NCBI GenBank assembly: GCA_937859745.1 | Contig: CALMAQ010000056.1 | Location: 1-35,544, forward strand | Direction of reading: 5' to 3' | Origin: an uncultured Verrucomicrobiota bacterium | Lineage (GTDB): Bacteria; Verrucomicrobiota; Verrucomicrobiia; Chthoniobacterales; SZAS-18 | DNA: 35,544 nucleotides | In this document: positions 1 through 35,544 of the stretch, piece after piece | Numbering within the stretch: position 1 is the first letter of the stretch | How the letters are laid out: every line of letters begins with the position of its first letter | Notes under the pieces: model-generated | What the model saw: the letters and a program-made list of their open reading frames with translations, nothing else | What the model was told of the DNA's origin: nothing | Database searches by the model: none | Program-made: the position numbers and the translations under genes

Positions 1-298
1 GCGGAGAGCCGACCGGCAGCGCCGCCGCTACCGGGACGGCCGGGGCCACGCCGCCGGACTGGAGCAGGCTGGCCGTGGCGGGCAGCGTGCGGTAATAATC
101 GAGCGTTTCGCCCGTGCGCTCCAGCTCGTTCTCGACGTGCTGGGAGAGGCTGCCCACCAGGGAACGGGCGTCGGCGACGATCTTCGATTCCACCGCCCGG
201 CCGAGCACGGTGTAGGAATAATACGCGAGCAGGAACGAGGGCGTCCAGCCCACCAGGAGCACGCAAAGCGCCAAATGATAAGGCCGGAGACGGTGCAT
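1..298 (-). CDS. Membrane sensor-like protein, N-terminal fragment (cut by window edge)
   Basis: Reading the minus strand from the ATG at 298 gives an open frame that runs off the left edge. The ORF track shows only other frames here. The visible 99 residues start MHRLRPYHLALCVLL, have one hydrophobic segment at about residues 8-32, and continue into a charged helical stretch with ESKIVADARSLVGSLSQHVE. This is the usual opening of a membrane-anchored sensor with an extracytoplasmic domain, such as a histidine kinase, cyclase or chemoreceptor. The output domain is outside the window, so the type cannot be named. The gene is divergent from the GT2 gene at 522. The frame is open upstream of 298, so the start is the first reasonable ATG rather than a proven one. 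Confidence 0.6.
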   Translation of the reverse strand, partial: MHRLRPYHLALCVLLVGWTPSFLLAYYSYTVLGRAVESKIVADARSLVGSLSQHVENELERTGETLDYYRTLPATASLLQSGGVAPAVPVAAALPVGSP

Positions 299-442
299 GA
301 GGACGAACTTGGCGGGAGGCCCGGCGGCAACGCCGCGAGCAGCCCGCGCCTACTCTCCTACGCCCCGTCCGCTTGGGCAAGGCGCGGAGTTGTACCCCCG
401 GTTGGCCCCACTCCCCCGAATGTACGTGCGGCGGGTTTGCTC

Positions 443-471
443 TTGACGGTCCGGGAGAAAGCGCCATCATT
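443..471 (+). promoter_or_regulatory. Possible sigma70-type promoter for the GT2 synthase
   Basis: TTGACG at 443-448 is a five-of-six match to the -35 consensus. A weak -10-like element (CATCAT/ATCATT, about 465-471) follows at normal spacing, about 50 bp before the ATG at 522. The leader just before the ATG is pyrimidine-rich and has no Shine-Dalgarno sequence. The call rests on the -35 element and its position only. Confidence 0.3.
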
Positions 472-521
472 TCGCCGAAAAATCAGAGCACACGCCTCTC
501 TCTTTCTTTTCCTTTTGCACT

Positions 522-2036
522 ATGTTTGGAACCCTTGGAGTTTCTTTGTGGACGCTGTGCTACCTGATCGTCCTGACCGGATTCTCGGCTTACGGGGTTC
601 ATCGCTGGCTGATGATCTATCTTTTCTTGAAGAACCGCTCGCGCGCCCCACGGCCCGCGCGGCAGTTCGAGCAACTGCCCATGGTCACGGTGCAGTTGCC
701 GATCTTCAACGAACGCTATGTGGCCGAGAGGCTGCTGCGTGCGGTCAACGCGCTGGATTATCCCCGCGAACGGCTGGAGGTCCAAGTGCTCGACGACTCG
801 ACCGACGACACGCGCGAACTGATCGAGCGTGAGGTGGCGGCCCTGCGCGCCGGGGGCCTGGACATCCAGCTTCTGCAGCGCACGGACCGCACCGGGTTCA
901 AGGCAGGGGCGCTCGAAAACGGCATGCGGCACGCCCGGGGCGAGTTCATCTTCATCCTCGACGCCGACTTCCTGCCCAGGGCGGACATCCTCCAGCGGAC
1001 AGTCCATTTTTTCACCGATCCGCAGGTGGGGATGATCCAGACGCGCTGGGGCCACCTCAACCGCACATATTCCCTGCTCACCCGCGTGCAGGCGATGTTT
1101 CTAGATGGCCATCTGCTGCTGGAGCAGACGGCGCGCAGCCGCTCGGGCCGCTTCTTCAACTTCAACGGCACTGCGGGCCTGTGGCGGCGCTCGTGCATTG
1201 AGGAAGCCGGGGGCTGGCAGCATGACACGCTCACCGAGGATCTGGACCTCTCCTACCGCGCGCAGCTGGCGGGCTGGAAGTTCGTGTTCCTCTCGGACGT
1301 GGTCACCCCCGCCGAACTGCCAGTGGACATGAACGGCTTCAAGAGCCAGCAGCACCGCTGGACCAAGGGCTCCATCCAGACGTGCAAGAAAATTCTGCCG
1401 CGCATCCTGCGCAGCGACCTGCCCTGGAAGATCAAGCTGGAGGCAACACTGCACCTGACTTCCAACTTCTCCTACCTGCTGCTCGTTTGCCTGTGCGTGC
1501 TCCTGCAGCCGAGCACCCACGTTAGCAGCGGCTGGGTACGCCTTTTTCTCTTCGATATTCCTGTGTTCCTGAGTGCAAGCGTGTCGGTGGCGGTGTTCTA
1601 CGTCTGCGCCCAGCGCGAATTGTACCCGCGTACCTGGATGAAGGAAATCCTGCTGCTGCCGCCCCTGATCGCGCTTGGCATCGGCCTGTCGATCAACAAT
1701 GCTCGCGCCGTGCTGGAGGCGATCTTCAACCACGGGAGTGCCTTCGTCCGCACGCCCAAGTACGGGATCGAGGGCAACGGGGCCGCGCCCGTGCTCCAGA
1801 CACAATCCTGGCGCACGAGCCGCTACCTGCCCCTGCGTTCGCTGCTACCTCTTTTGGAGCTTGGCTTCGCGGCGTATTTCACCTATTTCATTTACCGTGC
1901 CGCGGCCGATGGCCAGTATACGACGCTGCCATTCCTGGTCCTCTTCCAACTCGGGTTTTGCTACGTCGCTTGCTCGTCGCTGGCGCAATGGCTGCCGGTA
2001 CGGGCGCGCGTGGTGCCGCCCGTGCTGCCAGTTTGA
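522..2036 (+). CDS. Processive GT2 glycosyltransferase, cellulose synthase-like (CslA type)
   Basis: This 504-aa inner-membrane family 2 glycosyltransferase is built like plant CslA/CslC and bacterial cellulose-synthase-like enzymes, which polymerise beta-linked glucose or mannose from nucleotide sugars. An N-terminal membrane helix (about residues 5-28) precedes the GT-A domain. The domain carries the four family signatures in order: DDSTDD (about 91), DADF (about 145), TEDLD (about 239) and QQHRW (about 276). Several membrane helices follow (about 310-335, 345-365, 375-395, 440-495), as expected for a synthase that threads its product through the membrane. No PilZ domain or BcsB-like partner is present, which argues against canonical bacterial cellulose synthase. 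The substrate could be GDP-mannose or UDP-glucose and the sequence does not settle it. The gene stands just upstream of an L,D-transpeptidase gene on the same strand (47-bp gap). Confidence 0.85.
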   Translation: MFGTLGVSLWTLCYLIVLTGFSAYGVHRWLMIYLFLKNRSRAPRPARQFEQLPMVTVQLPIFNERYVAERLLRAVNALDYPRERLEVQVLDDSTDDTRELIEREVAALRAGGLDIQLLQRTDRTGFKAGALENGMRHARGEFIFILDADFLPRADILQRTVHFFTDPQVGMIQTRWGHLNRTYSLLTRVQAMFLDGHLLLEQTARSRSGRFFNFNGTAGLWRRSCIEEAGGWQHDTLTEDLDLSYRAQLAGWKFVFLSDVVTPAELPVDMNGFKSQQHRWTKGSIQTCKKILPRILRSDLPWKIKLEATLHLTSNFSYLLLVCLCVLLQPSTHVSSGWVRLFLFDIPVFLSASVSVAVFYVCAQRELYPRTWMKEILLLPPLIALGIGLSINNARAVLEAIFNHGSAFVRTPKYGIEGNGAAPVLQTQSWRTSRYLPLRSLLPLLELGFAAYFTYFIYRAAADGQYTTLPFLVLFQLGFCYVACSSLAQWLPVRARVVPPVLPV

Positions 2037-2083
2037 TTTGAACGTTTCACTTCCACTCCCGTCTGATTGACCGTTTCCTCCGC

Positions 2084-3079
2084 ATGGACGCCGCCGTCAT
2101 TCGCCGATTCCTTTGCCTCCTTTCCTTACCGGCAGCCACCGCGCTGCTGGGTGCCTGCACGACTCCGCCGCCCGTCGCGGCTACGCGGAACCAGATTATC
2201 ATCAGTGTCCGTGACCAGAAGCTGACCGTAGTCAAGGAAGATCACACCCGGGAAACCTTCCCCATTTCGACCTCCAAGTTCGGTCTGGGCGACCGCAATC
2301 GTTCCTACGAGACGCCGACCGGTCGGCTGGCGGTCGCCGCGAAGATCGGCGGCGGTGCTAGCCCCGGCACCGTGTTCCACGGGCGGATGAAAACGGGTGA
2401 GATCGTCAAGGTGGACGCGCCCGGGCGCGACGCCATCGTGACGCGCATCCTCGCCCTGCGCGGGCTGGAGGCGGACAACGCCAAGGCGTTCTCGCGCGGC
2501 ATCTACATCCACGGCACGCCGGAGGAGCGCAATATTGGCCGGCCGACCAGCTACGGTTGCATCCGCATGCGCTCGCAGGATGTCATCAAGCTCTACGACA
2601 TGGTAAAGGTCGGCGCGACGGTGCAGATCATCGACACGACGATGAACCAGGCCATCGCCTCGAACATCGTCCAGCCCGATCCCGGCCAGGCAGCCCCGGT
2701 GGCCCCCGCCGAGCAAGACTCGGCGAACGGGACGGAGGTGGCCAGCACCAGCGGAGCGACGAAGACCGTCGTCACGACCGGGAACAACGCTACGGGGGGT
2801 ACGACGACCACGGTCACGACCAGCACCGCGCCCGCCGCGGCGGCCTCCGACGCGCGCAAGGTGACGGTCGTCACAAAGACCCAGCCCCCCGCCACGACTC
2901 CCGGCGGCAAGAAGGAATGGGCGGGCACGCCCACGAAGCTGCTCGCCAAGCAGGCGGCGGCGGAGGCCAAGGCCAAGAGCACCAAGCCGCCGGTCGGCGC
3001 GCCGAAGCCTTCGCCGGTCTCCAACGACGATGGGGGAGCTTCGTCCACGCTGCATCGCTCCTCGGTGGATTCGCTCTGA
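2084..3079 (+). CDS. L,D-transpeptidase (YkuD family) lipoprotein
   Basis: This 331-aa protein is predicted to be exported and lipid-anchored. The N-terminus has a basic, hydrophobic signal peptide ending in the lipobox LGAC (Cys25). Residues about 37-190 form a YkuD catalytic domain, with the active-site histidine in IHGTPEE (about 144) and the nucleophile cysteine in SYGCIRM (about 160). Enzymes of this family make 3-3 or lipoprotein cross-links in peptidoglycan through a cysteine acyl-enzyme. The last 130 residues are a low-complexity Ala/Thr/Lys/Pro tail (many TTT and VTT runs), probably a flexible wall-spanning or cation-rich extension and not a fold. Family members often carry LysM or similar domains, but none is seen here. 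The exact role (cross-linking or anchoring) is not determinable. Confidence 0.85.
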   Translation: MDAAVIRRFLCLLSLPAATALLGACTTPPPVAATRNQIIISVRDQKLTVVKEDHTRETFPISTSKFGLGDRNRSYETPTGRLAVAAKIGGGASPGTVFHGRMKTGEIVKVDAPGRDAIVTRILALRGLEADNAKAFSRGIYIHGTPEERNIGRPTSYGCIRMRSQDVIKLYDMVKVGATVQIIDTTMNQAIASNIVQPDPGQAAPVAPAEQDSANGTEVASTSGATKTVVTTGNNATGGTTTTVTTSTAPAAAASDARKVTVVTKTQPPATTPGGKKEWAGTPTKLLAKQAAAEAKAKSTKPPVGAPKPSPVSNDDGGASSTLHRSSVDSL

Positions 3080-3111
3080 GCCTCCGGCCCGTAAGGCGCG
3101 GAGAAAAGCCG

Positions 3112-3140
3112 TTGACAGGAAGCCTCTGCCGCGCCAGTTT
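3112..3140 (+). promoter_or_regulatory. Probable rpsT promoter
   Basis: A perfect -35 hexamer TTGACA sits at 3112-3117. The -10 position, 17 bp on, is poor (CAGTTT). A small perfect hairpin CGCCA-GTT-TGGCG (3132-3144) overlaps it and would lie at the transcript start or in the leader. The site is about 60 bp before the S20 ATG and just after the transpeptidase stop, so rpsT probably has its own promoter. Leader structure is known to matter for S20 autoregulation in enterobacteria, but nothing here proves that. Confidence 0.4.
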
Positions 3141-3175
3141 GGCGACCCTTTCCGTCCGTTTCTTAATCTCAGATC

Positions 3176-3445
3176 ATGGCCAACACTAAATCCGCCGCCA
3201 AGCGCGCCCGTCAGACGATCAAGCGCGCCGCCCGCAACCGCAGCGTTCTCAGCGCGCTCAAGAGCCAAACCAAGCGCTCGCTGGGCCAGATTGCTGCGGG
3301 CGGCAATGACAAGGCAACCGCCCGGGCGGGCTATGTCGCGTTGGTGTCCGAACTGGACCGTGCGGCCAAGCGCGGCGTGATCCACCAGAATGTCGCCGAC
3401 CGTCGCAAGAGCCGGTTGGCGAAGAAGATCGCCGCCCTGGCCTGA
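3176..3445 (+). CDS. rpsT: 30S ribosomal protein S20
   Basis: This 89-aa, very basic, all-helical protein beginning MANTKSAAKRARQ is recognisable over its whole length as bacterial S20, including the central KRSLGQIA region and the C-terminal Lys/Arg-rich helix (NVADRRKSRLAKKI). S20 binds 16S rRNA and is needed early in 30S assembly. The length matches the family norm of about 85-90 aa. The ATG at 3176 is the only sensible start. The gene appears monocistronic: it has a -35 consensus just upstream and an inverted repeat right after the stop. It converges with purK. Confidence 0.97.
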   Translation: MANTKSAAKRARQTIKRAARNRSVLSALKSQTKRSLGQIAAGGNDKATARAGYVALVSELDRAAKRGVIHQNVADRRKSRLAKKIAALA

Positions 3446-3460
3446 GCGGCCTGGGGTTTG

Positions 3461-3544
3461 GCCACAAAGGGCAAAAAAACACAAAGAAGGAAGCAGGGGA
3501 TGTTCTACCGCTTCTGCCTTTGTTTCTCCGATGCACTTTGTGGC
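3461..3544. terminator. Imperfect inverted repeat between rpsT and purK, likely bidirectional terminator
   Basis: The arms are GCCACAAAG (3461-3469) and CTTTGTGGC (3536-3544), perfect over 9 bp. They continue inward as an imperfect match: left GGCAAAAAAACACAAAGAAG against the reverse complement of the right arm, TGCATCGGAGAAACAAAGGC. The right arm abuts the purK stop codon. The two genes converge, so one structure would serve both transcripts. The phrase with repeated CACAAAG/ACAAAG elements looks like a dispersed intergenic repeat; that is a guess until the genome is searched. Confidence 0.5.
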
Positions 3545-4702
3545 TTAGAAACTGCGGCCAGACTGCAGCCGCGCCTTGATGGTGCGCGCTTTTTCGAACG
3601 CGGTGTCCAGTGCCGGGGCTAGCACGCAGAAGTGGCCCATCTTGCGGCCGGGCTTGGCTTCCTCCTTGCCGTAAAGGTGCAGCTTGGCCCAGGGCTCGTC
3701 GAGCACGGCGCGCCAGTCCGGCGCGGCACCTTCCGGCCAGAGATCTCCGAGCAGGTTGACCATCACGACCGGACACAGCAGGTCCGGCGCGCCCAGGGGC
3801 AGATCGCACACCGCACGGACATGCTGCTCGAACTGGCTGGTCAGGCTCGCGTCGAACGTCAGGTGGCCAGAATTGTGCGGACGCGGGGCCAGTTCGTTGA
3901 CGACCACCTCGCCACCGCGGGTCAGGAACATTTCCACGGCTAGCAGGCCGCGCACGTCCAGCGCCTCCGTGACGGCGCAGGCGAGTTCCCGCGCCCGCAT
4001 TTGCACTTCCGGCGGCAGCCGCGCCGGGCAGAGCGTCACGTCGAGGATGTGGTGGGTGTGGACGTTCTCAAAAACGGGGAAGGGCAGCAGCTGGCCCTGC
4101 CCATTGCGAGCGCAGATCACGGAAAGTTCCGCCACGAACTCCACCCAGGCCTCGACCACGCCCCGCCGGGGTTCCCCCCCTGACCACTCGCGCCAAGCCT
4201 GCGAGAGGTCGGCCCCGGGCTCGATCTTGAGTTGGCCCTTGCCGTCGTAGCCGCTCTCGGCGGTCTTGAGTACGCATGGCGTCCCCAATTCCGCGACAGC
4301 GGCGGCTAGTCCGGCGGCGTCTGTGACCACGCGAAAAGCGGCGTGCGGGAAACCGTGCCGGTGCAGGAAAAGTTTCTCGCGCTCGCGGTGCTGGCAGATT
4401 TCGAGCACGGCCCAGCCCGGATAAACCGGACAGCCCCGCCCGACGGTCTGCAGCGCGGCGACGGGAATGTTCTCGAACTCGTAGCTGGCCACATCGACCG
4501 AGCACGCGAACCGTTCCAGCCCGGCGGGATCGTCGTACGCCGCGCCGAAAACCTGGTCGCAGACGGGGGCGGCGGGGGCGTCGTCCCCGGCGGGATCGTA
4601 GATGCTGACGCGGTATCCCAGGCGGCGGGCCGCCAGCGCGGTCATGCGCGCGAGCTGGCCGCCGCCGAGGATGCCGAGGTGGGAGCCAGGAGCGAACATC
4701 AT
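3545..4702 (-). CDS. purK: N5-carboxyaminoimidazole ribonucleotide synthase
   Basis: PurK is an ATP-grasp enzyme of de novo purine synthesis that carboxylates AIR with ATP and bicarbonate; PurE then rearranges the product. The ATG at 4702 (one of two adjacent ATGs) gives 385 aa, the usual length. The N-terminus has the GILGGGQLARM nucleotide-binding loop. The middle has the ATP-grasp features CVLKTAESGYDGKGQ and the VEAWVEFVAELSVI strand, and the C-terminal half has the metal-binding stretch VVNELAPRPHNSGH. The longer track ORF needs a TTG start at 4738 and is unlikely. The gene is co-oriented with blh, 43 bp downstream of it, so blh readthrough into purK is possible. purE is not in the window. 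Confidence 0.95.
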   Translation of the reverse strand: MMFAPGSHLGILGGGQLARMTALAARRLGYRVSIYDPAGDDAPAAPVCDQVFGAAYDDPAGLERFACSVDVASYEFENIPVAALQTVGRGCPVYPGWAVLEICQHREREKLFLHRHGFPHAAFRVVTDAAGLAAAVAELGTPCVLKTAESGYDGKGQLKIEPGADLSQAWREWSGGEPRRGVVEAWVEFVAELSVICARNGQGQLLPFPVFENVHTHHILDVTLCPARLPPEVQMRARELACAVTEALDVRGLLAVEMFLTRGGEVVVNELAPRPHNSGHLTFDASLTSQFEQHVRAVCDLPLGAPDLLCPVVMVNLLGDLWPEGAAPDWRAVLDEPWAKLHLYGKEEAKPGRKMGHFCVLAPALDTAFEKARTIKARLQSGRSF

Positions 4703-4745
4703 GGCAGGACCATGCGCGATGATCCCGGCGGAACCCAAGCAAAAT

Positions 4746-5792
4746 TCAGGGCCGGGAAGGTTGCCTGGCGTCCAGCCAGCCGATGACCAGCGCGTGCGGC
4801 ACGGTCAGCGCGGAGAGCAGGATAAAATAGGCCGTGGTCCACCCGCCGCCATCCCGGGAAAGCGGCGGCCAGAGCCAGAGGATGAGCCCCAGTCCCAGCA
4901 GCGAAAGCAGGGTGAGCGGCAGTGTGCGTCGGTGGAAATCCAGGAGCGCTTGGCCGAGGGGCAGGCGCGGACCAGGATGCAGGAGCGACTCCACCCGCAG
5001 CAGATGCCGCCAGGCATGGAACGCCACCCAATAGCCGGTGAATCCGAGCAGGGGAGGGGTGAGCCAGAACAGGGCCGCCAGGAGGAAAGATTCCAGCGCG
5101 TGCCTGGCAAAACGACGCAGCCGCATGCTGCCGGGTTCCCTGGCGCACCGGCAGGATGCCCCCGCCAGACACCAGCCGAAGCCGAGGATCGCCAGCGGGA
5201 GCGCGAAGCGCAGCAGGCGGGGGACGGTCGCGTCCGCCGCGCCGTTGAGCGCCACGAACGGTTCCAGCAGCCGGGTGGCCTCGCCCGGATGGAAGGCCAG
5301 CGGCGCGCCGATGACCAGCAGGCCGCGCCCCCAGGCGAATAGCCACCAGGCGAGTCCGCGCAACGGGCGGCTGCCAGGGAGCAACACGGTGGCATCGGCG
5401 CTGCCGAAGTGCCAGACGGTCAGCACGAGGAAGCCCGCCAGCGCGAGTCCCGGCTGCCACCGCCAGAATGCGAGCGTCAACAGAGACGCCAGCACGTACC
5501 CGCCAAGCAGCAACGCCAGCGTCCCGCCCCGCCAACGTGCGCCCGCCGCCAGCCGCAGCACCCACCAGTCCGCCGAACCGTGGGGCAGCCCGCAGAGAAG
5601 GACGCTCGCTCCCAATGCCCACCGAGCCACGGTCTCCGAGGCCGTCGGACCGGCCAGACCACGCAGGGCGAGACAGGCCAGCGCGGCGCACCAGGGCAGC
5701 GCGTACCACGGCCACGCCCCCCGCCACCGGCCTGGTGACGTGGTCCACACGACCGCACGCGGAAAAAGGGGTTCTGCCGTTGCCTCGTTCAT
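4746..5792 (-). CDS. blh: Beta-carotene 15,15'-dioxygenase, Brp/Blh family
   Basis: This integral membrane iron oxygenase cleaves beta-carotene symmetrically into two retinal molecules. The true gene starts at the ATG at 5792 (348 aa); the 885-aa track ORF is an accidental upstream extension. About eight hydrophobic segments are visible. The family's metal-ligand histidines are present in order: LPHGSADWW (His71), VWHFGSAD (His128) and FHAWRH (His259 and His263), followed by a late conserved-looking PHALVIGWL. Many family members read WHSxRH where this one has FHAWRH, a mild variant. The gene is divergent from the rhodopsin gene with 66 bp between starts, so it would supply that protein's chromophore. 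No carotenoid biosynthesis gene lies in the window, so beta-carotene must be made elsewhere or acquired. Identification is firm from the motifs and the neighbour; activity is inferred. Confidence 0.9.
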   Translation of the reverse strand: MNEATAEPLFPRAVVWTTSPGRWRGAWPWYALPWCAALACLALRGLAGPTASETVARWALGASVLLCGLPHGSADWWVLRLAAGARWRGGTLALLLGGYVLASLLTLAFWRWQPGLALAGFLVLTVWHFGSADATVLLPGSRPLRGLAWWLFAWGRGLLVIGAPLAFHPGEATRLLEPFVALNGAADATVPRLLRFALPLAILGFGWCLAGASCRCAREPGSMRLRRFARHALESFLLAALFWLTPPLLGFTGYWVAFHAWRHLLRVESLLHPGPRLPLGQALLDFHRRTLPLTLLSLLGLGLILWLWPPLSRDGGGWTTAYFILLSALTVPHALVIGWLDARQPSRP

Positions 5793-5802
5793 CTGTCCAC
5801 TT

Positions 5803-5839
5803 CCCGGATGCGCTCCGGGGCGCGATGCGCTAGCATCGC
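5803..5839. promoter_or_regulatory. Paired hairpins and direct repeats in the blh/rhodopsin divergent promoter region
   Basis: The 66 bp between the blh and rhodopsin starts hold two dyads. One is CCCGG-7-CCGGG (5803-5807 and 5815-5819). The other is a perfect 7-bp dyad GCGATGC-GCTA-GCATCGC (5822-5839), followed by TGGTTTTCG. The octamer GATGCGCT occurs twice, at 5807-5814 and 5824-5831, offset by 17 bp. This fits an operator for shared control of both genes. The second dyad plus the T-rich tail could instead act in the rhodopsin leader RNA as an attenuator. The structure is seen; the function is inferred. Confidence 0.45.
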
Positions 5840-5858
5840 TGGTTTTCGCTCTCCAGCC

Positions 5859-6707
5859 ATGCAATTCCCGCAATATTATCTGCCGACCGCACGCGATGTC
5901 GGCCTGTTGTCGATGACGACCGAACTGTTCCTGACGATTGCGCTGTTCAGCTTCCTGGCCGGAGCCGTCTTTTTCGTCGTCCGGGGCAACAGCATCCACC
6001 CGGCGCACCGGGTTTCGGGGACGCTCACGGCCGTCATCTGCCTGGTCGCGGGCATCGCGTACTGGTTTATCCGCACGTACTACCACGACATGATGCACGC
6101 CGTGGCCATCAACCACGACCCGGGTGCCCGGCGCGGCATCATCCACGACGCCTTCTTCGCCATCGGTCAGTACCGCTACATGGACTGGGCGGTGACGACG
6201 CCGCTGCTGCTGCTCAAGATGGTGCTCTCTTTGAAGGTCAAGCCGCGCGAAATCCTCGGCTGGATCGCGCTGCTGCTGGGAGCGGACTTCTGGATGGTGC
6301 TCGCGGGCAGCATCGGCGACCAGCAATTCAACCAGGCCGACGGGACGCTGCTCGTGGGGCGTCACCTGCTCTGGGGGACGTTGTCGACGTTGGGCTACCT
6401 GGTCATTCCGTACCTGTTGTTTTTCAAGCTCGGGCCGAAGTACGGCGGCCGGACGGACGACGAGAGCGGGCGGGCCTTCCGCATCATGGCGCTTTCGACG
6501 GTCACGACCTGGGGAGTATATCCGCTGGGCTACCTGGTGCCCGCGCTGTTTGCCCACGCGGACATGAACTGGGTGCATCTGGCGTACACCGTGGCGGACA
6601 TCGTCAACAAGCTCGGCGTCGGGGTGGTGGCCTACATGGCGGCGGCCGAGGAACTGGCGCGCCGCGTGCCGCCGGAAGCGGTGCAGTCGGCGCGGATCAC
6701 CGTGTGA
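5859..6707 (+). CDS. Microbial rhodopsin, proteorhodopsin/xanthorhodopsin superfamily, DTK motif
   Basis: This is a seven-helix, retinal-binding, presumably outward ion (proton) pump of 282 aa from the ATG at 5859; the track start 51 bases earlier adds a non-family leader and overlaps the control region. Helix C reads RYMDWAVTTPLLLLK, giving Asp109 (counter-ion/acceptor), Thr113 and Lys120 where proteorhodopsins have the Glu proton donor. Lys120 matches the arrangement known in Exiguobacterium ESR. Helix G has VADIVNK with Asp247 and the Schiff-base Lys251; helix F has TWGVYPLGY. Helix E has LLWGTLSTLG, with Gly173 at the xanthorhodopsin/Gloeobacter position that opens a carotenoid-antenna window. 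The residue before YWFIR in helix B is Ala67, where the acceptor's partner histidine is normally found. Leu117 at the tuning position suggests green absorption. The B-C loop is long and His-rich. blh lies divergently upstream. Confidence 0.95.
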   Translation: MQFPQYYLPTARDVGLLSMTTELFLTIALFSFLAGAVFFVVRGNSIHPAHRVSGTLTAVICLVAGIAYWFIRTYYHDMMHAVAINHDPGARRGIIHDAFFAIGQYRYMDWAVTTPLLLLKMVLSLKVKPREILGWIALLLGADFWMVLAGSIGDQQFNQADGTLLVGRHLLWGTLSTLGYLVIPYLLFFKLGPKYGGRTDDESGRAFRIMALSTVTTWGVYPLGYLVPALFAHADMNWVHLAYTVADIVNKLGVGVVAYMAAAEELARRVPPEAVQSARITV

Positions 6708-6708
6708 G

Positions 6709-6804
6709 CGAAGGCAGAGGGCAGAAAGACGGAGTTCTTCTCGAACGTTGCTTTCCAAAGCCTCCTTTTCTGTCCTTCCGCCTTCCGCCTTCCGCCTTCG
6801 TTTT
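6709..6804 (+). terminator. Inverted repeat of 7-bp units after the rhodopsin gene, likely terminator
   Basis: It begins 2 bp after the rhodopsin stop. The left arm CGAAGGCAGAGGGCAGAAAG (6709-6728) pairs with the right arm CCTTCCGCCTTCCGCCTTCG (6781-6800) with about three A-C mismatches and one G-U, and TTTT follows (6801-6804). The right arm contains tandem CCTTCCG heptamers (from about 6774 to 6800) and the left arm has the matching AGGCAG/AGGGCAG heptad pattern. The loop is about 52 nt, long for an intrinsic terminator, so it may also be a repeat element. Confidence 0.45.
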
Positions 6805-6845
6805 ACTTGTTCGACAAACCCTTTGCGACAGTTCAAGTTCGGCAC

Positions 6846-7238
6846 ATGGAAATCGCCATTCAACTCGCTCTGTTTCTGGAGAATCAGCCCGGTACGCTCG
6901 CGGCTGTCTGTGATGAACTGGCCGCGGCCAACATCAACATCCTGGCGCTTACCATTTCCGACACCGTGGACCACTCGGTCGTGCGCATAATCGTCAGCGA
7001 CACCGAGAAAGCGCTCGACATCTTCGAGGAGCACGGGACCCTCGTCGTCGAGAACGAGGTGCTCCTCACCCACATCGACAACCAGCCCGGCAGCCTTTCC
7101 AAGATCGCCCACGAACTCGCCGCCGCCGAGGTGAACATTGAGTACGCCTACCTCGCCACCGGCCAGGAAAGCCAGACCGGCCTCATGGTGTTGCGCGTCA
7201 GCGACGCCGAAAAGGCGCTGGCCGTGCTCAAGTCCTGA
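6846..7238 (+). CDS. Tandem ACT-domain protein, probable amino-acid-binding regulator
   Basis: The protein is 130 aa from the ATG at 6846; the track start 39 bases earlier adds a non-homologous leader. It consists of two ACT domains, about residues 3-68 and 70-130. Each opens with the characteristic strand-turn-helix seen in FLENQPGTLAAVCDELAAAN and again in HIDNQPGSLSKIAHELAAAE. There is no catalytic domain. ACT pairs bind amino acids at their interface and usually regulate a partner enzyme. Stand-alone double-ACT proteins are common in anaerobes and Verrucomicrobiota-like genomes, but their partners are mostly unknown. Neither neighbour (rhodopsin, glgX) suggests a ligand. It could be a free-standing regulator of an aspartate-family or branched-chain enzyme, but this cannot be decided here. 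Confidence 0.85.
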   Translation: MEIAIQLALFLENQPGTLAAVCDELAAANINILALTISDTVDHSVVRIIVSDTEKALDIFEEHGTLVVENEVLLTHIDNQPGSLSKIAHELAAAEVNIEYAYLATGQESQTGLMVLRVSDAEKALAVLKS

Positions 7239-7255
7239 GTTTTCCCCGGCTGTCG

Positions 7256-7272
7256 CCCGGCGCGGGATTTTT
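7256..7272 (+). terminator. Short GC hairpin with T-run after the ACT gene
   Basis: CCCG-GCG-CGGG (7256-7266) is followed immediately by ATTTTT, 18 bp after the ACT-protein stop. The position and T-run are right for an intrinsic terminator, but a 4-bp stem is weak. Confidence 0.3.
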
Positions 7273-7392
7273 GCGGCAAAGCCTACCGCCAGCGGTCGGG
7301 GACTCTGCGTAGTAGAACGGTGGCGCGCCACGCTCCGGCTTGGCCGCATCCACCGCATCATCTCCGTCGTAAACAAACTTCCTTTTACAAGT

Positions 7393-9549
7393 ATGCCGAT
7401 CAAAGTCTGGCCAGGACATCCTTACCCGCTCGGTGCCACGTGGAATGGCCAAGGGGTCAACTTTGCCGTGTTCAGCGAGGGGGCCACCGGGGTGGACATC
7501 TGCCTCTTCGATGGTGCCGACGCACCCACCGAAAGCGTGCGCGTGCGGATGACCGAGCAGACCGACCAGGTCTGGCACGTGTACCTGCCCGAGATCAAGC
7601 CCGGCCAGCACTACGGCTACCGCGTTTACGGCCCCTACGATCCCGCCAAGGGCCTGCGCTTCAACGCTTCCAAGCTGTTACTCGATCCCTATTCCAAGGC
7701 CATCAGCGGCGATATCCAATGGGGCACGGAGATGTACGCCTACGAGATGGGCGAAGAAGGCGACGCCGTGCGCGACTACCGCGACGACGCCAAGGGCATG
7801 CCCAAGAGCATCGTCATCGACAACTCTTTTGACTGGAGCGGCGACCAGTCGCCCCGCACGCCACTGCACCGCTCTATCATCTACGAGGCGCACGTGAAAG
7901 GCTTCTCCAAGCTCAACCCCGAAGTGCCCGAGGCCGAGCGGGGCACCTACGCGGGCATGGGCAACCCCGCTTCTGTCAAGTACCTGCAGGATTTGGGCGT
8001 CACTGCCGTCGAGCTGCTGCCCGTCCACCAGCACGTCGAGGATCAACACCTGGAAGAAAAAGGGCTCAAAAATTACTGGGGCTACAACACCATCAGCTAC
8101 TTCGCGCCCCACCACGCGTACGCCGCTGCGACTCCGGGGAACGATTGCGTGCGCGAGTTCAAGACGATGGTCAAGAACCTCCACGCCGCCGGGATCGAGG
8201 TCATCCTGGACGTGGTCTACAACCACACCGCCGAAGGCAATCACCTCGGACCGACGCTCTGCTTCAAAGGCATCGACAACAAGGCCTACTACTGGCTCAT
8301 GCCCGACGATCCGCGTTTCTACATGGACTTCACGGGCTGCGGCAACTCGCTCAACGTTCTGCACCCGACCGTGTTGCGGATGATCGTCGATTCGTTGCGC
8401 TACTGGGTGACGGAGATGCACGTGGATGGCTTCCGCTTCGACCTCGCGGCGACGCTGGTGCGCGGCGAGAGCGACATCAACAAGTATTCGGCCTTCCTGG
8501 CCATCATCCACCAGGACCCGGTGTTGAGCCAAGTCAAGCTGATCGCCGAACCCTGGGACATCGGCATGGGCGGCTACCTTGTGGGCAACTTTCCCGTGCT
8601 GTGGACGGAATGGAACGGACGCTACCGCGACACGGTCCGCAAGTTCCTCAAGGGGGACGACTCGCAGATCGGCGAGTTCGCCTACCGCATCAGCGGCTCC
8701 TCGGATCTGTACCAGACCAACGGCAAGCGCCCGTACGCGAGCATCAACTTCATCACCAGCCACGACGGTTTCTCGCTCAACGACCTCGTCAGCTACAACG
8801 AGAAGCACAACGAGGCCAACGGCGAGAACAACAACGACGGCGACAACAGCAATAATTCCTGGAACTGCGGCGCGGAAGGCCCGACCGACGACCCCAAGAT
8901 CAACGCCCTGCGCTCGCGCCAAAAGCGCAACTTCCTGGCCACGCTGCTGCTCAGCCAAGGCGTGCCGATGCTTCTGGGCGGCGACGAGTACGGCCGGACG
9001 CAGTACGGCAACAACAACGCTTACTGCCAGGACGACGAGATCTCGTGGCTGGGCTGGAACCGCGACAAGGCGGCGCAACAACTCCACTCTTTCACGCAGG
9101 GTATCATCAAGCTGAGGACGGACCATCCCGTGTTCCGTCGTCCGAAGTTCTTCCAGGGCCGCAAGATCCGCGGCCAGGACGTGAAGGACATCATGTGGTT
9201 CAACCCAGGCGGCACGGAGATGAACGACGACGAGTGGAACTCCGGCTTCGTCAAATGCATCGGCATGCTGCTCAGCGGCAAAACGATGGACGTCCGCGAC
9301 GACCACAACGAGCCTATCGTGGACGACACGTTCCTGATGCTCTTCAACGCCTCGCACCAGCCGCAGCGCTTTACGCTGCCGGGCCGGGTAGACGTGCACT
9401 GGGGTCTGGTCGTCGATACCGCCGAGGACACCGGCTTCGTGGAAACGACGCGGAACTACCAGGCGGGCCAGGCGCTCAAGCTGGCCGATCGTTCCGTGTG
9501 CCTGCTGCGCCTGGTGGAAGGCGAGGAAAGCTCGATCACCACGCGGTAG
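7393..9549 (+). CDS. glgX: Glycogen debranching enzyme (isoamylase type, GlgX/TreX)
   Basis: This GH13_11 enzyme hydrolyses alpha-1,6 branches of glycogen or limit dextrins to free linear maltodextrins. From the ATG at 7393 it has 718 aa, the normal family length; the track ORF runs 255 bases further upstream across the ACT gene and is spurious there. An N-terminal CBM48 domain (about 5-130) opens with WPGHPYPLGATW. The catalytic barrel carries DVVYNHTAEGN (about 273), DGFRFDLA with nucleophile Asp350, IAEPWD with acid/base Glu386, and SHDGFSL with Asp458. Its partners treZ and treY follow on the same strand, so its job is probably to feed the trehalose pathway, like TreX of archaeal and actinobacterial clusters. 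The gap to treZ is 160 bp, so treZ may have its own promoter. Confidence 0.95.
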   Translation: MPIKVWPGHPYPLGATWNGQGVNFAVFSEGATGVDICLFDGADAPTESVRVRMTEQTDQVWHVYLPEIKPGQHYGYRVYGPYDPAKGLRFNASKLLLDPYSKAISGDIQWGTEMYAYEMGEEGDAVRDYRDDAKGMPKSIVIDNSFDWSGDQSPRTPLHRSIIYEAHVKGFSKLNPEVPEAERGTYAGMGNPASVKYLQDLGVTAVELLPVHQHVEDQHLEEKGLKNYWGYNTISYFAPHHAYAAATPGNDCVREFKTMVKNLHAAGIEVILDVVYNHTAEGNHLGPTLCFKGIDNKAYYWLMPDDPRFYMDFTGCGNSLNVLHPTVLRMIVDSLRYWVTEMHVDGFRFDLAATLVRGESDINKYSAFLAIIHQDPVLSQVKLIAEPWDIGMGGYLVGNFPVLWTEWNGRYRDTVRKFLKGDDSQIGEFAYRISGSSDLYQTNGKRPYASINFITSHDGFSLNDLVSYNEKHNEANGENNNDGDNSNNSWNCGAEGPTDDPKINALRSRQKRNFLATLLLSQGVPMLLGGDEYGRTQYGNNNAYCQDDEISWLGWNRDKAAQQLHSFTQGIIKLRTDHPVFRRPKFFQGRKIRGQDVKDIMWFNPGGTEMNDDEWNSGFVKCIGMLLSGKTMDVRDDHNEPIVDDTFLMLFNASHQPQRFTLPGRVDVHWGLVVDTAEDTGFVETTRNYQAGQALKLADRSVCLLRLVEGEESSITTR

Positions 9550-9709
9550 GGCGTTTGTGCCGGATGGTGGCGGTTCAGCCGGTCGGCACTATCCTCCGGA
9601 TCGGTGTCGGCGGCACAATCTCGCACGCGCGTCACGTTAGGATTTTGCGAATTGTTCGCGTGCCGGTTTGCCACCTGGTGCAGGCTTCTGTTACTAAACC
9701 GATTCGACC

Positions 9710-11581
9710 ATGAAAAAATCGACGCCGCCCGGCGCTTTCCTCACCGACAAAGGGGTCCGCTACCGCGTGTGGGCCCCGGAGAAAAAGCGCGTGGACGTGG
9801 TCCTCTACCACGCCGCCTCGGGCGATATCCGGCGCACCCAGTTGCTCGAACCGGTGGGCGGCGGCTTCTTCGAGGGCACGGACGAATCCGGCGTCGCGGG
9901 CGACCTGTATAAATACCGGCTCGACAGCCACCCGGACCAGACGTTCCCCGACCCGCTCTCGCGCTTCCAGCCCAAGGGGGTGCATGGACCCTCGCAGGTC
10001 GTGGCCCAAGGCACCTACCAGTGGCGGCAGGAGGCGAACTACCGCCGGGTGGCCCTGGACGACCTTGTCATCTACGAATTGCATGTCGGCACGTTCACGC
10101 AGGAGGGCACATTCCTTTCCGCCATCCAGCAGCTCGACAGCCTCGTGGACCTGGGCGTCACGGCCATCGAACTGATGCCGCTGGCCGACTTTCCAGGCCG
10201 CTGGAACTGGGGCTACGACGGCGTTTACCTCTACGCCCCCGCGCGCGCCTACGGCCGCCCGGACGATTTGCGCGCCCTGGTGGACGCCGCGCACGGGCGT
10301 GGGCTCGCCGTCATCCTCGACGCCGTCTACAACCACCTGGGACCCGACGGCAACTACCTCGGCGCGTACACCAAGGATTACTTCAACCCCGCGCACAAGA
10401 CCCCCTGGGGCGACGCACTCAACTTCGATGGGCATCACAACGGGCCGGTCCGGGACTACTTCCTGAGCAATCCGGTGTACTGGATGGAAGAGTTCCACCT
10501 CGACGGCTTCCGGCTCGACGCCACGCACGCCATCATGGACGACAGCCCGCGCCACATCCTCGCGGAGATCGCCGGGGCCATCCACGCCCGGGGCGGTTTC
10601 GTGTACGCCGAGGACGAGCGCAACGCCGCCTCGCTCGCCACGCCTGAGGCCGAGGGCGGCTGCGGCTTGGACGGCATGTGGGCGGACGACTTCCACCACA
10701 GCGTCCGCGTCGCGCTGACGGGCGAGCGCGATTCCTACCTGGGCAACTTCCGCGGCTCCGCCGAGGAGATCGCCGAAACGCTCAGCAACGGCTGGTACTA
10801 CCGCGGCCAGCGCACGCTCCAGAGCGGTAAGCCGCGCGGCACGCCCGGCCGCCAGTTGCCGCCGCGCGCCTTTTGCTACTGCATCTCCAACCACGACCAG
10901 GTCGGCAACCGCGCCTTTGGCGAACGGCTCAACGTGCTCTGCGGCCCCGACGCCTACCGTGCCGCCAGCGCGCTGCTCTGCCTGTCGCCGCACGTTCCGC
11001 TCATCTTCCAGGGGCAGGAGTGGATGGCCTCGACGCCCTTCCTGTATTTCACCGATCACAACGAGGAACTCGGCCGGCTCGTCACGGAAGGGCGGCGCAA
11101 GGAGTTCGCGGGTTTTGCGGCGTTCGCCGACGAGGAAAGCGTCGCGCGCATCCCGGACCCGCAGGCGGAGAAGACCTTCTGTTCCTCCAAGCTCGTGTGG
11201 GACGAAATCCCCGAGGGCATGCACCACGTCACGCGCGACCTCTACAAGGAGGCGCTGCGGCTACGCCGGACCGAGCCCGCGCTGGGACCGCGCTTGCGCG
11301 ATGCCTGGCAGGTCAAGACGCTGGGCGAGCGTATTGTCGCGCTGAGCTGCGCGGACCACGACAGCGGCGAGAACTGCCTGGTGATGCTCAACCTGCGCGG
11401 CGGCGACGTGCATCCGACGCCCATCGGAGCGGTACCGCCCGTGGAACTGATTTTTTCGAGCAACGAGAAGCGTTTCGGTGGCAACGGGTATTCCGCCTAC
11501 AATGCCGCTGATCGCACCCTATGCTTCGACCGTGCGGAACTGCTCGTGCTGCGTTGGCGGGGTACGCCCCCCGCCGCCTGA
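9710..11581 (+). CDS. treZ: Malto-oligosyltrehalose trehalohydrolase
   Basis: TreZ (GH13_10) releases free trehalose from the maltooligosyltrehalose made by TreY. It has 623 aa from the ATG at 9710, near the family norm of about 580-620. The N-terminal beta domain opens with GVRYRVWAPEKKRVDVVLY (about 15-33). The barrel motifs are LDAVYNHLGPDGNY (about 204), DGFRLDATH with nucleophile Asp270, YAEDERN with acid/base Glu301, and NHDQVGNRAFGERL with Asp396. The last of these is diagnostic for TreZ against branching enzyme GlgB, the closest confusable relative. The gene precedes treY by 18 bp and is almost certainly cotranscribed with it. The product acts in the cytoplasm; trehalose would serve as compatible solute or stress protectant. 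Confidence 0.95.
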   Translation: MKKSTPPGAFLTDKGVRYRVWAPEKKRVDVVLYHAASGDIRRTQLLEPVGGGFFEGTDESGVAGDLYKYRLDSHPDQTFPDPLSRFQPKGVHGPSQVVAQGTYQWRQEANYRRVALDDLVIYELHVGTFTQEGTFLSAIQQLDSLVDLGVTAIELMPLADFPGRWNWGYDGVYLYAPARAYGRPDDLRALVDAAHGRGLAVILDAVYNHLGPDGNYLGAYTKDYFNPAHKTPWGDALNFDGHHNGPVRDYFLSNPVYWMEEFHLDGFRLDATHAIMDDSPRHILAEIAGAIHARGGFVYAEDERNAASLATPEAEGGCGLDGMWADDFHHSVRVALTGERDSYLGNFRGSAEEIAETLSNGWYYRGQRTLQSGKPRGTPGRQLPPRAFCYCISNHDQVGNRAFGERLNVLCGPDAYRAASALLCLSPHVPLIFQGQEWMASTPFLYFTDHNEELGRLVTEGRRKEFAGFAAFADEESVARIPDPQAEKTFCSSKLVWDEIPEGMHHVTRDLYKEALRLRRTEPALGPRLRDAWQVKTLGERIVALSCADHDSGENCLVMLNLRGGDVHPTPIGAVPPVELIFSSNEKRFGGNGYSAYNAADRTLCFDRAELLVLRWRGTPPAA

Positions 11582-11599
11582 CACGCCACCGCGTTTTTT

Positions 11600-14548
11600 A
11601 TGCCGTCCCCGTCCCTCGCCCAGCCGCGCATCCCCGTGGCGACCTACCGCGTGCAGATGCATGCGGGCTTCACCTTCAAGCAGGCCCGCGACACCATCGC
11701 CTACCTGCACGACCTGGGCGTCAGCGACCTGTACTCATCGCCCTTCTTCCAGGCCGCGCCGGGCAGCACGCACGGTTACGACGTGGTCGATCACAACCAC
11801 CTCAACGTGGAGATCGGCACGGAGGCGGAGTTCGACGCGCTGGTAGCCGAGATCCAGAAGCACGGCATGGGCCTGCTGGCCGACTTCGTGCCCAACCACA
11901 TGGGCATCGGCCAGACGACCAACGGCTGGTGGATGGACGTGCTCGAAAACGGACCGAGTTCGCTGACGGCGCGCTGTTTCGACATCAACTGGCACCCGCT
12001 CAAGCACGAACTGGACAACAAGGTGCTGCTGCCCATCCTGGGCGAGCAGTACGGCCGCGTGCTCGAAAAGGGCGAGCTGACCATTTCCTTCGAGGGCGGC
12101 ACGTTCTACCTGCACTACTACGACACGAAGCTGCCCATCAACCCGCGCACGTACAACCAGATCCTCCATTTCGCGGTCGATGCGCTCAAGGAAAAGCGGG
12201 AGCCCGGGGTGGAAGTCGTCGCCCCCATCAGGGTGAGCGCGCGGACGGGCGGCGACCTGTCCGTGTCCGAGTTGCAGAGCATCATGACGCAGCTCGAAAA
12301 GATGCCCCCGCGTACGACGACGGACCAGACGCTCATCGCCGAGCGCGCCCGCGAGAAGGAGGTGGCCAAGGTGCGGCTGGAACAGCTCTGCGCGGATTAT
12401 CCCGCGGTCGCCGAGGCCATCGACCAGGCGCTCATGCATTTCCAGGGCAACCCGGAGGACAAGCATTCCTACGACAATCTGGACCGGCTCGTCGAGGCGC
12501 AGGCCTACCGCCTGAGCTACTGGCGGGTGGCCGCCGAGGAGATCAACTACCGGCGATTCTTTGACATCAACCAGTTGGCGGCGATCCGGGTGGAACTGCC
12601 CGAGGTCTTCGACGCGACGCACCAACTCCTCTGGAAGCTGCTGGAGCGCGGCGCGGTCACGGGCTTGCGGATCGATCATCCGGACGGCCTCTACGACCCG
12701 CGCGGGTACTTCCGCGCGCTCCAGGAAAATTTCGCGCGCTTGCGCGGCGTCACGCTGCCCGAGGACGGCAAGGGCGTGTACCTGCTGGCCGAGAAAATCC
12801 TCTCTGGCGACGAGGAACTGCGCGAGGACTGGCCGATCCACGGCACGACAGGCTACGATTTCACGACGCATGTCACGCAGTTGCTCGTGGACGCGGGCGC
12901 GGGCAAGGCGTTCAGCGAAACCTACGAGAAGTTCATCGGCCGCTACGTCCATTTCGCCTCGCTCATCTACGAGAAGAAGCGGCTGACGATGCGCCTGTCG
13001 CTGGCCAACGACATCAACACGCTCGGCTTCATGCTCAACCGCCTGAGCGAGAGCAACCGGCGCTTCCGCGATTTCACGCTCAACGCGCTGACGGCGGCCG
13101 TGCGCGAGATCGTGGCGTGCTTCCCGGTCTACCGGACCTACCTCATTCCCGGCCAGCCTCCCAGCGCGGAGGACATCGCGGTGGTCAACCGCGCGACGGC
13201 CCTGGCTAAGCGGCTCAACCCGGGCACAGACGCCTCGGTCTTCGATTTCCTGCGCGACATCCTGCTGTTCCGCTTCCCGGCGGACATGGACCCGGCCCTG
13301 GTGGCGGAGCACGAGGCGTTCGTAATGAAGTTTCAGCAATGCACGGGGCCCATCATGGCCAAGGGGTTGGAGGACACGGCGTTCTACATCTACAACCGCC
13401 TCTCGGCGCTCAACGAGGTTGGCGGCGAGCCGCAGAGCTTCGGCATCGGCCCGGCCGAGTTCCACCACACGAACGAGCACAACCGCCGCCACTGGCCGCA
13501 CACGCTGCTGGCCACCTCCACGCACGACACCAAGCGCGCCGAGGATACCCGCGCGCGCATCGCTGCGCTCTCGGAGCTGCCGCAGGAGTGGCGGCGCGCC
13601 GTGCGCGCTTGGGGCAACGCCAACGCCAAGCACAAGACCCACATTGAGGGCGAGGGGGGTGCCGCGCCGGACGCGAACGAGGAGTATCTCCTCTACCAGG
13701 TGCTGCTCGGCACCTGGCCGGTCGAGGCCCAGGGGGATGGCACGGTGAAATCCGCTTTCGGCGCGATGAACCCGGAGGAGCACGCGGCCTACGTCGGGCG
13801 CATCCAGGATTACATGACCAAGGCCATCAAGGAGGCGAAGGTCAACAGCAGTTGGATTCAATCCAACGAACCGTGGGACGAGGCGGTGCGGAAGTTCGTC
13901 ACGGCGCTGCTGCGGCGTGGCAAGGGGGCGAACCCGTTCGTGCGCGCCTTCGAGCCGTTAGCGGAGCGCGTGGCGCAGATTGGATTGTGCAACTCGCTGA
14001 CCCAACTGGTCCTCAAGCTGACCGTGCCTGGCGTGCCGGACATCTACCAGGGGTGCGACCTGTGGGACTACAGCCTCGTCGATCCCGACAACCGCCGCCC
14101 GGTCGATTACGCGCTCCGCAGGAAGATGCTGGCCTCGCTCAAGGGGGCCGCGCCGCGTGAGCTGCTCGACCGCTGGACAGATGGCCGCATCAAGCTGTTT
14201 ATGACGCGCGCTCTGCTGCGCTACCGGGCGGACCACGCGGAGCTTTTTGCCCACGGGGACTACCGGGCGTTGAAGGTCACGGGCCGGTTCGCGGAGAACG
14301 CCGTGGCGTTCGCGCGCGAGCACGAGGGCAAAAGCGTGCTGGTGATCGTGCCGCGGCTGTCGTCGCACTTGGGCAAGTCGCCAACCGGCGAGGCCTGGCA
14401 GAACACCGAGGTCACCTTGGACGACGAGTATGCGGCCGGAAGCTGGCGGGAACTGTTCACGGGGCAGAAGATTACTTCGGGCACCTACGGGTTGCCTCTG
14501 GCGGAACTTTTCGCGGAGTTTCCGTGGGCGATCTTGACACGTAATTAG
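11600..14548 (+). CDS. treY: Maltooligosyl trehalose synthase
   Basis: TreY (GH13_26) converts the reducing-end alpha-1,4 bond of a maltodextrin into an alpha-1,1 bond. The protein is 982 aa. Motifs: [12 protein letters not shown] at the N-terminus, [12 protein letters not shown] (about 55), DFVPNHMG (about 95), [13 protein letters not shown] with the nucleophile Asp (about 354-366), LAEKIL with the acid/base Glu (about 397), and [15 protein letters not shown] (about 640). Characterised TreY proteins of about 720-780 aa are shorter. The extra length lies mainly in a helical insertion between the PNHMG and RIDHPDG motifs (about residues 180-340); long versions exist in other bacteria, so this is probably lineage-typical. 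It is coupled to treZ by an 18-bp gap. A GT26 glycosyltransferase gene follows after 22 bp, possibly on the same transcript. Confidence 0.95.
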
Positions 14549-14570
14549 CCGCCGGGCCAACCTTCCCGCC

Positions 14571-15377
14571 ATGCCGCCCGCCTCGCCTGCCGCCCCCGCA
14601 CGTACCAACGTACTGGGGGTGGGCATCAGCGTCATCAACCAGACGACGGCGCGGGAGGTCCTCTTCGACGCGGCGCGGCGCGGCCGGCGCGGCTACGTCA
14701 CTGTGACCGGCGTGCACGGCGTCACCGAGGCGCAGAGTGACCCGGCGTTCCGGGCGATCCTCAACGGCTCGCTGCTCTGCACGCCGGACGGGATGCCGAT
14801 GGTGTGGATGGGCCGGTTCGCCGGGCAGCGCGCCATCGAACGGGTGTACGGACCTGACCTGATGCTCAACCTCTGCGAGCATTCGGTCGGGGAGGGGTTC
14901 ACCCACTTCTTTTACGGCGGCAACACGGGCGTGGCGGATGAACTCAAGCGCACGCTGGAGAACCGTTTTCCCGGGCTGCGCGTGGTCGGCACGTACTGCC
15001 CGCCGTTCCGGCCGCTCAACACCGACGAGCGGGAGGATCTGCAGACGGTCGTGGACGAGCTGCGTCCCGACTTCTTCTGGGTGGGCCTGAGCACGCCCAA
15101 GCAGGAAAAGTTCATGGCCGAATACCTCCCCATTCTGTGCGGGGCGAAGATTTTCCTGGGCGTCGGCGCGGCGTTCGACATGCACACCGGCCGGGTCCGG
15201 CAGGCCCCGCGCTGGATGCAGCGCAGCGGACTGGAATGGTTCTACCGGCTGACGCAGGAGCCGAAACGCCTCGCGCGGCGTTATCTGATCAACAACCCGT
15301 TGTTCATCGGCCGGGCGGCCTTGCAGTTGTCAGGCAAAAAGAAATACCCGCTCGATTGCTCATCCTCCGCCCGGTAG
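14571..15377 (+). CDS. WecG/TagA/CpsF family glycosyltransferase (GT26)
   Basis: This 268-aa GT26 enzyme belongs to the family that adds the second sugar (such as N-acetylmannosamine or its uronic acid, or glucose) to an undecaprenyl-linked acceptor in teichoic acid, ECA or exopolysaccharide assembly. Characteristic features are the N-terminal GVGISVINQTTAREVLF, VTGVHGVTEAQSD (about 44), LLCTPDGMPMVW (about 64), and the C-terminal pair GLSTPKQEKFMAEY and GVGAAFDMHTGRVRQAPRWM. It begins 22 bp after treY and ends 19 bp before a convergent acyltransferase gene. Functionally it fits the polysaccharide locus to its right and not the trehalose genes. Donor and acceptor cannot be read from sequence, and the initiating phosphoglycosyltransferase is not in the window. 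Confidence 0.9.
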   Translation: MPPASPAAPARTNVLGVGISVINQTTAREVLFDAARRGRRGYVTVTGVHGVTEAQSDPAFRAILNGSLLCTPDGMPMVWMGRFAGQRAIERVYGPDLMLNLCEHSVGEGFTHFFYGGNTGVADELKRTLENRFPGLRVVGTYCPPFRPLNTDEREDLQTVVDELRPDFFWVGLSTPKQEKFMAEYLPILCGAKIFLGVGAAFDMHTGRVRQAPRWMQRSGLEWFYRLTQEPKRLARRYLINNPLFIGRAALQLSGKKKYPLDCSSSAR

Positions 15378-15396
15378 GACTACAGGCTTGGAAGGT

Positions 15397-16431
15397 TCAT
15401 CGAGGCGTCTGGTTGGTCCGCGACCGGAGCGACTGGGTTCGCATGCTCGGCTCAATAAAGCGGAAGGTCAAGGTCAGCGCGATAGCCTCTGCCCAGCAGA
15501 ATAGGAAGTAACCCAGCCAAGCGGCCTTGGCCGCGCCTACATGGTGGTAGACGAACAGAATGGCGATCCCATGGAGCAGGAAGAACGGAAAAGAAGCTGT
15601 GCTCAGTAGCCGGATCAAATTCAAAGCTGGCTTCCTGGTAATTACCATCGCCACACTCGAAAGCGCTACAACCACCAGCGTGACCAACAATCCACGCCAG
15701 GGCAACGACAAGACGTAAATCGCGTCTGGACCAAAGCGGGGAGCCACGGCGGTCGCAAGTACGCACGAAACGAGTGAAAAGAGCAGGAGTGCGGCGTAGC
15801 CCGCTTTGAGGTTGCGCTGCTGGCAGATCGTTTGCCCGATGATCAATCCCAGGCAGGTTTCCGGCAGCCGGAAGAGAACACTCCAATTTCGGCAGATTTC
15901 CAGCGCTGACTGCGGCCGGTACAAGAACACTGCCGAGGTAGCAGCAAGCGAGAAGGCGAATGCCGCCAAGACGATCCAGGGTGCCGGGATGCGTTTAAGT
16001 AGGCCGACGAGGAACGGGAACAATAGATATGCCTGTAGGATAAAGGGGATGAACCACATCACCTTCGATAAAAAGCGGAAGCCGAAATACTGGCTCAGGC
16101 CGGCGCTGCTGAGGACGAGTTCCAAAAAGCTGAATGGGCGGCCCAAGGCCGAGGGATAGAAGAAACTGAGGAGGAAGATTACGACATTGATCACGACGAA
16201 CATCGGGAAGACAGCCTTGAATCTGCCGACCAAATACCGGTGGTAAGACGGCAAATCGTCTGGCTGGACGGAGGAAAAACAGGTGTACGCGACGCCAGAG
16301 ATCATGATGAAACAGGCCACCGCGTACTCCCCCCACTCTGAGAATCGGTAAGTGGTGACCAGCCCGACGTGGTAGTAAAAAATGGCCGATGCGCCGATGA
16401 TGCGCCCCAGGTTGGTGATCTTTGATAGCAT
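15397..16431 (-). CDS. Acyltransferase family 3 membrane protein
   Basis: This is a polytopic membrane protein of 344 aa from the ATG at 16431; the track start 105 bases upstream adds a polar non-family leader. About ten hydrophobic helices are visible. The N-terminal pattern (LGRIIGASAIFYYHVGLV, then YAVACFIMISGVAYT) and the late RLLSTASFPFFLLHGIAILFVYHH match acyltransferase-3/OafA-like enzymes that O-acetylate or otherwise acylate surface glycans. The early family histidine is represented by FYYHVG. The classical R-x10-H signature is less clear, so the exact acyl donor is uncertain. It converges on the GT26 gene (19-bp gap), diverges from the epimerase gene, and fits a glycan-decorating role in this locus. 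Confidence 0.75.
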   Translation of the reverse strand: MLSKITNLGRIIGASAIFYYHVGLVTTYRFSEWGEYAVACFIMISGVAYTCFSSVQPDDLPSYHRYLVGRFKAVFPMFVVINVVIFLLSFFYPSALGRPFSFLELVLSSAGLSQYFGFRFLSKVMWFIPFILQAYLLFPFLVGLLKRIPAPWIVLAAFAFSLAATSAVFLYRPQSALEICRNWSVLFRLPETCLGLIIGQTICQQRNLKAGYAALLLFSLVSCVLATAVAPRFGPDAIYVLSLPWRGLLVTLVVVALSSVAMVITRKPALNLIRLLSTASFPFFLLHGIAILFVYHHVGAAKAAWLGYFLFCWAEAIALTLTFRFIEPSMRTQSLRSRTNQTPR

Positions 16432-16660
16432 GGAAGAGGCCAAGTGTCCGGGCTCCCGGCTCCGAGGTGGGGATGAGCGATAGCGAAAAAGTGCAATGCA
16501 TGCAAGGCGCAGAAATCGCCCGCCCCGTCCTGCCACGCTCCATGAGGAGGTGACGAATTCGCCACCTTGTCCATTTGGTTTCGGCTTGCCGTGGCTCTAC
16601 AAGGTGCTAAAAACGATCCTTCACGGTTGAGAATAGGTCTTGGCGAGAGAACAATTTGAA

Positions 16661-17656
16661 ATGAAAGAAGCGAACATTGTGGTCTGTGGGGGCGGAGGAT
16701 TCATCGGCGGTCATCTGATCGCAGACTTACGCCGTCAGGGAGTGACCCGTCTGCGCGCGGTGGATTTCAAGCCGATCAGCGGATGGTACCAGCACTTCGA
16801 TGACGTGGAGAACCTGGTGCTCGACTTGCAGGATCGTCAGAACTGCGAGCAGGCCGTCAACGGCGCTGGCATGGTGTACAACCTCGCCAGCGACATGGGC
16901 GGCATGGGCTTCATCGAGAACAACAAGTGCCTGTGCATGCTCAGTGTGCTCATCAACACGCATCTGCTCATGGCATCGCACAAGGCAGGCGTGGAGAAGT
17001 ATTTCTTTTCCTCCTCGGCGTGCGTGTACGCCGCCGACAAGCAGACGGACCCGAACGTCACGGCACTCAAGGAAGCGGACGCCTACCCGGCCATGCCCGA
17101 GGACGGTTATGGCTGGGAAAAGCTCTACGGCGAGCGCCTGTGCCGCCACTATACCGAGGACTTCGGACTAATGACCTGCTCGGCCCGCTACCACAACGTC
17201 TACGGCCCGTTCGGCACGTACGACGGCGGGCGGGAGAAGGCCCCGGCGGCTGTCTGCCGCAAGGTGATCTCCGCCTTGATGAGCGGTCGCCACGAGATCG
17301 AAATCTGGGGTGACGGCACCCAGACGCGATCCTTCATGTACATCGACGACTGCCTCAAGGGCACGCAGATGATGATGGCGCGCAGCGTGCCCGGGCCGCT
17401 GAACGTGGGCAGCAGCGAATTGGTGACGATCAACCAACTCGTGGACATCGTCGAGGACATCGCCGGGGTGAAGCTCAAGCGCAGCTACAACCTCAAGGCC
17501 CCCAAGGGTGTCAACGGCCGCAACAGTGACAACACGCTCATCAAGCAGTTGATGGGCTGGGAACCGTCGATCTCGTTGCGCGTGGGCATGGAAAAGACCT
17601 ACCGCTGGGTCTACGACCAGATGCAGGCTCGGCAGCCTGCACTGGCGGGGGTGTAG
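16661..17656 (+). CDS. gme: GDP-mannose 3,5-epimerase-like enzyme
   Basis: This extended short-chain dehydrogenase/epimerase of 331 aa from the ATG at 16661 (a TTG 21 bases upstream is the track start) is expected to convert GDP-D-mannose to GDP-L-galactose or GDP-L-gulose. The Rossmann loop is VCGGGGFIGGHL. Residues typical of GME and not of general epimerases are all present: NLASDMGGMGFI (about 74), SSSACVY with Cys121, DGYGWEK with Tyr150 and Lys154, FGTYDGGREKAPAA with Lys193, GDGTQTRSFMYIDD, and GRNSDNTLIK. The similarity to plant GME is strong along the chain. A bacterial GME has been characterised from the verrucomicrobium Methylacidiphilum, so the enzyme is not unexpected in this phylum. 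Here it lies inside a glycan locus, suggesting an L-galactose-type sugar in the polymer. No mannose-1-phosphate guanylyltransferase is in the window. Confidence 0.88.
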   Translation: MKEANIVVCGGGGFIGGHLIADLRRQGVTRLRAVDFKPISGWYQHFDDVENLVLDLQDRQNCEQAVNGAGMVYNLASDMGGMGFIENNKCLCMLSVLINTHLLMASHKAGVEKYFFSSSACVYAADKQTDPNVTALKEADAYPAMPEDGYGWEKLYGERLCRHYTEDFGLMTCSARYHNVYGPFGTYDGGREKAPAAVCRKVISALMSGRHEIEIWGDGTQTRSFMYIDDCLKGTQMMMARSVPGPLNVGSSELVTINQLVDIVEDIAGVKLKRSYNLKAPKGVNGRNSDNTLIKQLMGWEPSISLRVGMEKTYRWVYDQMQARQPALAGV

Positions 17657-17663
17657 CGTGGCA

Positions 17664-17701
17664 GAACCACGTCCCCCTACCGTGTGGGTAGGGGCTGGTT
17701 C
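17664..17701. terminator. Strong stem-loop between convergent genes
   Basis: Inner stem CCCCTACC (17674-17681) / GGTAGGGG (17687-17694) with loop GTGTG, enclosed by an outer stem GAACCA (17664-17669) / TGGTTC (17696-17701). It starts 8 bp after the epimerase stop and contains the stop codon of the converging gene (TAG, 17677-17679 on the minus strand). A bidirectional terminator is the simplest reading, though no long T-run follows. Confidence 0.6.
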
Positions 17702-18429
17702 CACAAAGTTTTCACCGGGTGCAGCGTCCAGGCCCCATCGCGGCGGGCGTGCTCGATCTGGTCCACGAAATCGCCCAGACTGTTGATGTGGCGGTTTTGA
17801 TCGCCCCAATCACGCAGGCGATAACCGAGGTGATGGGCGGTCGTGGGTAGATACAGTTCCAGGTAGATCGGAAATGGCTCCGTCCGGGCCGCCGTGACGT
17901 CGAAGGCCCCCCGTTTCCAAAAGCTGCCGCTACCGAACATGGAAAGCACTACCCGCCGGTCGTGCCGTACGCTGAAGCTTTCCCAGTGTTTGAAGAAGCC
18001 GGGCAAAGCCGCGTGGTAGAGGTAGTGGGGCTGGCTGGTGCCGTCCACCCTTTGGAGTTGGAAGGCCAGGACATCGGCGCGTTCCTCTTCCAGGTAGGTG
18101 AGTTGCCGTTCGTTGAAGCCCGGTGTGACCGGCAGTTGGTCGTACTCGGCGAAATGGACGTGGGTGTAGTCCCGCCCCTCCAACCAGCGAGAAACCACGC
18201 GCCAAACCCCCGTGTAGCTTTGCCGCTCCCGAGGATGTTTGACCGTCCGCAGGCGTGGATCGTCCACCAGCGTTTTGTGTGGGTGATCAAGCTGGGCAAG
18301 CAGCTTCTCGTCCCCGTTGAAGACGATGAGCACGTTCTCCGGCGGACAGTAATCGCGCCACCAAGCGAGCATCCGGTCCATCTGCGCGACGGGTTGATGC
18401 GTCAGCAGGACATTAAGGACGCGGCTCAT
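17677..18429 (-). CDS. Unrecognised protein of the glycan locus, possibly GT-A-like
   Basis: This 250-aa soluble protein belongs to no family I can name with confidence. It opens LNVLLTHQPVAQMDRMLAWW, followed by ENVLIVFNGDEKLL, which resembles the first Rossmann-like strands of nucleotide-sugar transferases. A stretch THVHFAEYDQLPVTPGF (about 94-110) could stand in for the acidic DxD metal site. SMFGSGSFWKRGAFDVTA (about 168-185) resembles the acceptor-side glycine/aromatic segment of GT-A proteins. There is no signal peptide and no membrane segment. It is the last gene of a minus-strand block after two GT4 genes and a small ORF, whose end it overlaps by 17 bp, so a role in building the same glycan is likely. 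The glycosyltransferase reading is an inference from pattern and context only. Confidence 0.75.
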   Translation of the reverse strand: MSRVLNVLLTHQPVAQMDRMLAWWRDYCPPENVLIVFNGDEKLLAQLDHPHKTLVDDPRLRTVKHPRERQSYTGVWRVVSRWLEGRDYTHVHFAEYDQLPVTPGFNERQLTYLEEERADVLAFQLQRVDGTSQPHYLYHAALPGFFKHWESFSVRHDRRVVLSMFGSGSFWKRGAFDVTAARTEPFPIYLELYLPTTAHHLGYRLRDWGDQNRHINSLGDFVDQIEHARRDGAWTLHPVKTLWNQPLPTR

Positions 18430-18673
18430 GGGGGAAGTCGGGAGCAGGATGCGTCGTGAAGCCCATTTCCTGTTTCCAGTAGGTCAAGCGCTCTTGCGGC
18501 AGGAAAACAGGACGCACGGCAGCCTCTAAGCCAATCAGGTGAACCTTGCCGCGGAAGGACACGATCAGCGCGCGGCCGAGGACCCGGCCCGTCCGCTGGT
18601 CCACGACCGGCGAGCCCAATGCCCGGGCAGCACGGACTACCAGGGTACGTAGGACCATCTTGAATCGTTCCAT
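18413..18673 (-). CDS. Small unrecognised protein of the glycan locus
   Basis: This short basic protein is 86 aa from the ATG at 18673. Its core contains DQRTGRVLGRALIVSFRGKVHLIGL (two short beta-like stretches), followed by a proline-rich end. No family is recognised. It sits between a GT4 gene and the GT-A-like gene on the same strand and overlaps the next gene by 17 bp, so it looks like a real operon member. An alternative TTG start at 18712 would overlap the upstream GT4 stop as TTGA, the classic arrangement for translational coupling, and would make 99 aa with a more hydrophobic N-terminus (LFLLFSP). The sequence does not decide between the two. Confidence 0.55.
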   Translation of the reverse strand: MERFKMVLRTLVVRAARALGSPVVDQRTGRVLGRALIVSFRGKVHLIGLEAAVRPVFLPQERLTYWKQEMGFTTHPAPDFPHEPRP

Positions 18674-18708
18674 CGCAGGGGAGAAAAGAAGGAAGAGCGT
18701 GGCGGAAG

Positions 18709-19857
18709 TCAATGCCGATCACCGTTTGGTCCGCGCAGGCTGGCCACGATGGCATCAATCCGCTCGCCGGTCAGCTTGTCAAAGTCGAACCGCCGCACCC
18801 ATGTCATGCCGTTGGCGCGTAGGCGGGCGTGCAGGTCGTTGTCGGACGCCAGAGTTTCCAACGCCCTGGCCACGGCAGCCGCGTCCGTGTAGTCCACGAT
18901 CAGCGCGTTCCCGCCGGTCACCTCGTCCATGATCGGGAGGTGGTTGACCACGCATGGCGTGCCGCAGGCCATGGCCTCGGCCACGCAGCGGCCGAACGTT
19001 TCCTCACGGCTTGCCAGGCAAAATAGACGGGCGTGGCGGTACAACGGGGCGAGCCAGCGGTCATCGATCCAGCCCAGGAACCGCACGTCGTTTCTGATGC
19101 CCAGCGCCTCCGTGTGCGCGCGGGCAGCGTCCGCGCCGCCGTGCCAGCCGCCGCCGACCATCACCAATGGACGCGCCGCGCGCCAAGCCTCCGGCAGCCG
19201 CGCGTAGCCCGCCAGCAGCCGGTCGGCCTGTTTGTACTCGTAGAAGTTGCTGACCCAGAGCAGGTAGCCTGGTTCCACGCTGAACTCCGCGTGGAGTGCC
19301 GCCGCCTCGTGCGCCGGGGCATCCGGGGTGAACTGGTCGTGCTGCAAGCCCTCGTAAGAGACGACCGTTCGGGCGTGTGCCGCCGGGAACGCCTGGAGGA
19401 ACTGATTTTCGGCGAAGCGGGAGTTGACGATGATGATCTCGGCCAGGTCCACGCTGCGGTTGACGATCAGGCGGCGGTAAACTTGCCGCGCGAAGCCGAC
19501 GCGGTTCTTGCCGCTGAGGTGTTGCAGGGAAAACAGGTGCATCGCCACCGGGAGGGATTTTCTCACCGGCACGAAGCCAACGGTGAGCAGCGCCGCCGCG
19601 CCGAGCCGCCGGGCGGCGGCCGGCACGAGGAAGTGGTCGGACAGCAAGCGCCGGGCGAGCCGGTCGTTGGCCGGGTACCGGCGCACGGCCTGCACGCGCG
19701 GATCGTCGATCCGCCAGGCTTGGCCGGGACCGGCGAAGACGATCCAATCGATGTGTGGGTAGAGCGGCAGAGCATGCGAGATGAACTCGTGGAACAGGCT
19801 GGTCAAACCTGTCTTGCGAGTTGGGTTTTCGCAGAGAATGGAGAGAGCCAGCTTCAC
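18709..19857 (-). CDS. Glycosyltransferase family 4
   Basis: This 382-aa cytoplasmic GT-B enzyme is expected to transfer a nucleotide-activated sugar with retention of configuration onto a lipid-linked glycan. The N-terminal domain is typical (KLALSILCENPTRKTGLTSLF, then IIIVNSRFAENQF). The C-terminal Rossmann domain has LLWVSNFYEYKQADRLLAGY (about 218), VRFLGWIDDRWLAPLYRHA and the EX7E-type signature SREETFGRCVAEAMACGTP (about 303-321). The first codon in frame is GTG (19857). Downstream, the small ORF begins at or near this gene's stop; upstream, another GT4 gene ends 63 bp away, so the genes form a block. The specific sugar is not predictable from these motifs. Confidence 0.9.
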   Translation of the reverse strand: MKLALSILCENPTRKTGLTSLFHEFISHALPLYPHIDWIVFAGPGQAWRIDDPRVQAVRRYPANDRLARRLLSDHFLVPAAARRLGAAALLTVGFVPVRKSLPVAMHLFSLQHLSGKNRVGFARQVYRRLIVNRSVDLAEIIIVNSRFAENQFLQAFPAAHARTVVSYEGLQHDQFTPDAPAHEAAALHAEFSVEPGYLLWVSNFYEYKQADRLLAGYARLPEAWRAARPLVMVGGGWHGGADAARAHTEALGIRNDVRFLGWIDDRWLAPLYRHARLFCLASREETFGRCVAEAMACGTPCVVNHLPIMDEVTGGNALIVDYTDAAAVARALETLASDNDLHARLRANGMTWVRRFDFDKLTGERIDAIVASLRGPNGDRH

Positions 19858-19920
19858 GCGGGATGATCCGTTCGGAAAAGCAGCTTTCAGGGTGGGGGGA
19901 CCGCTGTAGACCGCGCGAAT

Positions 19921-21204
19921 TCAAGAACCAGCCGAGAGAGAGGTGGACGTTGAAAAGACCGGTTCAAGATACTCGTGCACGCATTGCTCCAGATAGGAAG
20001 GTTCGAAATGGTGCGCGCGGCTTTTCGCCGCCCGGCATGCTCGCAGCCAAGTCCGGGGGTCTTTCATCCATTCAGCTGCCATGCGGCAACCTTGTTCCAG
20101 CCAGTCGTCTACGTTCGTGACCCGGTCGTTCAACCCGGTCTCCGCGGTGACGACGGTCGCCGCGCCGCTCAGGCCGAGGGTCATGGAGGGCAGGCCCGTG
20201 GAATAGGCTTCCACCAGCGCCAGCGACGAGGAATCGTGCATGGTGGGATAGAGATACAGATGGCTGTCGGCATACGCCTGCATCAATTGCTGTCGGCTGA
20301 CCATGCCATGAAACGTGACGTGCTCGGCCAACCCCAGGCGGCGGACTCGCGCCTGCAAAGCAGCGAGCGCCTTGCCCTGTGCGTAAACGTCCAACACGGC
20401 GTTGATGCCTCGCTGCCGCATTCGGTGCACGCTTTCCACCCCCAGGTGCATGCCTTTCCACCAGAGCGCGCGTCCCGCGCAGAGACACCGCAGCCGCTCG
20501 GGCAGCGTCGCTGCCTGTTGTTCGCGTCCGCGCAGGACCGTGGCGTCATCCGCGCCGCTGTCCTGAAAAGCGTCGGGAAAGACGACCGCCGTGCGACCTG
20601 CACCGATGGCGGTCACGGCGTCGAGCGACTCGCGCGTGGTGGCCAGCGTGATCCGCGCGTTCCTGAGTACCGCGCGCAGGTGCGGCAACACCGCGAAGGT
20701 GCGATTAATCGGCGAACGCACCGCCTCGCCGGCAATCTCTCGCCATGGCAGGCGAAGCTGCCACAGCAGCGTCCAAGGGATGCTTTCTCCTCCGCCGAGC
20801 GGGCCGAGTGTGTACGGGATACCGAGCAGGTCATAACGCGGGAGCACCCGGAACGAGCCCAGCGTGATGTGGTGCAGGCCGACGATAGGCCGGGCTCGGA
20901 TGAGCTGTCGACAAAGGTCCAGAGCCTGCGAGCACCAGCGCTGGTACGTCGGGTAGTATTGCCATGGCGGCCCGGGCGCAAAGTCCTCACCGACGGCATG
21001 CACGCGCCAGCCCCGGGGCAGGCCGCGTTCCTCGAAGTGCCGCGCGTTGCCGGGCAGCGTGAGCACTTCCAGTCGGTAAAACTTCGCCAGCGCGTTCGCC
21101 CAAACCCAACCTTTTCCGGGTTCCGATCCCATATCGGACCGGATGCCTGCGGCAACCAAGATCAAGACAGGTTTTTCGCCAGGGTCAGTCATGCAGTGCG
21201 CCAT
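19921..21204 (-). CDS. Glycosyltransferase family 4
   Basis: A GT-B glycosyltransferase of 427 aa and the first gene of the minus-strand block running to 17677. The N-terminal domain has the beta-alpha-beta opening VLILVAAGIRSDMGSEPGKGW, with the donor-domain glycine turn, and LLGIPYTLGPLGGGESIP (about 155). The C-terminal domain has LRCLCAGRALWWKGMHLGVE (about 270), EHVTFHGMVSRQQLMQAY and the EX7E-like MHDSSSLALVEAYSTGLP (about 347). In that signature the first glutamate is replaced by aspartate, which is seen in several GT4 subgroups. The start at 21204 is an ATG; a second ATG four codons later (21192) is equally possible. It diverges from the GT61 gene across a 168-bp region in which I see no clear promoter. 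Confidence 0.88.
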   Translation of the reverse strand: MAHCMTDPGEKPVLILVAAGIRSDMGSEPGKGWVWANALAKFYRLEVLTLPGNARHFEERGLPRGWRVHAVGEDFAPGPPWQYYPTYQRWCSQALDLCRQLIRARPIVGLHHITLGSFRVLPRYDLLGIPYTLGPLGGGESIPWTLLWQLRLPWREIAGEAVRSPINRTFAVLPHLRAVLRNARITLATTRESLDAVTAIGAGRTAVVFPDAFQDSGADDATVLRGREQQAATLPERLRCLCAGRALWWKGMHLGVESVHRMRQRGINAVLDVYAQGKALAALQARVRRLGLAEHVTFHGMVSRQQLMQAYADSHLYLYPTMHDSSSLALVEAYSTGLPSMTLGLSGAATVVTAETGLNDRVTNVDDWLEQGCRMAAEWMKDPRTWLRACRAAKSRAHHFEPSYLEQCVHEYLEPVFSTSTSLSAGS

Positions 21205-21372
21205 GTGAAACGCAAAGCTCTGCCACTGTCAATACCAAGTGTCTTTCGAGGGCTCTGTCCCGGCCACGATGAAGCCTGATGTCCCGGCAAAAAAGATTCC
21301 GCCCCAGCACGACATCATGTAATTTGCGCCTTGGCTGCCGAAAAAGCCTCCCGGTATCTTCCGCACGGCGAG

Positions 21373-22413
21373 ATGATCAAGTCTATCTTCACCCATCTCC
21401 GGTCCGGTGCGGCGGACGCCCGCAAGGCGCTGATCCGTTCGGCGTTCGCCGTTGCCCGGGTCGCGGGTGTGACCGTGACGAAGAAGCCGGCTCTCGAGTG
21501 GTTCCTTTCCACGACGGGGCAATCGCTCGGGCACGGTCTATACGAATTGCGCCTCGGACCCATGGTGCGCTCCCTAGAGATAAACCGGGCGGGCATCGTG
21601 CGGGTAAATCGACGCCAGTTGCTCGAAATCGACTACGGCACGACGCAGGGCCTGACCGGCTGGCGTCCGCATCAACGGATGAAGTGTTGCGTCCATCTGT
21701 GGAGCCAGCGTTGGCTGGGCTACTATCACTGGCTAATCGACGTGGCTCCAAAAATCTGCGCTGCCCAAGAGGCATATGGACGTGATCTCGCCGACTGGAA
21801 GCTGTGCTGGCCCATGGTCGGTTCCGCCTACGAGGCGCAGACCCTCGCGCTGCTGGAGGTGCCTGCCGATAGGATTGTCAACACGCAGGAGTCCGGCGGG
21901 CTCTCGGCCGAAGTACTCGCCTGCGCGCCGATCCCTTGGTGGGAGGAGCCGCCACACCCGAGGGTGCACCTGCTGCGTAAGCGCCTGGAAGCGCATCTGG
22001 CCGAACCGGACGGCACGCGCCTCTTCATCACGCGTGTCGGTACGCGCGCTTGTGTGAACCAATCGGAAGTGCTCGATGTCCTGGCCCGCTATGATTTTCG
22101 GCCCGTAGACTTCGGTACGATGCCGCTCACCGAGCAAATTCGGCTGGTTTCCACCGCCGAAACAGTCGGTGGCTTCCACGGTGCCGGTTTGGCAAACATG
22201 CTCTGGTGCCATCCCGGCACCCGCATCATCGACCTGTTGCCGCCCGACTATCAGCCAAAATGGTTCGCCAACCTGAGTTTGATGCTGGGCCTGCGCTACC
22301 ACTCCCTGGAGGCTCAGCCCGGCACCGTGCGGGAGGCGCACTGGTCGCAGATGTATGATTCCTACCGGGTGGACATCCCGGCGTTCCGGGCCGCACTGGC
22401 AAACATTTTCTGA
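21373..22413 (+). CDS. Glycosyltransferase family 61 (DUF563)
   Basis: This protein is 346 aa from the ATG at 21373; the track start is a TTG 42 bases upstream. GT61 motifs are clear in the C-terminal two-thirds: LGYYHWLIDVAPKI (about 115), LFITRVGTRACVNQSEVLDVL (about 217), FGTMPLTEQIRLVSTAETV, then VGGFHGAGLANMLWCHPGTRIIDLLPP (about 261-287). The HGAGL segment is the most diagnostic part. GT61 includes plant xylosyl- and arabinosyltransferases and many bacterial enzymes in capsule and EPS loci, mostly uncharacterised. There is no signal peptide; it presumably acts at the cytoplasmic face. It is paired with the GT4 gene 134 bp downstream on the plus strand, an island between two minus-strand blocks. 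Confidence 0.88.
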   Translation: MIKSIFTHLRSGAADARKALIRSAFAVARVAGVTVTKKPALEWFLSTTGQSLGHGLYELRLGPMVRSLEINRAGIVRVNRRQLLEIDYGTTQGLTGWRPHQRMKCCVHLWSQRWLGYYHWLIDVAPKICAAQEAYGRDLADWKLCWPMVGSAYEAQTLALLEVPADRIVNTQESGGLSAEVLACAPIPWWEEPPHPRVHLLRKRLEAHLAEPDGTRLFITRVGTRACVNQSEVLDVLARYDFRPVDFGTMPLTEQIRLVSTAETVGGFHGAGLANMLWCHPGTRIIDLLPPDYQPKWFANLSLMLGLRYHSLEAQPGTVREAHWSQMYDSYRVDIPAFRAALANIF

Positions 22414-22547
22414 GCGCCCGCCATGCCCGCGGGACGCCCCGAAACTGAAGCCTTGCGTTCGCTTGACTCCGCGGCGGGCGACCGGCAAACTCCCCCGCGA
22501 GCGCCCCGAGGTGGGTGCCTGCTTTGTCTCGGCCCGTTTTTCTCGCT

Positions 22548-23672
22548 ATGCCCCGTGTTCTCTGGTTGCCTGCGCATCCGGCGTCGGGAGCCGTCAGCAT
22601 GGACCGCTACTGGCGCGAATTGGAGCGCCAGCGCCAACGGCAAGCGCCTGCAAGGCAAGACGTGCACATCGATTGCGCCCTCGGCTCGCCACCGACGCGG
22701 AGCCAGGTAGCGGGAAGGTGGCAGCGTGCCTGGCAGAAGTACGCTGCTTACCCTCTGCTGACGAGGACGGCAAGCCATCGGTCGGGAGTGGAAACCGTCC
22801 ATGTGCTCGACCACTCCTTTGCTCATCTGTTGAGCAGCGTCCCGCGACATGGGGTGTACAAGATTGTGACGGTGCACGACTTGGCACCGTTGCGTGATCC
22901 CACCGGGCTGACCGTCCCACAGCAGCGTCGATTCCGACGTACCGTCGAGCACGTGCACGAGGCCGATCTTATCCTGGCGGATTCTCGCCACAGCGCGGAG
23001 GAAACGGTCGCTTTGCTTGGTGTCGCGTCGGAAAAAATGCGCGTGCTCCCACTGGGAGTGGATTTCGCTCAGTTCTCGACCCGGGCTGTGCATCCGGAAA
23101 GCTCCGGTCTGCCACCAAGTTTGACGCGGCGGAAGGTCGTGCTGAGCGTGGGTGCCCATATCTCCAGAAAAAACCTGGAGATCCTGCCCGAGGTTTTTGG
23201 CCAGGTGCGGGTAAACGATTTGACGCTCCTGCGGATCGGTACCGCGCTGCCGCCCGCCTTGCTGGCCGATCTGCGGTCGGTCCTGGGGGCGGGGGGCGTC
23301 GTGGAACTTGGTGCCGTGCCGGATGCCACCCTGGTCCAAGCATACCAGCGCGCTGATGCTCTGTTGTTCCCCTCGCGCATCGAAGGGTTCGGCTTTCCGG
23401 TGCTTGAAGCGATGGCCGCCGGTTGCCCGGTGGTCTGTACGAACGTCACCAGCCTGCCGGAAATCGGCGGCGAGGCAGCGTTGTACTTCGCCCCGGATGA
23501 TGCCGCCACTGCTGCCGGGCACCTGCGGCGGCTGTTGACGGATGATTTCGCCCGCGCGGCGGTCGTGACCGCCGGTCTGCAACAGGCAGCCGAGTTTTCC
23601 TGGTCGCGGCACTTCGAGCGGCTGCTCGAAGTCTACCGCGATGGCGTGGTTGTATTCCGGGCCAAGCCGTAG
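22548..23672 (+). CDS. Glycosyltransferase family 4
   Basis: A GT-B glycosyltransferase of 374 aa from the ATG at 22548; the track start is a GTG 33 bases upstream. The N-terminal domain has VYKIVTVHDLAPLRDP (about 97) and ADLILADSRHSAEETVALLG (about 129). The C-terminal domain has KVVLSVGAHISRKNLEILPE (about 193), VVELGAVPDATLVQAYQRADA and the EX7E signature SRIEGFGFPVLEAMAAGCPVV (about 274), followed by the usual SLPEIGGEAALYFAP. This subgroup, with SLPEIGGEAA, includes mannosyl- and rhamnosyltransferases. It ends 40 bp inside the 3' end of the convergent O-antigen ligase-like gene, so the two coding sequences overlap tail to tail. Confidence 0.9.
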   Translation: MPRVLWLPAHPASGAVSMDRYWRELERQRQRQAPARQDVHIDCALGSPPTRSQVAGRWQRAWQKYAAYPLLTRTASHRSGVETVHVLDHSFAHLLSSVPRHGVYKIVTVHDLAPLRDPTGLTVPQQRRFRRTVEHVHEADLILADSRHSAEETVALLGVASEKMRVLPLGVDFAQFSTRAVHPESSGLPPSLTRRKVVLSVGAHISRKNLEILPEVFGQVRVNDLTLLRIGTALPPALLADLRSVLGAGGVVELGAVPDATLVQAYQRADALLFPSRIEGFGFPVLEAMAAGCPVVCTNVTSLPEIGGEAALYFAPDDAATAAGHLRRLLTDDFARAAVVTAGLQQAAEFSWSRHFERLLEVYRDGVVVFRAKP

Positions 23673-25255
23673 CTCACCGGACGGCGTTCCGGCAAGCCGG
23701 GGAGCGGTGGGAAGTCGGGCAGGCTCTGCCAGCCATGCTCACGGCGGGCAAGGGCAGCGGCCTTCGAGACCTCGACCGCAACGCCCAGAAAGGTCCAGAA
23801 AACAATCGCGGCCATGGGACCTTCGAGGACGACCCCGACCGCCGAGGAGATGAGGATCACCCAGATGGTGCACCAATATCCCAGATCAGCCAACGGTTGC
23901 CACCCCGCCCTCACCGCGAGCGCGGCACGGATGCCGCCTGTGATGATTTGCACGGTCAGGACGGCGAAAACGAGGATGCCGATCCACCCCATCCGACCAA
24001 AAAGAGTGACGTAGAAATTATGCGCGGAGCGTAACCCGCCTGCTTCGCTCAGACGGTAGATTTCTGAGAAAGAGATGACGAAGTTGTAACCAAACCCATG
24101 ACCGAACCAAGGATCGTAGGCATTCGTTTCATCAATGAAAGTATCCCAGAGCTTGCGCCGGTAATTGTTGGTGCCGGCCTTCGTCGCGCCTAGTTCGCTC
24201 TGGTAGTTCGCGTTGCTGCCGAAGTCGACCATCGACGTTACCTTGTCAACCAACAAGGCTGTACTGCCGCCGTCCGAAGTGCTGCTGAATGTCGCGCTAT
24301 AGCCTGCAAGCACCGTCAGGCCAAGCACCACTGTCAGCGCCGGGTACAGGAAAAATCGCGGTTTGTTGGCAATGAGCATCAAGACGCTGCTCACTACCAG
24401 AGCCGCCAGCGAGGCTCGGCCCACACCGCCGACGACCAGAAAGAGATAGAACACGATCAACACGACCCGCACCCACTTCCAGCGATACATTTTTGGGCGG
24501 GTGTAGAGGATGAACACACCGGCCGCGGCGAAGGTGGTCATGATGTCGTCCTTCTGGAAAGCAAGGCTGTAGCCACCGCTCGTATCGCCGGTGCCTGTCC
24601 AGTTCAGGCTGGGAAGGAACCGTTGGGCGACGATCAGGAGCGCCAAGGCCACGAAGGAGAACTTCAGACATCCTTCCAGCACCCGCTTGGCGGCTGGTGG
24701 TGCCAGCAACTGCCGACCGAAGAAGTAGTAAACGCTGTAGTAAACCATGGCGGAGTCGCGCACGGCATCCAATTTGTATTCCTTGTAATCCGTGAGCAGA
24801 CGCACGGCCCCAAGGGCGCAGTAGAGAAAGATCACCCGCGCCATCCAGCCGCTGAAATCGGGCAATTCCCGCGCGATGGCAAAGCGAACCAGCAGGCAGA
24901 TAAAGATCGCGACCATCCCGATCTCGCCCGGGTAGAGGGGCTTAACGGGTGCCAGATCGGCGAAGCCGCGGTTGCCCACCAGATAACCCACCAGCAGCGC
25001 ACAGAGAACGGACGTTTCAAACCGGATGCCTTTGACGAACACGGTGAACATCACCAGCACGCAAAAAAGCCCCAGGATCGCACTGGGGATCAAAAACTCC
25101 TCTGTGGCGAGTTCCGAGGCCATCCACATCAGTACGCCCAAGGCGGGCAGCATCACCGCGACGGTCCTGATTCGACTATCCCAAAGCAAGGTCTGACCGG
25201 CCATAGACGCCGAAGATGAAGCAAAGCGGCCAATTTTACCAGCCGGAACTTCCAT
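23633..25255 (-). CDS. O-antigen ligase/polymerase-like membrane protein (WaaL/Wzy type)
   Basis: This polytopic membrane protein of 540 aa has roughly twelve hydrophobic segments and a large periplasmic loop between about residues 330 and 420. The loop and its flanks carry the hallmarks of the O-antigen ligase superfamily: FGHGFGYNFVISF (about 395), the conserved histidine in LRSAHNFYVTLFGRMGWIG (about 415) and preceding charged segments with arginine (NNYRRKLWD). Such proteins join or polymerise undecaprenyl-linked glycans outside the inner membrane. Ligase and Wzy polymerase cannot be told apart by sequence alone. It is the last gene of the seven-gene minus-strand block and overlaps the convergent GT4 gene. 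Both ATGs at 25255 and 25204 are possible starts; the first is used here. Confidence 0.85.
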   Translation of the reverse strand: MEVPAGKIGRFASSSASMAGQTLLWDSRIRTVAVMLPALGVLMWMASELATEEFLIPSAILGLFCVLVMFTVFVKGIRFETSVLCALLVGYLVGNRGFADLAPVKPLYPGEIGMVAIFICLLVRFAIARELPDFSGWMARVIFLYCALGAVRLLTDYKEYKLDAVRDSAMVYYSVYYFFGRQLLAPPAAKRVLEGCLKFSFVALALLIVAQRFLPSLNWTGTGDTSGGYSLAFQKDDIMTTFAAAGVFILYTRPKMYRWKWVRVVLIVFYLFLVVGGVGRASLAALVVSSVLMLIANKPRFFLYPALTVVLGLTVLAGYSATFSSTSDGGSTALLVDKVTSMVDFGSNANYQSELGATKAGTNNYRRKLWDTFIDETNAYDPWFGHGFGYNFVISFSEIYRLSEAGGLRSAHNFYVTLFGRMGWIGILVFAVLTVQIITGGIRAALAVRAGWQPLADLGYWCTIWVILISSAVGVVLEGPMAAIVFWTFLGVAVEVSKAAALARREHGWQSLPDFPPLPGLPERRPVSYGLARNTTTPSR

Positions 25256-25412
25256 CCGCTCGTCTCACGGTTGGATCAGGCTTTTGCCGGTGCCGTGCGA
25301 AGCGGGCTGTTTCCTGGCGAACGGCGAGAGGCCTGCGGATGCACGTTTACTCTGGCTCCGGGGCCGCCGAGCGATTGGTCCGTCGGCGGATCGGGTCGCT
25401 GCCGCCAGACGT

Positions 25413-26366
25413 TCAAACCAACTTGAAGTTTTTGCGTTTCCACGTGGCCGAAAGGGAGTTGGCCACCGCCGTCAGCCAGCGCCGGGGCAGCACGAGCCGG
25501 ATGGCCCAAAGGAAGAAAAACTTCAGGTAAGGCAGGGCAAACAGGAACAGACCCCGGACGCGCCAGTGCCGCCAGTAGAGATGGAAGTGCGCGGGCACGT
25601 ACAGGTTGCTTTTGGGAGTAAAGAAGGTTGCAAAAATCCTGTGCATCGGCTCGGGGCTGTACAGCCAGGATCTGGAGACCAAGTAGAGATTATCCTCGTT
25701 GTCACAGAGGGCATCGCCCAGCACCTCCACCCGCAGGCCGTGCCCGGTGCAGCGCAACCCATAATCGCTGTCTCCGTGCGCGTGAGGAAGGCGCTTGGCA
25801 TCGGGCAGGCCTACCCGTTCGACCGCCGCGCGCGGGAAGCAGACGCAGTTGCCGTTGAACGTGTCGCACGCGAGCACCTCACCCGGTCGCGCCGTCAGCC
25901 GCCGCAGGCCGGTCGGCGCGCGCTGGAAAGCGCCGTATTGGCCCCCCTGGGGCGTGAAGGCCTGCGCCACCGCCACCGCCTGGTGGTCGGCGGCGTGGCG
26001 CGCGAGCCGTTCCATCGTGCCTGCCCGTGGAAAACAGTCGTCGTTGAGCCAGAAGATCAACTCGGCCCCCCGCTCCAACGCACAGGTCATCCCCCGGGCG
26101 ATGGCACCCGTCCACCAGAGGTTGCCGTCACCGGCCAGCACGGTGATCTCGGGATGGTGTTCGCGGATCGCCCGGCTCGTGCCGTCGGTGGAGCCATCGT
26201 CCACGACGATGATGCCAGCCCAGGCGGCCACGCCGCGTTCGTGCAGGATGTCCAGGCAGCGCAAAGTGACTTCGCGCCGATTGTGCACCGGCAGCACGAT
26301 GTCCGTCTTCAACCCGGGAGGGATCCCCGTGGGGGGCAACGTGGCGGGCTCGGTGGGCGAGGGCAT
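25413..26366 (-). CDS. Glycosyltransferase family 2 (rhamnosyltransferase-like)
   Basis: A GT-A inverting glycosyltransferase of 317 aa from the ATG at 26366 (a GTG at 26399 would add 11 residues of low-complexity Ser/Leu). Motifs: TDIVLPVHNRREVTLRCLDIL (about 21), IIVVDDGSTDGTS (about 53), GDGNLWWTGAIARGM (about 79), LIFWLNDDCFPRAG with the metal-binding DDC in place of DxD (about 103), and CDTFNGNCVCFPRAAVERVG (about 155). LNDD and GNLWWTGA are typical of the RfbF/WbbL-like rhamnosyltransferase subgroup. The C-terminus has a hydrophobic stretch (LFLFALPYLKFFFLWAI) that may bind the membrane. It lies 157 bp upstream of the ligase-like gene and 93 bp downstream of a GT4 gene, co-oriented. Confidence 0.9.
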   Translation of the reverse strand: MPSPTEPATLPPTGIPPGLKTDIVLPVHNRREVTLRCLDILHERGVAAWAGIIVVDDGSTDGTSRAIREHHPEITVLAGDGNLWWTGAIARGMTCALERGAELIFWLNDDCFPRAGTMERLARHAADHQAVAVAQAFTPQGGQYGAFQRAPTGLRRLTARPGEVLACDTFNGNCVCFPRAAVERVGLPDAKRLPHAHGDSDYGLRCTGHGLRVEVLGDALCDNEDNLYLVSRSWLYSPEPMHRIFATFFTPKSNLYVPAHFHLYWRHWRVRGLFLFALPYLKFFFLWAIRLVLPRRWLTAVANSLSATWKRKNFKLV

Positions 26367-26459
26367 CGTCAGCGAAAGGCTCGAAGAAATCGACCGCACC
26401 GTAACGGCTCATCCGGGCACTGACAAGGAGGTTGTCCCGCTCGGTACCTGACCGCTTAG

Positions 26460-27590
26460 TCAAGATGCCAGACGCCGGTAAACTTCTGCGGTTTCCGCCG
26501 CGCAACGCTCCCAGGAGAAGCGCCGCGCGTTTTCCCGGCCGAGGAGGCGTAAGGCGTCGAGGCGGGCGGAGTCCGCCAGGGTGGTCTCCAGTACGACCTG
26601 GATCGACTCGACGCTTTCGGGATCGAAGTACGCCGCCGCCTCGCCAGCCACCTCGGGCAGCGAACTGGTGCGCGCGCAGAGCACGGGACAACCCTGCGAC
26701 ATCGCTTCGAGCAGCGGAAGTCCAAATCCCTCGTAGAGCGAGGGATAAACGAACGCCGTGGCTCCGCGGTAGCAACGGCCCAGCGCAGCATCGTCGCCAG
26801 ATTGCCGGGTGACGCGTCCCTTCAGGCCGAGCGCCGTAAAACGCCGCTGCTCGGCATCACTGAAGGGGCTGCCGCCGAAGCAGACCAGCCGGAAACGCTC
26901 CCGCAAGGCCGCGGAACGTCCATAGGCCTCCAACAGGGCGGCAAAATTTTTGTACTCCCCGCGTGCCCCGACGTAGATCAGATATTCGCCGTCGCCACCG
27001 GTTCCGCGGCTCGGCGGCCCGGCGGCGGCGGGCGCGCAAAACGAGTGACCGTGATGGACGACCGTGACCTTTGCCGGGTCGACGCCTAGTAGCCGGACCA
27101 GATCGGACTTGGTTGACTCGGAAACGGCGATGAGGTGATCAGCACGGGCGCAGTTGGCGCGCAGGTAGCGGTTGACGGGGTCGCTCGCGGCGTTCAGGAC
27201 AGGGAAGCGATGACGAAATAGCTCGTGGATGAGGTCGTGGATCGTCACGACCAGGGGGCGGGAACCGATGTAGGCGGTGTCACCGTAGTAAGTTTGATGA
27301 ACGACCGCGTCGGGATGGCGCGCGGCGACCCACCCGTACCAAGCGTGGTTGAACCCCACCCGCCACGGATGTAGCGGGCCGATGCCGAAGGGAAGGTAGG
27401 CACCTGTCGTGAGGCTGGGGAGAGTACGCACCAGCTCGTTGCGGTGCAGGCCGGCGACGATGCGGGGATGTTGCCCCCTCGCCTGCAAATGGCGGGCCAG
27501 TTCGCCGAGATAGCGGCTGACCCCGCCAACCCGCTGAAGATAGAACGCCTCCGGCGTGAAGATGACTTCCACGGAACGGGGAGTGGTCAT
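26460..27590 (-). CDS. Glycosyltransferase family 4
   Basis: A GT-B glycosyltransferase of 376 aa. The N-terminal domain has the glycine-rich acceptor loop LQRVGGVSRYLGELARHLQ (about 19), VVTIHDLIHELF (about 115) and ADHLIAVSESTKSDLVRLLG (about 148). The C-terminal domain has LIYVGARGEYKNFAALLEAY (about 204) and the EX7E signature SLYEGFGLPLLEAMSQGCPVL (about 284), then SSLPEVAGEAAAYFDP. This is the same subgroup as the GT4 at 22548, often mannosyl- or rhamnosyltransferases acting on O-antigen. Its ATG (27588-27590) overlaps the stop of the upstream GT4 gene by 4 bp (ATGA), so the two are translationally coupled. Confidence 0.92.
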   Translation of the reverse strand: MTTPRSVEVIFTPEAFYLQRVGGVSRYLGELARHLQARGQHPRIVAGLHRNELVRTLPSLTTGAYLPFGIGPLHPWRVGFNHAWYGWVAARHPDAVVHQTYYGDTAYIGSRPLVVTIHDLIHELFRHRFPVLNAASDPVNRYLRANCARADHLIAVSESTKSDLVRLLGVDPAKVTVVHHGHSFCAPAAAGPPSRGTGGDGEYLIYVGARGEYKNFAALLEAYGRSAALRERFRLVCFGGSPFSDAEQRRFTALGLKGRVTRQSGDDAALGRCYRGATAFVYPSLYEGFGLPLLEAMSQGCPVLCARTSSLPEVAGEAAAYFDPESVESIQVVLETTLADSARLDALRLLGRENARRFSWERCAAETAEVYRRLAS

Positions 27591-28672
27591 GGTTCAAGCG
27601 GAAGCGGCGCTAGCGGGTCGTGGCAAATGTCTGCGGCGAATTGGTGCAGCAGGTCGCGCGCGAGCCCGTCGAACTGCTCCCAGTCGGGCAGATGCCTCGA
27701 ACGTTCCAGGCACCAGGCCGCAGCCGACTCGCGCAAGGGCGCATCGGCCAGGAGGCGGTCAAGCTGGCGGGCGAGGTCGGCGGGGTCCTGCGGATCGTAG
27801 AAACCCGGGTAATCATCCGAGCCAATCAGCTCCAGAAAATTTTCCGTGCGCGGAACGACTGCCGCGCAACCGCATGACATCGCCTCGGCCGTCGAGATCG
27901 AATAGCCTTCCACCAAGCTGGGCAGGCAGAAGATGGCGGCGCGGAAGAACTGTTCGCGGAAGGGCCCGATTGGCAGCCGGTCGGAGACTTGGACGCGGGC
28001 GCGGAGCGGCTCCGGCAACGCCTCCCAGGCCGCGCGGAAACGCTGGTCAACTTCTTCCGAAGGTCGGCTGGAAATGACGAAATGCGCCTGCCACTGTTCG
28101 TTGCGTAACCGCGGGAGGGCGTCGAGCAGAGTGATTGCTCCCTTGTGCGCGAGCAAGTAACCGTTCCAAAGGATCAGCGGCGGCGCAGCCGGAGCGACCG
28201 TCCGGTCCGGCATCTTCGTGCGGCCGGGCAGCAGCAGGTAGATGGGGGGACGCACGCCCGCTTGCCTCAGGTGGTCGTACACGTGTTGCGAGATGGTGAT
28301 CAGGGCATCGAACGAGTTGAAGAACCGGCGCTCGTCCGCCATCATTTCCGGGTGGGCGAACCATTGCGGGTGGTGAATGACGCCGAAGTGTTTGAGCTTC
28401 GGGTAGAACCGCCGGCACAAACCGATGAGCCACCGGGAAGAAAGAGGCGTTGTCGCGCATTGGAAAACCACGTCAGCCCGGCGGAAGAGAGCACGGTGGA
28501 AGAACAGCAACACAGGGCCCTGGCAGCGCAGCCGGAACCACCGCTGGCGGACGGTCGCATGGGAGATTTCGGCCAGACCTTTCCAGGCCTTGAGGAGCTG
28601 GAGATCGTAGCGGTTACCGCCGGTGGGACTTGCTGGCGGCTCGGAGGTCGTGAAAGCGGCGATAATATGCAT
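27587..28672 (-). CDS. Glycosyltransferase family 4
   Basis: A GT-B glycosyltransferase of 361 aa starting MHIIAAFTTSEPPASPTGGNRYD, where the SPTGGN segment is the N-terminal donor/acceptor glycine loop. LKHFGVIHHPQWFAHPE (about 93) and FDALITISQHVYDHLR (about 119) belong to the N-terminal domain. The C-terminal domain has LILWNGYLLAHKGAITLLDAL (about 163) and the EX7E-type SLVEGYSISTAEAMSCGCAAVV (about 259). It ends with the 4-bp ATGA overlap into the next GT4. The upstream neighbour is a GT2 gene 65 bp away. The donor sugar is not predictable. Confidence 0.9.
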   Translation of the reverse strand: MHIIAAFTTSEPPASPTGGNRYDLQLLKAWKGLAEISHATVRQRWFRLRCQGPVLLFFHRALFRRADVVFQCATTPLSSRWLIGLCRRFYPKLKHFGVIHHPQWFAHPEMMADERRFFNSFDALITISQHVYDHLRQAGVRPPIYLLLPGRTKMPDRTVAPAAPPLILWNGYLLAHKGAITLLDALPRLRNEQWQAHFVISSRPSEEVDQRFRAAWEALPEPLRARVQVSDRLPIGPFREQFFRAAIFCLPSLVEGYSISTAEAMSCGCAAVVPRTENFLELIGSDDYPGFYDPQDPADLARQLDRLLADAPLRESAAAWCLERSRHLPDWEQFDGLARDLLHQFAADICHDPLAPLPLEP

Positions 28673-28737
28673 GGTTTCGGCTCACGGTGGATGCGCTTGG
28701 CGGTCTGGCTAGAGAAATCCCACCACGCCTGCGGCGG

Positions 28738-29784
28738 TCAATCGAGCCATCTTTTCAAGCGCGCCACCGTGCCGCTGATGAGGAAACGCCCGTTCGAGCC
28801 GAGCAGTCTAAGCCGAACGCCGCGCTTTGTTAAACCCGCTTTTCCGTCCAGGGCGGTTGCCAGACGTTCGATCTCCTGCCACGACAGCCATCGCGCCACA
28901 TGGTGGAGAAAGTAGGGAAACCATCCTCTGATGACCTGACCCATCTCGATCTTCGAGGCGATTTCGCCAACCGGCAGCAACTGCCCGGCGTAACGCCGTT
29001 CGAGCCACTGCGCGAACGCGAGGAGAGCCAGCAGCTTCGGCACGGCGTTGGGGCCGGCGAGCAAAGAGGTGTTTTCCGTGCTGGTTCGCCAGTAGACGTA
29101 AGGACCGCTGATCGTCCGCAAAACGTCGCCTTCGGCGAAGGCGATCCAGGAAGCATCGTCGCTGCCCAAGGCAAAAGGGAAATCGACGAAGCCGCCGCAA
29201 CGCTCGAACGCGGAGCGTGCGAAGAGGTGTTCGGGCGCGAAACTGTTGCGCTGTCGCAGCATGCGATGGTAGGCGAACTGGAGCCCGGTCTCCGTGGCGG
29301 GAAGCGGAATGCTGACGTAGAAACACGCGCTGTGCGCATCAATGAGCGCGGTGTTGAAGCGATAAATTTGCGGATCTTCGCCTAGCTCCTGATCCCGTTG
29401 CCAAACGTTGTAGAACGCGGCAACGCAGTTTTCGCCTGCAATATCGTCGTCGGAGAAGAGCCAGATCCACGGCTCGCCATCGGTTTGCGCCACGCAGCGG
29501 TTCCATTGCTGGACCAGAGAGCGCGCTCCCCAGTTCTCATCAAAGCGAATGAAGCGCCGGCCGGTCCGCTCCTCCGTGAACACGCTGCGGAAAATTTCCT
29601 CGAGATTTTCTGTGCTGCCGTCATCGCACACGTACAATTGAAACCGTTGGTTCGTCTGCGAAGCAATCGATCGCAAAGCGGCTTGAAGAAACTGGCCTTT
29701 GTAAGCGGGTACGACGATCGCCAAGGGAAAGAGAGTCCCGGCTTTGTATGAATCAGATGTCGGCGAAGTTGCTGACTGCTTCAT
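28738..29784 (-). CDS. Glycosyltransferase family 2
   Basis: A GT-A glycosyltransferase of 348 aa. Typical motifs: LAIVVPAYKGQFLQAALRSI (about 21), LYVCDDGSTENLEE (about 50), and the metal-binding FSDDDIAGENCV (about 110). FALGSDDASWIAF (about 205) lies in the acceptor-side region and is more acidic than usual. The C-terminal 90 residues (about 250-348) are helical and basic with LERRYAGQLL and VIRGWFPYFLHHVARWLS, perhaps membrane-associating. The ATG at 29784 is the clear start. It is co-oriented with the TylF-like methyltransferase gene 29 bp upstream and the GT4 gene 65 bp downstream. Confidence 0.88.
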   Translation of the reverse strand: MKQSATSPTSDSYKAGTLFPLAIVVPAYKGQFLQAALRSIASQTNQRFQLYVCDDGSTENLEEIFRSVFTEERTGRRFIRFDENWGARSLVQQWNRCVAQTDGEPWIWLFSDDDIAGENCVAAFYNVWQRDQELGEDPQIYRFNTALIDAHSACFYVSIPLPATETGLQFAYHRMLRQRNSFAPEHLFARSAFERCGGFVDFPFALGSDDASWIAFAEGDVLRTISGPYVYWRTSTENTSLLAGPNAVPKLLALLAFAQWLERRYAGQLLPVGEIASKIEMGQVIRGWFPYFLHHVARWLSWQEIERLATALDGKAGLTKRGVRLRLLGSNGRFLISGTVARLKRWLD

Positions 29785-29813
29785 GAAACCGGTGCATTCA
29801 AAAATGTATCCTT

Positions 29814-30617
29814 TCAGCCCATGGCGGCTGGTTTGAAAAGAATTCCCTGCCCGGTTGGCAAGGCAAGGATGCTCAACCCACGTTTGTCCGCGAAAGCATC
29901 AAACGCTTTTTGCTGCTCCGAATGCATGGTCTGGGTGTAATCATCAAGCAAAATGATGCCACCTGGAACCATTTGATCCCAAAAGAACTCGGCCGCGCTG
30001 ATCTCCGGCATGGTGCAATTCATGTCGAGAGACAAGTAAGCCACCGCCCGGCTGGGAACTGCGGGCAGGACATCGGGCACGTTGCCCTGGATAATTTTTA
30101 CGTTCGCGAACGCCTTAAAGATCTTGGCTACTTCTTCTGATGAATTGTTATTATAATAAGCGTAATTTTCCAACAGGCCTTTGCTGCGTTCGGCCTCACT
30201 AACATATTCGGGAACCAGCCCGGTGAAATTATCGATGAGGTAGAACTGCTTATCCAGATTCTGAAATTGGGTGTAATCGATGATGGCCCGAGAGAGCCCG
30301 CCGCGATTGACTCCGCACTCGACAAAATCCCCTGGCAATTTTGCCGCTTGCCTTCCTGCCCAGCAGGCAACATAGGCGCGCCAGCGTACCACGCTGGTGC
30401 CCCAAGAACCCGTTTGCTCTCCCAGCCGGTAGGCGCGCACAAAATTTTCGTCCTCCAGGAAAGTGGGGGAATTGGAAGTGTAAACGTTGTCTTCCGCGTA
30501 GAGAAACTCCGACTTGGGAATGATCACATATTCCTCGGGCGCAAAGCGGAAGCGCCATTTCTTGCGCAGGTTGGGCGGCAGCAGGGCGAGAATCAAGTGG
30601 CGGAAAAATCGTTTCAT
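29814..30617 (-). CDS. TylF/macrocin-O-methyltransferase-like SAM methyltransferase
   Basis: A class I SAM-dependent methyltransferase of 267 aa from the ATG at 30617 (a TTG 18 bases upstream is the track start). The SAM-binding loop is GDFVECGVNRGGLSRAI (about 95-111), followed by FYLIDNFTGLVPEY (about 125), SLDMNCTMPEISAAEFFW (about 202) and GGIILLDDYTQTMHSEQQKAFD (about 224), in the order expected for the TylF family of metal-dependent sugar O-methyltransferases. A role in O-methylating a sugar of the glycan, for example as a chain terminator, is consistent with its place between the Wzt gene and the GT genes. By eye the gene is richer in A/T runs than its neighbours (for example around 30130-30175), which may mean a different origin. 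Confidence 0.85.
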   Translation of the reverse strand: MKRFFRHLILALLPPNLRKKWRFRFAPEEYVIIPKSEFLYAEDNVYTSNSPTFLEDENFVRAYRLGEQTGSWGTSVVRWRAYVACWAGRQAAKLPGDFVECGVNRGGLSRAIIDYTQFQNLDKQFYLIDNFTGLVPEYVSEAERSKGLLENYAYYNNNSSEEVAKIFKAFANVKIIQGNVPDVLPAVPSRAVAYLSLDMNCTMPEISAAEFFWDQMVPGGIILLDDYTQTMHSEQQKAFDAFADKRGLSILALPTGQGILFKPAAMG

Positions 30618-30644
30618 GTCGGGAAGGAGTCGCAACAGGACAGA

Positions 30645-31943
30645 TCACGCGGCGGGAGCAACTGTTTGCCAGTCCAGGATGGGGCGGATAGCACCAGGAA
30701 GAGGATTGGCATAGATTCCTCTGGCTGTGTCGAGTGCGCCGCTCTCGGCGACCTGGAAAACGACGACTTGACGCTCGAAAAGGTGGAGCATATGCAGATC
30801 CAATCGGCTCATCGCCACCGAGGCATAGTGCAATCCGGTGTTCAGGAAGTTGCCTGGGATCCAGGCGGTGCTTTCATAGATGCCGCATCGGCGAGGTGCC
30901 TGCATCCATTCTTTTTCCAGGTCGATGGCCAGGAAAAGCTGTGTGCCTTCGGAGTTGTGCAAGTGCAGACTTGGTGCAAAGATCGCGCCTTCGCGTAGCA
31001 CTTCGTAATTGATCCTGATTCCGACCCGTTCGCGCACATCCGTGTTGCCAGCGAGGAGTTGCCCATGGGCGTTCACGGCGCTGACGCTGAGGAGTTTCAC
31101 CGTGTCGTCCCCCGGCCCCTCGCCCCGCGTCCAAGTCTTGTGCGCCCACTGATCGGAGTCGCGGTCGAGATAATAAGTGGTAACTTCGTTGACTTCACCT
31201 TGGCGGATGACTCGCCCCTGATCCAGATAAATAGCCTTATTACAAAGCTGGGTGATAGCACCCATGTTGTGCGAGACGAACAAAACCGTTCTGCCTGCTC
31301 CCAAGGCGACATCCTGCATCTTGCCGAGACACTTCTTCTGGAACTCTGCATCGCCGACCGCCAATACCTCGTCCACCACGAGAATTTCCGGCTCCAGGTG
31401 CGCCGCAACGGAGAACGCCAGGCGCACGTACATGCCGCTGCTATAACGCTTGACGGGCGTATCCAGGAACTTCTCGACCTCGGCGAAGGCCACGATCTCG
31501 TCGAACTTCGCTTTGATTTCGGCGCGCTGCATCCCTAGGATCGCGCCATTGAGGTAGACGTTTTCCCGTCCGGTCAACTCCGGATGGAAGCCGGTGCCAA
31601 CCTCCAGCAAGCTGGCCACCCGCCCTTGGAGCGAGATGCGTCCCTCCGTTGGCTCCGTGATGCGGCTGAGAACCTTGAGCAGGGTGCTTTTGCCCGCCCC
31701 GTTGCGTCCGATGATGCCCACCACCTCGCCACGCGCAATCTCGAAGGACACGTCGCGCAACGCCCAGAACTCCGCTCCACCACTGTCATTACCCGTTGCC
31801 TTCGCGCCGCCACGCCATTGCTGCCACGGTCTTTTGACCGTATCGACAATACTCTCGCGCAGGGTGCGGTAGCTGGTGGAACTCCTGCGGCCGAGCGTGT
31901 AACATTTTCCGAGGGACTCCGCGCGGATGACGATGTCGGTCAT
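30645..31943 (-). CDS. wzt: ABC transporter ATPase for polysaccharide export (Wzt type)
   Basis: This 432-aa protein is the nucleotide-binding subunit of an exporter that moves undecaprenyl-linked O-antigen or capsule chains across the inner membrane. Walker A is GRNGAGKST (79-87), the signature is KRYSSGMYVRLAF (about 164), Walker B is ILVVDEVLAVGD (about 188), and the switch histidine is in FVSHNMG (about 221). The extra C-terminal domain from about 265 to 432 has the beta-rich content of Wzt carbohydrate-recognition domains, which read the terminal modification of the finished chain. TylF-like methylation, encoded next door, would be a suitable signal. The partner permease Wzm is not in the window. 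The gene leads the seven-gene minus-strand block. Confidence 0.9.
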   Translation of the reverse strand: MTDIVIRAESLGKCYTLGRRSSTSYRTLRESIVDTVKRPWQQWRGGAKATGNDSGGAEFWALRDVSFEIARGEVVGIIGRNGAGKSTLLKVLSRITEPTEGRISLQGRVASLLEVGTGFHPELTGRENVYLNGAILGMQRAEIKAKFDEIVAFAEVEKFLDTPVKRYSSGMYVRLAFSVAAHLEPEILVVDEVLAVGDAEFQKKCLGKMQDVALGAGRTVLFVSHNMGAITQLCNKAIYLDQGRVIRQGEVNEVTTYYLDRDSDQWAHKTWTRGEGPGDDTVKLLSVSAVNAHGQLLAGNTDVRERVGIRINYEVLREGAIFAPSLHLHNSEGTQLFLAIDLEKEWMQAPRRCGIYESTAWIPGNFLNTGLHYASVAMSRLDLHMLHLFERQVVVFQVAESGALDTARGIYANPLPGAIRPILDWQTVAPAA

Positions 31944-32157
31944 AATGGCTGAGACCCAGGACTTGGTAGCGGCGGAAACATCGCGGTTGGGTTAATCTAT
32001 CAGCGCCCGGTACGGCAAGCCAATTCTTTCCGGCGTCGGAGCTTCCAGCGGAAAGGTTTGACTTGGGTAGATCGATCCGTTCGGGAAGCCGCATTCCTGC
32101 TGCCACCACCCGGACAGAGCGTGACAGACCGCCGGGAAGTTTGCTACCACTCGTTGC

Positions 32158-33345
32158 ATGCTTTCACCTGACAAAACGGGAGGAGAAAGGCTGCATCTGC
32201 ACTATCTCGACGGAATGCGTGGCCTCGCTGCTTTTTATGTCGTTCTGCATCACGCTTTCATGGAAGTTGCCGGCGTGAAGCACTGGCTGCCCGACCGGTG
32301 GATTGCCATGACCGGATGGGCGGAAAATGGCCGGATCGCCGTGCAGATCTTCATCGTGCTCAGCGGATATTGCCTGATGATGCCGGTTGCTCGTTCCGGC
32401 GACCTGAAAGGCGGGCCAACGGGTTTCATTCAACGGCGGGCGCGCCGCATCCTGCCGCCTTACTACGCCGCTCTGGCGTTCGCGCTGCTCGTGATTTCCT
32501 GCGTGCCAAGGATGAACATCCCGCGTGGGGTGCGTTGGGATTCCACGCTGCCAGCCGCCTCCTGGGGGGTGTTGGTATCCCATCTGCTTCTCTTGCAGGA
32601 CCTCAGCGGCGATTGGCTTTTCAAGATCAATTACCCGATGTGGTCAATCGCTCAGGAATGGCAGATTTACTTTGCGTTCGTTTTTATCCTGTTACCGCTC
32701 TGGCGTACCCTGGGCATTCTGGCTGCGGTCGGCTTCTCCTTTGTGCTCAGCGTGCTCCTGCGCCACATTCCTGGCTACAACCTGATCGACGCCGCGCCCG
32801 AGTTTCTGTTTCTCTTCAGCGTCGGGATGTTCGCCGCCAAAGTCACTTTTGCGGAACCATCCCGCTGGATCGTTCGTTTGCGTGAACGCACGCCTTGGGG
32901 GTGGTTAACGCTTGTCTCCTGGCTGGTCTACGCCATCTTCGCCGTGCGGAGTCCTCCCGGCGCGGTCGATTCCTTCCGTTGCGCGGTGTCAGTGGGTGGC
33001 ATCATGCTATGCACGCTCGTCTTTTGCACGGGCTCGGTGCAACGCCGTCAGCACCACAATCTCCTGCTGCGCTTTTGTGAGTGGAAACCCATGGTGGTCC
33101 TGGGAACGTTCTCTTACAGCCTTTATCTGGTTCATGCTCCGATCCTGTCCATGTTCACTCTGCCGTTGCTTGATCGGCAGGTCTCCGCGCTTCCGGCGGT
33201 GCTGGTCCAGCTATGCGTTGCGGTGCCGACAGCGACCGCCTTCGCATATGGCTTCCATCTTCTCTTCGAGCGACCGTTTATGCTCGGGCACCCTGGGAAC
33301 CTCAAACGGGCTGAAAAGGCAGCGATCCTGGACCCGGCACCTTAG
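32158..33345 (+). CDS. Acyltransferase family 3 (OafA/YrhL-like) membrane protein
   Basis: This polytopic O-acyltransferase is 395 aa with about ten membrane helices. It starts with the family signature LHYLDGMRGLAAFYVVLHHAF (about 14), followed by VQIFIVLSGYCLMMPVAR (about 63) and FIQRRARRILPPYYAALAFAL (about 90), which contains the conserved RRxxRxxPPYY. The tail has VLGTFSYSLYLVHAPILS (about 313). Members transfer acetyl or other acyl groups to surface sugars. There is no C-terminal SGNH domain, so it belongs to the stand-alone acyltransferase group. It is divergent from wzt across 214 bp, in which I see no strong promoter. It differs in sequence from the acyltransferase at 15397, so the glycan could carry two acyl modifications. 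Confidence 0.9.
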   Translation: MLSPDKTGGERLHLHYLDGMRGLAAFYVVLHHAFMEVAGVKHWLPDRWIAMTGWAENGRIAVQIFIVLSGYCLMMPVARSGDLKGGPTGFIQRRARRILPPYYAALAFALLVISCVPRMNIPRGVRWDSTLPAASWGVLVSHLLLLQDLSGDWLFKINYPMWSIAQEWQIYFAFVFILLPLWRTLGILAAVGFSFVLSVLLRHIPGYNLIDAAPEFLFLFSVGMFAAKVTFAEPSRWIVRLRERTPWGWLTLVSWLVYAIFAVRSPPGAVDSFRCAVSVGGIMLCTLVFCTGSVQRRQHHNLLLRFCEWKPMVVLGTFSYSLYLVHAPILSMFTLPLLDRQVSALPAVLVQLCVAVPTATAFAYGFHLLFERPFMLGHPGNLKRAEKAAILDPAP

Positions 33346-33349
33346 GCAA

Positions 33350-33385
33350 CGATCCGAGCGGAACTTTTTCCCGCCACGTGGATCG
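33350..33385 (+). terminator. Possible stem-loop after the acyltransferase gene
   Basis: Outer arms CGATCC (33350-33355) / GGATCG (33380-33385) and inner GCGG (33358-33361) / CCGC (33371-33374) surround a T-rich loop, 4 bp after the stop. No T-run follows the stem, so termination would be weak or Rho-assisted. Confidence 0.3.
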
Positions 33386-33467
33386 TCCCACAACTCTGGT
33401 GAACGGCTGGCATGCTGCTGACCGACGAATCTAGGTGAGCCACCTACTCCCCGCGCGCAAACGCCGC

Positions 33468-33788
33468 ATGCCCATCGGACTCTGCCAGCTCTGTGAACGC
33501 GAGACCGCCCTGACCCGGCACCACCTCGTGCCGCAATGCCGCCATCGCAACAAATGGAACAAGAAGAATTTTGACCGGCGCGCGGTGAAAACCAACCTCC
33601 TGCTCCTCTGTGCCGGCTGCCACAAGCAGCTCCACGCCCTGTTCACCGAGAAGGAGCTGGAACGCCGCCTGCACGACCTGCCGAGCCTGCGCGCGGAGCC
33701 GGAAGTGCAGAAATTCGTCCGCTGGATCCGGCGCAAGCCGCCCGGCTTCCGTCCAACCGTGAAAGGCGCGCGGGATGACCGTGCCTGA
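33468..33788 (+). CDS. Small HNH-type zinc-binding protein
   Basis: The protein is 106 aa from the ATG at 33468 (a GTG 33 bases upstream is the track start). It reads as a compact HNH/zinc-finger module: CQLCERE (about 6), LTRHHLVPQ with the paired histidines (about 16), NLLLLCAGCHKQLHALF (about 45), and the helical tail EKELERRLHDLPSL. Two CxxC pairs would bind one structural zinc, and the HH and NLLLLC segments correspond to the beta-beta-alpha metal site of HNH nucleases. Proteins of this small size are widespread singletons whose substrates are mostly unknown. No methyltransferase or toxin-antitoxin partner is adjacent, so restriction is not supported. It converges with the unrecognised protein gene at 33807 (18-bp gap). 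Confidence 0.75.
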   Translation: MPIGLCQLCERETALTRHHLVPQCRHRNKWNKKNFDRRAVKTNLLLLCAGCHKQLHALFTEKELERRLHDLPSLRAEPEVQKFVRWIRRKPPGFRPTVKGARDDRA

Positions 33789-33806
33789 ACACGGGCCCGC
33801 GCCGCG

Positions 33807-34343
33807 CTACTGGGCAGCGGGGGCGCTGGTCGGCGTGGGCTGGGTGCTGGGCAGGCGCAGGCGTTCGTCCGTCGCCAGGATTTCTCCCAGTGGCGGCCAG
33901 CCCGCCATGTCCATGCCCTGAAAGCAGTTCAGGTACACCGCCACGATCTCCGCCGGGTACTTGGCCAGCAGGGCGTCCACGGCCTCGCGCAGCTTCTCCG
34001 GCGGGGGGCAGGGGGGCAGGTTCTCGATGCCGCCCTGTTCGTCGTGCTCGATGCCGAGCGAATCCAGGAAATCGCGCAGCAGGGAGGATTGCGCGCCCAT
34101 CAGCCACATTTGCAGCAGGTTGATGGCGATCTGCTCGCTGTAGGGCCGTCCCAGCGCGGCCTGCATCCAGGCGTGGCGTTCCTGGCGCGGCTTGCGCTCG
34201 ACGAAGACGGGCCGGAGCTTGCGCTGCGTGGCGAGCGTCTGGATGGCGACCTTGTAGGTCGGCTTGTCGGCTGTCTGGAGGTAGGAGAGCACCTGTTCCG
34301 CCAGATCGGGAGACAGGCGTTGGAAAATGTCCGAAGCAGTCAT
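33807..34343 (-). CDS. Unrecognised protein next to dnaA
   Basis: This soluble, mostly helical protein is 178 aa from the ATG at 34343. The track ORF starts 138 bases earlier through the heptad-repeat region and reads as low-complexity sequence there, so that start is rejected. It opens TASDIFQRLSPDLAEQVLSYLQTADKPTYK, continues with RKLRPVFVERKPRQERHAWM (basic, about 42-61) and ends in a proline/threonine tail (STQPTPTSAP). I recognise no family. Codon use and helical pattern look like a real gene, and it lies about 150 bp downstream of dnaA on the same strand. The tail and the lack of cysteine clusters give no functional clue. Co-transcription with dnaA is possible unless the intervening repeat terminates. 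Confidence 0.7.
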   Translation of the reverse strand: MTASDIFQRLSPDLAEQVLSYLQTADKPTYKVAIQTLATQRKLRPVFVERKPRQERHAWMQAALGRPYSEQIAINLLQMWLMGAQSSLLRDFLDSLGIEHDEQGGIENLPPCPPPEKLREAVDALLAKYPAEIVAVYLNCFQGMDMAGWPPLGEILATDERLRLPSTQPTPTSAPAAQ

Positions 34344-34406
34344 GGAAAGGACGGGAATGTCTCGCCTCCGGCCGTCCCTGTCGAGCGGCAAAGTGGGAGG
34401 CGGCGG

Positions 34407-34500
34407 GATGTCGGAGATCGGATGTCGGATGTCGGATGACAGGGGGGGATCAGAGGTGAGGCACTCACCGTCATCGGTCATCCGTCATCCCTGCCTCACC
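34407..34500. repeat. 7-bp tandem units arranged as a large inverted repeat at the dnaA 3' end
   Basis: Left block: five heptamers (GATGTCG, GAGATCG, GATGTCG, GATGTCG, GATGACA; 34407-34441). Right block: GTCATCG, GTCATCC, GTCATCC (34470-34490). The arms 34420-34440 and 34470-34490 are inverted copies at 18 of 21 positions. Between them lies a perfect hairpin GGTGAG-GCA-CTCACC (34455-34469). A third element, TGCCTCACC (34492-34500), can pair alternatively with GGTGAGGCA (34455-34463) and contains the dnaA stop codon. The order on the dnaA transcript suggests a terminator or processing structure. No other copy with this sequence was seen in the window. Confidence 0.7.
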
Positions 34501-35544
34501 GTTGCAACTCGCTGTCGAGCAGCGACACCACCTGCCGCGTCTTTTCCTCGTCCTTCATGCGCTGCTTCACCAGGCGGTGCGCGTGCAGCACCGTGCCGTG
34601 GTCGCGCCCGCCGAAGGCGTCGCCGATCTCGTTGAGCGAACTTTTCGTCAGTTCGCGCGCCAGGTACATCGCCACCTGCCGTGGAAACGCGATGTTCGCC
34701 GGACGCCGCTTGCTGGTCATGTCGGCCAGGCGCACGTCGTAATGCTCGGCCACGCGCCGCTGGATCTGGTCGATGGTCACGGTCCGCCGCGCCTCCTCCT
34801 GCAAGATGTCCTTGAGCAGGTGCTCGACGCTTTCCTGCGTCAGCGACTTGCCGCTCAGCGACGCGAAACTCGCCACGCGCATGAGCGCCCCCTCGAGCCG
34901 CCGCACGTTCGTGCGGATGCGCTTGGCCAAGAAATCGAACACTTCCGGCTGGAGCTTGATGTTCATCGTCTCCGCCTTCTTGCGCAGGATGGCCATGCGC
35001 GTCTCGATGTCCGGCGGCTGGAGTTCCGCCGTCAACCCCCACTCGAAGCGCGACACGAGCCGCCCCTCCAGGTTGGCGATCTCGCTCGGCGGCCGGTCGC
35101 TCGACATGACGATCTGCTTGTGGCCGTCGAACAGGGCGTTGAACGTGTGGAAGAATTCCTCCTGGCTGCGCTCCTTGCCCGCGAGGAACTGGATGTCGTC
35201 GATCAGCAGCACGTCGGCGAGCCGGTACTTCTTGCGGAACTTCACGAGCGTCGAATGCTGGATGGCGTCGATGAACTCGTTGGTGAACCGCTCGCTGGAA
35301 ATGTAGATGACGCGCAGCCCCTTCTTCTTGGCCAGCATCGCCTGCCCGATGGCTTGCATCAGGTGCGTCTTGCCCAGGCCCACGCCGCCGTAGAGAAAGA
35401 GCGGGTTGTACGTCTTGGCGGGCGTGTCCGCCACGGCCTTGCTGGCGGCCTGCGCGTACTGGTTGTTGTTGCCGACGACGAAGGACTCGAACGTGTAGCG
35501 CGGGTTCAGGCCGCCGGCGGCGGTCTCCGTCGCCGGTTCGGGGG
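34496..35544 (-). CDS. dnaA: Chromosomal replication initiator DnaA, C-terminal part (cut by window edge)
   Basis: DnaA is the AAA+ ATPase that binds DnaA boxes and opens oriC. The frame continues past the track's GTG at 35434 to the window edge (LNPRYTFESFVVG, then NNNQYAQAASKAVA), so domains I-II are outside. Seen here: Walker A GGVGLGKTHLMQ, Walker B LLIDDIQFLAGKERSQEEFFHTFN, sensor I and box VII regions (SDRPPSEIANLEGRLVSRFEWG), the sensor II helix with RRLEGALMR, and domain IV with the DNA-binding signature FGGRDHGTVLHAHRLVKQ. The C-terminus is complete (VVSLLDSELQR). The gene runs toward the unrecognised protein at 34343. dnaN and oriC are not in the window; I saw no cluster of DnaA boxes to the left. 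Confidence 0.97.
   Translation of the reverse strand, partial: PEPATETAAGGLNPRYTFESFVVGNNNQYAQAASKAVADTPAKTYNPLFLYGGVGLGKTHLMQAIGQAMLAKKKGLRVIYISSERFTNEFIDAIQHSTLVKFRKKYRLADVLLIDDIQFLAGKERSQEEFFHTFNALFDGHKQIVMSSDRPPSEIANLEGRLVSRFEWGLTAELQPPDIETRMAILRKKAETMNIKLQPEVFDFLAKRIRTNVRRLEGALMRVASFASLSGKSLTQESVEHLLKDILQEEARRTVTIDQIQRRVAEHYDVRLADMTSKRRPANIAFPRQVAMYLARELTKSSLNEIGDAFGGRDHGTVLHAHRLVKQRMKDEEKTRQVVSLLDSELQR

Follow-up and report, generated by a model that had tools for sequence, protein, structure and literature searches.

The stretch of DNA analysed here (35,544 nucleotides; the window) raises the question of how a rhodopsin might pump protons when it lacks the helix-B histidine that is normally paired with the proton acceptor Asp in such proteins. 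The rhodopsin gene (5859..6707, +) encodes 282 amino acids by translation and matches PF01036 (E 4.6e-30 across residues 21-263); with seven helices, this profile match and a retinal lysine in helix G, the product is a type 1 rhodopsin. An in-frame ATG at 5808 was rejected as the start because M1 at 5859 is invariant in the alignment of the clade described below. Comparison with a relative about 70-71% identical indicates purifying selection on the gene (NG86 dN 0.24, dS 0.81). By sequence, the best solved relatives in the PDB are xanthorhodopsin (XR, 89 bits), HeimdallR1 (9jtq, 87 bits) and Exiguobacterium sibiricum rhodopsin (ESR, 86 bits).

In a 102-row maximum-likelihood tree the window protein falls in a single clade of 35 distinct sequences (support 100/100, stem of 1.33 changes per column), a well-supported and little-described group of retinal proteins that bears out an earlier, sequence-only reading of this locus as a separate rhodopsin branch. 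Three members come from the window's verrucomicrobial genus and the remainder from Hymenobacter and other Cytophagales. The missing histidine, long B-C spacing and helix-E glycine recur in all 35 distinct sequences down to ~33% identity, and their combination is therefore more than chance. Scanning named genomes recovered relatives at ten Hymenobacter loci (identity 40-49%) and in a single Spirosoma MAG (36%), and searches of Hymenobacteraceae and Cytophagales added about twenty further relatives; in the window's own order the rhodopsin occurs in only three genomes of one genus, the other two encoding proteins 71% and 68% identical to that of the window. No further lineage emerged from 388 sampled genomes of the host phylum or from a 396-genome Bacteroidota sample, where the clade members found were those already obtained from the Cytophagales searches. 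The host is itself very likely a verrucomicrobium, since it encodes Verru_Chthon_A (598 bits), which 14 control genomes lack. Among viral contigs no relative was found, and plasmids carried only 28%-identical rhodopsins. One candidate member (L152, genome G1424) was excluded as XR-like. Within the clade the three verrucomicrobial proteins are separate from the Bacteroidota sequences, and the patchy distribution over the two groups suggests lateral transfer. The nearest reference is HeimdallR1, weakly (83/81) and across a long branch. A single group of all Lys-donor rhodopsins (ESR, HeimdallR1, two verrucomicrobial rows and the clade) is not rejected by the AU test (p 0.459), with weak tree support.

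The residues expected of a light-driven pump are in place. The codons for R106 to D109 (RYMD; 6174..6185, +) align with those of bacteriorhodopsin (BR) R82 and D85, making D109 the proton acceptor; T113 and T114 (6195..6200, +) align with BR T89 and T90, K120 (6216..6218, +) is the presumed lysine proton donor at the site of ESR K96 and BR D96, and the codons from D247 to K251 (6597..6611, +) span the second counterion and the retinal lysine. D109, T113, K120, D247 and K251 align with D94, T98, E105, D229 and K233 of Kin4B8. Translation and alignment both confirm the D109-T113-K120 set previously read in helix C. This is the D-T-K arrangement of ESR, in which lysine has been established experimentally as the proton donor (PMC8387761); it is neither the DTE with His75 of GPR-type proteins, as the window protein combines DTK with Ala67, nor the DTG/DTS of mirror proteorhodopsins such as SpaR, which form a separate clade (PMC10154332). 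D109 is kept in 30 of the 34 readable clade rows and K120 in 25 (otherwise Gln in five, His in two and Thr in two), with the complete DTK set in 25/34. D143 (6285..6287, +), equivalent to BR D115, co-varies with T114 in the clade alignment: the two co-occur in most clade members, as well as in ESR, HeimdallR1, BR and two further comparison sequences (L074 and L059), and in no other comparison row. Two Cytophagales members, L123 (1492-2283) and L127 (1501-2307), have Cys and Val, respectively, in place of the retinal lysine and also lack D109, and from their sequences Schiff-base retinal binding is probably absent; the clade therefore includes decayed or re-purposed proteins. Two Hymenobacteraceae members (L092 and L098) carry Ser109 and Thr120 instead of D109 and K120 and are likely not proton pumps. 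With D109, K120 or the retinal lysine lost in these four, function varies across the clade.

The helix-B histidine site (GPR H75, XR H62, ESR H57) is occupied by Ala67 (6057..6059, +), which shares an alignment column with the histidines of XR, Gloeobacter rhodopsin (GR), Kin4B8, ESR, GPR and HeimdallR1, with no gap from the helix-B arginine (R51+16). This gap-free spacing, together with the alignments, excludes Phe70 as the equivalent residue (GIAYW-F versus GIAFW-H in GPR). The window protein thus has no counterpart of the His-Asp acceptor complex formed by ESR H57, and the proposal of an acceptor without a helix-B histidine extends to the whole clade, in which position 67 is Ser in 32, Ala in two and Val in one of 35 members. 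The suggestion that a B-C-loop histidine substitutes as the acceptor's partner fails: H76 is His in 24/35 members and Arg, Lys or Gln in the remainder, H80, H86 and H96 are mostly lineage-specific, and in the model these histidines sit on helices that extend outward, not opposite D109. The clade's only invariant histidine (35/35) is H240 in helix G (6576..6578, +), seven residues before D247 and never the commonest residue in the comparison rows. Because H240 occupies the BR T205 site, in the extracellular half, it does not lie opposite D109; a histidine aligned there, the observation that the sequence-only reading had named as fatal to it, was sought and not found, H240 being outside the acceptor level. 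H240 is retained even in degenerate members, some without the retinal lysine, which may indicate that it serves structure rather than pumping.

Divergent from the rhodopsin lies a blh-type beta-carotene 15,15'-dioxygenase gene (4746..5792, -; PF15461, 165 bits), the two starts being 66 bp apart. An overlapping ORF at 4699-5748 (-) was rejected as blh, having no Pfam match. Genome G001 keeps the same divergent order, along with purK (PurK/ATP-grasp; 3545..4738, - in the window) as a conserved neighbour of blh, and ten Hymenobacter-group loci have the rhodopsin followed by a blh ORF in tandem. The blh/rhodopsin intergenic region contains a perfect 7-bp palindrome (GCGATGC-GCTA-GCATCGC, 5822-5839), a possible operator; terminator-like matches were at shuffle level. 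Downstream of the rhodopsin are an ACT-domain gene and three consecutive alpha-amylase-family genes (7138-14548) that resemble a TreX/GlgX-TreZ-TreY trehalose set, and genome G002 has ORFs of like size and order. A long polysaccharide cluster follows (14571-28672), with a WecG/TagA family gene, several glycosyltransferases, an epimerase, an acyltransferase and a Wzy-like O-antigen ligase.

We then consider the segment between helices B and C. By alignment, the distance from position 67 to 109 is 42 in the window protein, 34 in XR, 28 in ESR and 22 in GPR, the first three being exactly the values given earlier, and it is 41-43 in all 35 clade members. The extra length of the supposed long B-C loop is therefore sound, but 'loop' is probably a misnomer: residues 70-106 (6066..6176, +) are modelled by AlphaFold as outer helix B, a turn and outer helix C, a helical hairpin that replaces the B-C beta-hairpin. 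The model, built with 32 clade sequences, has a pLDDT of 90.9 and a pTM of 0.88 (helix B 48-84, helix C 88-123), with pLDDT of 93-96 in the hairpin, whereas the genome's XR-like paralogue, modelled in the same way as a control, has helix B ending at 69, followed by strands at 70-72 and 78-80 and by helix C from 88. On the extracellular side, the additional residues are predicted to add ~1.6 turns to helix B and ~4.4 turns to helix C. Family-averaged hydrophobicity has helical (90-100 degree) rather than strand periodicity in both arms, at permutation p values (0.06 and 0.14) that are weak alone. Searching the PDB with the model using Foldseek returned XR, Kin4B8, psXR, ESR and HeimdallR1 at TM about 0.7. 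With halves assigned by hand, conserved positions are enriched in the extracellular half (50 versus 24, Fisher p=0.0025), as are clade-specific positions (17 versus 6, p=0.047).

On these sequence features, we consider the window protein, a member of a distinct clade, likely to pump protons outward in response to light, with a lysine donor and a BR-like, histidine-free acceptor. This reading is favored because the retinal lysine, D109, T113, R106 and D247 align with those of proton pumps, because ESR and HeimdallR1 also have a lysine donor, and because blh adjoins the rhodopsin in the window, in G001 and in the ten Hymenobacter-group loci; the 100/100 clade, the helical hairpin (pLDDT >90) set against the control's beta-hairpin, the purifying selection and the T114-D143 pair make it the best account of the data. 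From the aligned residues we infer direction, ion and photocycle as follows. Light would isomerise the retinal bound to K251, and the Schiff-base proton would pass to D109 in a counterion site formed, as in BR, by D109, D247, R106 and Y68 without the helix-B histidine. The proton would then exit through an extracellular half that is lined by clade-specific residues, H240 among them, and lies under the extended B-C helix hairpin as a cap, while K120 would reprotonate from the cytoplasmic side in the manner of ESR. Retinal would be supplied by the divergently encoded Blh, and a carotenoid antenna may sit at Gly173.

Gly173 (6375..6377, +) aligns with the carotenoid fenestration glycine of XR (G156) and Kin4B8 (G153), at which an antenna window is established (PMC13093654). 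It sits in a WGTLST motif and is invariant in the clade (35/35), and the other Kin4B8 fenestration residues are largely kept (T177 in 30/35, Y225 in 35/35); the window protein itself has G173, T177 and Y225. Elsewhere in the genome, contig C360 carries CrtI next to genes for a polyprenyl synthase, an acyltransferase and a CruG-like glycosyltransferase, C227 has CrtD- and CruF-like genes, C22 encodes a CarR-type lycopene cyclase domain and C161 a CrtO-like ketolase; all but CrtI and the cyclase domain score below curated NCBIfam cut-offs and are therefore family-level calls. No clear CrtW or CrtZ was found in the genome, its two PF00487 matches resembling fatty-acid desaturases. Such a gene set could yield a monocyclic, glycosylated 4-keto carotenoid of the salinixanthin kind, and by gene content the host could make one, which renders an antenna on the window rhodopsin plausible. 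The claim of an antenna-type glycine thus gains from the invariance of Gly173 and the carotenoid genes, but the glycine is not diagnostic by itself because chloride pumps and histidine-free DTQ rhodopsins share it.

The fenestration residues and the carotenoid genes would also fit an XR-type dual-chromophore pump that has merely lost its histidine and in which the antenna carotenoid is the main feature, a reading that we regard as possible but somewhat unlikely. XR has a Glu donor and His62 where the window protein has K120 and Ala67, and the best tree sets the clade apart from XR, although the AU test does not formally reject a tree that joins the two (17 lnL units worse, p=0.094). The glycine is moreover common among rhodopsins without shown antennae, and a true XR-like paralogue in the same genome could take the carotenoid. 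That paralogue (L012, contig C204) is DTE with both His and the Gly window; the genome's third rhodopsin (L013, C35) combines DTQ with a Gly window and has Asn in place of the His. L013 belongs to a histidine-free group (with L030, L103, L104, L106 and L111) characterized by Asn at the His site, D-T-Q and the WG window, which spans Verrucomicrobiota and Hymenobacteraceae and constitutes another little-described branch.

Extending the preferred proton-pump reading, we tentatively raise the idea, which we judge unlikely, that the His-Asp complex was abandoned and its part in tuning the acceptor or releasing the proton was taken over by the extracellular cap, comprising invariant H240 near R106 and the helical B-C hairpin held by a QQ in the D-E loop and a conserved N-terminal segment. 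The conservation of the extracellular half could instead reflect a protein that is mainly a photosensor, whose helical cap in the periplasm serves in signalling or in docking a partner while proton transport is weak or incidental, and the loss of donor and acceptor in some members would agree with this. We find it improbable, given that 25/34 readable members keep the complete DTK, that the neighbor is blh rather than a transducer or kinase, and that ordered extracellular faces also occur in rhodopsin pumps. Least probable is that the hairpin is a prediction artefact standing for an ordinary long loop: the alignment of 32 sequences is shallow and solved relatives reach no more than about 90 bits, but local confidence is high, the control recovers the known beta-hairpin, and both arms show the helical periodicity, weak alone, noted above.

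If the role of the His-Asp pair has indeed moved to the cap, the proton-pump reading would gain a new extracellular architecture, combined with a lysine donor and a carotenoid window; to our knowledge, a helical B-C hairpin would be without precedent on the extracellular side of the rhodopsin fold. A clade without the helix-B histidine, with blh alongside at many loci, also offers a natural test of what that histidine is for, and these ideas are testable since cultivable Hymenobacter strains carry relatives. Kondo et al. reportedly studied, in 2024 (doi 10.1021/acs.biochem.4c00286, cited in PMC12227055), the proteorhodopsin of Hymenobacter nivis P3T, which our genome analysis suggests is probably a clade member. 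In the genome of H. nivis strain S9.2P, the single rhodopsin found by search (L007) lies in the clade, adjoins blh and is ~42% identical to the window protein, so a clade member has probably already been expressed (Kondo et al. 2024).

Among known systems, the Heimdallarchaeial HeimdallR1 (PDB 9jtq), deposited as a light-driven proton pump, shares with the window protein the DTK set, the helix-C TTP, a D143-type Asp and a WGT with the fenestration Gly. The residue combination is accordingly new only in part: DTK with a Gly window was already known in HeimdallR1, but this archaeal protein, 29% identical in the Foldseek alignment, keeps the helix-B His that the clade lacks and has a 67-109 distance of 30. 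As a second Gly-window lineage with a lysine donor, the clade suggests that these two features may go hand in hand. ESR (4hyj) has the same D-T-K set and T114-D143 pair but differs in His57, Tyr at the antenna position, a 67-109 distance of 28 and its separate clade. XR, Kin4B8 and GR share the Gly fenestration with T177 and Y225, whereas they have a Glu donor, the His and a beta-hairpin B-C loop and form a separate clade. BR, although remote in sequence and distinguished by an Asp donor, Trp at the antenna position and the E204 release site, likewise lacks the helix-B His and has a similar T90-D115 pair and the D85/D212/R82 set.

What the first reader, a model, noticed from the sequence alone, without database searches (positions are those of the whole stretch)
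16661..17656. GDP-mannose 3,5-epimerase inside a bacterial polysaccharide locus
GME is best known from plant vitamin C synthesis. All plant-type catalytic residues (Cys121, Tyr150, Lys154, Lys193) are present. Its position points to GDP-L-galactose or GDP-L-gulose as building blocks of an extracellular polymer, a rarely documented bacterial use.
Basis: partly seen in the sequence, partly recalled or inferred. Interest (0 to 1): 0.5.

Follow-up and report, generated by a model that had tools for sequence, protein, structure and literature searches.

The report
Bacterial GDP-mannose 3,5-epimerase in polysaccharide locus
The gene is a genuine sugar-converting enzyme of the kind plants use to make vitamin C, but this kind is widespread in soil and freshwater bacteria, where it most likely supplies an unusual left-handed sugar (L-galactose) for a cell-surface polysaccharide, so it is essentially ordinary.

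Summary
Window 16661-17656 (+) encodes a 331-aa extended SDR whose closest solved relatives are plant GDP-mannose 3,5-epimerases (42% identical to Arabidopsis). It keeps every residue used to tell this enzyme from GDP-fucose synthase: S119, C121, Y150, K154, N179, K193, R223, R287. It lies in a surface-polysaccharide cluster with about ten glycosyltransferase genes, a Wzy/ligase-like gene, acyltransferases, a methyltransferase and a Wzt-like ABC ATPase, very probably in a Chthoniobacterales (Verrucomicrobiota) MAG. The genome also has a GDP-mannose pyrophosphorylase. At least 584 matches occur in a species-level genome set, and 15% of 388 sampled Verrucomicrobiota genomes carry it. One modest extra: a WecG/TagA (GT26) gene is its commonest immediate neighbour. 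Genomes with a close WecG relative are enriched for the epimerase (22/39 versus 57/388) but not for GDP-fucose synthase. The window's clade is separated by a long branch from the plant enzyme, so the product (L-galactose, L-gulose or D-altrose) remains inferred. New member of a known kind.

The parts
16661..17656 (+). GDP-mannose 3,5-epimerase (GM35E/GME), 331 aa
   Evidence: best PDB relatives are plant GME; all diagnostic residues present
14571..15377 (+). WecG/TagA/CpsF (GT26) glycosyltransferase; recurrent partner of GME
   Evidence: PF03808 E 2.6e-58; adjacent to GME in many genomes
15397..16431 (-). membrane acyltransferase (Acyl_transf_3), on the opposite strand between wecG and GME; open frame runs to 16536, the likelier ATG is at 16431
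   Evidence: PF01757 E 4.4e-20
17677..18429 (-). predicted GT-A-fold glycosyltransferase, no Pfam or NCBIfam match
   Evidence: pLDDT 86; Foldseek probability 1.00 to GT-A enzymes, TM 0.4-0.6
18413..18712 (-). small conserved protein (99 aa) beside the 17677 gene
   Evidence: homologue next to the 17677 homologue in 5 other loci; no Pfam match
18709..19857 (-). GT4 glycosyltransferase
19921..21204 (-). GT4 glycosyltransferase
21331..22413 (+). GT61 glycosyltransferase
   Evidence: PF04577
22515..23672 (+). GT4 glycosyltransferase
23633..25255 (-). Wzy_C / O-antigen ligase-like membrane protein
   Evidence: PF04932
25413..26399 (-). GT2 glycosyltransferase
   Evidence: PF00535
26460..27590 (-). 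GT4 glycosyltransferase
27587..28672 (-). GT4-type glycosyltransferase
28738..29784 (-). GT2 glycosyltransferase
29814..30635 (-). TylF-like methyltransferase
   Evidence: PF05711
30645..31943 (-). Wzt-like polysaccharide-export ABC ATPase (432 aa)
32158..33345 (+). membrane acyltransferase (Acyl_transf_3)
   Evidence: PF01757

Best explanation
The gene encodes a bacterial GDP-mannose 3,5-epimerase (EC 5.1.3.18). Bound NAD+ oxidises C4 of GDP-D-mannose (Y150/K154/S119). The C121/K193 pair, with R287 lowering the cysteine pKa, removes and returns protons at C5 and C3, and C4 is then reduced. The main product is GDP-L-galactose, with GDP-L-gulose and GDP-D-altrose as minor products. A glycosyltransferase of the surrounding cluster, possibly the linked GT26 (WecG-type) enzyme or one of the GT4/GT2/GT61 enzymes, builds the L-sugar into a surface polysaccharide, which is acylated, methylated and exported. 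Shown here: the enzyme family, the residues, the gene neighbourhood, the presence of a GDP-mannose pyrophosphorylase, and the recurrent wecG link. Inferred: activity, product ratio, which transferase uses the product, and the polymer composition.
For: Closest solved structures are plant GME, E 1e-83 to 3e-86, far ahead of GDP-fucose synthase. Residues S/C/Y/K/N/K/R/R match AtGME S143, C145, Y174, K178, N203, K217, R243, R306 and are invariant in 113 relatives; published criteria separate GM35E (Cys/Lys/Arg) from GDP-fucose synthase (Cys/His/Lys). Mechanism and products follow PMC8787198. About 16 kb of polysaccharide genes follow. The genome has a mannose-1-phosphate guanylyltransferase on C22, and a separate gmd-fucose synthase pair on C149 makes a GDP-fucose role redundant. 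WecG, glycosyltransferases and sugar-nucleotide enzymes also flank GME genes in other genomes and phyla.
Against: No biochemical test. In a quick tree the window's clade is split by a long, well supported branch from the plant enzyme and from a 50%-identical sequence that is probably of Methylacidiphilum type, so specificity could have shifted. No L-galactose- or L-gulose-specific transferase is recognisable. A Wzm permease was not found next to the Wzt-like ATPase.
Confidence: 0.85

Rival explanations
1. The enzyme works mainly as a single epimerase (C5 to GDP-L-gulose, or C3 to GDP-D-altrose), and the polymer carries L-gulose or D-altrose rather than L-galactose.
For: Characterised GM35E enzymes release both as by-products. 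The bleomycin homologue BlmG is thought to make NDP-L-gulose. The window clade is distinct from the plant enzyme.
Against: All acid/base residues for both epimerisations are kept; known enzymes give GDP-L-galactose as the main product.
Confidence: 0.1
2. It is a misassigned GDP-fucose synthase or another SDR (GalE-like) acting on a 6-deoxy or UDP sugar.
For: Same superfamily; NCBIfam's best hit is GDP-fucose synthase, but at 117 bits against a cut-off of 500.
Against: Lys193 and Arg287 instead of His/Lys; best structural relatives are GME; a bona fide gmd-fucose synthase pair is elsewhere in the genome.
Confidence: 0.03
3. The enzyme feeds ascorbate (vitamin C) synthesis, as in plants.
For: Same reaction as in the plant pathway (PMC8787198).
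Against: The gene lies in a polysaccharide cluster. I could not search for GDP-L-galactose phosphorylase: no model under the accessions tried.
Confidence: 0.01

Closest known systems
Methylacidiphilum fumariolicum GM35E (MfGM35E, I0K0X9), PMC6678494
   Same: Verrucomicrobiota; same enzyme family and catalytic residues; glycosyltransferase and methyltransferase nearby; LPS role proposed
   Different: Probably outside the window's clade: the likely equivalent L136 is 50% identical to the window protein (identity of L136 inferred)
Arabidopsis GDP-mannose 3,5-epimerase (2C54/2C59/2C5A/2C5E)
   Same: 42% identity and identical active-site residues
   Different: Plant role in ascorbate and cell-wall sugars; one-residue indel and different residues after the catalytic Cys motif (CVYAADK versus CIYPEFK)
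BlmG (bleomycin) and the GM35E activity of A201A biosynthesis
   Same: Bacterial GM35E-type enzymes thought to supply L-gulose or L-galactose
   Different: Natural-product clusters rather than surface polysaccharide; sequences not compared here
GDP-L-fucose synthase (GMER/Fcl)
   Same: Double 3,5-epimerisation of a GDP-4-keto sugar by a related SDR
   Different: Uses Cys/His/Lys and a preceding dehydratase; 31% identical paralogue on contig C149 of this genome

Membership tests
GDP-mannose 3,5-epimerase (GM35E) | GxxGxxG/A NAD-binding motif | tested here: met
   Glycine motif aligned to that of At, ending in G16 where At has Ala
GDP-mannose 3,5-epimerase (GM35E) | Catalytic triad S, YxxxK (S143, Y174, K178 in At) | tested here: met
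   S119, Y150, K154
GDP-mannose 3,5-epimerase (GM35E) | Acid/base pair Cys-Lys (C145, K217 in At), Lys not His | tested here: met
   C121, K193, invariant in 113 relatives
GDP-mannose 3,5-epimerase (GM35E) | Cys-acidifying Arg (R306), diphosphate Arg (R243), Asn (N203) | tested here: met
   R287, R223, N179
[quoted passage not shown]
   Needs purified protein
GDP-L-fucose synthase (GMER) | His as catalytic base and Lys as Cys-acidifier | tested here: not met
   Lys193 and Arg287 instead
GDP-L-fucose synthase (GMER) | NCBIfam equivalog cut-off (500 bits) | tested here: not met
   117.3 bits
Surface-polysaccharide biosynthesis locus | Multiple glycosyltransferases plus polymerase/ligase and export genes | tested here: met
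   GT4 x5, GT2 x2, GT61, GT26, Wzy_C, Wzt-like ABC ATPase
Surface-polysaccharide biosynthesis locus | Complete Wzx/Wzy or Wzm/Wzt export set in the same cluster | tested here: inconclusive
   Wzt-like ATPase present; ABC2 permeases only on other contigs; Wzx not searched

The most novel reading that the evidence does not exclude
The wecG-GME pair is a dedicated module: a GT26 subfamily evolved to use the GDP-L-hexose made by its neighbour (no GT26 enzyme known to me uses a GDP-sugar). The window's GME clade would then be the main bacterial route to L-galactose- or L-gulose-containing surface polymers.
Probability: 0.1. Interest if true: 0.45.

Novelty: new member of a known kind. Interest (0 to 1): 0.17.

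Why it matters
It adds a well-resolved example to a known but biochemically undersampled bacterial enzyme family. If the wecG link is functional, it would point to a transferase for a rare L-sugar and a way to predict from genomes alone which bacteria make L-galactose- or L-gulose-containing polymers.

Tried and rejected
(1) GDP-fucose synthase misassignment: rejected by residues, NCBIfam cut-off and a separate gmd-fucose synthase pair. (2) The unannotated neighbour at 17677-18429 as a GME-specific partner: it occurs in only 7 of 388 genomes, 3 of them with GME (P 0.07), and in two of those it lies tens of kb from GME; kept only as a GT-A-fold protein of the same cluster. (4) GDP-L-galactose phosphorylase search: accessions tried are not in the library. 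(5) Control for the wecG link: GDP-fucose synthase is not enriched with the close wecG subfamily (21/39 versus 174/388, P 0.15), although a more distant wecG subfamily lies 0.8-2.8 kb from GDP-fucose synthase in 8 genomes of the class. A first count (24 of 41) had let in two genomes with partial hits near GME; it was redone with a clean score cut-off (22 of 39). (6) ORF 25284-26423 (+), first taken as a gene: it is antisense to a real GT2 gene at 25413-26399. (7) The careful tree did not finish; only the quick tree is used. (8) Literature searches for L-galactose or L-gulose in bacterial polymers with this enzyme found only the two Gevaert/Beerens papers and a cyanophage paper that annotates such a gene.

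Full report
What was checked. The ORF at 16661-17656 is real and complete. phmmer against the PDB puts plant GDP-mannose 3,5-epimerases first (8sg0 E 2.7e-86, 2c59 E 4e-84); the next family, GDP-fucose synthase, is about 60 orders of magnitude weaker. Pfam gives only general families such as Epimerase and GDP_Man_Dehyd. NCBIfam has no equivalog that passes its cut-off, which may explain why such genes are annotated just as 'NAD-dependent epimerase/dehydratase', as in the plasmid records.

Catalytic residues. Aligned to Arabidopsis GME, the protein has S119, C121, Y150, K154, N179, K193, R223 and R287 at the positions of S143, C145, Y174, K178, N203, K217, R243 and R306; all eight are invariant in 113 relatives. 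The published criteria (PMC8787198) separate this enzyme from GDP-fucose synthase by Lys instead of His as base and Arg instead of Lys as the cysteine activator. Both are met here.

Genome and locus. The window is contig C56 of a 4.13-Mb, 91% complete MAG. The epimerase lies at the start of about 16 kb of surface-polysaccharide genes: five GT4, two GT2, a GT61, a Wzy_C/ligase-like protein, a methyltransferase, a Wzt-like ABC ATPase and an acyltransferase, with a GT26 (WecG/TagA) gene and another acyltransferase just before it. The GT26 gene follows a run of three GH13 genes (glgX-, treZ- and treY-like) of glycogen/trehalose metabolism. The genome has a mannose-1-phosphate guanylyltransferase-like protein on C22 and a gmd plus GDP-fucose synthase pair on C149.

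How common it is. It is present in 13 of 57 close relatives and in 57 of 388 sampled genomes of the phylum, patchily, as expected for an accessory polysaccharide gene. In the quick tree the window pairs with a Chthoniobacterales sequence (L021, 77% identical). The large bacterial clade that holds it is separated by a long, well supported branch from Arabidopsis GME and two divergent sequences, one of which (L136, 51% identical to Arabidopsis, from a one-contig genome of about 2.25 Mb) may be of Methylacidiphilum type (the identification of L136 is inference). So the assayed enzymes are probably not inside the window's own clade.

The wecG link. Among 135 ORFs immediately flanking epimerase genes, the commonest Pfam family is Glyco_tran_WecG, with 22 ORFs. 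In the phylum sample at least 12 of 67 epimerase genes have a wecG gene within about 4 kb, nine of them within 220 bp. Of the 39 genomes with the best wecG matches (E 7e-69 or better), 22 carry the epimerase, against 57 of 388 overall (P 8e-11, not corrected for shared ancestry). GDP-fucose synthase shows no such enrichment (21 of 39 against 174 of 388, P 0.15). The orientation is often wecG then epimerase on one strand with a gap of tens of bases, as in G023/L036, L010 and G032. In the window the pair keeps its order and strand, but an acyltransferase gene on the other strand lies between them. This supports a shared pathway; it does not show that the GT26 enzyme uses GDP-L-galactose, since the GT26 enzymes I know of use UDP-sugars (own knowledge). 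A more distant wecG subfamily sits near GDP-fucose synthase in eight genomes, so the association may be with L-sugar loci more broadly.

A neighbour without annotation. The gene at 17677-18429 (-) has no Pfam or NCBIfam match. A model from seven homologues has mean pLDDT 86, and Foldseek finds GT-A glycosyltransferases with probability 1.00 but moderate TM-scores (0.4-0.6). A 99-aa gene (18413-18712) accompanies it in five other loci. Its co-occurrence with the epimerase is not significant.

What is known. Gevaert et al. [quoted passage not shown] The 2022 review (PMC8787198) gives the LPS role as a bacterial function and revises the mechanism. Bleomycin and A201A pathways are linked to the activity.

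Verdict. A correctly recognised, ordinary member of a known bacterial enzyme family in an ordinary kind of locus. Shown: family, residues, neighbourhood, distribution and the wecG link. Inferred: activity, product and polymer composition.

Noticed in passing
window 5808-6707 (+): Microbial rhodopsin, nearest solved relatives xanthorhodopsin (3ddl) and 9jtq/4hyj. By my reading of RYMDWAVTTPLLLLK the D85/T89/D96 positions are D/T/K, an unusual Lys at the proton-donor site.
   Followed up: partly
window 17677-18712 (-): Conserved pair of unannotated genes: a predicted GT-A-fold protein and a 99-aa partner, found together in five other loci of the phylum.
   Followed up: partly
window 14571-17656: An acyltransferase gene on the opposite strand (lower GC3, 0.70) separates wecG from the epimerase, a pair that is tightly adjacent in many relatives.
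   Followed up: partly
window 7138-14548 (+): Run of a glgX-like debranching enzyme and two further GH13 proteins (probably treZ and treY) directly upstream of the polysaccharide genes.
   Followed up: no
window 30645-31943 (-): Wzt-like ATPase of 432 aa with a long C-terminal part but no ABC2 permease gene beside it; permease candidates lie on other contigs.
   Followed up: partly
window 34496-35544 (-): DnaA gene running to the window and contig end, next to an HNH-type small ORF at 33435-33788.
   Followed up: no
G230, G303, G306, G328, G357, G368, G425, G267: A more distant WecG subfamily (about 36-40% identical) lies 0.8-2.8 kb from GDP-fucose synthase, parallel to the wecG-GME link.
   Followed up: partly
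L055, L025, L047: Contigs labelled Klebsiella pneumoniae or Proteobacteria carry epimerases that nest closely among Verrucomicrobiota ones; probably mislabelled bins.
   Followed up: no
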